From a virus, in IMG/VR virus record IMGVR_UViG_3300047480_000145, positions 1 through 40,321 of that record: a stretch of 40,321 nucleotides of DNA. One strand, written 5' to 3'. The notes beneath the pieces are model-generated. The model worked only from the letters and a program-made list of their open reading frames with translations. It had not been told where the DNA came from and ran no database searches. Numbering within the stretch: the first letter of the stretch is position 1; every line of letters starts with the position of its first letter. Of this stretch, positions 1 through 40,321 are shown in pieces. The translations under genes were made by a program, and so were the position numbers.

Positions 1-265
1 TCTTGGGTAGGTACCGTTCACCAGTAGCCTTAGCACCTTGGGTGCTTGGCTTACCAGATTTAGTACCCCATTCTTCTTTAGTCCACTTAGACAAAGACTT
101 TTGCTTACTTGTCTTAGAACCTGAATAACCACCACCAGACTTCTTATAAGCCTGTGCTAGTAGTTGAGCCTTACGGGCAGACCACTGACCAGGCTTGCCA
201 CCTTTTGAGCCAGACATAATCTGGTTCTTCAAACGTTCCCTCAAGCCTGGTTTCGTGTATGCCAT
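1..265 (-). CDS. DUF5872-type small basic protein, N-terminal part (runs off left end)
   Basis: An open frame of 88 codons starts at ATG 265 behind an AAAGGA ribosome site and leaves the window at position 1 without a stop. The product is basic, with SKGGKPGQWSARKAQLLA, an SLSKWTKEEWGTKSGKPS block and a final TGERYLPK. This matches my recollection of DUF5872 proteins of phages and bacteria, whose function is unknown. In that family RYLP is followed a few residues later by an L-S-x-x-E-Y segment and a K-rich tail ending KTAxYR. Exactly such a tail is encoded at the right end (40205-40321, same strand). The two pieces are probably one gene cut by the linear ends. Direct joining is out of frame, so some bases are likely missing. 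Confidence 0.8.
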   Translation of the reverse strand, partial: MAYTKPGLRERLKNQIMSGSKGGKPGQWSARKAQLLAQAYKKSGGGYSGSKTSKQKSLSKWTKEEWGTKSGKPSTQGAKATGERYLPK

Positions 266-278
266 TATTATCCTTTAT

Positions 279-344
279 TTAACACTTACATTTGTTATGT
301 GCTTTACCACATAAATAGCATCTGCCTGGTTTTCTAATCGGCAA
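279..344 (-). CDS. candidate 21-aa Cys-rich microprotein, TTG start
   Basis: A 22-codon frame starts with TTG directly after the TAA of the preceding gene and stops just before the ribosome site of the DUF5872-type gene. The product has the pattern CYLCGKAHNKCKC, a zinc-knuckle-like C-x2-C-x6-C-x-C. The purine-rich end of the upstream gene could serve as ribosome site or allow reinitiation. Against it are the very short length and the weak start codon. It fills an otherwise empty gap of about 80 bp in a tightly packed late operon, and similar Cys-rich microproteins occur on the plus arm. Confidence 0.35.
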   Translation of the reverse strand: MPIRKPGRCYLCGKAHNKCKC

Positions 345-497
345 TTACTTCTTCTTAATCTTCTTTGGTGGTGCTTTCTTAGTTGGCTTTGTATATCCCA
401 TGCCAGGAATAATTACATCGTAATCTGGTGGAATAACATTTTTACGTGATGGCGCTTTTGTAACTTTAGCCATTGGTTTCTTTTTTGCCATTGCCAT
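345..497 (-). CDS. 50-aa Lys-rich late protein
   Basis: ATG 497 overlaps the stop of the upstream gene as TAATG, which supports translational coupling; a second in-frame ATG lies at 491. The product begins MAMAKKKPMAKV, has a short hydrophobic middle (VIIPGMGY) and ends in a Lys/Pro run finishing KKIKKK. I recognise no family. High basicity and a position among capsid-proximal genes fit a small virion or DNA-binding protein, but that is inference only. Confidence 0.6.
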   Translation of the reverse strand: MAMAKKKPMAKVTKAPSRKNVIPPDYDVIIPGMGYTKPTKKAPPKKIKKK

Positions 498-700
498 TAC
501 ATGCCACCAAACATTCCACGCTTTGCAGTCTTCTTGGCAACCTTCTTTGCTACCTTCTTCTTGGCAGACTTTTTGACTGCCTTTTTCTTGGCACCCATTG
601 TCATTGCCTTTTCTTCCATACCTTCAGCCTTGGCATACATCTTTGCTGCCTTCTTACCTGCTGGTGTGTATGGGAACTTCTTGTCTCCAACCATTGGCAT
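497..700 (-). CDS. 67-aa histone H1-tail-like basic protein
   Basis: ATG 700 overlaps the previous stop as TAATG. The N-terminus, MPMVGDKKFPYTPAGKKAA, is a motif I recall from many small phage proteins. The second half is almost pure Lys/Ala with KKKAVKKSAKKKVAKK, resembling the tail of bacterial histone H1-like proteins. Such tails bind DNA without sequence specificity. The gene lies downstream of the capsid gene in the late operon, so packaging into the virion or help with genome condensation is plausible. No experimental role is known to me. Confidence 0.7.
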   Translation of the reverse strand: MPMVGDKKFPYTPAGKKAAKMYAKAEGMEEKAMTMGAKKKAVKKSAKKKVAKKVAKKTAKRGMFGGM

Positions 701-1014
701 TATATTGCTCCCGCTTCGTTAAGTGTTGTTACTGATTTTTTATTAATAAACTTTGCGCTAGTCATATCATTTGCATCATATGGCTTGCCCATTACTTCAG
801 AGGCATTAACAGCACGCTGCACAGCAGCCATACTTGTACCTTCTGGTTGAATACCTTGTGCTCTAGCAGCACGATAAGCATCCAATTCTCCGTCCCATTT
901 CTTATTGCTCATAGCCTTTTGAGATGATGCATCTCCTGGGCTTAATTGCAATCCAATTACTTTGCAACCAAAGCAACCTTCAACATCTTCTGGATGGTCT
1001 AATCTGTGTCTCAT
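700..1014 (-). CDS. conserved 104-aa actinophage-type protein with CxxC near N-terminus
   Basis: ATG 1014 overlaps the upstream stop (ATGA). The N-terminal third has a CFGCK motif followed by VIGLQLS. The middle has WDGELDAYRAARAQGIQPEGT, of a kind I recall downstream of capsid genes in actinobacterial phages. Only two cysteines are present, so metal binding would need a partner chain or His ligands. The function is unknown. It is co-transcribed with the capsid gene and its neighbours, which suggests a role in the head or its maturation. Confidence 0.75.
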   Translation of the reverse strand: MRHRLDHPEDVEGCFGCKVIGLQLSPGDASSQKAMSNKKWDGELDAYRAARAQGIQPEGTSMAAVQRAVNASEVMGKPYDANDMTSAKFINKKSVTTLNEAGAI

Positions 1015-1265
1015 ACTGTTGCCACCGTGTATCCAGCAGCCTCAAGGGCTGCTTTCTCTGTTGCGTCTACTTCATAAGAGTAGCCACCAATGTAGGCTAC
1101 ATCGGCTTCTTGTACTTCTTCGTGTGAAGGAAACCTAACCTCTGTATAAACAGAGCCATTCTTTAGAACACTGATTCCCTTTGGAATTTTAATTCTAGAA
1201 AACAATGGATGATAACTACCTTCCATCTCTTCTAGAATTGTTGGTGTTGTAAATACATAAGCCAT
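1011..1265 (-). CDS. 84-aa protein downstream of capsid gene
   Basis: The start is placed at ATG 1265, which has a GGGAGAG ribosome site. A longer reading from TTG 1277 has no comparable site. The product begins MAYVFTTPTILEEM and ends with a helix and AAGYTVATV, a sequence style common in small head proteins such as decoration or head-closure proteins. I cannot assign it. It is the first gene after the capsid gene, separated from it by an 11-bp perfect hairpin. Confidence 0.7.
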   Translation of the reverse strand: MAYVFTTPTILEEMEGSYHPLFSRIKIPKGISVLKNGSVYTEVRFPSHEEVQEADVAYIGGYSYEVDATEKAALEAAGYTVATV

Positions 1266-1289
1266 TATCTCTCCCAATCTTTTTACTGA

Positions 1290-1317
1290 TAGATAGGGGC
1301 ACGTGCGCCCCTATCTA
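1290..1317 (-). promoter_or_regulatory. 11-bp perfect hairpin after the major capsid gene
   Basis: TAGATAGGGGC at 1290-1300 pairs perfectly with 1307-1317 around a six-base loop. On the minus strand no T run follows (the next bases are TCAGTAAAAAG), so it is not a canonical intrinsic terminator. It sits in the 67-bp gap after the capsid stop and could partly attenuate transcription or protect the 3' end of abundant capsid mRNA. Confidence 0.65.
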
Positions 1318-1332
1318 CCCGTCTAAATACTG

Positions 1333-2334
1333 TTAGACTGTTGGACGGCCTGAAGCCGCTGTTTCGATACGAACCAATGCTGGTGTGCGGTAAAGCGCCC
1401 AGTTGATGATTCCGTACCAGCCGACTGGATTGAAACGGTTGAAGCGGTCTTCTACCTTTCCAATTTCCATTCCTGGCTCCTTCCAGACAGCCTCAGCAAG
1501 AGCCTGTGCACCAACTACGTATGTGTGATACACACGTGTCTGTGCTGCTCCTGCGCCTGCGCCTGCCTGTGAGTTTGTTGCGTTCGCTGTCTCAATGAAG
1601 CGGACACCTTCCCATGAGCCAGTCTCTCCGCCGTATAGTGGCGCAGCATTCTGGTACTCATGTGGAGTACGCCATACGTTGTTACCTGTCTCTGTACGTA
1701 GGTCAACAGAAACTTCTGGGTGGATGTATGCAACAAACATTCCAGCACCCTTGTACTGCACTCCAGCGGAGCGCATCTTAGTAACAGCAGTACGGATTGC
1801 AGCAGACTTCATTGTGTCTCCTGCTGCAATTGTGTTCTTAGCAGCAACAGTTCCAACGCCTTCGTAGACGTTTGATACTGCGCCTGTTCCACCTGCAACG
1901 CGAACAATGTTTGCACCTGAATCCAACTTCGCAAGAACTGCGTTGTCGAGTGTCTTTGTCATGTTGAAAGCAACTGCATTAGCAACCCATGGGTCAATGT
2001 TTGCTAGTGACATCAAGTTAATCTTCTTAACTGGAAGTACTGAGCGACCTAGGTCTAGTTGTGGAACGTCAATGTATGTTGTTGCTGGTAGTGCTACTGA
2101 ATCTGGGTCAACAGTTTCAGACAGTGTTGCACCTGCAACGGAAGTATCAGCAATATCTGTATTGAACTGGAAACGGATTGAAGAACCCGCGTGTGTTAGG
2201 GAGCCGACCTTCTTGTCCGCGATTTCGCGGAACTTTGGAAGGACACGAAGATTAGTCTCGATAAGTTTATCGTAGGCTAATGTTACAAGATTGCTTCCTA
2301 ATCCAGTGGTTGTAGTGGTAAAGACATCTGCCAT
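1333..2334 (-). CDS. major capsid protein (HK97-fold type)
   Basis: This 333-aa protein follows a scaffold-like gene, the standard head-gene order, and has a strong ribosome site (AAAGGGGG). It begins MADVFTTTTTGLGSNL, then SIRFQFNTDIADTSVAGATLSE at about residues 50-75. A strand-rich TTYIDVPQLDLGRSVLPV follows, then a helical spine-like stretch. The later part, GMFVAYIHPEVSVDLRTE, and the end GIINWALYRTPALVRIETA resemble capsid proteins such as the N4-gp56 group. The capsid call rests on context and pattern, not a search. No separate decoration domain or cleavable N-terminal delta domain is obvious, consistent with a separate scaffold. Confidence 0.85.
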   Translation of the reverse strand: MADVFTTTTTGLGSNLVTLAYDKLIETNLRVLPKFREIADKKVGSLTHAGSSIRFQFNTDIADTSVAGATLSETVDPDSVALPATTYIDVPQLDLGRSVLPVKKINLMSLANIDPWVANAVAFNMTKTLDNAVLAKLDSGANIVRVAGGTGAVSNVYEGVGTVAAKNTIAAGDTMKSAAIRTAVTKMRSAGVQYKGAGMFVAYIHPEVSVDLRTETGNNVWRTPHEYQNAAPLYGGETGSWEGVRFIETANATNSQAGAGAGAAQTRVYHTYVVGAQALAEAVWKEPGMEIGKVEDRFNRFNPVGWYGIINWALYRTPALVRIETAASGRPTV

Positions 2335-2371
2335 TTGGCGATGCCCCCTTTCTGGAGTAGTCGGTTACGAA

Positions 2372-2860
2372 TTAACCGAGATTTTTAATGATTGCCATAA
2401 TCTCTTCCTCAGACTCTGCATTGGCAATTGCCCGTGCAACGTCATCAGAATAAGTCGGAGCATCGGCAAAGTGAGTAGCGTCATCCTGCTTCTTTAAAGC
2501 ATAGATATCTGCGCTATCTACCTGCTTTTCCTTCTCAGGCACAAACCCAATTAAATCGCCATTCTCAGCAAGCCAGTTAGTAACTGCCTCTTCGCTGATA
2601 GCATCTAAGTCCTTAAGGACTAATCGGGCTGCCTTAGTATTTACTCCTTTTGTTTCCAGGATTTCTCGAACGAGACGCTCATTGGATTCCTTAGAGAACT
2701 TCGCTAGTTGCTCTTCAAGTTCCTTGATACGCTTTTCATCTGCTCGCTTGGCTTTGCGCAAGTTAGCGATACCGTCATCGCCCCGCGAGTTATGAGAACC
2801 ACTTAATTCGTTCTCTAGATTATCGTCTTCGTTTTCCCAGTATGTGTTTTCGTTGCTCAT
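2372..2860 (-). CDS. probable scaffolding protein
   Basis: This acidic 162-aa protein lies immediately upstream of the capsid gene in transcription order. The N-terminus is rich in Asn/Asp/Glu. Residues about 35-65 (KRADEKRIKELEEQLAKF) form a clear coiled coil, and the C-terminus is helical and acidic (SEEEIMAIIKNLG). This composition, size and position are typical of assembly scaffolds that occupy the prohead and leave or are degraded before packaging. The Ntn-hydrolase encoded at 11561-12130 could be the degrading enzyme, which is inference. Confidence 0.75.
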   Translation of the reverse strand: MSNENTYWENEDDNLENELSGSHNSRGDDGIANLRKAKRADEKRIKELEEQLAKFSKESNERLVREILETKGVNTKAARLVLKDLDAISEEAVTNWLAENGDLIGFVPEKEKQVDSADIYALKKQDDATHFADAPTYSDDVARAIANAESEEEIMAIIKNLG

Positions 2861-2979
2861 GCAACATCACCCTTCTATAGTAGTTAGTTCGTAGGCCACA
2901 GTTGCAGTTCGGGGAAACTGGCTGGCTCCTACTACCAGACTCTTACACCTGACGGGGCTGGTAGGTCCGTCTAGGGAAT
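2861..2979 (-). promoter_or_regulatory. 119-bp gap upstream of scaffold-capsid genes, possible internal promoter
   Basis: This is the largest gap inside the otherwise packed late arm. On the minus strand a TACTAT (-10-like, 2877-2882) lies about 20 bases before the scaffold start, without a recognisable -35. A small hairpin (CAGTT with AACTG) lies further up. An extra promoter giving more scaffold and capsid message would make sense, but the sequence evidence is weak. Confidence 0.25.
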
Positions 2980-4458
2980 TTAGAATGCGCCGCTATTACC
3001 GCTTCCTAGTGCTCCACGGGCTAACCCAGATGAACCACTAAAGGAACCGATTTCTTTTTCGGCTAGTTTCATACGCTTACGCTTAGCAGATTCAAGTTGT
3101 CCAAAGACTTCCTGCTCTGCTGTTGCTTGCGTATAGTTGATACCTTCTTCGCCATATATCTGACCAAGTTTCTGGGCAGTAGGTAATGCTTCTGCAATAC
3201 CTTGATAGCCTTGACGAGCCTGCTCTTTGGTAATACCCAACTGAGCAAGGGCTGTAGCGCCTGCGGCATCTGTAAGAAGATTCTGTCGAATTGCTTCAGA
3301 ACCAATTTCAGCAGATAGTACCTTCTCCTGTAACTTAGGTAGGCTTTCCTTTGGATTAAGGAAGTAACCAACCAAGTCAGTATCAGTAATGTTATAAAAC
3401 GCTTTAAGAGTGTTCTTGATTGTAGGCTCAGCGTTATTAACGCGAGTTACTACTGTGTCAATTCTCTTATTAAACTCATCAGCAGAAATATCGTTACCAA
3501 TAATGTCTGCCATTTTAGACTGAGCAACCTTGCGGTCTACGCCAAAGTAACCCTGTAGTCCATAGGCACGAAGAGTTTCATTGTAATCATTCTCTAGTTC
3601 TAGATACTCAGCCTCTGACACTACGTTCAATCCAGCCTGACGGCGAATCTCATTGCCACGGAAACGAGTAATGTAAGCAGTAGTCTTGCGTAGTTCTACC
3701 GCTGCCTGGTTAGAACCCAAGCCTTCTTCCATAAAGCGCTTAATATCTGGCACTAGTTCTTCTAGCCCAAAGTCTTTAAATGTGCTTTCCAAAAGTGTGT
3801 AAGCGTCTACATCTACAGTTGACTTGTACTTGTTGCCAGATGCAATAAGAGTCTTTTGAGTTCCGTCAGAATAGAATCCAATTACATTTCCATAGTCATC
3901 TGTCTCTGTGGATACAAGGGTTGCGTTGGAAGACGGTGGAGTGTTATTGTTTCCATTATTACCGTTGTTGCCACCATTACCGCCGTTACCGCCACCTAGA
4001 GTTCCACCAGATGCTGGTACACTAAAACGTAGTGGAGCAATCTTGCGATACTCACCTTCACCTGCTGCACCAGTACGAACAAACTTAACTATATAACCAG
4101 CAGCCTTTTCCTCTTCGGTTAAGGTTGGTTGCGGTGCTGCTTTATATGCAGCAGTAACACGGGCATTAAACTCTGTGTTACTTTCCCCAGCCATTTTAGT
4201 CATGGCTTTAGGATTGATAGAACCAACCTCTGCTGCTATGTTTTCTAAGTTAGAAATACTTGATTGAGTCTTAGTAATCTGTGCATTAATTTTATCAATC
4301 ATTAACTCATCTGGAGTTTTGGCTATAGCCTTTTTAGCAGCAGGCACAGCGGCATTTGCTGCACGCATATTAGCAGCCTTAGTTTGTTCATCAACCATAG
4401 GTGTTTGTGCAAATCCACCACCATCAGGCATGTCTCTATCTAATCTGATTCTAGCCAT
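2980..4458 (-). CDS. probable internal virion/ejection protein (492 aa)
   Basis: The start overlaps the previous stop (TAATG). The protein is mostly helical and rich in Ala/Lys/Glu, with a low-complexity Gly/Asn linker of the form GGNGGNGGNNGNNGNNN at about residues 155-172, followed by a short beta-rich stretch. The C-terminus (SGSSGLARGALGSGNSG) is glycine-rich. No enzymatic motif is recognised. It lies between two other large proteins and the scaffold, where podovirus-like phages may carry internal core or ejection proteins. The Gly/Asn linker is encoded by near-repetitive DNA around 3945-4000, which could vary in length. Confidence 0.6.
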   Translation of the reverse strand: MARIRLDRDMPDGGGFAQTPMVDEQTKAANMRAANAAVPAAKKAIAKTPDELMIDKINAQITKTQSSISNLENIAAEVGSINPKAMTKMAGESNTEFNARVTAAYKAAPQPTLTEEEKAAGYIVKFVRTGAAGEGEYRKIAPLRFSVPASGGTLGGGNGGNGGNNGNNGNNNTPPSSNATLVSTETDDYGNVIGFYSDGTQKTLIASGNKYKSTVDVDAYTLLESTFKDFGLEELVPDIKRFMEEGLGSNQAAVELRKTTAYITRFRGNEIRRQAGLNVVSEAEYLELENDYNETLRAYGLQGYFGVDRKVAQSKMADIIGNDISADEFNKRIDTVVTRVNNAEPTIKNTLKAFYNITDTDLVGYFLNPKESLPKLQEKVLSAEIGSEAIRQNLLTDAAGATALAQLGITKEQARQGYQGIAEALPTAQKLGQIYGEEGINYTQATAEQEVFGQLESAKRKRMKLAEKEIGSFSGSSGLARGALGSGNSGAF

Positions 4459-5726
4459 TATGCCATCAATCCAAACGTGCGAAGAATCTCAACGGCATAA
4501 CCTGATGCTTCTTCGCGTGCACCTGGTGACTTGAGCCATAGTTCTTTTGTCTTAGGGCTGGTACGTAATAGTTTTTCATATTCACGAATACTCATAACTC
4601 CAGATTTCTGTGCACCTGTAGCGTCCTTGTTAGCAAGTGCTGCCTGAATATCCTCATCAAAAATACTGATTGTGTTATCTGGCAAGCCAAGCAATCTACC
4701 CTTGAAGTAGGCATACTGATTAGCGATATCAGATGGCTTAACGCCCTCATCAATTAGGCTAGAGATGTTTCCGTAGAAACCTTTAGCCATACTCTTAATG
4801 CCATTTTTCGCTGAGTCAATATCAGCCTTACCACTAGGAGTAAATACTCCCATTACCTTATCAAGGGCTTGCTTTGTATCTAGTCTGATTCCATAAGATG
4901 CAGCAAACTCCTTAAGTTCCATAACATTGCTTGCTACTTCACCCTTACCTGTTCCTAGTTTTTCTAGGTCAGTTCCCTTGATTGCTGGCTTAATGATGTT
5001 TGCCTTGATACGAGAGTAATCATCTGCATCTAGGTATTCACCAACAGTAACTGTCTTGCCGTCTTTGCCAGTAGTCTGCTTAACTAATGCAGCCTTTTCT
5101 TCCTTATTGACTGCATTGTAGTAGTCAGTCTTTTCAGCAGCAGTGGCTCTACGCCCAAGCATTGAATAGAAGTAATCATCAATATCTTGGTCTGTATCTA
5201 TCTTACTGGTTAGGTTTAATCCAGAACCACTCTTTGGTCCAGTCTGATTAGCAGCAACTGCAAGATTAAGGTACTTATCAAAACTCTGGTCAATAAGGAT
5301 TCCGCTATCTTGAAAATCCATAACTGTCTGAACAGATACATTGCTTGCCGCTTCTGTAATAGCACGGGCTAAAGCAATTCTATCCTTAGTATCAAACTCT
5401 GCCTTTTGCATATAACCAGCGCTATACAAGCGTTGACGTAAATACTCAACACCTTTGCCAGACTGAGCATCTTGAATATAACGGCGCTGAACAGCCTCAG
5501 CACTCATTACTTCATAGTCACCATTATTGTCAATGTAAAGATAAACACGTCCTGGGATTTTTGCATTTTCTGTTCCAGTAAGAACCCAAGAGTTGCCTTC
5601 TTTAACTACTTGATAAGGCGCTGCTCCGCCACCAAAATCTTCAGTCATATCCTGACGGGTTTGATTCTTACCTGAAGTCTTACCAACTTTGCCAGTGTTA
5701 GCGGCAAATACATCTGGTGATGACAT
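4458..5726 (-). CDS. probable internal virion protein (422 aa)
   Basis: The TAATG overlap with the 1708-aa gene supports coupled translation and perhaps stoichiometric use. After a Gly/Lys-rich start there is a beta-rich stretch (VVKEGNSWVLTGTENAKIPGRVYLYIDNNG). The rest is helical with no membrane segment. No family was recognised. Its place between two other large, apparently virion-related genes and its lack of catalytic motifs suggest a structural role in the virion interior or injection apparatus. This is context-based inference. Confidence 0.6.
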   Translation of the reverse strand: MSSPDVFAANTGKVGKTSGKNQTRQDMTEDFGGGAAPYQVVKEGNSWVLTGTENAKIPGRVYLYIDNNGDYEVMSAEAVQRRYIQDAQSGKGVEYLRQRLYSAGYMQKAEFDTKDRIALARAITEAASNVSVQTVMDFQDSGILIDQSFDKYLNLAVAANQTGPKSGSGLNLTSKIDTDQDIDDYFYSMLGRRATAAEKTDYYNAVNKEEKAALVKQTTGKDGKTVTVGEYLDADDYSRIKANIIKPAIKGTDLEKLGTGKGEVASNVMELKEFAASYGIRLDTKQALDKVMGVFTPSGKADIDSAKNGIKSMAKGFYGNISSLIDEGVKPSDIANQYAYFKGRLLGLPDNTISIFDEDIQAALANKDATGAQKSGVMSIREYEKLLRTSPKTKELWLKSPGAREEASGYAVEILRTFGLMA

Positions 5727-8700
5727 TATCGGACCTCCATTGAATATGTATCACGGGAGTAGAAACCTAAGATTGGTGCGAACACTGCTCGGTTTGCCTC
5801 TCTGATTGCTGGGTCTAGTTGAACTAAATCATTTAATATCTGCTCAACTTGTGCCTTCTTGGCACGCTTGAGGTCAGTAAAGTTCCAAATCTTTCTATTC
5901 TCTGGGTCCTCTGAGAAGGATATAAACTCACGAATAAGTGAGGTTACAGTTCCCATGTTCTTGCGAACCTGTCTTGAGATAGGAGTTGTTGGGTCTGAGA
6001 TAGCCTGCTCCATTGAAGAAAGGATTTCCTTTTCAGTAGATACTTCAAAGCCACCTGTTTCAAGGGCTTTACGTAGTACTGGATATCCAGCCTTTAATGC
6101 ATTACGGCGTGCTGTAGCCTGATTGATAATTCCCTTACGGGTTTCAGGAGCAGCAGTAGTAGCAAGCAGTGCTCGCTCTTCACGCTCGATATCAAAGTAA
6201 GCCTGCTTAGCAGTGGCAATAGATACATTGTCTAGATACTTTTCAAGGTCAGGCAGTTTAATTAATCCTTGTGCTTCTAGCCAAGTGTATGCATCTGCTG
6301 TGTAATCACCAGTCTGTGGTCCAAAGATATAGGCTGCTTCGCCGTATGTCTTTAAGAATGACTGGTTATTAGCAGCCCACTTATACATCTGGTCAGTCTT
6401 GCCAATGGCTATCTTTGTAGACTTCTCATTACGAGAGACTGTGTAGATAATCTTGCGTGGGTTTTTACCCACGAATGTAGCAACTGCCAACTCATAAGGG
6501 TCTGTTAAGAAATCACCTTCAGTCTTAGAGATACCAGCCAAGATATCGTAAAACTCTGCACGCATATTAGTAATGCCAGTAGCCTTGATGTAGTCAGGAA
6601 CACCCTTGCTCTCACGCAATGTAGGCGAGATAGGACTAATCATTCCAAAGAAAGCACGTGCTGCTAGCACATTATGTGCCGCAATCTTAACAGTCTTTAG
6701 GTATTCAACCTTCTGAGCGTCTGTTGCATTTTCTGGCAACTGTACTTCTGGTCCACCAAATGCCTGTAGATAGGCAATAGCCTGGAATGCAGCAGTAGTT
6801 TCCTGACGATTCATCTCATCTATATCAATAGCACCTGCTGTACCAGCACGGCTAATAGTTTCTAGATTCTGTAGGAACAATGGCATAAGCGCTTTGCGCA
6901 AATCCATGTTATCGCCAATGTTACCTAGCGCCCATGAGTCATACTGGTTAGCAAAGTTAGTTGCCTTTTCGCCCAACTTACCTGGAATGTAGCCCAACAT
7001 ACCCTTGATTCCAAGGAATGATAGTGCTGCAACTGGGCCAGATAGTGATGGCTGTCCAGCATCAGGAGAGAATGATGGGTTAATCAAACGCAACTTAAGA
7101 GTAACATCATTAAACTGTGGAACCTTAAATGCTCCACCAGTAAACTTACGCACTACTGGTTCAACTGCTGTGTTGATAATAGTGTCAGTTGGTAGCACTA
7201 CGTATGGCTCGCCATTTTCATCTTGCATTACCTCACCACGGGCTGACAATCCCTGATGCGCTAGGCGCATACGATAGATAACTTGTAGTGGCTTCTCGCG
7301 GTTTAAGCGATAGTAACGTCTCCAGAAGTCCTCAGTAGCACGGTAGAAACGTGCAACTGTTCGAGTTGATAGAGCAAAGTTAGAACGAATTGCTGGGTTA
7401 TCTACATACTTTAGGATTGAATAGGATGCTTCATCCATTGCAATCTCTGTATAGCGCTTTGACGCAGCAAGTTCTGCCTGTTGGCGTAGTATTTCTTTGT
7501 TTGCTTTAGGAAACTCTTTAACACTTTCTTGATATAACTTATCAGCCAACTCACGTTGCAGCCCTTCATAGGCATCGCGATAGCGGCTATATGTTGTAAG
7601 AATTGCAGGCTGACGGAACAGACCATTTACCTGACGGTCCATCTGCTCCATGATTGCATTACCAAACTTGCCCCATGCAGTCTCAAGGTCAGCCTTATCC
7701 AAGAACTCTTCGAACTCAATAGAAGTATTGATTTCTCCAGTTGGCTGCTTACCAACAGTAGCCTTTTCAAACTCTTCAAACTTAATACGACCAGCAACCT
7801 TGCTCCATTTACCAGCAATCTGCTTGCCAGACTCCATCTCATAGCGAACTAGGTCGCCATGGTACTTAGCCATCAAATCAAATAGGTCCTGGTTAAAGGA
7901 CTTAGGACCACCATGGAATGTGTTACGCATATCCAATAGCATTGTCTCTACGTGAATACGAGCAATCTCTGCATCATTAATACCACGCTGACGTAAACTT
8001 ACGGAATCACCAAACAAAGAGTTAAACTCCTTGGTAACTGCTGCACGCTTAACAATAAACTGACGAGTTACATAGTCGTAATCTACACCTAGCGCCTTTA
8101 GCATATCTGTTCTAGCAGCAGCAAAGTCTTGCGCAGTTTTTAATCCATTGTTGTCAAAGAATACAACTGTTGGGTCTACTGTTGCGCCAGCCTTTAGGCT
8201 GTATTTATTAGCAGCAAACTGGCGATACCAAGTATCAAAGTGTGCAAGAGTTAAGTACTTATCATTAGTACGGCGCAGTTCTTCTGTTGATAATGCACGG
8301 AACTTACGACCAGTCTTAACTCCAACATCTTCTAGCGCTTTAGAAAGCGTAGATGGTGTAAAGATAGCATCAATAATCTCTTTATCGAATCTACCGCCAA
8401 GGGATGTTCGTGCAGATACAGACTGTGCCATTGAGTTGATAGTATCTGGATGGTGAATAAAGGCTTCTTTCAGCCACTTAAATCTGCTGACTGAATCATC
8501 TACACCAAACATTGAGTAGACACGGCTAACTGTTTCTTCACGAATCATTAGATGTGTTACTTCTTCAATTGGAATACCACGCTCAGCAGCAATCTGCTCA
8601 GGAATCGCGATACGCTCATCAATGCTGAGTTTCTCTTCTGCTCCACCCTTACGGAAAGCCTTATTAATACCACGCTTAATAGGACCAACAGATGACTTAG

Positions 8701-10852
8701 AACCAGTCAATGCTGTGGCTACATTCTTAAACTCCTGAACATCACGGATTCTGCGTAGTGATATTAGGTCATTAAGTGGTGCATTAAGTGCATACATAAA
8801 GGCTTCATCAATAGCAGAACGAATACCCAGACGTGGAAAAAGAGTAAGGATAGTCCAGAAGTTAACAAACTCTGAAACATACTTGTTGCGTGTAGCACCA
8901 TCAAAGAGTGCAGGGATAGAGTTCTTGCGGCGAGTAGATGCAGCAGTCTGAATAATTAACTCATACGGCAGAGCACCAATACCTTCTGCTACCTGGCTAG
9001 GCTGCACAATGCCACGGGCATTAAGAATAGGAGAGTCATTCTCAATACGTAGTACATGCTGACTAATATCATCAACAAACTCTGTTGGCACTTCAGTACG
9101 AGACACAGTAGTCATACCAGAACGATTATTGAAAGTCTTGTTTAGGATTTCTTCCATAATCTTGCGGCCTTCGGCAGTACCATGTAGTCCATATCGGTGC
9201 ATAATTGCTGCATACAGGTTACGAATCATAATAACCTGCTCATCAGCCTGTGAATCTAAGAAATGGAATGTCACAAAGTCTGCAATATCACGGGTAAATA
9301 CCTGTCGTGCTACAAGACGGAAGTTTTCAGCAGTCTTAACTGCATCTTCGCCAAGAAGAATCTGTGAACCAGCAGGATTTCGTGAAGCCTGCTTACCAAT
9401 AATCTCACCAATACGGCGTGCTCGCTTAATATCCTTATCAATATCTGCAAAGCGACCAATACCAGCGACATTAATACCCTTATCAATATCTTCACCAGCA
9501 GTCTTAAGAATGCTTACAGCATCTAAGCCTTTATTCTGTAGATTGGCTAAGCCAGTTCTAGTACTTTCATTAGCAGCACTAGGATTCATGATTGCATCTA
9601 CAACTTTACCAATGCCCATGCTGATATGACGCTCAGATTGTGCGGTTGCAACACCATTACGCATAAAAGTAATGCCGTCTACACGACCATTAAGTAGAAT
9701 GTTTACATTCTCAATCTCACCAAAGAACTCTTGGGCAGTTGCTGAGTTAAAAACTTTCTTCTTTGCAAGCAAACTAGTAATGTTAAAGTCGTTGAATCCA
9801 GGATAGTTCTGAACTAACTCACGATAAGCATTTGACTTTTCAATAGAACCCTTTTGTGCCTCAGCAAACTTCTTAATTGCTGGGCCAACTTGGTCATCCC
9901 ACAAAGACTTAACGCTTGGGTCTTCAAATGCTGTTTTAATTGCACCTTTAAAGTTCCCCTTGGCTGCTTGTTCGGTAATATTGTTTGCAACTTTTTGACC
10001 CTTAGTAGTAAAGGTTCCAATTTTAGTTAAACCACCAGTAACAAATGTCAATGGGTCAATAACTACCTGATACAAAGCATCAATACTTCCAGTTACACCA
10101 GTCTGATACTTGCCAGTTAGCACACGGGTAGTTAAATTACCGCTATTTGCTTGGTTGGCTGTGTATACCTTGCGGTAAATGTCACGACCTGGTGAGATAC
10201 CAGCAGCCTTAGTGTCAAAAATAATGTCAGCAAAACCTTTTTCATCATCAAAGGCTTTAGTAATAGCGGCAAGAATCTTTGGGTCTGGCTTTCCATAGGC
10301 TTCAATGATTTCGCCAGGAGTTTTACCAGATAGTAATCCTTGGGCTACAATAATATTCTCAGCACCATGCTTTTCTTTAGCACGTGCAATAGCACCTTTA
10401 TCCCAAGCATCGCGTCCATTGTATGCATCGTCCCAGGTTTGCTTAGAAAACGGGTCTGCACCCTGCTCGATTTGACGAGCAGCAACATAGCCAGTGTTTA
10501 ATGTCTTGCCATAAGCAACTGCAACCTTTAACTGTCCAATGATTGGGCTTGCTAATCCCTTAGCAACCTTACCTAGTACACCTAATCCACGGTCTAAAAG
10601 GTTAGGGTCTTCTTGAACAAACTTTGCGGTTGGGTAAAGAGCCTTAATGTTTGCTTGGGCTTCTTCAGTCAATGACTGAAACTCATTCTTTGCCCTCTTG
10701 TTATCTAGAGCACGGAGTTCTTTAGCCTTCTTTACTGTATAAGCAAGTTGCTCAACGGCAACCTTTTGCTCAAAAGATAGGTTAGCATTCTTCGCAGCAT
10801 TGTAAACGGCTGGATTAGTCTCACCTACAACTGGATTGATAATGCGTGCCAT
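5726..10852 (-). CDS. 1708-aa probable internal virion/ejection protein
   Basis: This is the largest gene in the window, coupled by TAATG at both ends. The product is mostly helical and Ala/Lys/Arg-rich, with no clear signal peptide, no Walker motif and only a few hydrophobic stretches (for example FVNFWTILTLFPRLGI near residue 670). Its length would suit a tape-measure protein. However, it lies between portal and scaffold, not among tail genes, and no tail tube or sheath genes are present. A large protein stored in the head and ejected with DNA, as in T7-like phages, fits better. I saw no lysozyme-type catalytic motif, but did not analyse every segment. Confidence 0.65.
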   Translation of the reverse strand: MARIINPVVGETNPAVYNAAKNANLSFEQKVAVEQLAYTVKKAKELRALDNKRAKNEFQSLTEEAQANIKALYPTAKFVQEDPNLLDRGLGVLGKVAKGLASPIIGQLKVAVAYGKTLNTGYVAARQIEQGADPFSKQTWDDAYNGRDAWDKGAIARAKEKHGAENIIVAQGLLSGKTPGEIIEAYGKPDPKILAAITKAFDDEKGFADIIFDTKAAGISPGRDIYRKVYTANQANSGNLTTRVLTGKYQTGVTGSIDALYQVVIDPLTFVTGGLTKIGTFTTKGQKVANNITEQAAKGNFKGAIKTAFEDPSVKSLWDDQVGPAIKKFAEAQKGSIEKSNAYRELVQNYPGFNDFNITSLLAKKKVFNSATAQEFFGEIENVNILLNGRVDGITFMRNGVATAQSERHISMGIGKVVDAIMNPSAANESTRTGLANLQNKGLDAVSILKTAGEDIDKGINVAGIGRFADIDKDIKRARRIGEIIGKQASRNPAGSQILLGEDAVKTAENFRLVARQVFTRDIADFVTFHFLDSQADEQVIMIRNLYAAIMHRYGLHGTAEGRKIMEEILNKTFNNRSGMTTVSRTEVPTEFVDDISQHVLRIENDSPILNARGIVQPSQVAEGIGALPYELIIQTAASTRRKNSIPALFDGATRNKYVSEFVNFWTILTLFPRLGIRSAIDEAFMYALNAPLNDLISLRRIRDVQEFKNVATALTGSKSSVGPIKRGINKAFRKGGAEEKLSIDERIAIPEQIAAERGIPIEEVTHLMIREETVSRVYSMFGVDDSVSRFKWLKEAFIHHPDTINSMAQSVSARTSLGGRFDKEIIDAIFTPSTLSKALEDVGVKTGRKFRALSTEELRRTNDKYLTLAHFDTWYRQFAANKYSLKAGATVDPTVVFFDNNGLKTAQDFAAARTDMLKALGVDYDYVTRQFIVKRAAVTKEFNSLFGDSVSLRQRGINDAEIARIHVETMLLDMRNTFHGGPKSFNQDLFDLMAKYHGDLVRYEMESGKQIAGKWSKVAGRIKFEEFEKATVGKQPTGEINTSIEFEEFLDKADLETAWGKFGNAIMEQMDRQVNGLFRQPAILTTYSRYRDAYEGLQRELADKLYQESVKEFPKANKEILRQQAELAASKRYTEIAMDEASYSILKYVDNPAIRSNFALSTRTVARFYRATEDFWRRYYRLNREKPLQVIYRMRLAHQGLSARGEVMQDENGEPYVVLPTDTIINTAVEPVVRKFTGGAFKVPQFNDVTLKLRLINPSFSPDAGQPSLSGPVAALSFLGIKGMLGYIPGKLGEKATNFANQYDSWALGNIGDNMDLRKALMPLFLQNLETISRAGTAGAIDIDEMNRQETTAAFQAIAYLQAFGGPEVQLPENATDAQKVEYLKTVKIAAHNVLAARAFFGMISPISPTLRESKGVPDYIKATGITNMRAEFYDILAGISKTEGDFLTDPYELAVATFVGKNPRKIIYTVSRNEKSTKIAIGKTDQMYKWAANNQSFLKTYGEAAYIFGPQTGDYTADAYTWLEAQGLIKLPDLEKYLDNVSIATAKQAYFDIEREERALLATTAAPETRKGIINQATARRNALKAGYPVLRKALETGGFEVSTEKEILSSMEQAISDPTTPISRQVRKNMGTVTSLIREFISFSEDPENRKIWNFTDLKRAKKAQVEQILNDLVQLDPAIREANRAVFAPILGFYSRDTYSMEVR

Positions 10853-11286
10853 TAGTACCCATATTCAGCAAGTGTTGAATAAATAAGTTCGGCTTCTCCA
10901 GTTGGGTCAAACTGCGCAATCTTGCGCATAGTTACAGAGATAGGCTCTCTAGTTGAAGGACGATTAATAATCTCGCTACCTGGGCCATCTCCAATATTAA
11001 TACCAGCAGTAATAGGCTCGCTAGGGCGATTAGTTGGTGCCATCAATTCTGTTGGCATTTCCATTTGAACTAATCCTGAATCACCCATTGCAGCAGAACC
11101 CATAGTGTTTCCAGCCATTGGGGCTGCTACTTGATTTGAGTAGGTTTCTCCACCTTGTCCATATGGAAGTCCTGAAATGTATTGAGCACCTTGCGTTGGT
11201 CCCCCGTCAGTGCGTTGAGAAAGAGCGCCAGGGCCTGACACTGCTGCTGGGTTAGAAGGCGCACGATATCCACCGCGTTCTGCCAT
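10852..11286 (-). CDS. 144-aa Gly/Pro-rich late protein
   Basis: The TAATG overlap with the preceding 92-aa gene places it in the same translationally coupled chain. The first 100 residues are low-complexity and rich in Gly, Pro, Ser, Asn and Met, so probably unstructured. The last 35 (TMRKIAQFDPTGEAELIYSTLAEYGY) look like a short helical docking segment. I recall similar layouts near portal genes of actinophages, without known function. It may be a head-assembly adaptor or a flexible virion component. Confidence 0.6.
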   Translation of the reverse strand: MAERGGYRAPSNPAAVSGPGALSQRTDGGPTQGAQYISGLPYGQGGETYSNQVAAPMAGNTMGSAAMGDSGLVQMEMPTELMAPTNRPSEPITAGINIGDGPGSEIINRPSTREPISVTMRKIAQFDPTGEAELIYSTLAEYGY

Positions 11287-11564
11287 TATTCATCTCCTTC
11301 ATCTTCCATTAATTCATCATCTTCATCTGCTGGCGGCTCGCCAAAGGATTCTTTGTTATATTCTTTAGCCATACGCATCATGCCGTATGCATTCCAAGGA
11401 GTCATCTCTGGTGAGACCTCTGTGTGCAAGTAGCGGTTTCCATCGTAGTCTGCCCATTCTGTAATAATTAACCAGTTAGCGCAGATGTAGTTAGACCCTT
11501 CAGGGTCTTCCTCTACTAGAACTCGTAGTGCTTGCTCTATCTTCTCCCTGAACTTCTCACTCAT
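11286..11564 (-). CDS. 92-aa acidic protein, conserved-looking, unknown function
   Basis: ATG 11564 overlaps the stop of the protease-like gene (ATGA). The N-terminal half has a helix and a compact segment YICANWLIITEWADYDGNRY. The C-terminus is strongly acidic (PADEDDELMEDEGDE). I recall similar small proteins in actinobacterial phages. Acidic tails of this kind could interact with the Lys-rich late proteins or with a capsid intermediate. No function can be assigned. Confidence 0.65.
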   Translation of the reverse strand: MSEKFREKIEQALRVLVEEDPEGSNYICANWLIITEWADYDGNRYLHTEVSPEMTPWNAYGMMRMAKEYNKESFGEPPADEDDELMEDEGDE

Positions 11565-12130
11565 TTTGCGTACTGAATCTTAGTTATAATTGGTGGGCTG
11601 GTATAAATATCCCAAACACAAGCAATCTCAATTGCCTTGCGGATTATTTTTTCCGCTTGCTCTGGAGTTTTCGCTTTATCAATGTGTAATGCTTCCATAA
11701 CTCCAACGGCAACATCGCCACCATTACCACCGTAATAGATACCGCGATTATCACGGTCCCAAGAGTAATCTTGAAATACAGGATAAAGGATTCCGCGAAT
11801 GCTGATAATAAAATCTGAGTCTTGCGCTGCTGCATCTCCGTCTTCTTTCATGTCATAACCTGCATCAATGAAAGTTTTACGCATAGCAGGAATAAACTTT
11901 TGCGTCATAAACAAATCTAAGTTCTCCGACTTAGTTGGTTTAGGTGGTACCCAGCCAAACTGTAATATGTTTGAACCACGGCTAGCACCAGAACCTGCAA
12001 TTAAGTAACCATTGTTTTCAATAATCTTATGAGTAGCAATCGTCATTGGACGACCACCTTCATCAGATGCTCTTGAATCACAACCTATTACAGACCAGCC
12101 ATCACCTTGAAAGGCAGCAAGCGTTGTCAT
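11561..12130 (-). CDS. proteasome-beta/HslV-like Ntn hydrolase, candidate prohead protease
   Basis: After the initiator Met the protein starts Thr-Thr-Leu, as in HslV and proteasome beta subunits, where the exposed N-terminal Thr is the nucleophile. Counting that Thr as residue 1, Asp17 lies in VIGCDSR and Lys34 in ATHKI. These match the conserved Asp17 and, shifted by one, Lys33. A Gly/Ser-rich AGSGASRG follows. The C-terminal KAIEIACVWDIYTS strongly resembles the family's kAleIA...diYT segment. The 189-aa length is about that of an HslV subunit. Met-Thr is a good substrate for Met aminopeptidase, so self-processing may be unnecessary. It lies directly after the portal, where phages usually encode the maturation protease. 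The fold call is fairly strong; the maturation role is inference. Confidence 0.75.
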   Translation of the reverse strand: MTTLAAFQGDGWSVIGCDSRASDEGGRPMTIATHKIIENNGYLIAGSGASRGSNILQFGWVPPKPTKSENLDLFMTQKFIPAMRKTFIDAGYDMKEDGDAAAQDSDFIISIRGILYPVFQDYSWDRDNRGIYYGGNGGDVAVGVMEALHIDKAKTPEQAEKIIRKAIEIACVWDIYTSPPIITKIQYAK

Positions 12131-12145
12131 TGTCCCCTACCTTCT

Positions 12146-13885
12146 TTATCGTCTATTAACTGTTCGTGCCGATGCGTTAGCCGCTCCACCCATACTTAGG
12201 CTGGAGAGTAAACTTTGTAGTCCTTGTGGCGAAGGAGCGCCACCTGCTGGAGACGCGGCGGGAGCAGGGGACGGTTGCTCAACCATAGGTGCTTCCCCAG
12301 CAGGTGGTAATTCTGGAGCGAACACATCATTGATTGCGTCCTCAATCTGAGTGCCCTTCTGGCGCATACGGATAACTTCTGCCATCTTCTTAACAATGAC
12401 AGTTGGGTCTCCGCCTTGAGCAATCATTTGTGGGATTGCCTGCGCAGATGCATTAAGCGAAGCGATAAGCGCTGAGCGCATCTCTTCTACTTCAATCTTT
12501 TCTTGTTCTTGCGATACGTTTACGCCAAATGGCAGTTCACGCATTGCTAAATCCTTTGAGATAAGTTTGCCACCAAGGGCTTGTAGCATGAAGATAAGTC
12601 CCTGTGCTGGGTTAAGCCCAGCCAACATGCCATAACGTACATCTGCTGAGTAGTCACCCTTAATGTCCTTAGAAGGCTTGTACTCAATTGCGTATGGGCT
12701 ACCTGAATCAATACCACGAATAGACTTAGTTTCATCAAATACAACTTCGTCCACCTCAAAGCACAGTGAAATAACTGTCTTTAATGCAGAAGCAAAGATT
12801 GCTTGTGCTGACTTTACCTGTGTATCGAATCCACCCATAAGTGCTTGCACACCTTGACCAGTAATAATTGAAGCATCAATATTACCAGTACGAGATTCTG
12901 GGTAACGAGTTCCTGTGCGTAATTCTGCTTGTAGTATTTGTTGCTGATTAAATGCACCAGCAGGAACTGGAAGTTCCACTCTACGGATACCAGCAGGATT
13001 CTTAGTACGGATAATTCCGTCTCCACCAAAGGAGAACTCATTAACATCATCGGGAACAATAAGTGGTGATTGAACAGACTTCTCTGCTGCTTCCATTGCA
13101 AGTAATGCAAAACGATTGCGAAGCAACTGAATGCCTAGAACATCATCAAACTGTCCACGCATTTCACCATCAACTGTAGGTCGCTTAGCGACTACAACCA
13201 TCATCTTGCCAATAGGATTCTTGGCACGAGAGATAACTAGGTTTTGACGGTCTGGAACATAAATCATTGATTGATGCTTGTCGTAATAACGAACAATATC
13301 AAACCTTGCATTCATGTTCTGGTCGTAACCTTCACGACCTAACAAAGCATCAGTATGCTCTGGGAACTGAGCAATCAGTTCTGACAGTGGCATAGAGTAA
13401 CGCTTTGCAAAAGCAACGCAGCGTCCGTAGCGGTCAAATTCAGGATACGCCCCGACAGGACTTTCTACGCGAATACGCGGCAACTTTGCTTCCATGTCCA
13501 ATTCAATAATGAACGGGACAAACCCAAATGTGATGTACCAGTCTGAACCTGTGTACATCTGTACTTGTAAATCTGAATTGTAAAAATAGTTAGCAGCAAT
13601 ACGGGTACGGTTGTCTGCTGCTTTACGAGCACGGTCTTTAACCTGGCTTACTACAGAACAGTTAACCGCTGGCAGTGGTGCCATTACCTCTGATACGTCA
13701 CGTGCAACAATGTCAATAAAGTTTGCAACTACGTTTGCATCTACACCATCTGGAAAGAAGTCAGGGTATACGCTAGCAATTTCTCCTTGACGGACTAGCA
13801 TAACGTCTGTCTGACGACCATCGCGCTCTACTGCACGCTCCTTCAGAGATTCAACTCTGGCAAAGATTTGCTTATCAGTTAGCAT
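12146..13885 (-). CDS. portal protein
   Basis: This 579-aa protein follows the terminase and two small genes. Its N-terminus is helical and contains VMLVRQGEIASVYPDFFP. A middle segment reads DWYITFGFVPFIIELD and RIRVESPVGAYPEFDRYGR. A long helical clip/stem-like region and an Ala/Gln/Met-rich C-terminal part (ALIASLNASAQAIPQMIAQGG) follow. The end is a Pro/Ala/Gly-rich flexible tail. The length, composition and gene order TerL-portal-protease-scaffold-capsid support a portal, the dodecameric DNA gate of the head. Not verified by search. Confidence 0.85.
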   Translation of the reverse strand: MLTDKQIFARVESLKERAVERDGRQTDVMLVRQGEIASVYPDFFPDGVDANVVANFIDIVARDVSEVMAPLPAVNCSVVSQVKDRARKAADNRTRIAANYFYNSDLQVQMYTGSDWYITFGFVPFIIELDMEAKLPRIRVESPVGAYPEFDRYGRCVAFAKRYSMPLSELIAQFPEHTDALLGREGYDQNMNARFDIVRYYDKHQSMIYVPDRQNLVISRAKNPIGKMMVVVAKRPTVDGEMRGQFDDVLGIQLLRNRFALLAMEAAEKSVQSPLIVPDDVNEFSFGGDGIIRTKNPAGIRRVELPVPAGAFNQQQILQAELRTGTRYPESRTGNIDASIITGQGVQALMGGFDTQVKSAQAIFASALKTVISLCFEVDEVVFDETKSIRGIDSGSPYAIEYKPSKDIKGDYSADVRYGMLAGLNPAQGLIFMLQALGGKLISKDLAMRELPFGVNVSQEQEKIEVEEMRSALIASLNASAQAIPQMIAQGGDPTVIVKKMAEVIRMRQKGTQIEDAINDVFAPELPPAGEAPMVEQPSPAPAASPAGGAPSPQGLQSLLSSLSMGGAANASARTVNRR

Positions 13886-14727
13886 TATTTAATTCCCTTT
13901 TTTGCAAGATAAGCAGATGCTTTCTTTGCTATATCGGCTGCGTCTTTTTTGCTTATATTAGTAACACCAGTACCATGCTTTTTAAAAAAAGCATCTGCAA
14001 TATCATCATACTGTTTAAATGCATCACGTTGTTCTTTTGTCATTTCACCAAGAATTTTTTTAATATTACTTAGTTCATTAGTTAATGGTTTATCTAGATT
14101 AGGCAAACGTAATTCTTTATCTCGTTCTGCTGGAGTTTTTCTAGAACGTGCTTGCTCTGCTGCTTTCATGGCAGCCTTACGTGAAGCATCTAGTTTTCTA
14201 TCTTTAGGTAGCGCAGCCTTTGCTCGTTCAGTTGCAGCAGATGGTTTAGCAACCTGAACACTTGGACCTCTTTTAGGCCCAGCAACTGTTGTACCTTTTG
14301 CAGCAGTCCCTCTAGGTAGCAATGGCTTAAGCGCTTTCGATACTCTTTCTGAACGTTCTTTTGCACGTAGTGCTCGAACATCTGCTGGAGTAACGCGGTC
14401 CTTCTGCATTGACTTAGTTACAGTCTTGGTATCAGGCTTCTTCTTATAAAGATTATAAAGTTCTTTAGCAGGGTCTACCTTTGGTGCTCGAACTCCAGTA
14501 CTTCCTTCACGTGATACAACACGCTTAGGAGGATTTGCTACATCTGGTCTGCGATTAGCACGACCAAGTTTAGGTGCACCTGTTTTCATTTCAGTCTTGA
14601 TAAGAGACTTAATTTCTTTTTCAGTAACCTTCTTTGCCGCTGCCTGCATAAGGCGTTTCTTTGCTGCGTTAGAGACGGCAGCACGGGCTATCGCTGCTAC
14701 TATTGCTGGTGCTAATGGTGCTGGCAT
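13885..14727 (-). CDS. 280-aa Lys/Ala-rich protein, possible DNA-binding virion protein
   Basis: The gene overlaps the portal start (TAATG). The N-terminus is an Ala-rich helix (APAIVAAIARAAVSNAAKKR). The rest is dominated by Lys, Arg and Ala without strong hydrophobic core, and only the last 70 residues look folded (NIKKILGEMTKEQRDAF). The charge and low complexity are H1-like. It shares style but no clear alignment with the adjacent 235-aa gene. Possible roles are packaging aid, DNA-compacting virion protein, or RNA binding. No family was recognised. Confidence 0.6.
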   Translation of the reverse strand: MPAPLAPAIVAAIARAAVSNAAKKRLMQAAAKKVTEKEIKSLIKTEMKTGAPKLGRANRRPDVANPPKRVVSREGSTGVRAPKVDPAKELYNLYKKKPDTKTVTKSMQKDRVTPADVRALRAKERSERVSKALKPLLPRGTAAKGTTVAGPKRGPSVQVAKPSAATERAKAALPKDRKLDASRKAAMKAAEQARSRKTPAERDKELRLPNLDKPLTNELSNIKKILGEMTKEQRDAFKQYDDIADAFFKKHGTGVTNISKKDAADIAKKASAYLAKKGIK

Positions 14728-14736
14728 CTCTACTCC

Positions 14737-15444
14737 TTACTTCTTCTTTGGTCTTAGTTGTGTTGCGCTTTTTTTCTTTGGTGTAGGCTTAAACTTACGA
14801 ACACTACTTGCTTCATTAACAGGAGTTCTACGGCTCATAACCTGAACCATGTCTGGCTGACCATAGTAATAATCATTCAATGTTGCTGTTTCTTCTTTGT
14901 TAAGTGTTACGCTTTTTGTTCTTGAACGTATTTCTTTGTCTGATTTAGAACCAACTTTATTTGTTTTCTTGTTAGCGGCTCTTAAACCGCGAGCATTTGC
15001 TTTTGCTTCTGCTCTAGAAAGAGGATTAGCAAGTCTGTCATTTTGTCTAGTTACTTGTAGTACACCACCAGAACGAGTAGTTTTTCCCGATGGAGATACA
15101 GCATCTTTAATCTTTAGATTTTTGCTAACATCCATATCTCTACCATAACGATACTTAGCATCTGCTCGTCCTACATTTGGAATTACTCTATTTGCAGACC
15201 TTCCAGATACGGCATAGTCTCCTGCTTGGCGTGAAGACTTAGCAGCCTTAGCCGCTTTAGTAGCCTTCGCTGCGGTAGCAGCAACCTTGGCAACGCGACC
15301 TGCTGGAGTAAATGATGCTGCAATAAGAGCAGCACTTCCTAACTTTTTAAGTCCAGCATTAGTAACTTTAACTGGATTGTTTCCACCAGCACGGGCCTTA
15401 GCCTGTGCAATCTGCTGCTTAGTAGGCTTTGTTGTTTTGGCCAT
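14737..15444 (-). CDS. 235-aa basic protein downstream of terminase
   Basis: This is the first gene after the large terminase. It has an N-terminal Lys/Gln/Ala segment, a short hydrophobic Ala-rich helix (LGSAALIAASFTPAGRVAKV), a run of AAKATKAAKAAKSS, and a Lys-rich C-terminus ending RPKKK. The centre is Arg/Lys/Ser-rich and probably disordered. A small-terminase role is conceivable from position but no HTH is visible, and the terminase itself carries one. A DNA-binding structural protein is equally possible. Confidence 0.55.
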   Translation of the reverse strand: MAKTTKPTKQQIAQAKARAGGNNPVKVTNAGLKKLGSAALIAASFTPAGRVAKVAATAAKATKAAKAAKSSRQAGDYAVSGRSANRVIPNVGRADAKYRYGRDMDVSKNLKIKDAVSPSGKTTRSGGVLQVTRQNDRLANPLSRAEAKANARGLRAANKKTNKVGSKSDKEIRSRTKSVTLNKEETATLNDYYYGQPDMVQVMSRRTPVNEASSVRKFKPTPKKKSATQLRPKKK

Positions 15445-15453
15445 GTTGGTTCC

Positions 15454-17340
15454 TTATCCGTATTGTTCTTCCCATTGCTCTTGCATGAGTTGGTCTAGAT
15501 TGACAGTACCTCTTTGGGACATTTGTGCTCTTGTCGCCCAGCGGTTCTGTGTGTATTTACTTAATGTTGTTGTCTGTTGCATAAACTCACGACACTTTAG
15601 GAACGCAAACCACATAGCCATCACGCAGTCAGTCTTACCTCTGGTGTCTGGCTTCCAAGTAATGAGTTGTTGTACTAACGCTTTCAATCCCTCTGAGCCA
15701 TCAGTAGATGGAAACTCAATCAGGTTGTTCTTTTGGAAGGTTCCATCGCGCATAGTGCCAAGCATTGTTGACATAGATGCAACACCGTGTCCTACATCCC
15801 ACTTATTCTTTTGAGTAAAGTGAGGTTTTAATGTCGTTCCGTATTGTGCTAGCCATTGGCGTAAGTCATCATCTAACTCATAGGCTTTCTGGTGTGCGTT
15901 AATCTCAACACGGATTTCATTGGGACGATACTTGATGGTTAGTTCTTCTAGCATCGCTCGAATTTTTTGTGGTGTTGGGTCTGCCATGTTCTCGCAGTCC
16001 AGCACGTAAATCTTTCCATCAACTCGGTTATAGGTCATCGCTACGAATGCAGCATGGCCTCGCCCCATAGCGGGGTCAAACCCAATTACTGTATAGCCCT
16101 GAACATGGGTCGGATGTCCCACCGCGCCTGGTTTTAATACACCACGCTTACGGGAACCCTTGATACACGACTGAACCAGCGCGGGTGGGAAGATGGAATC
16201 TTCTGCGACATCCTCCTGCTGGTAGACCAAAGCCCATGTTCCAGCAGTTACTTCGCTTCTGCGCTTAAATAATGTTTGTCCATCCCACTTGGGATATAGC
16301 CCATGCTCGTCAGGTGTATCCTCATCTCCGTCCCAAGGACGGTCAGATACAGGCCAAAGGGTTACCCAGTCTTGCGGTTTCTCCCCATACTCCAATACAG
16401 CAGGCATAGCCATGTAAGTAAAAGGGCACCTACCGCCCGACCAATACTTCGGGTCGCGTAGTTCTTTATAGAAATCAGTCGCCGCAATTCGTGTCCCTAC
16501 GATTAGTAACTTACCATTTTTACCCAGACGGGTAATAACTTCCTTTTGCAACCAGTCAATCTGCTTCTCATACTCATGAGCGTTAGCGGTTGTAATGCAG
16601 TCATCCAAGATAATCAAGTCAGCACGGGCACCGTAAATCTGACCACCCATACCCAGTGCCTGAAGGGTTGGGTCCTTTTCGCTAGAGTCGCGAGCATCGC
16701 CACCCAAGTAGACAGTATCTACACGCCAGGTATCTGAATCTTCTTTCCAACCCCCATCTGGTCCATAGGTGGTTTGTAGTTTCAACCATCTTGGGTGGGA
16801 TAGGCGCTGCTTAATTGAGTACACAAACTCTCTAGCCTTGTAGAGGGTCTTACTCACCACAATGATTCGCACATTCGGATTTAAGGCAATTCTGTAGGTA
16901 GAGTAGTTAACTGTGATAACTGTACTCTTGGCGTGTTCTGGGGGCACGTTTACCAGTAATCGGTTCGGCTCACCCTTTTCATAGGTCATAGACTCATGAA
17001 GCCAAGAAGGGTCCTGACCCTCTAGTAGGTCAATCCAGTCCGCATGGTGCGGAAATACCTTTGAGTCCAGGAAAATCTCAGAAAACTGTGGGAAGGAGAT
17101 TTCATCCTTTGCTACCCCAAGGGCTTTAGTGGATTTGTTCTTAGCATCATCCTTAGCCTCTTCGAGGTCACGGGCAAACTTTTTATCGCGGCTTAGCCAG
17201 ATACGCAGGGTATCTGCTTTATAGCCAATCTGCCCCATCGCTTTAGGCGCACTCATACCCTCAGCAACCAAGGCTATTACTTTTGCCTTTGCCGCCGCAG
17301 TAGCCTCAGTACGAGGGTTGTTGCTTTTGCTGAATGTCAT
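15454..17340 (-). CDS. terL: terminase large subunit with N-terminal HTH
   Basis: This 628-aa packaging motor opens the late operon. Residues about 12-60 form an HTH of the small-terminase/transposase kind (GMSAPKAMGQIGYKADTLRIW). The ATPase follows: Walker A VPPEHAKS at 132-139, Walker B LIILDD at 242-247, and a coupling motif LLIVGTR at about 278-284. The RNase H-like nuclease begins with IGFDPAMGRG (Asp422), has EVRIEIN-type acidic residues near 476-480 (read as IRVEIN), and a late Asp in TDCVMAMWF. No separate small terminase gene was found. The fused HTH may supply DNA recognition, which is inference. Confidence 0.93.
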   Translation of the reverse strand: MTFSKSNNPRTEATAAAKAKVIALVAEGMSAPKAMGQIGYKADTLRIWLSRDKKFARDLEEAKDDAKNKSTKALGVAKDEISFPQFSEIFLDSKVFPHHADWIDLLEGQDPSWLHESMTYEKGEPNRLLVNVPPEHAKSTVITVNYSTYRIALNPNVRIIVVSKTLYKAREFVYSIKQRLSHPRWLKLQTTYGPDGGWKEDSDTWRVDTVYLGGDARDSSEKDPTLQALGMGGQIYGARADLIILDDCITTANAHEYEKQIDWLQKEVITRLGKNGKLLIVGTRIAATDFYKELRDPKYWSGGRCPFTYMAMPAVLEYGEKPQDWVTLWPVSDRPWDGDEDTPDEHGLYPKWDGQTLFKRRSEVTAGTWALVYQQEDVAEDSIFPPALVQSCIKGSRKRGVLKPGAVGHPTHVQGYTVIGFDPAMGRGHAAFVAMTYNRVDGKIYVLDCENMADPTPQKIRAMLEELTIKYRPNEIRVEINAHQKAYELDDDLRQWLAQYGTTLKPHFTQKNKWDVGHGVASMSTMLGTMRDGTFQKNNLIEFPSTDGSEGLKALVQQLITWKPDTRGKTDCVMAMWFAFLKCREFMQQTTTLSKYTQNRWATRAQMSQRGTVNLDQLMQEQWEEQYG

Positions 17341-17455
17341 CTATGTCCCTAAATTTGTGCCAGACCGTCAAGACTGTGACGGACGCATATTGGCTTATCT
17401 GGCTTTCCCATGGGTCGGTACCCACGCTGACTAATCAACGATAGCGGTTACCTAG

Positions 17456-17526
17456 CATACCCCCAAGGACTCGAACCTTGACAAACAGTGTTGGAGACTG
17501 TTGTGCTGCCATTACACTAGAGGCAT
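17456..17526 (-). tRNA. tRNA-Trp (anticodon CCA)
   Basis: A complete 71-nt cloverleaf can be drawn by hand. The acceptor 5' strand ATGCCTC pairs with GGGGTAT (two G-U pairs) and the discriminator is G. The D stem is GTGT/GCAC around AATGGCA. The anticodon stem is ACAGT/ACTGT with loop CTCCAAC, anticodon CCA. The T stem is CAAGG/CCTTG with loop TTCGAGT. No CCA end is encoded. A1-U72 and G73 agree with bacterial tRNA-Trp. It lies 115 bases ahead of the terminase start and is probably co-transcribed with the late genes. Tryptophan supply for late proteins is the obvious possible role. Confidence 0.92.
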
Positions 17527-17530
17527 AGAG

Positions 17531-17557
17531 GACCTACCCAGCAGTACCAGGTAGGTC
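17531..17557 (-). promoter_or_regulatory. 8-bp hairpin between leader terminator and tRNA-Trp
   Basis: GACCTACC at 17531-17538 pairs perfectly with 17550-17557 around an 11-base loop. It lies a few bases upstream of the tRNA 5' end and has no T run. It could aid tRNA processing or be part of a terminator/antiterminator arrangement with the neighbouring hairpin. Confidence 0.5.
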
Positions 17558-17559
17558 AT

Positions 17560-17591
17560 AAAAAGGCACCCAGTCCCAAGGGGACGGGTGC
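17560..17591 (-). terminator. intrinsic terminator in the late leader
   Basis: On the minus strand an 11-bp stem (GCACCC plus GTCCC arms at 17586-17591 and 17581-17585, paired with 17566-17571 and 17573-17577, one bulged A) closes a three-base loop. It is followed by C and five T (17560-17564). It stands upstream of tRNA-Trp and terminase, so it would stop late transcription early unless overridden. Confidence 0.75.
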
Positions 17592-17690
17592 AACTATAGA
17601 TGCTATAGACTCTTAATCCGTAAACTTACCAAGAGGTTATAGCACCTTTGCACAGGCAGTATTTACCCGCCTGCAATAGTCTGTTAGTCA

Positions 17691-17724
17691 GTATCTACAG
17701 CCTGTTGTCACAGTCAGTAGATAC
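17691..17724. repeat. inverted repeat, 8-bp arms
   Basis: GTATCTAC at 17691-17698 is repeated inverted at 17717-17724 with 18 bases between. Flanking AGTCT/AGACT bases extend the symmetry imperfectly. It falls inside the proposed late leader RNA, so it may be an RNA hairpin, though a protein-binding site is equally possible. Confidence 0.5.
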
Positions 17725-17733
17725 AGACTGTAC

Positions 17734-17754
17734 GCAAGGGCCTGAAGCCCTTGC
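17734..17754. repeat. 8-bp hairpin in the late leader
   Basis: GCAAGGGC at 17734-17741 pairs with 17747-17754 around CTGAA. The stem is perfect, and no T run follows on either strand. It would form soon after the start of the proposed late transcript. A related AAGCCCT/AGGGCTT hairpin occurs near the early promoter at 18136-18161. Confidence 0.55.
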
Positions 17755-17763
17755 TATAGTATC

Positions 17764-17777
17764 GGTAATAAATTACC
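17764..17777. promoter_or_regulatory. operator-like palindrome at the late start site
   Basis: GGTAAT at 17764-17769 and ATTACC at 17772-17777 form a 6-bp inverted repeat with two central bases. It begins four bases downstream of the proposed minus-strand -10 box, i.e. over the expected transcription start. This is typical placement for a repressor or activator site. Confidence 0.45.
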
Positions 17778-17780
17778 TCT

Positions 17781-17809
17781 ACTATATATTAATCCGTTCA
17801 AACACCCAA
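17781..17809 (-). promoter_or_regulatory. candidate late promoter (minus strand)
   Basis: Minus-strand TTGGGT (17804-17809) and TATAGT (17781-17786) are separated by exactly 17 bases. The -10 box is good for an actinobacterial housekeeping sigma factor and the -35 is partial. A 7-bp inverted repeat (CCCAAAA at 17805-17811 with 17819-17825) covers the -35 box. Transcription would run through the hairpins and terminator above toward tRNA-Trp and the terminase. Confidence 0.45.
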
Positions 17810-17844
17810 AACGAACACTTTTGGGCAGGTGATTTACATCACAT

Positions 17845-17873
17845 ATAGTAGATTAACTATAACCGCAGGTCAG
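17845..17873 (-). promoter_or_regulatory. second candidate minus-strand promoter
   Basis: CTGACC (17868-17873) and TACTAT (17845-17850) on the minus strand have a 17-base spacer. It lies upstream of the first candidate. Either or both may serve the late arm. Only mapping of 5' ends can decide. Confidence 0.35.
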
Positions 17874-17960
17874 AGCAGTATTACCAGTACTGTGGCAGGG
17901 GCATACTGTTGTACGGAAATATTTTTGTCAGAGATACTCTACTACTTTCAACTACAATTA

Positions 17961-17995
17961 AACAGTCTGGGGTCATTTAGACCCACAGAACTGTT
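17961..17995. repeat. long hairpin, 14 paired bases with two bulged A
   Basis: The left arm 17961-17974 and right arm 17980-17995 pair over 14 positions around loop ATTTA, with two unpaired A on the right arm. The minus-strand copy is followed by TTTAATTGT, a poor T run. It could be a weak terminator for minus-strand RNA, an RNA element, or an origin structure. Confidence 0.5.
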
Positions 17996-18158
17996 TGCTA
18001 CCGCTCAACTGTTACTGTTACAGAGAGCGCTGGCTGGAAGACTATCCACGGCGCTCCATAACAATAACTATTCCGCGCCCAGTTAAAAACAAAATCCTAC
18101 TGGCTAGCCTAACTGGTTGGCTGTATCAGCCCAATCAAGCCCTTGAAAAGAGCAGGGC

Positions 18159-18188
18159 TTGACAGTGCTGAGGTGTGGATTGTGTAGT
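18159..18188 (+). promoter_or_regulatory. early promoter
   Basis: A consensus TTGACA (18159-18164) is followed after 18 bases by TGTAGT (18183-18188, four of six matches to TATAAT). It is the only good promoter just upstream of the first plus-strand gene, which begins at 18223. A hairpin (CAAGCCCT at 18136-18143 with 18154-18161) abuts the -35 box. Confidence 0.55.
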
Positions 18189-18204
18189 TAGAAATACTAA
18201 CTAC
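18184..18204. promoter_or_regulatory. operator-like inverted repeat over early -10/+1
   Basis: GTAGTTAG (18184-18191) and CTAACTAC (18197-18204) are perfect inverted copies separated by AAATA. They overlap the proposed -10 box and start site, so a bound protein would block initiation. Alternatively the repeat forms a 5' hairpin in the leader of the first early message. Confidence 0.5.
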
Positions 18205-18222
18205 AGAAAGGAAGTGAATGCT

Positions 18223-18612
18223 ATGTCTGATGAACTGACTGTCTCCAACCCATGCTACCAGTGCATGATTCAGATGGAACTATGCCCAGACTGTACCGAC
18301 CTACGGGACAGCCGAGCAAGCAATATCGCCCATGACCTGGTAGATGAGGGCAACCTTATCTATCGTGCTCAATGGCACGCTGTGACTGAGCCGTCTGCCC
18401 ATGAGTGGGTTGGGGCTACTACCAGAGTAGAGCCTTACTTTGTCTACGCTACCCAAACATGGGAGGATACACGGGAAGAATTCATGGAACCAACCACGAA
18501 CCTATCTGACCGTTTCTTTGAGTTGATTGTGGACATTGGCCCACATGAGACTGTATGCCAAGAATGCAATATGGTGTGCAACAAGCACGCTGTATGTCCA
18601 AGTTGTAACTAA
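18223..18612 (+). CDS. first early protein, two zinc-ribbon-like ends (129 aa)
   Basis: The start is placed at ATG 18223, eight bases after GGAAG. An upstream in-frame ATG at 18175 would overlap the promoter. The N-terminus has CYQCMIQMELCPDC (C-x2-C-x6-C-x2-C). The C-terminus has CQECNMVCNKHAVCPSC, ending in CPSCN. Each looks able to hold one zinc. The middle contains Trp-rich beta-like stretches. As the first gene behind the early promoter it is a good candidate for a host-takeover factor. No family was recognised and no catalytic motif is visible. Confidence 0.75.
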   Translation: MSDELTVSNPCYQCMIQMELCPDCTDLRDSRASNIAHDLVDEGNLIYRAQWHAVTEPSAHEWVGATTRVEPYFVYATQTWEDTREEFMEPTTNLSDRFFELIVDIGPHETVCQECNMVCNKHAVCPSCN

Positions 18613-18618
18613 TCCCTA

Positions 18619-18655
18619 GCAGACCTGCTCTGAACAAGTGCAGGAGCAGGTCTGC
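18619..18655 (+). promoter_or_regulatory. 12-bp perfect hairpin between two early genes
   Basis: GCAGACCTGCTC at 18619-18630 pairs fully with 18644-18655 around 13 bases. No T run follows (ACAACAACACT), so it is not a standard terminator. It may act as an mRNA stabiliser, a processing site or a protein-binding site between the first and second early genes. Confidence 0.6.
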
Positions 18656-18689
18656 ACAACAACACTACCAACAGAAAAGGAAATAACAA

Positions 18690-19004
18690 ATGAACACAGT
18701 TACATTCAAGAACAGCGTAATCAAGAATGTTGTTGACCGCAATGGTTTCTACACAGCAACAATCAACGACTACGAGCAACTACCAACAGGGCGCATGATT
18801 TGCTCTGACTCAACACGAGTAGTTATCTTTGACGAGAATGTCATTGCTCAACTACGAGAACTAAACTGGTTAGATGACCAGTCAGCATACATCAACGCAG
18901 AGGGCATCGGTAACACTCGATGGGACCGCCGCCCAAACATTGAGAACAAAGACCGCAAGCCTGGTCTCAAGCAGGTAGTACTTACAGCGGTTACACAGGC
19001 ATAA
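18690..19004 (+). CDS. 104-aa early protein of unknown function
   Basis: The start ATG 18690 follows an AAAAGGAAAT ribosome site. The product is soluble, beats between short strands (TVTFKNSVIKNVV, RVVIFDENVIAQL) and a basic C-terminus (NKDRKPGLKQVVLTAVTQA). The last gene of the first early unit, it is followed directly by an intrinsic terminator. A small nucleic-acid-binding or regulatory role is possible from size and charge, but no family is recognised. Confidence 0.7.
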   Translation: MNTVTFKNSVIKNVVDRNGFYTATINDYEQLPTGRMICSDSTRVVIFDENVIAQLRELNWLDDQSAYINAEGIGNTRWDRRPNIENKDRKPGLKQVVLTAVTQA

Positions 19005-19010
19005 TCTAGA

Positions 19011-19052
19011 AGGCAGGTGGGGGCTTCGGATCTCACCTGCCTCTATTTTTTT
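19011..19052 (+). terminator. intrinsic terminator of first early unit
   Basis: AGGCAGGTG (19011-19019) pairs with CACCTGCCT (19034-19042), a perfect 9-bp stem around a 14-base loop. After C-T-A comes a run of seven T (19046-19052). It closes the two-gene unit 18223-19004 on the plus strand. Confidence 0.9.
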
Positions 19053-19066
19053 GCCCAGGGAAACCG

Positions 19067-19072
19067 TATAAG
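19067..19072 (+). promoter_or_regulatory. possible -10 box for second early unit
   Basis: TATAAG lies 15 bases after the terminator and 43 bases before the next gene. No convincing -35 is found at 16-18 bases upstream. A promoter is expected here because the terminator would otherwise isolate the rest of the plus arm. Confidence 0.25.
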
Positions 19073-19114
19073 TTCAGACAACAGCGAGTCCATCTATCCA
19101 AGAAAGGTAACAAA

Positions 19115-19318
19115 ATGTTATTAGAATCCAGCGACCTATTAGCCTTGTTTATTGCAATGGGAACAAGTATTGTAGTTATTACACTAGCAATCAGACAGAA
19201 TGCTGTATTGCATAAAGAGAATATAAATCTACGCCGTGCACTACATAGATATAGAACAGCCAGAAATTTCTACTATGACCCAGACATAGCAAAGGAAGAC
19301 CTATGGACAACAAAGTAA
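19115..19318 (+). CDS. 67-aa single-pass membrane protein
   Basis: ATG 19115 follows AAGAAAGG. A hydrophobic segment at about residues 8-26 (LLALFIAMGTSIVVITLAI) is followed by a short basic, helical cytoplasmic-type tail (ENINLRRALHRYRTARNF). It is likely an inner-membrane protein with its C-terminus in the cytoplasm. The reading overlaps the next gene by 16 bases. Early membrane microproteins often affect superinfection or host envelope functions, but no role can be assigned here. Confidence 0.65.
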   Translation: MLLESSDLLALFIAMGTSIVVITLAIRQNAVLHKENINLRRALHRYRTARNFYYDPDIAKEDLWTTK

Positions 19319-19452
19319 GATTCCAAACACACCAGTGCCACGACTGTGGAATGGATATTCTTGTAGATGTAAATAGAACATCACCCCGAAACTACTGCGT
19401 ACTATGCGCATGGGCAAAGATAGGAGCAGTAAATGTCACACACAGTAAATGA
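19303..19452 (+). CDS. 49-aa zinc-ribbon microprotein
   Basis: ATG 19303 lies inside the end of the preceding gene, in another frame. The product has CHDCGMDI and CVLCAWAKIG, i.e. two CxxC pairs about 20 residues apart, as in a minimal zinc ribbon. It overlaps the next start by 20 bases. It may bind nucleic acid or a host protein; the function is unknown. Confidence 0.6.
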   Translation: MDNKVRFQTHQCHDCGMDILVDVNRTSPRNYCVLCAWAKIGAVNVTHSK

Positions 19453-19561
19453 AATAGCGGACTTAAACGAGTCCATTGACAAAGCAATCCTCAGCCTCAA
19501 AGCAGCCAACGCCATCCTCGAAGAGATGATGGCAACAGGTAGAATCTATGTGGAGGAATAA
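19433..19561 (+). CDS. 42-aa helical microprotein
   Basis: ATG 19433 follows GGAGCAG. The product is one amphipathic helix with heptad-like leucine spacing (LNESIDKAILSLKAANAIL) and an acidic end. It overlaps both neighbours (TAATG at its end). A small coiled-coil protein is likely. No family was recognised. Confidence 0.5.
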   Translation: MSHTVNEIADLNESIDKAILSLKAANAILEEMMATGRIYVEE

Positions 19562-19800
19562 TGGCAGAGTTAATAGAACAAGAAGTTGTTGGTGAGTATC
19601 TAGTATCAACAGTCAAACTATCAATGGACCATAGTTTTGGTGGACCAGTAGAACTCTGGTATGAGACCATGATATTCAAGCAAGGCAGTTGGATGGACCT
19701 ATACTGCGAACGCTATGAGACAGAAGAACAATCAAGGTTTGGACATAAAAAAGCAGTAGCCCTTGCTCAATCCTGGAAGGAAGGACATGGAGACGTATAA
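19561..19800 (+). CDS. 79-aa conserved actinophage-type protein
   Basis: The start overlaps the previous stop (TAATG) and follows GGAGG. It contains the pattern YETMIF, DLYCERYETEEQ and GHKKAVALA. I recall this from small early proteins of actinobacterial phages (ETMVF ... RYxTEEEA ... GH). It looks like a compact alpha/beta fold with one cysteine. The function is unknown in the family as far as I know. Confidence 0.75.
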   Translation: MAELIEQEVVGEYLVSTVKLSMDHSFGGPVELWYETMIFKQGSWMDLYCERYETEEQSRFGHKKAVALAQSWKEGHGDV

Positions 19801-19963
19801 CCTTATTGACCTGCACCCATACAAGTCAGCACTAATAGTTGATTACGATTTAGGTGACTACTTACGTGAACACTCATGGGATTTTGATACACCAATTGAT
19901 AAACAAAACTTCATAGAACTATGGGAATTAATAGAGCAGTACATAAAAGAGGAAAGCAAGTGA
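19787..19963 (+). CDS. 58-aa acidic protein
   Basis: The start is put at ATG 19787, which follows GGAAGGA. A longer frame from 19763 has no such site. The product (METYNLIDLHPYKSALI...) is acidic with a helical C-terminus (FIELWELIEQYIKEES). It overlaps both neighbours. No family was recognised. Confidence 0.6.
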   Translation: METYNLIDLHPYKSALIVDYDLGDYLREHSWDFDTPIDKQNFIELWELIEQYIKEESK

Positions 19964-20211
19964 ACTTCCATATAGAATCTAAAAGGTCTTGGGTTGGAAG
20001 ACCAGGACTAAATGTAAGGTTCAAGTTAAGTATTTGGCACAACTACCATTGTGATATGCCAGATGCTAGAGGCTGGGAGTCTAGTGGTCATAAGTACTGG
20101 CAATACTATAAGTTCGAAGGATGTATGCACACCTCACGAACTAAAAAAGAAATCAAACAACACAAGATATGGCACGAACGAGCAATCAGAGGGGAGTTTG
20201 CAAATGAGTAA
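19960..20211 (+). CDS. 83-aa basic, aromatic-rich protein (GTG start)
   Basis: GTG 19960 overlaps the preceding TGA and follows GAGGAAAG, so it is preferred over the upstream ATG 19921. The product is rich in Trp, Tyr, His and Lys (SIWHNYHCDMP, YWQYYKFEGCMH, KKEIKQHKIWHE). Two Cys and several His could bind metal. Its function is unknown. It belongs to the chain of overlapping early microgenes. Confidence 0.6.
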   Translation: MNFHIESKRSWVGRPGLNVRFKLSIWHNYHCDMPDARGWESSGHKYWQYYKFEGCMHTSRTKKEIKQHKIWHERAIRGEFANE

Positions 20212-20284
20212 TCCAGACGCATGCTGTAGTCAGTGCGGTACAGCATGCGAAATCTGTAACCTAGAAGAGGAAGATAATGACTAG
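20204..20284 (+). CDS. 26-aa Cys-rich microprotein
   Basis: ATG 20204 follows GGGGAG. The product reads MSNPDACCSQCGTACEICN and ends acidic, giving CSQC and CEIC pairs seven residues apart, a minimal zinc-binding pattern. It overlaps both neighbours by 8 bases, as real genes here do. Shortness is the main doubt. Confidence 0.5.
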   Translation: MSNPDACCSQCGTACEICNLEEEDND

Positions 20285-20456
20285 ACCATTACAAGAAACC
20301 CTTGATGCTATGGCTCGTGCAGTTGAGCCAGTATTCTGGTCAGAGTTAGCAACACTAACTCATGAGACACAAGTAGAACAGTTCGGATTCTGTGCCTGTG
20401 AAGATACAGAAATCCATGAGCACCCATACGATGACTGCCCGAAAGGACAGTCATGA
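20277..20456 (+). CDS. 59-aa acidic protein with CAC and HEH
   Basis: ATG 20277 follows GAGGAAG. The N-terminal half is helical (ETLDAMARAVEPVFWSEL). The C-terminal half holds FCACEDTEIHEHPYDDC, a cluster of three Cys and two His that could bind metal. It overlaps the next frame (ATGA). No family was recognised. Confidence 0.55.
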   Translation: MTRPLQETLDAMARAVEPVFWSELATLTHETQVEQFGFCACEDTEIHEHPYDDCPKGQS

Positions 20457-20548
20457 CAATTATTGAGTGGCATTCAATCGTTCTTATATATTTATTAATC
20501 CGTAGCATACTAAGAAAGGAATGTAAATGTCCTACGAACCACCACTAG
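20453..20548 (+). CDS. candidate 31-aa membrane microprotein
   Basis: ATG 20453 overlaps the preceding stop. A hydrophobic stretch (WHSIVLIYLLIRSIL) is followed by a basic Cys-containing tail (RKECKCPTNHH). It overlaps the next gene by 22 bases. It could be a real single-pass protein or only spacing sequence; the AAGAAAGGA near its end is the ribosome site for the next gene. Confidence 0.35.
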   Translation: MTIIEWHSIVLIYLLIRSILRKECKCPTNHH

Positions 20549-20631
20549 AAGATGACATAGCACTAGACAAAGAGATAGAAGAAGAGGATGATGGTTACCA
20601 AGAACCAGACAGGATGTGGGGCGATGAATGA
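20527..20631 (+). CDS. 34-aa very acidic protein
   Basis: ATG 20527 follows AGAAAGGA at good spacing. The product is almost half Asp/Glu (LEDDIALDKEIEEEDDGY) and ends PDRMWGDE. Such small acidic proteins can mimic DNA and inhibit DNA-binding host enzymes; here that is only a possibility. It overlaps the next gene by 8 bases. Confidence 0.5.
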   Translation: MSYEPPLEDDIALDKEIEEEDDGYQEPDRMWGDE

Positions 20632-20719
20632 AATATCAATCCTCCCTCTCACACCATTACAGTCCTGGGCATTCCTCATTACAGTTTTCTATATCCTCTA
20701 CAGATGGGTTGTTAGATGA
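20624..20719 (+). CDS. 31-aa membrane microprotein preceding the transglycosylase
   Basis: ATG 20624 lies in the end of the acidic gene. The product has one hydrophobic segment (LQSWAFLITVFYILYRWVV), with an acidic-polar N-terminus and positive C-terminus. Its stop overlaps the transglycosylase start (ATGA), so the two are probably co-translated. It might anchor or export the partner, or be a small holin-like protein. Confidence 0.5.
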   Translation: MNEISILPLTPLQSWAFLITVFYILYRWVVR

Positions 20720-21129
20720 AGAAACTATTAACACTGCTTACCGCATGGTCGCTAGCATTCTGGTCTCTGCTACCAGGGCACATGCCACCAGTGCAAGCCG
20801 ATACCAAAGAGAAACCAACAGAGATAAGCGAGTTCCATTGGACCAAGCGTGCTCTGAAACTGTATGCAAAACAGTTCATGAACATGGCTTACCCACATTG
20901 GAACTCATCTGAGCACCGTGCTCTCATGAAATTGTGGGGTAAAGAATCAGCATGGAATCCAGCAGCAGACAATCCAAACAGTTCTGCATTTGGTATTCCA
21001 CAGTTGCTTAACCTTGACCCTGCAACCCCAGCCCCGCGTCAGATTGAGCGGGGGCTGGAGTACATACAACACCGTTACGAGAAACCATCAGTTGCTTGGT
21101 CGCATTGGCGAAGCAATGGATGGTACTAA
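20716..21129 (+). CDS. secreted lytic transglycosylase-like protein
   Basis: This 137-aa protein has a signal peptide (KK, then LLTLLTAWSLAFWSLLPG, possible cleavage after VQA at about 28). It is followed by a transglycosylase-type domain. LWGKESAWNP at about 74-81 carries the catalytic-type Glu77, then AFGIPQLL. The C-terminal block QIERGLEYIQHRYEKPSVAW and HWRSNGWY is the pattern I recall from actinobacterial peptidoglycan transglycosylases. The substrate would be the host cell wall. It is encoded on the early arm, far from the M15 lysis gene at 31323. Early wall remodelling, superinfection exclusion or lysis help are all possible. Confidence 0.85.
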   Translation: MKKLLTLLTAWSLAFWSLLPGHMPPVQADTKEKPTEISEFHWTKRALKLYAKQFMNMAYPHWNSSEHRALMKLWGKESAWNPAADNPNSSAFGIPQLLNLDPATPAPRQIERGLEYIQHRYEKPSVAWSHWRSNGWY

Positions 21130-21132
21130 ACA

Positions 21133-21210
21133 GGGCCGAAGATAAGAAAGTTGGTGCAAATCCAACCGCGGCTACGCGACCTGAGTAAGTCAAAAAACTG
21201 CTCACCTAAC
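21133..21210 (+). promoter_or_regulatory. structured leader RNA upstream of DUF4192 gene, cobalamin-riboswitch-like core motif
   Basis: The 103-bp gap holds three successive hairpins: GTTGG/CCAAC (21150-21154 with 21162-21166, loop TGCAAAT); CGCG/CGCG (21067-type arms at 21167-21170 and 21175-21178); and TGAG plus AGT paired with ACT plus CTCA (about 21182-21204). The string GAAAGTTGGTGCAAATCC resembles the conserved GGGAA...GGTGCAAATCC core of cobalamin riboswitches. CGCGACCTGAG loosely matches their CCCGCAACTGT block. The match is partial, and the downstream gene has no known B12 link. Confidence 0.35.
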
Positions 21211-21232
21211 CAACAAACCAAAGGAGAAAGAA

Positions 21233-21733
21233 ATGACAGTAACACTAGAAGAAATCGAAAACTACTACGCAATCCTACTAGGTGAGGATGGCAAAGAAAA
21301 ACAACTACAAGCACAACGCAAGCGTCTAACAGATGCTATCTATGCACAACTTGATTCAGGTGAAGAGCCAGATTCAGACCATATTGCAGAGGTTGCAGCA
21401 GGTATGCAGAAAGATGTTCAGTTGCGTGACTTTGTATTAGGTCTACCATCTGAGCGTGACATTGAAGATGTCAATCGTTACCTCACAGCATTCTATAACT
21501 CAGTACCTTCTGAGTTCATTGCACCGATTGCAAGTGTGTTGGCTGCAAATCTTTACTCAATCGAGGATGCTGGCAAGGCAAGAGAAGTGCTATCAAAGGC
21601 ACAAGAAGTTAGCCCAACATATTCATTGGCATTGTTATTGAATCGTGTATTCAATTCAGGTTGGCCAGCAGGTGCGTTCAAGGCTATGACAGTTGAACTA
21701 CACCCAAAGGTCAAGGCAGGGATGGGTATCTAA
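21233..21733 (+). CDS. DUF4192 domain protein
   Basis: ATG 21233 follows AAAGGAGAAAG. The 166-aa product has a helical first half. The C-terminal part (IAPIASVLAANLYSIEDAGKA, then SKAQEVSPTYSLALLLNRVF) matches the end of DUF4192, a family common in actinobacteria and their phages and of unknown function. The usual domain is longer, so this is a reduced form. It starts a series of mid-size conserved genes after the microgene cluster. A structured leader precedes it. Confidence 0.75.
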   Translation: MTVTLEEIENYYAILLGEDGKEKQLQAQRKRLTDAIYAQLDSGEEPDSDHIAEVAAGMQKDVQLRDFVLGLPSERDIEDVNRYLTAFYNSVPSEFIAPIASVLAANLYSIEDAGKAREVLSKAQEVSPTYSLALLLNRVFNSGWPAGAFKAMTVELHPKVKAGMGI

Positions 21734-21735
21734 TC

Positions 21736-22227
21736 ATGGGATTGGATATGTATCTCTATGCCAACAAAGGCATATCATCCGTTGAGTTTGAAAACAAAAA
21801 CGGAACACTAACCAAGAAGACTAATGCTGACTATGGAATCTTAGCCTCCCTTATGGGGGCTACAGATTGGGCTATGCCAGAAGAAGACTTTGCTTATGCA
21901 CGGGTACAACTACAAGTTGGATACTGGCGTAAAGTAAATGCTATCCATAACTGGTTCGTTGAGAACTTAGCAGATGGAGAAGACAACTGTAATCCAATCT
22001 ATGTTCCACACTCATCACTAGTTGACCTAAAGATTCTGTGCCAAGAAGTAATAGATGACCCAGATAAAGCAGCCGAACTACTGCCAACTGGCTCAGGCTT
22101 TTTCTTTGGCAGCACAGATTATGACGAGTGGTATCTTGAAGGTATCAAGCATACCCTTGCAATACTAACCAAAGTAATTGAAGATGTACCTGAAGGATGG
22201 TCCTTCGAGTATCAGGCTTCATGGTAA
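21736..22227 (+). CDS. conserved MGLDMYL-type phage protein
   Basis: The 163-aa product begins MGLDMYLYANKG and contains VGYWRKVNAIHNWFVENL, DNCNPIYVPHSSLVDLKILC and GFFFGSTDYDEWYLEG. This pattern is a widespread phage and bacterial protein family, recognised by the same start and YWRK-N-IHxWF motif, with no established function known to me. The gene lies two bases after DUF4192 and is clearly co-transcribed. Confidence 0.8.
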   Translation: MGLDMYLYANKGISSVEFENKNGTLTKKTNADYGILASLMGATDWAMPEEDFAYARVQLQVGYWRKVNAIHNWFVENLADGEDNCNPIYVPHSSLVDLKILCQEVIDDPDKAAELLPTGSGFFFGSTDYDEWYLEGIKHTLAILTKVIEDVPEGWSFEYQASW

Positions 22228-22239
22228 AGAAAGGAACAC

Positions 22240-23190
22240 ATGACTACAGCAAATGTAGATAGTAAGAACCGCTCAGCCTGGATTAAGGCTGGCGTAGCAG
22301 TAGAAGCAAGCAGCGCAGCAGAGGTAGCCAGACAAGCAGGACTTGACTGGACTGTATCTCTATCTGATATGCACACAGAACAGTTCATGCATGTACCAAA
22401 AAAGCAGGCTGTTGTTAAGAAAGATGGTGGCAAAGAGTCAGTCATTGGCGTAGTAGGTAACAAGTATAAAGTCATTCAGAATGCTGAAGTCTTTAGTTGC
22501 CTTGACGGAATGATTGATTCAGGTGATGTCCGCTATGCAGCAGCAGGCGAGTACGATGGTGGTGCAAAAGTATGGATGCTCATGTCAATACCAAAAGAAA
22601 TGGAAATTCAAGGCGACCCACATGCTGCCTTCTTGCTAGCCAAGACCAGTCATGATGGTTCATCATCAGTGGTTATCCGTCCTATCATTGAGCGATTGTT
22701 TTGCCACAACCAAATCAATCGTGTCTTCCGTGCTAAGAACAAAGCACATACATACACGTTGCGTCATACCCAAAACGCATTGTTGTTACCATCAGATGTA
22801 CGCAACATCATTGACCTAACATATACATACGTTGAAGAGTACAGTAATTTGGCTAATCATCTTATGAAGCGTGATGTTGATAATAAGAAAGCAACGGAAT
22901 TTTTCAAGAGTGTATGGCGTTTACCTACAAAAATTGAAAATGCTCCGTCACATCTACTCAGCAAGGGTGAGAAGAATGCTAAGTCTCGCGCTCTCAATGC
23001 GCGAGCAAAGGCAATGGCTATCTACACAGACAGCCCAACACAGGAGAATATCCGAGGAACAGAGTTCGGATTATGGCAAGCAGTTGTAGAATACGCAGAC
23101 CATTACTCCCAGAAAGATGCTAGTATTGCGACCCTAGCAGGACGTAATGACGGCATTAAACTAAGAGCACTCGAACTAGTAGGAATCTAA
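22240..23190 (+). CDS. DUF932 / TIGR03299 phage-plasmid-like protein
   Basis: This 316-aa protein starts at ATG 22240 after AAAGGAAC. WIKAGVAVEASSAAEVARQ, GLDWTVSL, VVGNKYKVIQNAEVF and AAAGEYDGGAKVWMLMSIP are the usual DUF932 blocks. TSHDGSSSVVIRP and FCHNQINRVFR correspond to the family's SHDGS and C-N-T-L positions. Members occur widely in phages and plasmids, often near replication genes. The biochemical role is not established; nucleic-acid binding has been suggested by context. No active-site residues can be named. Confidence 0.88.
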   Translation: MTTANVDSKNRSAWIKAGVAVEASSAAEVARQAGLDWTVSLSDMHTEQFMHVPKKQAVVKKDGGKESVIGVVGNKYKVIQNAEVFSCLDGMIDSGDVRYAAAGEYDGGAKVWMLMSIPKEMEIQGDPHAAFLLAKTSHDGSSSVVIRPIIERLFCHNQINRVFRAKNKAHTYTLRHTQNALLLPSDVRNIIDLTYTYVEEYSNLANHLMKRDVDNKKATEFFKSVWRLPTKIENAPSHLLSKGEKNAKSRALNARAKAMAIYTDSPTQENIRGTEFGLWQAVVEYADHYSQKDASIATLAGRNDGIKLRALELVGI

Positions 23191-23198
23191 GGAGAATC

Positions 23199-23633
23199 GT
23201 GTACCTAAATCCAATAACAGTAGACGGAACTACATACAACTTCACTGAAGAATCATTGAAGGAACTAATCAAGTCTGAAATCTATACAAAGAACAGGCTA
23301 GAAGAAAATAAAACAGAACTACAAGAAGCGTATCGCAAACTTGCATACACCCGTGCAAAGGTATACGATTTCTTTACAGAGGTATTTGAAGATGGTGGGG
23401 ACGAGGGAAATGTTGAGCGCGACAGCGTGAATACATTGCTCGTGGACATCGGTTCAGATGAACTCACTACAACTTGGTCAGCAACTGTAGAGATTACAGT
23501 TACTGTTAATGGCATCAATGCTTCTTCCCCTGAAGAAGTTGAAGATTACATTAACGACAACCTCGAAGTCAGCGGCTACGAGTTAGATGTTAATGACCCA
23601 GATGTAAGAGTTTATGGAATCGAACGCGAGTAA
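23199..23633 (+). CDS. 144-aa protein with N-terminal coiled coil (GTG start)
   Basis: GTG 23199 follows GGAG. The N-terminal 60 residues form a coiled coil (IYTKNRLEENKTELQEAYRK). The C-terminal half is a beta-rich acidic module (WSATVEITVTVNGINASSPEEVEDYI). I recall similar two-part proteins in actinophages, without function. It is the last gene before a 121-bp structured gap. Confidence 0.7.
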   Translation: MYLNPITVDGTTYNFTEESLKELIKSEIYTKNRLEENKTELQEAYRKLAYTRAKVYDFFTEVFEDGGDEGNVERDSVNTLLVDIGSDELTTTWSATVEITVTVNGINASSPEEVEDYINDNLEVSGYELDVNDPDVRVYGIERE

Positions 23634-23660
23634 CCATCATCAATTATGCGCTATCTGACA

Positions 23661-23716
23661 GGTGGGACTTTGTTCATTTCGACCATCTGTTAGACTTGGG
23701 GATGGGTGGTCCCGCC
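23661..23716 (+). promoter_or_regulatory. hairpin-containing gap upstream of the recombination/replication block
   Basis: Within the 121-bp gap, GGTGGGAC (23661-23668) pairs with GTCCCGCC (23709-23716, one G-U). Inside the loop ACCATC (23682-23687) can pair with GATGGGT (23701-23707) with one bulge. No T run follows. It could be a regulatory RNA or a processing site for the replication message. Confidence 0.35.
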
Positions 23717-23754
23717 ATCTGCGAACACGGGACACTAACTAAACAAGGGGACAC

Positions 23755-24537
23755 ATGCCAACAGAAATAGAAAGAGATAGATATGGACGACCACTAGTCG
23801 TCCCTCCAAGTGGAGGTAAAGCGGTTGCTTATACCAGAGCAACTACAATTGCCAACAGTCTTGATGATGCATCAGCATTGACCGCATGGAAAATGCGGAT
23901 GGCAGCAATCGGATTAACAAGTAGACCAGACTTACTGCTAGCCATTGGTGTAGCAGCAGATAACAATAAGTTAGTTAATGCTTACATTGAAGAAGCAATG
24001 GAAGTAGCAGGCGCTAGCAAAGCAGCAACAATTGGTACAGCAATCCACGCCCTTACAGAAAAGTTAGATTTAGGACAAGAGTTAGGTGCAGTACCAGAGC
24101 AGTGGATGCCAGACATCCTTGCTTATCAGAAGGCAACAAGCATTCTTAAGCATCTATTTATTGAGCAATTCACAGTGCTAGATAAGTATAAAATCGCTGG
24201 CACACCAGATAGAATTGTTGAATACAAAGGTGAAAGATTTGTTGCAGACTTGAAGACAGGTCGTATTGACCACCCAAATAACATTGCTATGCAGTTGGCA
24301 ATCTACGCCAACGGCTCGCCGTATACTGTTGCTACGGCAAGCCGTGGCACATGGGGCGATATCAACAAAGAAAAAGCAATCATCATTCATGCCCCAGCAG
24401 GGACAGGAACTTGCAAATTAGTATGGATTGACATCCAAGAAGGATGGAAAGGTGTACAATTTGCAATGAAAGTAAGAAAGTGGCGAGACCAAAAGGGTTT
24501 GGCTACTCCATTTGAGCAAGGAGAAGATAGTGCCTAG
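23755..24537 (+). CDS. Cas4/RecB-type PD-(D/E)XK exonuclease
   Basis: This 260-aa protein has the RecB/Cas4 nuclease motifs in order: TIGTAIHALTE (His98), IAGTPDRIVEY (Asp152), VADLKTG (Asp165, Lys167) and MQLAIYAN (Gln180, Tyr184). These bind metal and cut DNA in the family. The Cys cluster of Cas4 iron-sulfur enzymes is not seen. Its neighbours are a DnaB/RecA-type ATPase and a resolvase, pointing to DNA end processing for recombination-dependent replication or packaging. Degradation of host DNA is also possible. Confidence 0.88.
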   Translation: MPTEIERDRYGRPLVVPPSGGKAVAYTRATTIANSLDDASALTAWKMRMAAIGLTSRPDLLLAIGVAADNNKLVNAYIEEAMEVAGASKAATIGTAIHALTEKLDLGQELGAVPEQWMPDILAYQKATSILKHLFIEQFTVLDKYKIAGTPDRIVEYKGERFVADLKTGRIDHPNNIAMQLAIYANGSPYTVATASRGTWGDINKEKAIIIHAPAGTGTCKLVWIDIQEGWKGVQFAMKVRKWRDQKGLATPFEQGEDSA

Positions 24538-25006
24538 TACAGAAGCACCCATCAGTATCACAGTTAAGACACCAGCAGGTAGTCTTGTTACAGTCCGCGC
24601 AGAAAGCGGAGAAGAACTAGACAATATCGTTGCACTATCAGTGCACGCTATTGCATCAGCAGCAACAGAACTAGAATCAGCAGTGCGTGGTACAACACCA
24701 GCACCAGTTGCACAACCAGTTATGTCAGCACAAGCAGTTGCCGCAGCACTAGGTGGCAACATCATTGAAACAGGAACACCAGTTCCTGCCCAAGAATATG
24801 CGCAGCCAGCACCAGTTCCAACACTTGGTGGTCGTGCTTGTGCACACGGTAAGATGACAGCAATTCAAGGTATGGGTAAAGATGGTAAACCTTACAAGGG
24901 TTACTTCTGCCCAGCACCAAAGGGTTCCTTTGACAAGTGCAAGAACCAGTATGTTGTGGTTCAGTCACCAGAGTGGAACACTTTTGTTCCAGAACAGATT
25001 AAGTGA
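24530..25006 (+). CDS. 158-aa protein with C-terminal zinc site, near replication genes
   Basis: The start is set at GTG 24530, six bases after AAGGAG. TTG 24512 is a poorer alternative. The N-terminal part is a small beta domain (ISITVKTPAGSLVTVRA) with a helix, then an Ala/Pro linker. The C-terminal part has RACAHGKMTAIQGMG, GYFCPAP and DKCKNQYV, giving Cys/His ligands for one zinc. Similar proteins sit between Cas4-type and ATPase genes in actinophages as I recall. A single-strand-binding or replication accessory role is plausible but unproven. Confidence 0.7.
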   Translation: MPSTEAPISITVKTPAGSLVTVRAESGEELDNIVALSVHAIASAATELESAVRGTTPAPVAQPVMSAQAVAAALGGNIIETGTPVPAQEYAQPAPVPTLGGRACAHGKMTAIQGMGKDGKPYKGYFCPAPKGSFDKCKNQYVVVQSPEWNTFVPEQIK

Positions 25007-25821
25007 AAACACTTAGACGCTCTATAAATAAAGCAGAGGTGGGTGGCGAACCATTGCCACCTGCCTTTGCTGCATTTGAAAGAGCAGGAATTATCCTGCG
25101 TAGAGCAGAGGTAACTGTAATTGCAGGCACTCCAGGTGCAGGTAAGTCATCAGTTGCATTGGCTATTGCTGCAAAAACCAAACACCCTACACTTTATTTT
25201 TCAGCAGATACCAATGCACACACGATGGCTATGCGCTTGATTGCCATGACTGGAAGAATGACACAGACAGCAGCAGAACAGTTGTTAAAGCGCGACCCAA
25301 CCAGGTCGCATGAATTGCTACAACTAAACAACCACCTGTTCTGGTCATTTGAATCTAGCCCTACACTCAAAGACTTAGATGATGAAGTCTCAGCCTTTGA
25401 AACTGTATGGGGTAAGAGTCCTACACTTATTGTGGTGGACAACTTAATGGATGTAGCGATGGATGGCTACGATGAGTTCGGTGCTATGCGAGCAGTCATG
25501 AAAGAGTTAAAGTATCTAGCACGCGATACCAACGCAGCAGTTCTAGTTCTGCACCACACAAAGGAAGGCTTTGAAGGTACACCGTGCCAGCCACGTAATG
25601 CTATTCAAGGTCTGGTTAATCAGATTCCAGCAATGGTTCTTACCATTGGACAAATGAAGCAGGGAGACGAGACATATTTATGTGTTGCCCCTGTCAAGAA
25701 TCGCTATGGAAAAGCAGACCAAACTGGCAACAATTATGTTAGCCTTTCCTTTAACCCAGACTCTATGTACTTAGAGGATGTGACACCAAAGTATCAACAG
25801 GATGGAATGACTTACCAATGA
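25003..25821 (+). CDS. DnaB/RecA-like ATPase, probable replicative helicase or recombinase
   Basis: GTG 25003 overlaps the previous TGA. The 272-aa protein is a bare RecA-fold: Walker A AGTPGAGKSS at 41-50, a PTLYFSADTN segment, Walker B TLIVVDNLMD (Asp146), then VLVLHHTKEG and NAIQGLVNQIP. This order matches DnaB C-terminal/RepA-type hexameric helicases more than RecA. The DnaB N-terminal domain is absent, so loading may depend on another phage protein. It precedes a resolvase and the primase genes. Confidence 0.85.
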   Translation: MKTLRRSINKAEVGGEPLPPAFAAFERAGIILRRAEVTVIAGTPGAGKSSVALAIAAKTKHPTLYFSADTNAHTMAMRLIAMTGRMTQTAAEQLLKRDPTRSHELLQLNNHLFWSFESSPTLKDLDDEVSAFETVWGKSPTLIVVDNLMDVAMDGYDEFGAMRAVMKELKYLARDTNAAVLVLHHTKEGFEGTPCQPRNAIQGLVNQIPAMVLTIGQMKQGDETYLCVAPVKNRYGKADQTGNNYVSLSFNPDSMYLEDVTPKYQQDGMTYQ

Positions 25822-26168
25822 GTAGTGCAGCCAAGCGTAAGGGTACACAAGGCGGAGAAATCCCAGCAGTTAACTGGCTTAAAGCAAATGGTTTTCCATA
25901 TGCAGAACGCAGACTTGCAGGCAGCCACCTCGATAGAGGTGACATAGCAGGAGTCAATGGAGTAACCATTGAAGTTAAGAATCACATTAAACTAGACCTA
26001 AGTGCTTGGCTAAAAGAACTAGAAGTAGAAATGAAGAACGACCAAGGCTGGACAGGCGTAGTACTACATAAGAAAAAAGGAACTAAGAATGTTGATGAAT
26101 GGTATTGCACTATGCCTGCGAAGGTTTGGCTTGACCTGATAAAGAGGGCAATGAATGGACAAACATAG
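25818..26168 (+). CDS. PD-(D/E)XK Holliday-junction-resolvase-like nuclease
   Basis: ATG 25818 overlaps the ATPase stop (ATGA). The 116-aa product shows the archaeal/phage resolvase pattern: Lys/Arg-rich start, KGTQGGEIPAVNWLK (Glu14), ERRLAGSHLDRGDI (Asp42) and VTIEVKNH (Glu52, Lys54), then a helical end. These residues form the metal site in the family. It would cut branched DNA during recombination or before packaging. Confidence 0.85.
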   Translation: MSSAAKRKGTQGGEIPAVNWLKANGFPYAERRLAGSHLDRGDIAGVNGVTIEVKNHIKLDLSAWLKELEVEMKNDQGWTGVVLHKKKGTKNVDEWYCTMPAKVWLDLIKRAMNGQT

Positions 26169-26532
26169 CGTTGCAGATTATCTAAGACATGTAGGAGCAT
26201 TATTACCAGCAGAAGGGCACGGCTGGCGAAAGATTAAGTGCCCCTTTCACCATGATTCCAATGCATCAGCAGGAATTAACTTTGAAGAAAACAGATTCAA
26301 GTGCCACGCATGTGGAGTTGGTGGAGATGTATACGATTTAATTATGCACAGGGAAGGAGGTAACTATCATGAGGCTGTCAAATTCGCAGAGACAATTTCT
26401 CTTGCAGGCGACTCACCAGTACGCAAGCCAAATACATTTGGCAACAGACTATCTGGCAACCCGCAATCTATCGGTCGCAGAGGCGCAACAATTTCATTTA
26501 GGGGTAGTCAAGGACGCTCTTCCAGGTCATGA
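26155..26532 (+). CDS. primase zinc-finger (CHC2) protein
   Basis: This 125-aa product carries the CHC2 zinc-binding domain of DnaG-type primases: CPFHHDSNAS (Cys29, His32), then FKCHACGVGGDVYDLIM (Cys50, Cys53). It recognises template DNA in the family. After about residue 85 the sequence becomes Arg/Ser/Gly-rich and unfamiliar, while the other frame over the same DNA reads as primase linker. The catalytic half is encoded by the overlapping next gene. No frameshift need be assumed, since that gene has its own strong ribosome site. Confidence 0.85.
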   Translation: MDKHSVADYLRHVGALLPAEGHGWRKIKCPFHHDSNASAGINFEENRFKCHACGVGGDVYDLIMHREGGNYHEAVKFAETISLAGDSPVRKPNTFGNRLSGNPQSIGRRGATISFRGSQGRSSRS

Positions 26533-26998
26533 ACAATACATTGGAAGACTAGCAATACCTTACATCACACCATCAGGTGTGGTTGATATCCGATTCAGAA
26601 GTATGAACGGAGCAGACCCAAAGTATATGGGCATACCTGGTGCTAAGACCAGCATGTTCAATGCACAGACAGTACTGACTGCATCAGATTATATCTGTGT
26701 CACCGAAGGTGAGATAGATTGCATTACAGTATCTGTTAAGACACCACATCCAGCAGTAGGTATTCCAGGTGCTAACAACTGGAAGCCATTTTATTCCAAG
26801 ATACTTGATGATTTTGATACAGTAATTGTGTTAGCAGATGGAGATACGCCTGGCTTAGATTTCGGCAAGAAGATTAGCCGTGAGTTGGGTAATGTAAATA
26901 TAGTTCAGATGCCAGAGGGGCATGATGTTAACAGCATAGTAATGCTAGAAGGAGCGGAGTTTATAAATGAACGAATCCGAAAATGCCTTTCTGAATAA
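26369..26998 (+). CDS. primase TOPRIM subunit, overlapping the zinc-finger gene by 164 bp
   Basis: ATG 26369 is preceded by a near-perfect AAGGAGGT at seven bases, inside the CHC2 gene. The 209-aa product contains the primase linker (DYLATRNLSVAEAQQFHLG), then RLAIPYITPSG. The TOPRIM site follows: CVTEGEIDCI with Glu113, and VIVLADGDTPG with Asp157 and Asp159. This is the metal site for primer synthesis. The RNA-polymerase basic motif region is short. Together with the CHC2 protein it would replace a normal one-chain primase. A frameshift fusion could also be made. Confidence 0.85.
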   Translation: MRLSNSQRQFLLQATHQYASQIHLATDYLATRNLSVAEAQQFHLGVVKDALPGHEQYIGRLAIPYITPSGVVDIRFRSMNGADPKYMGIPGAKTSMFNAQTVLTASDYICVTEGEIDCITVSVKTPHPAVGIPGANNWKPFYSKILDDFDTVIVLADGDTPGLDFGKKISRELGNVNIVQMPEGHDVNSIVMLEGAEFINERIRKCLSE

Positions 26999-27278
26999 CG
27001 GAGAAGAAGTATGGGAGTTTATTAGACAACACCCTCGCTACTTGGGTATACCAATCTCTAAAAAACAGGGGCTAGATATTCTTAATGCGCTGCGGGATGT
27101 GTGGACTGTTAACCAAACAGACCATAATAAAGCCAACAAGATGCTGACTATGCTGGCAGCGGTACTAGTATCAGCAGAAGCAGGCTACGGAGAAAAAATA
27201 GTAGAAGAAGTACTAGTACAAGAAGCAATGATAGACTTTGAAAAGAGAGCAAAGGATGTCTTAGATGACACACGATGA
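26967..27278 (+). CDS. 103-aa helical protein after primase
   Basis: ATG 26967 follows AGAAGGAGCGG and overlaps the primase end. The product is all-helical with WEFIRQHPRYLG, ILNALRDVWTV and MLTMLAAVLVSAEAGYG. No catalytic motif is seen. Being between primase and endonuclease, it may be a loader or accessory protein for the helicase or primase. No family was recognised. Confidence 0.65.
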   Translation: MNESENAFLNNGEEVWEFIRQHPRYLGIPISKKQGLDILNALRDVWTVNQTDHNKANKMLTMLAAVLVSAEAGYGEKIVEEVLVQEAMIDFEKRAKDVLDDTR

Positions 27279-27450
27279 ATTGCTATCAAGGATAGATTCT
27301 AAACAACAAGACTATTATGCTGATGACCAATCCCTTAATGCTCTTCGTGCAGTAGTGCAATTGCATACATCAGAGTTTGATTGTCTTATCTGTGCAGAAG
27401 CAGATGGTCCCTGCCCAACTATTCAGAAAATAATGGATGAACTTAAATGA
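27265..27450 (+). CDS. 61-aa MTHDEL-type protein, copy 1
   Basis: The product begins MTHDELLSRIDSKQ and contains LNALRAVVQLH, CLICAEADGPCPTIQKIMDEL. Copy 2 at 28081-28329 shares MTHDEL, ALRAVVELH and the Cys-x-Cys...PC-TI-x-x-I-x-x-EL end. I recall this small family as common and multi-copy in actinophages. The Cys pattern suggests a zinc site. The function is unknown. It directly precedes the endonuclease VII gene (overlap ATGA). Confidence 0.7.
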   Translation: MTHDELLSRIDSKQQDYYADDQSLNALRAVVQLHTSEFDCLICAEADGPCPTIQKIMDELK

Positions 27451-27980
27451 GTACAGACAAAGAGCGTGAATATCAACGCCAGTATCGGTTAAAAAATAAA
27501 GAAAAGCGTAGGCAATACAGCAAGGAACATCACGCAAACAACCCTGATGCTCGTAGGTCTACAGTTTACAAACAACGCTTTGGTATTACCATTGATGACT
27601 ACAACAGTATGCTTGAAAAGCAAGGTGGGGTATGCGCTGTATGTAAACAAGAGGAAGTGATGGTTGATAAACGCACAAACCAAGTGCGCCGATTAGCAGT
27701 AGACCACGACCATACCTGTTGCCCTAGCGATAAGTCTTGCGGTAAATGTGTGCGAGGATTGCTTTGCCATAAGTGCAATACATTCCTTGGACATTATGAA
27801 TTGATGAAATCCCTAGTGCCAACCTTTGATATGTATTTACAAAGGCATAATGGTCCCACACCAAATGATTTCTATAATAGAACTTGCGTAAGTTCAGGGC
27901 ATATATTTGCCTACTTCCAGCCACAAGAGCGTTGTATATTTTGTGGAGATTTTCAGGCTATTGAGAAGGAGTTGGGATGA
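27447..27980 (+). CDS. endonuclease VII-type HNH nuclease
   Basis: This 177-aa protein has a basic N-terminus and RFGITIDDYNSMLEKQGGVC. Zinc ligands are at CAVC (63-66) and GLLCHKCN (104-111), and the catalytic block is LAVDHDH (83-89). This is the recombination-endonuclease VII layout, a resolvase-type beta-beta-alpha-metal nuclease. An extra C-terminal 40 residues read RTCVSSGHIF and CIFCGDFQAIEKELG. That tail resembles the ends of the two flanking MTHDEL proteins. It may be a stand-alone mobile HNH gene or part of DNA processing. Confidence 0.88.
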   Translation: MSTDKEREYQRQYRLKNKEKRRQYSKEHHANNPDARRSTVYKQRFGITIDDYNSMLEKQGGVCAVCKQEEVMVDKRTNQVRRLAVDHDHTCCPSDKSCGKCVRGLLCHKCNTFLGHYELMKSLVPTFDMYLQRHNGPTPNDFYNRTCVSSGHIFAYFQPQERCIFCGDFQAIEKELG

Positions 27981-28084
27981 AGGGTTGGTTTGGAATGACA
28001 CCAGAGGACGTACTAGGACTGGGTTTATTTATTTGTGCCATTTTAACAGGAATAGCAATTATCTTACTTGGAGCATTTAGATGA
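27977..28084 (+). CDS. 35-aa membrane microprotein
   Basis: ATG 27977 overlaps the endonuclease stop and follows GGAGTTGGG. One hydrophobic segment (VLGLGLFICAILTGIAIILLG) ends with a positive residue. The stop overlaps the next start. It is probably an inner-membrane protein of unknown role. Confidence 0.55.
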   Translation: MKGWFGMTPEDVLGLGLFICAILTGIAIILLGAFR

Positions 28085-28329
28085 CACACGATGAATTAGT
28101 CAAAGACCTTGATGCGTGCATTAAAGGTGCTGAATATGGACCTTATGAATGGGGATTTATTGCCCTTCGTGCAGTAGTAGAATTGCATAAGCCAATAGAT
28201 GCAGCCAAAGGTTTAAGCCAAGCATCTAGAGATATTCTTGGATACACCAATGTATGTGGTGAGTGTCATTACAGCGGAGGTATGTACCCTTGCGACACTA
28301 TCAAGGCTATTGAAAAGGAGTTAACGTGA
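28081..28329 (+). CDS. 82-aa MTHDEL-type protein, copy 2
   Basis: This protein is clearly related to copy 1 at 27265-27450: MTHDELVKDLDAC, FIALRAVVELHKP, and an end with CGECHYSGGMYPCDTIKAIEKEL. It is longer in the middle. Cys ligands (CGEC and C in YPC) suggest a small zinc site. The pair flanks the endonuclease VII gene and one membrane microgene, so a local duplication or an insertion between copies is likely. Confidence 0.7.
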   Translation: MTHDELVKDLDACIKGAEYGPYEWGFIALRAVVELHKPIDAAKGLSQASRDILGYTNVCGECHYSGGMYPCDTIKAIEKELT

Positions 28330-28412
28330 CACTTCCTAGATGCTGCCCTATTCACCACATACAGGGTAAGAAATCTTGTACCTGCCAATGTCATAAGAAG
28401 GAGTTAGTATGA
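28326..28412 (+). CDS. 28-aa Cys/His-rich microprotein (GTG start)
   Basis: GTG 28326 overlaps the previous TGA, and the stop overlaps the next ATG. The product has CCPIHHIQGKKSCTCQCHKK, five Cys and three His, a likely metal knot. The preceding AAAGGAG suits translation. Shortness leaves doubt. Confidence 0.5.
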   Translation: MTLPRCCPIHHIQGKKSCTCQCHKKELV

Positions 28413-28693
28413 AAAACCTTGAAGACTTTGAAAGTATTCTAAATGAAATCCGTGTCATCATGGTGCGTAAGCACCAAGACTACGGCCCACTTAACATAGC
28501 CATGGCACCAGGTGGTGCTATGAACGGGCTGCTTGTGCGTATGCACGACAAGATGGCACGGCTAGAGAACTTGTATTACAAACAACAAGACACGCCCAAC
28601 TATGAAAGTATTGAAGATACCTTTATTGACTTAGCCAACTATGCAATAATTGGACTATTGGTGCAAAGAGGACAATGGGAAGGCATTAAGTAG
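28409..28693 (+). CDS. Nmad1/DUF1599-like protein
   Basis: ATG 28409 follows AAGAAGGAG. The 94-aa product matches the nucleotide-modification-associated domain 1 (DUF1599) pattern: VRKHQDYGPLNIAMAPGG, MNGLLVRMHDKMARLENL and DTFIDLANYAIIGLL. The H-x-x-Y-G and H-D-K residues are the conserved ones. The family has been linked by genome context to modified nucleotides and may act on nucleotide pools. No base-modifying enzyme was recognised here, so the link remains open. Confidence 0.8.
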   Translation: MKNLEDFESILNEIRVIMVRKHQDYGPLNIAMAPGGAMNGLLVRMHDKMARLENLYYKQQDTPNYESIEDTFIDLANYAIIGLLVQRGQWEGIK

Positions 28694-28696
28694 ACA

Positions 28697-29341
28697 ATGT
28701 ATGTAGATGAGTACCAACAAATGGTAGTAGCCCTTGCTGCTGAGTATCATCGGAAGTATCCGATTACAGAACAGTTAGATATACAGCAGGTACTGTGGCT
28801 ATGGTTTGTTTCTCATCCACAAAAATACAAAGAGTGGTCAGCCTTAGAACAAAAAGACAAAGACAAGTTGATAGCCAGGTCGCTGCGCAATGCAGCAATT
28901 AAGTATTGCGAACGAGAGAAAGCAAGAAAGATTGGCTACGAATTGTTAGACCTGTATTACTATGACTCATCAGTTATCGAAGCCTTCCTACCATCCATCA
29001 TTGCAGAATCATATGAGATTCCAGTTGCTATCAAAGACCTTAACTACAAGTTCTCAAAGGGTGAAAGTTCAGACACCAATAACTGGTTAGTACTGCGCTC
29101 AGATATAGCCACTGCCTACTACAGATTATCAGATGCAAAACAAAAGGTGTTACAGATTAAGTACTCAGCAGAGAATGTCGAGTGGACACAGTTAGCAGAG
29201 GAACTATCTACTACACCAGATGGTGCACGTATGAAAGTGCAGCGAGCAATAAGTTCTTTGATTAGAAATCTGGGTGGCTATAAGCCACAGATAGATGAAG
29301 ACAGTTTAGCAGAGGTAGATGATGACGAATCAGGAGAATGA
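28697..29341 (+). CDS. sigma-factor-like transcription protein
   Basis: This 214-aa product has two helical parts. An N-terminal region-2-like segment is DIQQVLWLWFVSHP, AARSL-type helix (LIARSLRNAAIKYCEREKARK). A C-terminal region-4-like HTH includes YRLSDAKQKVLQIKYS, then WTQLAEELSTTPDGARMKVQRAISSL. This spacing is that of ECF/sigma-70-like proteins, as is the alternating L-S-x-x-x-R/K-V-L pattern. The acidic tail (DEDSLAEVDDDESGE) is unusual. It may redirect host RNA polymerase to late promoters. Similar proteins occur in actinophages. Promoter recognition is not shown. Confidence 0.65.
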   Translation: MYVDEYQQMVVALAAEYHRKYPITEQLDIQQVLWLWFVSHPQKYKEWSALEQKDKDKLIARSLRNAAIKYCEREKARKIGYELLDLYYYDSSVIEAFLPSIIAESYEIPVAIKDLNYKFSKGESSDTNNWLVLRSDIATAYYRLSDAKQKVLQIKYSAENVEWTQLAEELSTTPDGARMKVQRAISSLIRNLGGYKPQIDEDSLAEVDDDESGE

Positions 29342-29570
29342 GAATGAAGCCAGAGCAGTCAGAGAGTTACTACATCCAACGGATTACTCACACGCTATGG
29401 ACTTGCGAGGAGAACCTATTGGAGATGTTTGCATTTGTGGAGGGGATGTATTTCATGCGCTTGTTGCGTTTGACAAAGGTGAACTATGCTTTTATTTCCT
29501 TGATGGAGAGTGCGCTAACTGTGGCTCAATGGTCACACTCCCTTACCCAAAGAACGAGGATGATATCTAA
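29322..29570 (+). CDS. 82-aa zinc-ribbon protein
   Basis: The start at ATG 29322 is preferred over 29319 because GAGG lies six bases upstream. The N-terminus is charged and helical. The core is GDVCICGGDVFHALVAF, then a strand and GECANCGSMVTLPYP: two CxC/CxxC pairs forming a zinc ribbon. It overlaps the sigma-like gene end. Proteins of this pattern are common in actinophage early regions. The function is unknown. Confidence 0.7.
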   Translation: MTNQENENEARAVRELLHPTDYSHAMDLRGEPIGDVCICGGDVFHALVAFDKGELCFYFLDGECANCGSMVTLPYPKNEDDI

Positions 29571-29731
29571 TGCCGCTATTTGATTTTAAGTGTGCATATT
29601 GCACAGAAGTACTAGAAATAAATGAAAATATTCCACCAGCCTGCCCTACTTGTGGTGAAACCATGCAGCGTGTATGGTCAGCACCAGGTATTAAGTTCAA
29701 TGGTCCTGGTTTCTATTCAACTGGAGGATAA
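29570..29731 (+). CDS. FmdB-type zinc-ribbon protein
   Basis: ATG 29570 overlaps the previous TAA (TAATG). The 53-aa product begins MPLFDFKCAYC, has ACPTCG and MQRVWSAPGIKFNGPGFY. This is the CxxC...CPxCG plus IxFxGxGFY pattern of the FmdB family of small regulatory zinc ribbons. The function is unproven in phages. It may bind RNA polymerase, ribosomes or nucleic acid. Confidence 0.8.
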   Translation: MPLFDFKCAYCTEVLEINENIPPACPTCGETMQRVWSAPGIKFNGPGFYSTGG

Positions 29732-29914
29732 GTGATTAAAGTTAAACTAGAAAGAGCACCATTTTTCTTTGGTATTGGTATGTATATAAGCAAGAAAACA
29801 TGGAACATTACGGGAAATGGTACATGGTTTGGACCATCATTTGTAGTGCATATAGTTAATAGGATAATCAGAATCTGTTGGATAATTTCAAAGGAGGATA
29901 GAAATGACAAGTAA
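29732..29914 (+). CDS. 60-aa protein, GTG start
   Basis: GTG 29732 follows CTGGAGG at good spacing. The product contains FFFGIGMYISKKTWNI and a hydrophobic-aromatic middle and ends polar (SKEDRNDK). The next gene has a similar GISxNK-type strand pattern (FSLGICINKYYF), so the two may be distant paralogs. No family was recognised. Confidence 0.55.
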   Translation: MIKVKLERAPFFFGIGMYISKKTWNITGNGTWFGPSFVVHIVNRIIRICWIISKEDRNDK

Positions 29915-30035
29915 AAAAATAGGTAATGCATGGGTTTCATATGGCAGAGTGCCAGGATTCTCACTAGGTATCTGTATCAATAAGTATTACTTTACCCTTG
30001 ACCTAGTGTGTCGGTATGTGAGTATCGAGTTCTAA
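29904..30035 (+). CDS. 43-aa beta-type microprotein
   Basis: ATG 29904 has a strong AAAGGAGG ribosome site located in the preceding gene. The product shows alternating strands: WVSYGRVPGFSLGICINKYYF, then VSIEF. This is similar in style to its neighbour at 29732. The stop overlaps the next start (TAATG). The function is unknown. Confidence 0.55.
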   Translation: MTSKKIGNAWVSYGRVPGFSLGICINKYYFTLDLVCRYVSIEF

Positions 30036-30352
30036 TGAATCTATGCGAAGAAGTTGGGCATTGCTATATGCACCCAATTATCCATGCTACTTGGAGCAAA
30101 ATGTGGTGCTGTCAATGTGAGTCATATGTAGAGCGTAAATATCACACACCCAGCAATGGAAACTACTACCAAGATGGAGACTTAATAGACGCTTACTGCG
30201 TTAAGTGTAAAGAAAAAAGAACTATGGTTGATTCAGTTATTAAGACAAGTGACTCAGGTAGACGTATGGCACAAGGCAAGTGTGAGATTTGTGGAACTAA
30301 ACTAAATAGAATTCTTGGTAAAGTAGGTGGAGTAATGGGAGATTATCTATGA
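30035..30352 (+). CDS. 105-aa protein with C-terminal DUF5679-type zinc ribbon
   Basis: The start is put at ATG 30035 (TAATG), rather than ATG 30008 further up. The N-terminal half has CCQCESYVERKYH, a first Cys cluster. The C-terminal half has YCVKCKEKRTMVDSV, GRRMAQGKCEICGTKLNRIL, matching the DUF5679 zinc ribbon (YCxKCK...G-x-CxxCGTK). The domain is likely to bind nucleic acid or protein. It directly precedes whiB and may belong to the same regulatory set. Confidence 0.75.
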   Translation: MNLCEEVGHCYMHPIIHATWSKMWCCQCESYVERKYHTPSNGNYYQDGDLIDAYCVKCKEKRTMVDSVIKTSDSGRRMAQGKCEICGTKLNRILGKVGGVMGDYL

Positions 30353-30639
30353 CATACCCAGTATGGACAGATACTCCAGCCTGCCGAGGCACAGAAACAG
30401 AGATGTGGTTTGCAGAAGATAGCGAACCAGGATACAGAGAATTAAATCTACTCAAAAGGATTTGCGCGGGATGTCCAGTCAGGCAGCAATGCTTACAGTA
30501 CTCACTAGAAAATAGTGTGCAGGGATACTGGGCAGGCACTACACCAAGAACACGACAAGAATTACGTAAGAAACTAAAGATAGTACCTAAGCCAGTCGGT
30601 CTAGCATGGGAGATACATGAGTACAGCCAAGTTATCTGA
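30349..30639 (+). CDS. WhiB-like transcription regulator
   Basis: This 96-aa protein overlaps the previous stop (ATGA). The four Fe-S cysteines are Cys12 (PACRG), Cys39, Cys42 and Cys48 (RICAGCPVRQQC), followed by VQGYWAGTTP at 57-66 and a basic tail (RTRQELRKKLK). WhiB proteins are restricted to actinobacteria and their phages. They bind sigma factor region 4 and DNA. In some phages they block septation or superinfection. Here it may work with the sigma-like protein at 28697. Confidence 0.93.
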   Translation: MTYPVWTDTPACRGTETEMWFAEDSEPGYRELNLLKRICAGCPVRQQCLQYSLENSVQGYWAGTTPRTRQELRKKLKIVPKPVGLAWEIHEYSQVI

Positions 30640-31018
30640 CTTCGACTTAGACCTAGCAGTAGGTCAAGAAGGAGAACAATTAGTCCAACAGTTGTTAACT
30701 GGTGGTACTACAGTAGAGGTAAAGACAGATTTGAAATGGAAGGATACTGGCAACCTATACATAGAAACAGTTTGCTGGTCACACAACAACGAGAATTGGT
30801 ACTTGTCAGGATTGTCCAGTACGAAGGCAAGTTATTGGGCTTTCGTTCTGGAGGGGGCAACTCTGCTGGTACCAACGGAGGTACTTAAGCAGGTAGTAAC
30901 GGCTAGGGGAAGAGCAATTACCTGCAACATACCTCCGAACCCTAGTAAGGGATACCTTATTAAGGTTGAAGATATAACTAATTATCTTCAAGGGTCTGCG
31001 CAATTGAGGTCCAGTTAA
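30617..31018 (+). CDS. PD-(D/E)XK nuclease-like protein, last early gene
   Basis: ATG 30617 lies in the end of whiB. The 133-aa product starts with DLAVGQEGEQLVQQLL (Glu20). VEVKTDLKWKDTGNLYIE then supplies Glu34-x-Lys36, Asp38 and Glu50, a PD-(D/E)XK-like arrangement. SGLSSTKASYWAFVLEGA and a Val-rich end follow. I recall related nuclease-like proteins in actinophages. The catalytic assignment is by motif only. It ends the plus arm just before the shared terminator. Confidence 0.7.
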   Translation: MSTAKLSDFDLDLAVGQEGEQLVQQLLTGGTTVEVKTDLKWKDTGNLYIETVCWSHNNENWYLSGLSSTKASYWAFVLEGATLLVPTEVLKQVVTARGRAITCNIPPNPSKGYLIKVEDITNYLQGSAQLRSS

Positions 31019-31041
31019 GTATCAAAAGCCCAGATAAAAAC

Positions 31042-31092
31042 AAAAAGACCCCCAGTTCTGGTAGGAAAACTACCAGGCTGGGGGTTTCTTGT
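31042..31092. terminator. bidirectional intrinsic terminator between converging arms
   Basis: CCCCCAG (31049-31055) pairs with CTGGGGG (31078-31084), and CTGGTAG (31058-31064) with CTACCAG (31070-31076), around GAAAA. The plus side is followed by TTTCTTGTCT, and the minus side by TCTTTTTGTTTTT. A second hairpin (GGGGC at 31099-31103 with 31110-31114) precedes it for minus-strand transcripts. The early arm ends at 31018 and the late arm at 31126. Confidence 0.93.
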
Positions 31093-31125
31093 CTCTATGG
31101 GGCTGCTAGGCCCCTTAAATCGGTA

Positions 31126-31326
31126 CTATTTAGTACCTAATCCATAATCTTTTTCAGTCTTATCTAGTGCTTTAGCACCTGGGCCAGCAATAGCAGCCAA
31201 AAGAACAGACAAACGTGGGTCCAAACCAAACTCAGTAGATGCAACTAGAGTTAGGAATGAGACCAAAACTGCACGAGCATAAGACTTAAGTGCTTTGATT
31301 TGCTTTGCTGTTAGATACTTCTTCAT
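31126..31326 (-). CDS. holin-like protein
   Basis: This 66-aa protein is the last gene of the late arm. A basic N-terminus is followed by two hydrophobic segments, ARAVLVSFLTLVASTEF (about 17-33) and DPRLSVLLAAIAGPGAKAL (about 36-54), and a short polar end. KALDKTEKDYGLG resembles the ends of actinophage holins as I recall. It directly follows the M15 peptidase gene, and the TAA-ATG spacing suggests coupling. The role would be membrane permeabilisation for lysis. Confidence 0.75.
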   Translation of the reverse strand: MKKYLTAKQIKALKSYARAVLVSFLTLVASTEFGLDPRLSVLLAAIAGPGAKALDKTEKDYGLGTK

Positions 31327-31775
31327 TTATTTTCCTTTTTCTTCGGTAGTAGTTTAACCTTTGCCCTAGCCTTGTTTAAGGCTGTTGGCTTAGGTAGCCA
31401 TGTAAACCAAGGCGATGTATCGTCACCGCAGTTTTCTTTAATAGAAATATGTAAGTGTTTATTGTGTGGGTTAGAGCCTGTGTATCCGCGTTCGCCTTTA
31501 TCTGCTGACCAAATCTTGCCCTTAAATATTAGATACTTAACTCGTCTATCTAACTTGAAGTGGGCATATGCCTCATGGCAATTGATACCAAATACAGGGT
31601 CATGGGTAAGGTCTACTGCATACCCTGAGTTGTGGTCTGAGTTAGGATTCTGCTTTACATGCGCAGCCGAAGGCAGAAGTCCATCGCTGGCTTTCGCCCG
31701 CTTGGGCTTCAGCGCTGTTGCTTGTCTCAGTACTGATTTGGCAGCAGGTGCTGCCGTCTTTGCTAATGGAATCAT
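31323..31775 (-). CDS. M15-family peptidase, probable endolysin
   Basis: The start ATG 31775 overlaps the previous stop; GTG 31778 is a possible alternative. The 150-aa product has an Ala/Lys-rich N-terminus. The M15 zinc site follows: SDHNSGYAVDLTHD (His48, Asp55) and HNKHLHISI (His109). These enzymes cleave peptide crosslinks of cell walls (D-Ala-D-Ala or L-Ala-D-Glu). The C-terminal tail is basic (KARAKVKLLPKKKENK). No cell-wall-binding domain is present. It lies between two small membrane proteins, a lysis cassette. Confidence 0.88.
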   Translation of the reverse strand: MIPLAKTAAPAAKSVLRQATALKPKRAKASDGLLPSAAHVKQNPNSDHNSGYAVDLTHDPVFGINCHEAYAHFKLDRRVKYLIFKGKIWSADKGERGYTGSNPHNKHLHISIKENCGDDTSPWFTWLPKPTALNKARAKVKLLPKKKENK

Positions 31776-31987
31776 CACACATCTTTCTTCATCTTTTCGT
31801 AGATGTAATCAATCTTGTCCTTAGTTGTAGAACCACCATTGTTAGTTAGTTCGTGCTTAACTGATTTAATTTCTTCCTTAACAATGTTTCTAATTTCAAC
31901 ACGCATGAACCATCTAAATCCAACAAGAAATATTCCTAGGATAGATAGGAGTGTTAGGACTAGACCAGCCCATTCGTTTGCATTCAT
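31775..31987 (-). CDS. 70-aa membrane protein of the lysis cassette (DUF2746-like)
   Basis: The product has one hydrophobic segment (WAGLVLTLLSILGIFLVGFRW, about 6-26), then a basic-acidic coiled tail (VEIRNIVKEEIKSVKHELT). The end NNGGSTTKDKIDYIYEKM resembles actinophage proteins with ELTxNGGSSLRD, a pattern I recall as DUF2746. It could be a holin or spanin-like lysis factor. It overlaps the 661-aa gene stop and the peptidase start. Confidence 0.65.
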   Translation of the reverse strand: MNANEWAGLVLTLLSILGIFLVGFRWFMRVEIRNIVKEEIKSVKHELTNNGGSTTKDKIDYIYEKMKKDV

Positions 31988-33972
31988 TATACTGTTCTCA
32001 CCACAATCTCTAATATGCCGCCAAAACCACTAGAATTTTTATTTGGCGGGGTAGTGTTGACTAAATTGATTCCTTCAATCTGAACCTGACGGTTCTCGCC
32101 AGTGTTCAGGTCTTGCCATGTAATAACATCTCCGCTTTCTTCAATCTTTTCAAGCGCAAGAATTCTATCAAATGCTCTGCCCTTGTATCCAAGTGGCACA
32201 TTAAAGCGGTCTGTCTCTTCATCAAAGCAGTAGACATAGAAACCAATTAGTCTTTGTCGTGGTGTAGCAATAGTTGCCTTTGCCTGGTAGCCCTTAAAAA
32301 CTGGACCTTTAGTATTGTCAGTAGCATCGCGGTACATAATAAACTTATAGGCTACATATTCTTGAGCATTAGCAGGGTTAGAGGTTGTTACCTCTACTGG
32401 GTGAATAGATGCATCATATGAGATGTGGTCATACTCTGTGCCATCTGAATCCACTGTTTCTAGTGTCATAGAACCATAGGTAAAGTCACCTCTGCCTAGC
32501 AGTCTCTTAAAGTTTTTAGGCTCAAGGGTTCCATAACGGATGTTACCTGTAGTTAGGTAGCCAGTAGTGCGTAAAGTAGATGCTGACTCCATGTAAATAT
32601 AGCCAGTAGTTGCACCTACTGCTGTAGTGCAAAAGGCCAACTGGTCAGTTCCATTAGCAAAAGCACAAGATGTAGTCTGATGACCAGTTACCCCATCAAA
32701 GTAAATATCATTTGCCCATGCAAAGCGTAGCGGTTCAATCTCTGTTGATAGGTCAATACGAATAACTCCTGGCTCACCATTAACTCCAGTAGCACACCAC
32801 ACATAGTGGTCGCGTGCTGCAAAGTCATAGCAAGGTTGGCTGGTCTCTACAACCAATGGACCATAAGTAATAGACCCATCTTGGTCATTAACTGTAGCCA
32901 CACGAATACCCTTATTGGTTCCTATGACCATGTAGCCAAGGTAGTAGTAAATCTTGTGGGCTACTTCGCCCACTGGAAGTTCTGCTGCTACTACCGCAGA
33001 GGTAAGTGTTGGCATAGCACCAGATGTATTAAGCGTAAACTTCTGGATAGTAGACTGGATACCGTTGTAGCCAGCGATATAAATCGCTGGGCCTGATGCT
33101 GTTACTGATGTGTAGATATGGCTGGTTACTGGGTGTGTATAGACAGCAGTAGGCATAGCAACAGCAGAAGCACCAAATTCATAGACCTTGTTATCAGCAC
33201 ACATAACAATACGGTCTTTAACATACTCCATGGTTGCATTAGTAATAGTACCAATTTCATCAAACATAAAAGTACCAGCAGTACCGCTAGTTAATGTCAA
33301 TGCTTTTTTGTATACAGTTTTCTTTGTTGCTGTATTAGTAATCCAGTAAGCAGTACTTCCATCATCACAGATAGCATATACAGGACTATCAGTGCCAGCA
33401 TTGTAGTCAATAAAGTGGGTAACTGCACCAGTAGTATCAATCTTATCTACATCATACTCGTCCCATACGAGTACTCCAGCAGTTCCGTTCCACTTAATAG
33501 AACGCATTGACTGAAACGGGCGTGGATTAGACTGAAAGATTCCTGTGTTGCGTAGTACTCCAGTTGTATTGTGACCCTGAGTGCAGGAGTTAAGCAGTGT
33601 TACCTGTCCTTTTTCCCAGACATTTAATCCCTTGCTATCTGCAAAACGATAGTGTCCTTTTTCATCGTTAGTTGCAGGGTCAAAGAAGTTAATACCAGAA
33701 CCACCATGAAAAGATGTCTGGCTGCGAATCCACCAACCAGTCAATGACTGTTCACCTGGCTCGTTAGTAGAATCAAACTGGTCTTTCTTAAATGGAGCAG
33801 TGCGGCGACCATAAGGGCGCTCATTATTAGTAGCCAAAACAAATGGCATACCACCAATAGCCACATCATAGGCAATGTTAGTGTTCTGCCATAGTGATGT
33901 AGATGAAACTACGCCTACATCTACTGCAATAGACCGTGTACTTCTGCCCTCGGTTATATCCCGACCCGCCAT
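31987..33972 (-). CDS. 661-aa beta-rich tail protein, nozzle/hub candidate
   Basis: The start follows GGAGG at six bases. The sequence is dominated by short beta repeats with Trp/Tyr/Gly (WCATGVNGEPGVIRIDLS, AIYIAGYNGIQSTIQKF, VWDEYDVDKID), as in a beta-propeller. Its place after the fibre genes and before lysis genes, and its size, resemble podovirus tail nozzle proteins (T7 gp12 class). No catalytic motif is recognised. It may be the tail tip that contacts the cell surface, with fibres attached nearby. Context-based call. Confidence 0.6.
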   Translation of the reverse strand: MAGRDITEGRSTRSIAVDVGVVSSTSLWQNTNIAYDVAIGGMPFVLATNNERPYGRRTAPFKKDQFDSTNEPGEQSLTGWWIRSQTSFHGGSGINFFDPATNDEKGHYRFADSKGLNVWEKGQVTLLNSCTQGHNTTGVLRNTGIFQSNPRPFQSMRSIKWNGTAGVLVWDEYDVDKIDTTGAVTHFIDYNAGTDSPVYAICDDGSTAYWITNTATKKTVYKKALTLTSGTAGTFMFDEIGTITNATMEYVKDRIVMCADNKVYEFGASAVAMPTAVYTHPVTSHIYTSVTASGPAIYIAGYNGIQSTIQKFTLNTSGAMPTLTSAVVAAELPVGEVAHKIYYYLGYMVIGTNKGIRVATVNDQDGSITYGPLVVETSQPCYDFAARDHYVWCATGVNGEPGVIRIDLSTEIEPLRFAWANDIYFDGVTGHQTTSCAFANGTDQLAFCTTAVGATTGYIYMESASTLRTTGYLTTGNIRYGTLEPKNFKRLLGRGDFTYGSMTLETVDSDGTEYDHISYDASIHPVEVTTSNPANAQEYVAYKFIMYRDATDNTKGPVFKGYQAKATIATPRQRLIGFYVYCFDEETDRFNVPLGYKGRAFDRILALEKIEESGDVITWQDLNTGENRQVQIEGINLVNTTPPNKNSSGFGGILEIVVRTV

Positions 33973-33995
33973 AGCGAACCTCCATTATTGTGTGC

Positions 33996-34001
33996 TACGA
34001 T
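33996..34001 (+). promoter_or_regulatory. extended -10 box for a leaderless plus-strand gene
   Basis: TACGAT (33996-34001) follows TGTGC, giving an extended -10 (TG-N-TANNNT). Six bases separate it from the ATG at 34008, the usual distance to +1, so the message would start at or near the start codon. No -35 is evident. The whole gap to the divergent gene is only 35 bp. Confidence 0.55.
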
Positions 34002-34007
34002 TTTTGT

Positions 34008-34466
34008 ATGAACAAACTAGATAAAATTGTTGAAGATAAAATCAAAGCCGAAGGCTGGATTAAACTACTGCCAACTGAAAAGTGTAAGACAACTCAACCA
34101 CATCGCTTTCGTTATACGGACGGAAAGACTGATTCCGTAAGCATTATTCAATACGGTGCCTTGGCTGGTGTTTTTGCAAACTTTGATATCGCTCACGCGG
34201 GTAACTCAACTATTGTTTATCCATCAGCCAAATGGAAAGAAAAATACAAGCAAGTTGACTGGGATACACCTGAGTGTGACTGCCAAGACTGTTTACTGAT
34301 ACAAGGTGTAGAAGCATTAGAAGCAAATACAAAGACTACTGCTGCTTTTGTACGAAAACTAGAAGGTGCTGAACCAGAAACAATAGTAGACATTGAACAC
34401 CTACAAGTAGACCAAGCCAAGAATGGTTACAAGAAGGTAACCTTTTACTATAAAGTTAGTGAGTAG
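34008..34466 (+). CDS. plus-strand accessory (moron-like) gene in the late arm, 152 aa
   Basis: Start ATG 34008 is chosen because of the extended -10 box just before it; an upstream in-frame start at 33990 would lie within the promoter. The product is soluble and Lys/Glu/Asp-rich, with IIQYGALAGVFANFDIAH, KYKQVDWDTPECDCQDC (three Cys), and an acidic-basic C-terminus. No family, signal or membrane segment was recognised. It is surrounded by minus-strand structural genes and convergent with the 55-aa gene, so it is transcribed against the late arm. Such isolated genes are often accessory, for example for exclusion or anti-defence. Confidence 0.75.
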   Translation: MNKLDKIVEDKIKAEGWIKLLPTEKCKTTQPHRFRYTDGKTDSVSIIQYGALAGVFANFDIAHAGNSTIVYPSAKWKEKYKQVDWDTPECDCQDCLLIQGVEALEANTKTTAAFVRKLEGAEPETIVDIEHLQVDQAKNGYKKVTFYYKVSE

Positions 34467-34500
34467 TTTATCCACATACTCAGGTGGTTGTATTTAGTTG

Positions 34501-34668
34501 TTACTCTACTGGTGGCACAATCTCCGTCAAATGTTCCACCTTGTCAGGATTTAGGTAAGCCTGATAGTCGCTATTGGCTGGGTCTGCTGGAATCCAGTGA
34601 ACTGTGCCGTCTGCCTGTGTGCGTTTGATAACGCCATTTTCTTGCACTTCATAAATAGGAAATGTCAT
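34501..34668 (-). CDS. 55-aa protein downstream of tail fibre 2
   Basis: The start is ATG 34668 with GGAG upstream. A longer frame starting at 34683 begins inside the fibre gene with no ribosome site. The product MTFPIYEVQENGVIKRTQADG then GTVHWIPADPANSDYQAYL looks like the small tail-fibre accessory proteins found after fibre genes, which may act in fibre assembly. No family is assigned. Confidence 0.65.
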   Translation of the reverse strand: MTFPIYEVQENGVIKRTQADGTVHWIPADPANSDYQAYLNPDKVEHLTEIVPPVE

Positions 34669-34669
34669 T

Positions 34670-35803
34670 TTATAACTCCGCAATCATCTCGATAAAACCT
34701 GTTTGTGCATTTTGTACCGATACAGCCGCCGCCTGCCCAGCAGTCAAACCACTAGCAACTGTTGTAAAGAATTGAACTACATCAGGCGCAAATCTATCTC
34801 CCGCAATAGTTGCTGCAGTCGTTAAATTACTGGTGTGCTGAATAACAAAAGTATTTGCTGCACTAAATCCCATTGTTGGGCTTACCCGCATTGTTACAGG
34901 TAAAGGCATAATCGCAGTTGTTTGAGTTGTGCTGTAATTAAAACCTAACGAATAAGGCTGGTAACCAACACTTCCTACCTTGCGTTGGTAGTACCTCTGG
35001 CAGGCTTGTAACTCCCCTTGGATAGTTCCACCATTAGTGCGGAAAGGTAATGCCACGCTGCCGACGTCTATCTGCACACCTGTTAGTTCAAACCAATCGT
35101 TAGCCCCAGCAGTGCCAGTTGGAAGGTAACCAATCTGTAATCCTATTTGGGTTGCAGTTGAAGTCAAAGTTCCAGTATAAGTAAACCGCTGCCAAGTGGT
35201 TGTTAGGGTTGCGCTGGCTGAAATAGCGTTGGTAACACTCGTAAAACCAACCAATGAGTTTTGGTCTGTACCTGTTCCAGTAACTAAAGTAGCCGATAAT
35301 ATGTTTGATGCTGCTGAGTAGTTGGCACCTGCTCTAGCATAAAAAGAAAGTGTTACAGTTTTTCCAGCAAAAGGAATTGAATTAACTGTTTCTAAATCTG
35401 TCGTTACATAAACGACATTGGCAAAAGCATCTCCTGAGTTTCTTTGAGCGCGTACGCAATATTGAATATTAGGCAAATTGGTTGTGTCGTTTGTAGCCTG
35501 TCTTGACCAAGTTCGACCTGTTGTAGTTGAATATATATGCCATCTGTCAGGACCATAAATATTTGTACCATTGCCATTTGTAAAAGAAGTTCCACGCTGC
35601 CACACCTGCAAAGATGAATTGATAATTGGATTAGCCTGAACAGTTCCCGCCGTATAGCGCAAGCCTGTTGCGGTGGAAGCATCGGCTACGATTGTCTCTC
35701 CGTTGGCCCCAACTCCCAAGACTCCAGATAGGTTGGTGCCATTGCCAACGGTTAAGTCACCTTTGGCTGCATTGGCGGTTGCATTACTTCTTGCCTTTGT
35801 CAT
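34670..35803 (-). CDS. tail fibre 2 (377 aa), receptor-binding candidate
   Basis: The N-terminal ~55 residues form a short repetitive shaft (KGDLTVGNGTNLSGVLGVGANG). From about residue 58 on it parallels the last ~300 residues of fibre 1: IINSSLQVWQRGTSF, GPDRWHIYS, AGKTVTLSFYARAG, GELQACQRYYQRKVG, MRVSPTMGF and a GFIEMIAEL end. That module has a carbohydrate-binding look (a beta-sandwich with VTLSF). It probably binds a host surface glycan. The start overlaps the 47-aa gene (TAATG). Confidence 0.8.
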   Translation of the reverse strand: MTKARSNATANAAKGDLTVGNGTNLSGVLGVGANGETIVADASTATGLRYTAGTVQANPIINSSLQVWQRGTSFTNGNGTNIYGPDRWHIYSTTTGRTWSRQATNDTTNLPNIQYCVRAQRNSGDAFANVVYVTTDLETVNSIPFAGKTVTLSFYARAGANYSAASNILSATLVTGTGTDQNSLVGFTSVTNAISASATLTTTWQRFTYTGTLTSTATQIGLQIGYLPTGTAGANDWFELTGVQIDVGSVALPFRTNGGTIQGELQACQRYYQRKVGSVGYQPYSLGFNYSTTQTTAIMPLPVTMRVSPTMGFSAANTFVIQHTSNLTTAATIAGDRFAPDVVQFFTTVASGLTAGQAAAVSVQNAQTGFIEMIAEL

Positions 35804-35946
35804 TAGTTACCCCCTACTGGGTTGTTCTGGTTTGCTTGCTGTTCGTCATAGGTTGATTTCAGCATTGAAGTAAACTCTCCGTTGCCTCGGTCAATAATGG
35901 CGTGTTCGTTACCTTGCGTATCGGTAATAAAAGATACTTTATCCAT
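35803..35946 (-). CDS. 47-aa protein between the two tail fibres
   Basis: ATG 35946 has AGGAG six bases upstream; an in-frame ATG at 35952 would sit directly on that site. The product (MDKVSFITDTQGNEHAIIDRG, then GEFTSMLKSTYDEQQANQ) is of the small fibre-chaperone type by position, but I know no family. Its stop overlaps the fibre 2 start as TAATG. An 8-bp gap separates it from fibre 1. Confidence 0.65.
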   Translation of the reverse strand: MDKVSFITDTQGNEHAIIDRGNGEFTSMLKSTYDEQQANQNNPVGGN

Positions 35947-35955
35947 TGTCATCTC

Positions 35956-38900
35956 CTAGAGTTCTGCGCTAAAGCCAATAAAGCCAGCAGTATTATTTGC
36001 ATTGGTTATGTCATAGGCCCGATATTGCGTTAAACCTGATGCAACAGTTCCAATAACACGCGCCCAGTCCACACCCGAACCAGTAGCGTTTAAGACCAAG
36101 TTTGTAAAAGTCGTATTGCTTACATTGTAAAAATCTGCGCCTAAGTTTCCATAATCTAAAGCGGTTGGTTTCACGCGCATTGTTACAGGTAATTTAATTG
36201 CAAAAACGGCTTCTGTTGTTAAGGTTGCATAACCTGCGCCATAGGTTGAATATGTCGCGCCACCAGTACTGCGGAAGTAATACCTCTGGCACATAGCCAA
36301 TTCGCCTTGAATACTGCCGCCGCTTGCAGTCTGGAAGGGGGTTGCAATTGAGCCTGCCTCAACCTGTACTCCCCAGATATCAAGGGTTGAACCGCTTGCG
36401 TGAGGTGTTCGGATATTAAATCCCAAGTATGAACCCGCACCTATTGTTTTACCTGAAACGCTTGGGATACCAAATGTGAAAGAATAACGAGCCCAACTTG
36501 TTGAGTAAGTAATACTTGGTGTTGCTACAACAACTACTCCACTCCCACCAGTTCCAAATACCTGAACTGGATAAACAATAGAAGAACGAGCAGAGTCTGC
36601 TTTTGCCCAAAATGAAAGAGTTACAGTCTGCCCTGCAAAGGTGCGTACATCTTCGATTCTTTGCGTTTCCTCAAGATAAGTAGCAGTTCCTGTTGTAGTA
36701 ACTGCGGCTCTTAAAAAATATGTTCCTTCGTATCCTGCAACTGGTGCAGTTCCTGGAGTAAAAGTTTGTTGAGAGATGGTGACGTTTCCACTACCATCTT
36801 GACCGTGAACCCATCTATCTGCTGAATAAGCACCACCTGAAATTGCAGCAAAACTTGTACCGCGTTGCCAAATGCCAAAGTCACCATTGATAATCTTATT
36901 CTTGCCAGCAAGGAAAGCATTAGCAGTCTGGAAGAACTTAGCATCAGCCTGTGCCTGTGTGTAGGTGTCTGCTACTACAAAGGCTGTAAAGGCTAAGACT
37001 GTAACAATATCATTAGCAAGCATTGCACTGATACCAGTAATGCTAGAACCAGTAGTTGCTACATAGTCAAAACCTCGTACCTGTAGTACACCATTGATAT
37101 AGACCTGCTCCTTGCCTACTGTGTAGGCTAGAGTCAATCCATTATCATCAGCACCAGATACGCTAGTTGCTCCACCTGCTACTGTGTACTTGTAGGAGAT
37201 GATGTCAGCACTAGATGAGATTTCTGCCCAAGCAGAACCTGACCAGACATACATCTTGTTTGTACTTGTATTCCAGTACAAAGCACCAGTAAGCAAAGCA
37301 TTGCCATCATTGTCAGTAGATGGTGGTGATGCCTTAGCACCAAGGTAGCGGTCATCGAATGAGTCGAGTGAAGCAGCAGCATTAGTTGCACTAGTAGATG
37401 CAGCCGAAGCGCTAGATGCAGCATTAGTCTCAGAAGTGCTTGCAGCCGATGCTGAGTTAGCAGCGTTAGTAGCCTGTGTACTAGCAGTGCTTGCTGAGTT
37501 AGATGCTGCAGTTGCTGAGTTGGCTGCGTTAGTTGCAGATGTTGCTGCAGCAGATGCGCTAGCAGTAGCAGAGGATGCTGATGATGTAGCACTTGATGCA
37601 GAAGCAGTTGCGCTAGTAGCAGAACCAGATGCGGATGTAGCAGAAGCGTCAGCGGCTACAGCAGAGGCAGCAGCAGCGGTAGCGCTGGCTGCAGCAGCAG
37701 CAACCTGTGAGGCAGCACCAGTATCTACATAGTTCTTAGTTGCAGCATCCTGAGCATTAGTTGGGTCACCCATACCAGTAATCTTGAATGTTCCCATTGG
37801 AAGGGCACCAGTCATAGCCTGTGTGCCATCACGGTTTAACTTACCGTTGTTTAGCGTTGCATAAAGGTTAGGGTCTGAGTTAATAGCAGCAGAGATTTCT
37901 GCAAGAGTATCAAGTGTAGAAGGTGCAGCACCAATCAAGTTAGTAATCTGTGTATCTACATAGCCCTTAGTTGAAGCGTCAGTAGACACTGTTGGAGTAG
38001 CAAGGTTAGTAACCTTCTGGCTATTTAGAGATACTGCAGCACTAGGTGCAGCCATCTGGTCTAGGCGATTAGTACGAACCTGTGTATCAAAGTCTGAGAT
38101 AGTAGATGCTGCCTGAGTACCTGTGTGGTTAGCACGAGCCAATGGGTCAGTTGCCAACTTAGATAGCGCAATACCAGCGGTAGGTGAAATGTCAGCATTA
38201 ACAATAGTTCCATCTGCAATATCTGAAGATGTAACACTTCCAGTCAGGCTCAACTTACTGTAGGCAATACCAGCAGAAGCATTGATATCTGTGTTAGTGA
38301 TTGTGCCATTTTCAATCATTGTGCTAGTAACTGTGCCAGTATCGGCAACTGTTACCGCTGTTCCAGCAATCTTTGTTTTATCAATTGCTGCTGCTGAATT
38401 AATATCTGCATTGACTATAGTGCCATCTGCAATTTTGGCGGATGTAACAGCAGAGTCTGCTAGTTTTCCAGTAGTTACATTTAAGTCTGCAATCTTAGCA
38501 GTAGTAACAGAACCATCTGCTAACTTGCCAGTAGTGACATTGAGGTCAGCAATCTTTGGAGTAGTCACAGAAGATGCTTGGAGCATCGTTGTGGTAATCA
38601 TGTTTGTGTCGGTTGTCTCTAGGACGTTAGCAATAGTTAGCCCGTGAGCAGTAGTTGTATTTTCAATATGCTCATTGGCTTCGCGGAAGTCACGACCAAT
38701 TGCCATATGGCGAACTACAGCACCTGCTGAGTGAGCCTGACCAGTACCACCAGTTTCAATACCACGAACAATAGTTAGGGTATTTGTGGCAGGTACTGCG
38801 GTGACATCTATAATTTCTTCGAGTGCAGTATCTGGGTCAATAACTACTGTGTATGTTTGACCAGCAGATACAGATACACCACCAAGCAGCGCACTACCTG

Positions 38901-38988
38901 ATACAACTAGAGCGGTAGTATCAGCAGCACCAAGAGAAGCGGTAAGAGTTGTTTGCTGTGAACGGGATGAGTATTTTCTTGTTGTCAT
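35956..38988 (-). CDS. tail fibre 1 (1010 aa)
   Basis: The layout is: N-terminal virion-attachment-type segment (1-110); a 10-residue repeat region (VTTGKLADGS units, about 141-210); a segment with KGYVDTQITN; 15 Ala/Ser/Thr heptads (435-539) suggesting a trimeric coiled coil; a linker with WSGSAWAEISS; and a receptor module of about 300 residues. The last begins IINGDFGIWQRGTSF near 700 and contains TVTLSFWAKAD and GELAMCQRYYFR. That module is related to fibre 2. It is likely the main side fibre. No depolymerase motif was recognised. Confidence 0.85.
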   Translation of the reverse strand: MTTRKYSSRSQQTTLTASLGAADTTALVVSGSALLGGVSVSAGQTYTVVIDPDTALEEIIDVTAVPATNTLTIVRGIETGGTGQAHSAGAVVRHMAIGRDFREANEHIENTTTAHGLTIANVLETTDTNMITTTMLQASSVTTPKIADLNVTTGKLADGSVTTAKIADLNVTTGKLADSAVTSAKIADGTIVNADINSAAAIDKTKIAGTAVTVADTGTVTSTMIENGTITNTDINASAGIAYSKLSLTGSVTSSDIADGTIVNADISPTAGIALSKLATDPLARANHTGTQAASTISDFDTQVRTNRLDQMAAPSAAVSLNSQKVTNLATPTVSTDASTKGYVDTQITNLIGAAPSTLDTLAEISAAINSDPNLYATLNNGKLNRDGTQAMTGALPMGTFKITGMGDPTNAQDAATKNYVDTGAASQVAAAAASATAAAASAVAADASATSASGSATSATASASSATSSASSATASASAAATSATNAANSATAASNSASTASTQATNAANSASAASTSETNAASSASAASTSATNAAASLDSFDDRYLGAKASPPSTDNDGNALLTGALYWNTSTNKMYVWSGSAWAEISSSADIISYKYTVAGGATSVSGADDNGLTLAYTVGKEQVYINGVLQVRGFDYVATTGSSITGISAMLANDIVTVLAFTAFVVADTYTQAQADAKFFQTANAFLAGKNKIINGDFGIWQRGTSFAAISGGAYSADRWVHGQDGSGNVTISQQTFTPGTAPVAGYEGTYFLRAAVTTTGTATYLEETQRIEDVRTFAGQTVTLSFWAKADSARSSIVYPVQVFGTGGSGVVVVATPSITYSTSWARYSFTFGIPSVSGKTIGAGSYLGFNIRTPHASGSTLDIWGVQVEAGSIATPFQTASGGSIQGELAMCQRYYFRSTGGATYSTYGAGYATLTTEAVFAIKLPVTMRVKPTALDYGNLGADFYNVSNTTFTNLVLNATGSGVDWARVIGTVASGLTQYRAYDITNANNTAGFIGFSAEL
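37372..37686 (-). repeat. 15 tandem 21-bp units (Ala/Ser/Thr heptads) in fibre 1
   Basis: Residues 435-539 of the fibre break into 15 seven-residue units such as SATSASG, SASAAST and SATNAAN, without interruption. At DNA level this is a degenerate 21-bp repeat. Unit number could change by recombination or slippage and so alter shaft length. Confidence 0.8.
38359..38568 (-). repeat. 30-bp tandem units encoding ten-residue repeats in fibre 1
   Basis: Residues 141-210 are built of ten-residue units; the first five (VTTPKIADLN, VTTGKLADGS, VTTAKIADLN, VTTGKLADSA, VTSAKIADGT) are close copies and the last two weaker. Alternating two unit types suggests a 20-residue double repeat that may form a beta-prism or helical shaft. 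Confidence 0.75.
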
Positions 38989-38997
38989 TCAATCTTC

Positions 38998-39924
38998 CTA
39001 TCGGCTGAAGTGAACTCGTGGTGGATATTGCTGCTGCTGCGATTGTGTTTCTTCCGCAAGACGCTGTGTATACAGTGCGTATAGTTGACGATATGCGTTA
39101 GTTGCTGAACCAAAGGTACGCTTGTTATCTGTCTCATCAGCCTGTGGTGACTGTGCACCAGTACGGGCTGGGTCAAGGTATGAAATTAAACGATATGCAG
39201 CACCAAGGGTTACGATGTCACGGCAAGACTCTGGTAGTCCTGTCTGTGTAGTAAAAGAATCTGTAGATGATGTAGATAGGGTAGATGGGCTGGTTGAGTA
39301 AACAACCTTTACTGTGCGACCAGAATGAAGAACATCTCCAATAGTCACAGTTTGCGCTCCTGCGCCCCAAGTATCTGTATCTGGGAAAGCGTCAAAGTCC
39401 CAACGCTTAATACGAATCCACTCTCTAGATGGACCAATATCCTGCCAGTGCATAACTAAAATGTTTTGGATATTCTTGTTATCAATTTTGTATGTATTAA
39501 CTGAAGCAGTGCTGTATGTAAATGTAGTCTGCTTAACTGCAAAGATACTAGAACCCATTGCACGGATAGTGTCTTGAATAGCACGCTTAACAATGTGGCG
39601 TGGAAATGTCGGAGAGATTGTTACCTTAGCGCCAGCGGTATGTGTTGCTGCCGTAGTGCCAGCATAACCACGACCATAAGGGGATGCAGTTGCTTGGTTA
39701 GAGATGCGGTCTACTGAATCTACCCATAGTAGTTCTTCGTCAATCTCATAGATACCTTTACCAGCGCCTTCGCTCTGCGCCATGTTAAAGATAGTAGGGG
39801 CTGCAACTGTAGATGTTGTAGTAGTAATATCTGAAGTTAAGTGAGTAGTCTTATCCTGTTGCAGAGTGTAACCTGCAAGGTTAATAAGTACTTCGTCCGT
39901 TAAATCATTAAGTAGGATTCCCAT
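38998..39924 (-). CDS. head-tail adaptor/neck protein candidate (308 aa)
   Basis: The start is set at ATG 39924, overlapping the previous stop (TAATG). An upstream GTG 39930 is less likely. After a helical start (LLNDLTDEVLINLAGY) comes a beta-rich region (IYEIDEELLWVDSV, GYAGTTAATHTAGAKVTI). Helices follow (RHIVKRAIQDTIRAM), then a beta part. The C-terminal helix is NAYRQLYALYTQRLAEETQ, a pattern seen in tail adaptor or connector proteins. Position between small head genes and the fibres fits a podovirus neck/adaptor. Not verified. Confidence 0.6.
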   Translation of the reverse strand: MGILLNDLTDEVLINLAGYTLQQDKTTHLTSDITTTTSTVAAPTIFNMAQSEGAGKGIYEIDEELLWVDSVDRISNQATASPYGRGYAGTTAATHTAGAKVTISPTFPRHIVKRAIQDTIRAMGSSIFAVKQTTFTYSTASVNTYKIDNKNIQNILVMHWQDIGPSREWIRIKRWDFDAFPDTDTWGAGAQTVTIGDVLHSGRTVKVVYSTSPSTLSTSSTDSFTTQTGLPESCRDIVTLGAAYRLISYLDPARTGAQSPQADETDNKRTFGSATNAYRQLYALYTQRLAEETQSQQQQYPPRVHFSR

Positions 39925-40208
39925 TACCACTTCACCTTATCTGCCCAGTAGGCTGCGCTTAGTTTGCCCTTGCTAATGTTTCTTGCATGGCGGGCTTTGA
40001 ATGACTTGCGGCGTGCTGCATAGGATGCAGACTCGCCTGCTTTCTTAGGTGAACCTGATACGCCTTGCTGTCCAAAGCGGATTGTTTTTACTGTTGTGCC
40101 TTCTTTGGCTACAACTACGTGCGACTTCTTAGGATGGTTGGGTGTGCGCTTAGGCTTGTTATAGCCTGTTACACCAGCACGGGTTAATCTAGAATCTTTT
40201 TTCTTCAT
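39924..40208 (-). CDS. 94-aa conserved basic phage protein
   Basis: ATG 40208 overlaps the preceding stop (ATGA). The product has PNHPKKSHVVVAKEGTTVK, TIRFGQQGVSG, SFKARHARNISKGKLSAA and YWADKVKW. I recall this RFGQQG...SFKARHxxNIxKGKxSAAYWADKVKW signature from small proteins in many phages and other DNA viruses, function unknown. Being strongly basic, it may bind DNA or belong to the virion. It follows the DUF5872-type gene, which I associate with it by similar size and composition. Confidence 0.75.
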   Translation of the reverse strand: MKKKDSRLTRAGVTGYNKPKRTPNHPKKSHVVVAKEGTTVKTIRFGQQGVSGSPKKAGESASYAARRKSFKARHARNISKGKLSAAYWADKVKW

Positions 40209-40321
40209 CTGTATTTTGCCGTTTTCTTTGCAATGGATTTTGGTTGCTTAACAAACTGTTTACCAGCCTTCATGCCAGCACGCTTTGCAGCGGTTGTCTT
40301 GGCGTATTCAGAACTTGATAG
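40205..40321 (-). CDS. DUF5872-type protein, C-terminal part (runs off right end)
   Basis: A frame open from the right end encodes 38 residues and a stop: LSSSEYAKTTAAKRAG then KAGKQFVKQPKSIAKKTAKYR (in two pieces here). This is the C-terminal part expected for the DUF5872-type gene whose N-terminal part occupies 1-265 on the same strand. The stop overlaps the next start (ATGA). It is thus probably the rest of one gene cut at the ends of the linear sequence. Confidence 0.75.
   Translation of the reverse strand, partial: LSSSEYAKTTAAKRAGMKAGKQFVKQPKSIAKKTAKYR

Follow-up and report, generated by a model that had tools for sequence, protein, structure and literature searches.

A predicted proteasome-like threonine peptidase in an allele-exchange slot behind the portal gene of a phage late operon, probably distinct from a head-maturation protease

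Of the 22 new proteasome homologs reported by Fuchs, Alva and Lupas (2021, PMC8665760), two, PPH and AAH, were found to be common in phages; neither a function nor an informative gene context was reported for the phage proteins, and no AAH was found in Actinobacteria-specific phages. For BPH, of which solved structures are available (5ovs, 5ovt, 5ovu; PMC5777263), the pore loop has been proposed to serve in substrate recognition, a partner unfoldase being absent. A literature search for phage HslV in connection with prohead or portal did not find a functional study. Here we analyze a gene of this superfamily from a freshwater phage, IMG/VR record IMGVR_UViG_3300047480_000145, using the whole stretch of 40,321 nucleotides (hereafter, the window) and related contigs. 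To the phage proteasome homologs catalogued in 2021, this group adds a fixed slot in the late operon, exact exchange of alleles and natural deletions.

The gene occupies positions 11561..12130, exactly the interval indicated by an earlier sequence-only reading of this DNA, which left the strand unstated; it is encoded on the minus strand, as are all the features of the gene and of the late operon given below, and the plus strand is stop-rich in this interval. The product consists of 189 amino acids (MTTLAAF..., in full MTTLAAFQGDGWSVIGCDSRASDEGGRPMTIATHKIIENNGYLIAGSG...KAIEIACVWDIYTSPPIITKIQYAK). In the 15-nt gap between the portal stop and the peptidase start there is a Shine-Dalgarno-like AGGGG (12134..12138), from which the peptidase would be translated independently of the portal, and the TGA that ends the peptidase gene shares bases with the ATG of o92, which follows it (ATGA). 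The Met-Thr-Thr start, the Asp17 and the Lys at 33/34 that had been pointed out by the sequence-only reading are indeed present, and the first Thr, the Asp and the Lys prove to be invariant in 124 of 124 unique homologs. These three residues are encoded by the codons for Thr2 (12125..12127; Thr1 of the mature protein and the predicted nucleophile), Asp18 (12077..12079; mature Asp17) and Lys35 (12026..12028; mature Lys34, which is equivalent to proteasome Lys33 and is displaced by a one-residue insertion); equally invariant is Gly48 (11987..11989; mature Gly47, of the oxyanion hole). At the position aligned with proteasome Ser129 and HslV Ser124, 115 of the 124 unique homologs have Ser or Thr, whereas the window peptidase (Asn136, 11723..11725) and its nearest relatives have Asn, which might lower activity in this sub-branch. 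Between helix 2 and the following strand lies a BPH-like acidic pore loop, AGYDMKEDGDAAAQDS (11816..11863), and all peptidase alleles have an acidic loop at this place. Within alleles, dN/dS is 0.05–0.10 for the peptidase compared with 0.09–0.12 for the portal; by this measure the peptidase is under strong purifying selection, as strict as that on the portal or stricter. Taken together with the fold, the conserved residues and the low dN/dS indicate that the product is a genuine member of the proteasome-like superfamily, an enzyme maintained by selection.

The assignment to this superfamily was obtained along several lines. The PHROG 1040 profile ("peptidase HslV family") matches the window peptidase with an HMM E-value of 8.7e-17; the single window sequence remains below the cut-off of the Pfam Proteasome family (E = 0.0034), and a profile built from 29 homologs retrieves BPH (5ovu) first, at 5e-9, followed by HslV at 2.6e-7. 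The AlphaFold2 model (pLDDT 87.9, pTM 0.86) contains the Ntn four-layer core with the full set of helices H1–H4, and a Foldseek search with this model yields more than 1000 matches at E <= 0.001, the best match in the PDB being BPH (E = 4e-10, TM about 0.74). For a second allele, about 30% identical to the first, the AlphaFold2 model (pLDDT 89) has the strands and helices in unchanged order. The agreement of PHROG 1040, the 29-homolog profile, AlphaFold2 and Foldseek bears out the proteasome/HslV-like Ntn fold proposed by the sequence-only reading, which had named a non-Ntn fold or an unconserved Thr as evidence to the contrary; the model is an Ntn fold, and the Thr is retained in 124 of 124 homologs, together with the equivalents of Asp17, Lys33 and Gly47. 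The open reading frame is thus predicted, from sequence and model, to encode a proteasome/HslV-type Ntn peptidase. The window peptidase was rejected as an HslV proper (14.7 bits against the TIGR03692 equivalog cut-off of 157.75) and as a PPH (189 amino acids compared with about 140, and helix H2 present at residues 71–89). As one part of the joint explanation that we favor, and with about even confidence in the whole, we regard it as a group-I proteasome homolog of the BPH/AAH-like kind.

BPH is the best solved relative by both sequence profile and fold. The two proteins share the lack of a propeptide, the Thr1/Asp17/Lys33/Gly47 set, an acidic pore loop in the same place and the absence of an unfoldase partner; they differ in overall sequence (about 18% identity) and in the sequence of the pore loop, and the window protein is phage-borne. 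Full membership in BPH would also imply a heptameric double ring. AAH and PPH are likewise group-I and phage-associated, and the window subunit is compact as in AAH, but the fixed gene context of the window group contrasts with the lack of informative context in the published set. HslV has in common with the window peptidase the fold, the N-terminal Thr and, for most homologs, a GSGG-type motif, but the pore entrance of the window peptidase is acidic, not basic, and no gene for HslU or any other partner ATPase was seen among the late genes scanned. By HMM, the PHROG 1040 proteins of phages DSL-LC01, Pitbull, Pumpernickel, WaterT and pT24 belong to the same family, with the same active site where aligned; unlike in the window, the gene is located outside the head module in the PHROG 1040 genomes examined. 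When 84,980 genomes of bacteria and archaea were scanned, no relative was detected, so that, at this sensitivity, the peptidase families look phage-restricted; a search of plasmids returned only short matches of 37 residues.

The late operon begins with the terminase large subunit TerL (15454..17340), which is followed by two basic proteins, the portal (PHROG 104; 12146..13885), the peptidase, o92 (11286..11564; a small protein with an acidic tail, whose start overlaps the peptidase stop), the next conserved late gene o144 (PHROG 8200; 10852..11286) and a 1708-aa protein (5726..10852) that, on the basis of synteny with Beephvirinae gp9, is a probable internal or ejection virion protein. Further on come o422, o492, a candidate scaffolding protein (PHROG 7813, a family shared with Beephvirinae, with a weak scaffold-family match; 2860..2372) and the major capsid protein of the N4-gp56 family (2334..1333). 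A weak consensus scan of the portal–peptidase junction on its own strand found no promoter-like or terminator-like site. The peptidase gene directly follows the portal gene in 80 of 80 loci carrying the window-type allele and also in the second allele family, where one short contig was uninformative. In a scan of freshwater contigs that started from the portal, and was therefore not biased towards peptidase carriers, the peptidase was found in 116 of the 131 contigs with sufficient room, 8–154 nt after the portal match. The "prohead-protease position" ascribed to the gene by the sequence-only reading is accurate as far as the portal is concerned; the scaffold and the capsid, however, are encoded about 9 kb beyond the peptidase.

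Portals that are 97–99.5% identical can be accompanied by peptidases that are 31–36% identical. The exchange is seen in two sister phages, L307 and L312, in which DNA homology stops at ATGACAAC(A), at the start and catalytic threonine codons, and restarts at CAGTACGCAAAATGA, at the last codons and the stop. Over about 20 kb and 14 late genes, the peptidase (31% identity) is the only gene replaced, whereas the other late genes are 87–99% identical, including TerL (98%), portal (99%), o92 (99%), o144 (98%), the large protein of the 1708-aa type (97%), scaffold (99%) and capsid (97%). On portal trees, well-supported branches require the two main alleles to have been switched at least 12 times and the peptidase to have been gained or lost at least five times. 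Contig mis-joins were rejected as the source of the swaps, since the w/c switch recurs in independent contigs of several backgrounds. The slot is filled in 11 of 13 peptidase-less loci, and in none of 197 peptidase carriers, by an unrelated small protein, K (82–89 amino acids with a basic, MPPRKK-like start and an acidic end). These counts take related contigs separately, and K is found in about four separate places in the tree; no known family was found for K. The loci with the K slot after the portal are L353, L359–L363, L372, L376, L381 and L394–L397. On the sequences compared, then, the peptidase locus is an allele-exchange slot behind the portal, a feature newly described here. Because the sister phages differ in the peptidase alone among the late genes compared, the function of the peptidase is open to experimental test.

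The explanation that we favor, again at about an even level of confidence, is that the gene encodes an optional, late, probably ATP-independent, self-compartmentalizing threonine peptidase with a host-side target, which is maintained as alternative alleles. From knowledge of the family we infer that removal of Met1 would expose the Thr1 nucleophile and that the subunits would form a double ring with the active sites sealed inside. Given its acidic pore loop and the lack of any partner ATPase, the enzyme may need no ATP and may act on substrate proteins that are flexible or unfolded, as has been proposed for BPH. Made late and with BPH-like access control, it could remove a host or competitor protein, a role suggested by comparative genomics, and deeply diverged alleles in a single slot would suit a target that varies with the host, such as a defense, stress or regulatory protein. 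A target outside the virion accounts more easily than the head for an active site that is frozen while the body of the protein is replaced wholesale, for head proteins that stay unchanged and for an absence that is tolerated. More specifically, although here we regard the case as possible rather than likely, the peptidase may be a counter-defense or host-range factor: alleles that are about 31% identical and the non-enzymatic K are swapped as exact gene units, as might result from an arms race over a host target. Exchange alone is no proof of an arms race or of a host-facing role, since the phage group as a whole is mosaic, with the 1708-aa protein and o422 also differing sharply between close relatives. 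The host-facing reading also has to contend with the presence of the peptidase in 89% of the freshwater portal contigs and its constant adjacency to the portal, which could point to a task in the head that non-carriers accomplish by other means.

The most substantial alternative, which we nevertheless consider unlikely, is the use as a prohead protease that the sequence-only reading had proposed: a ring-shaped threonine peptidase in or beside the prohead would remove the scaffold or mature head proteins. In 116 of 131 contigs the gene sits immediately behind the portal, as the genes of many prohead proteases do, and conventional head maturation proteases (PHROG 193 and 15531; U9, U35 and S49 types) share this position, albeit with a different fold; the gene is co-transcribed with head genes, the scaffold is encoded by a separate gene, and no other protease was recognized among the late genes scanned. 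Against this, the peptidase is missing from 15 freshwater contigs whose portals are 72–81% identical. In the 14 of these that were inspected, small ORFs, o144 among them, come after the portal and are succeeded by the large protein, with no recognizable protease, and no peptidase homolog was found over the whole length of 11 of the 15 contigs, three of them 36–41 kb long. The Streptomyces Beephvirinae have a homologous head module, with TerL, portal and capsid 43%, 42% and 41% identical to those of the window and with the scaffold (PHROG 7813) and o144 (PHROG 8200) also shared, but the peptidase is present in none of four complete genomes and none of 68 Streptomyces-type portal contigs. No N-terminal prodomain is seen in the capsid protein, the capsid start is nearly the same in carriers and non-carriers, and carriers show no extension at the ends of capsid, scaffold or portal relative to non-carriers. 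The allele is replaced while scaffold, capsid and portal stay 97–99% identical. Finally, a recognized head maturation protease adjoins the portal in Arthrobacter phage Pitbull and Microbacterium phage WaterT, which also encode a distant Ntn homolog away from the head module; both genes are likewise annotated in DSL-LC01, although its "capsid maturation protease" was not confirmed by HMM. A prohead protease by position was accordingly rejected as the main reading. By these comparisons the peptidase is dispensable for this kind of head, even if cleavage of head proteins in carriers is still conceivable, and, despite what its position suggests, it is unlikely to be the head-maturation protease. 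Position alone is a poor ground for naming a prohead protease.

Distinctly unlikely, in our estimate, is that the peptidase is packaged together with the internal or ejection proteins, its substrates being the 1708-aa protein or, after ejection into the new cell, host proteins. The gene does lie between those for the portal and the probable ejection protein, and giant phages with ejection proteins are reported to cleave several head proteins by means of their prohead protease (PMC7411985); however, the 1708-aa protein remains 97% identical across the allele swap, and non-carriers retain a large protein in that place. We give still less credence, as a highly improbable reading, to the idea that the protein disturbs the proteasome or HslV of the host, for instance through co-assembly or competition with the host rings; counteraction of an actinobacterial proteasome was an alternative offered by the sequence-only reading. 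The window protein is itself a proteasome homolog, Streptomyces is the host of the nearest cultured cousins of the phage, and a 20S proteasome is common among actinobacteria. The fully conserved active site, however, goes beyond the needs of a decoy, and homologs occur in phages with Vibrio and Tenacibaculum as listed hosts, genera that are not known for a 20S proteasome. A non-peptidase Ntn activity, such as ligation of virion or host proteins, is barely credible: the superfamily does include the monomeric protein ligase connectase (PMC8665760), but all the helices H1–H4 of the ring-forming members are present in the model, which has no S3/S4 insertion, and the best matches are BPH and HslV.

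Several other features of these genomes were recorded. Under near-identical portals, the 1708-aa protein (window 5726-10852) occurs as two diverged types, whose identity to that of the window is about 31% and about 83%, respectively, which indicates that the late operon contains further exchange units. The two proteins between TerL and the portal (window 13885-15444) are very basic, Beephvirinae have an endolysin in that place, and part of the region is non-homologous between L307 and L312. Gly-Thr dipeptide repeats form a long stretch in the o492 homolog of L086 (ct2KA10; 15339-16931). A tRNA-Trp (CCA; window 17455-17526), a possible host marker, lies immediately upstream of the terminase gene, and the rightward early region encodes a sigma-factor-like protein (PHROG 354; window 28697-29341), which is a candidate switch for late transcription. 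The neighboring tail-fiber genes at 34670-35803 and 35956-38988 encode proteins about 36% identical in the C-terminal region, which suggests a duplication.
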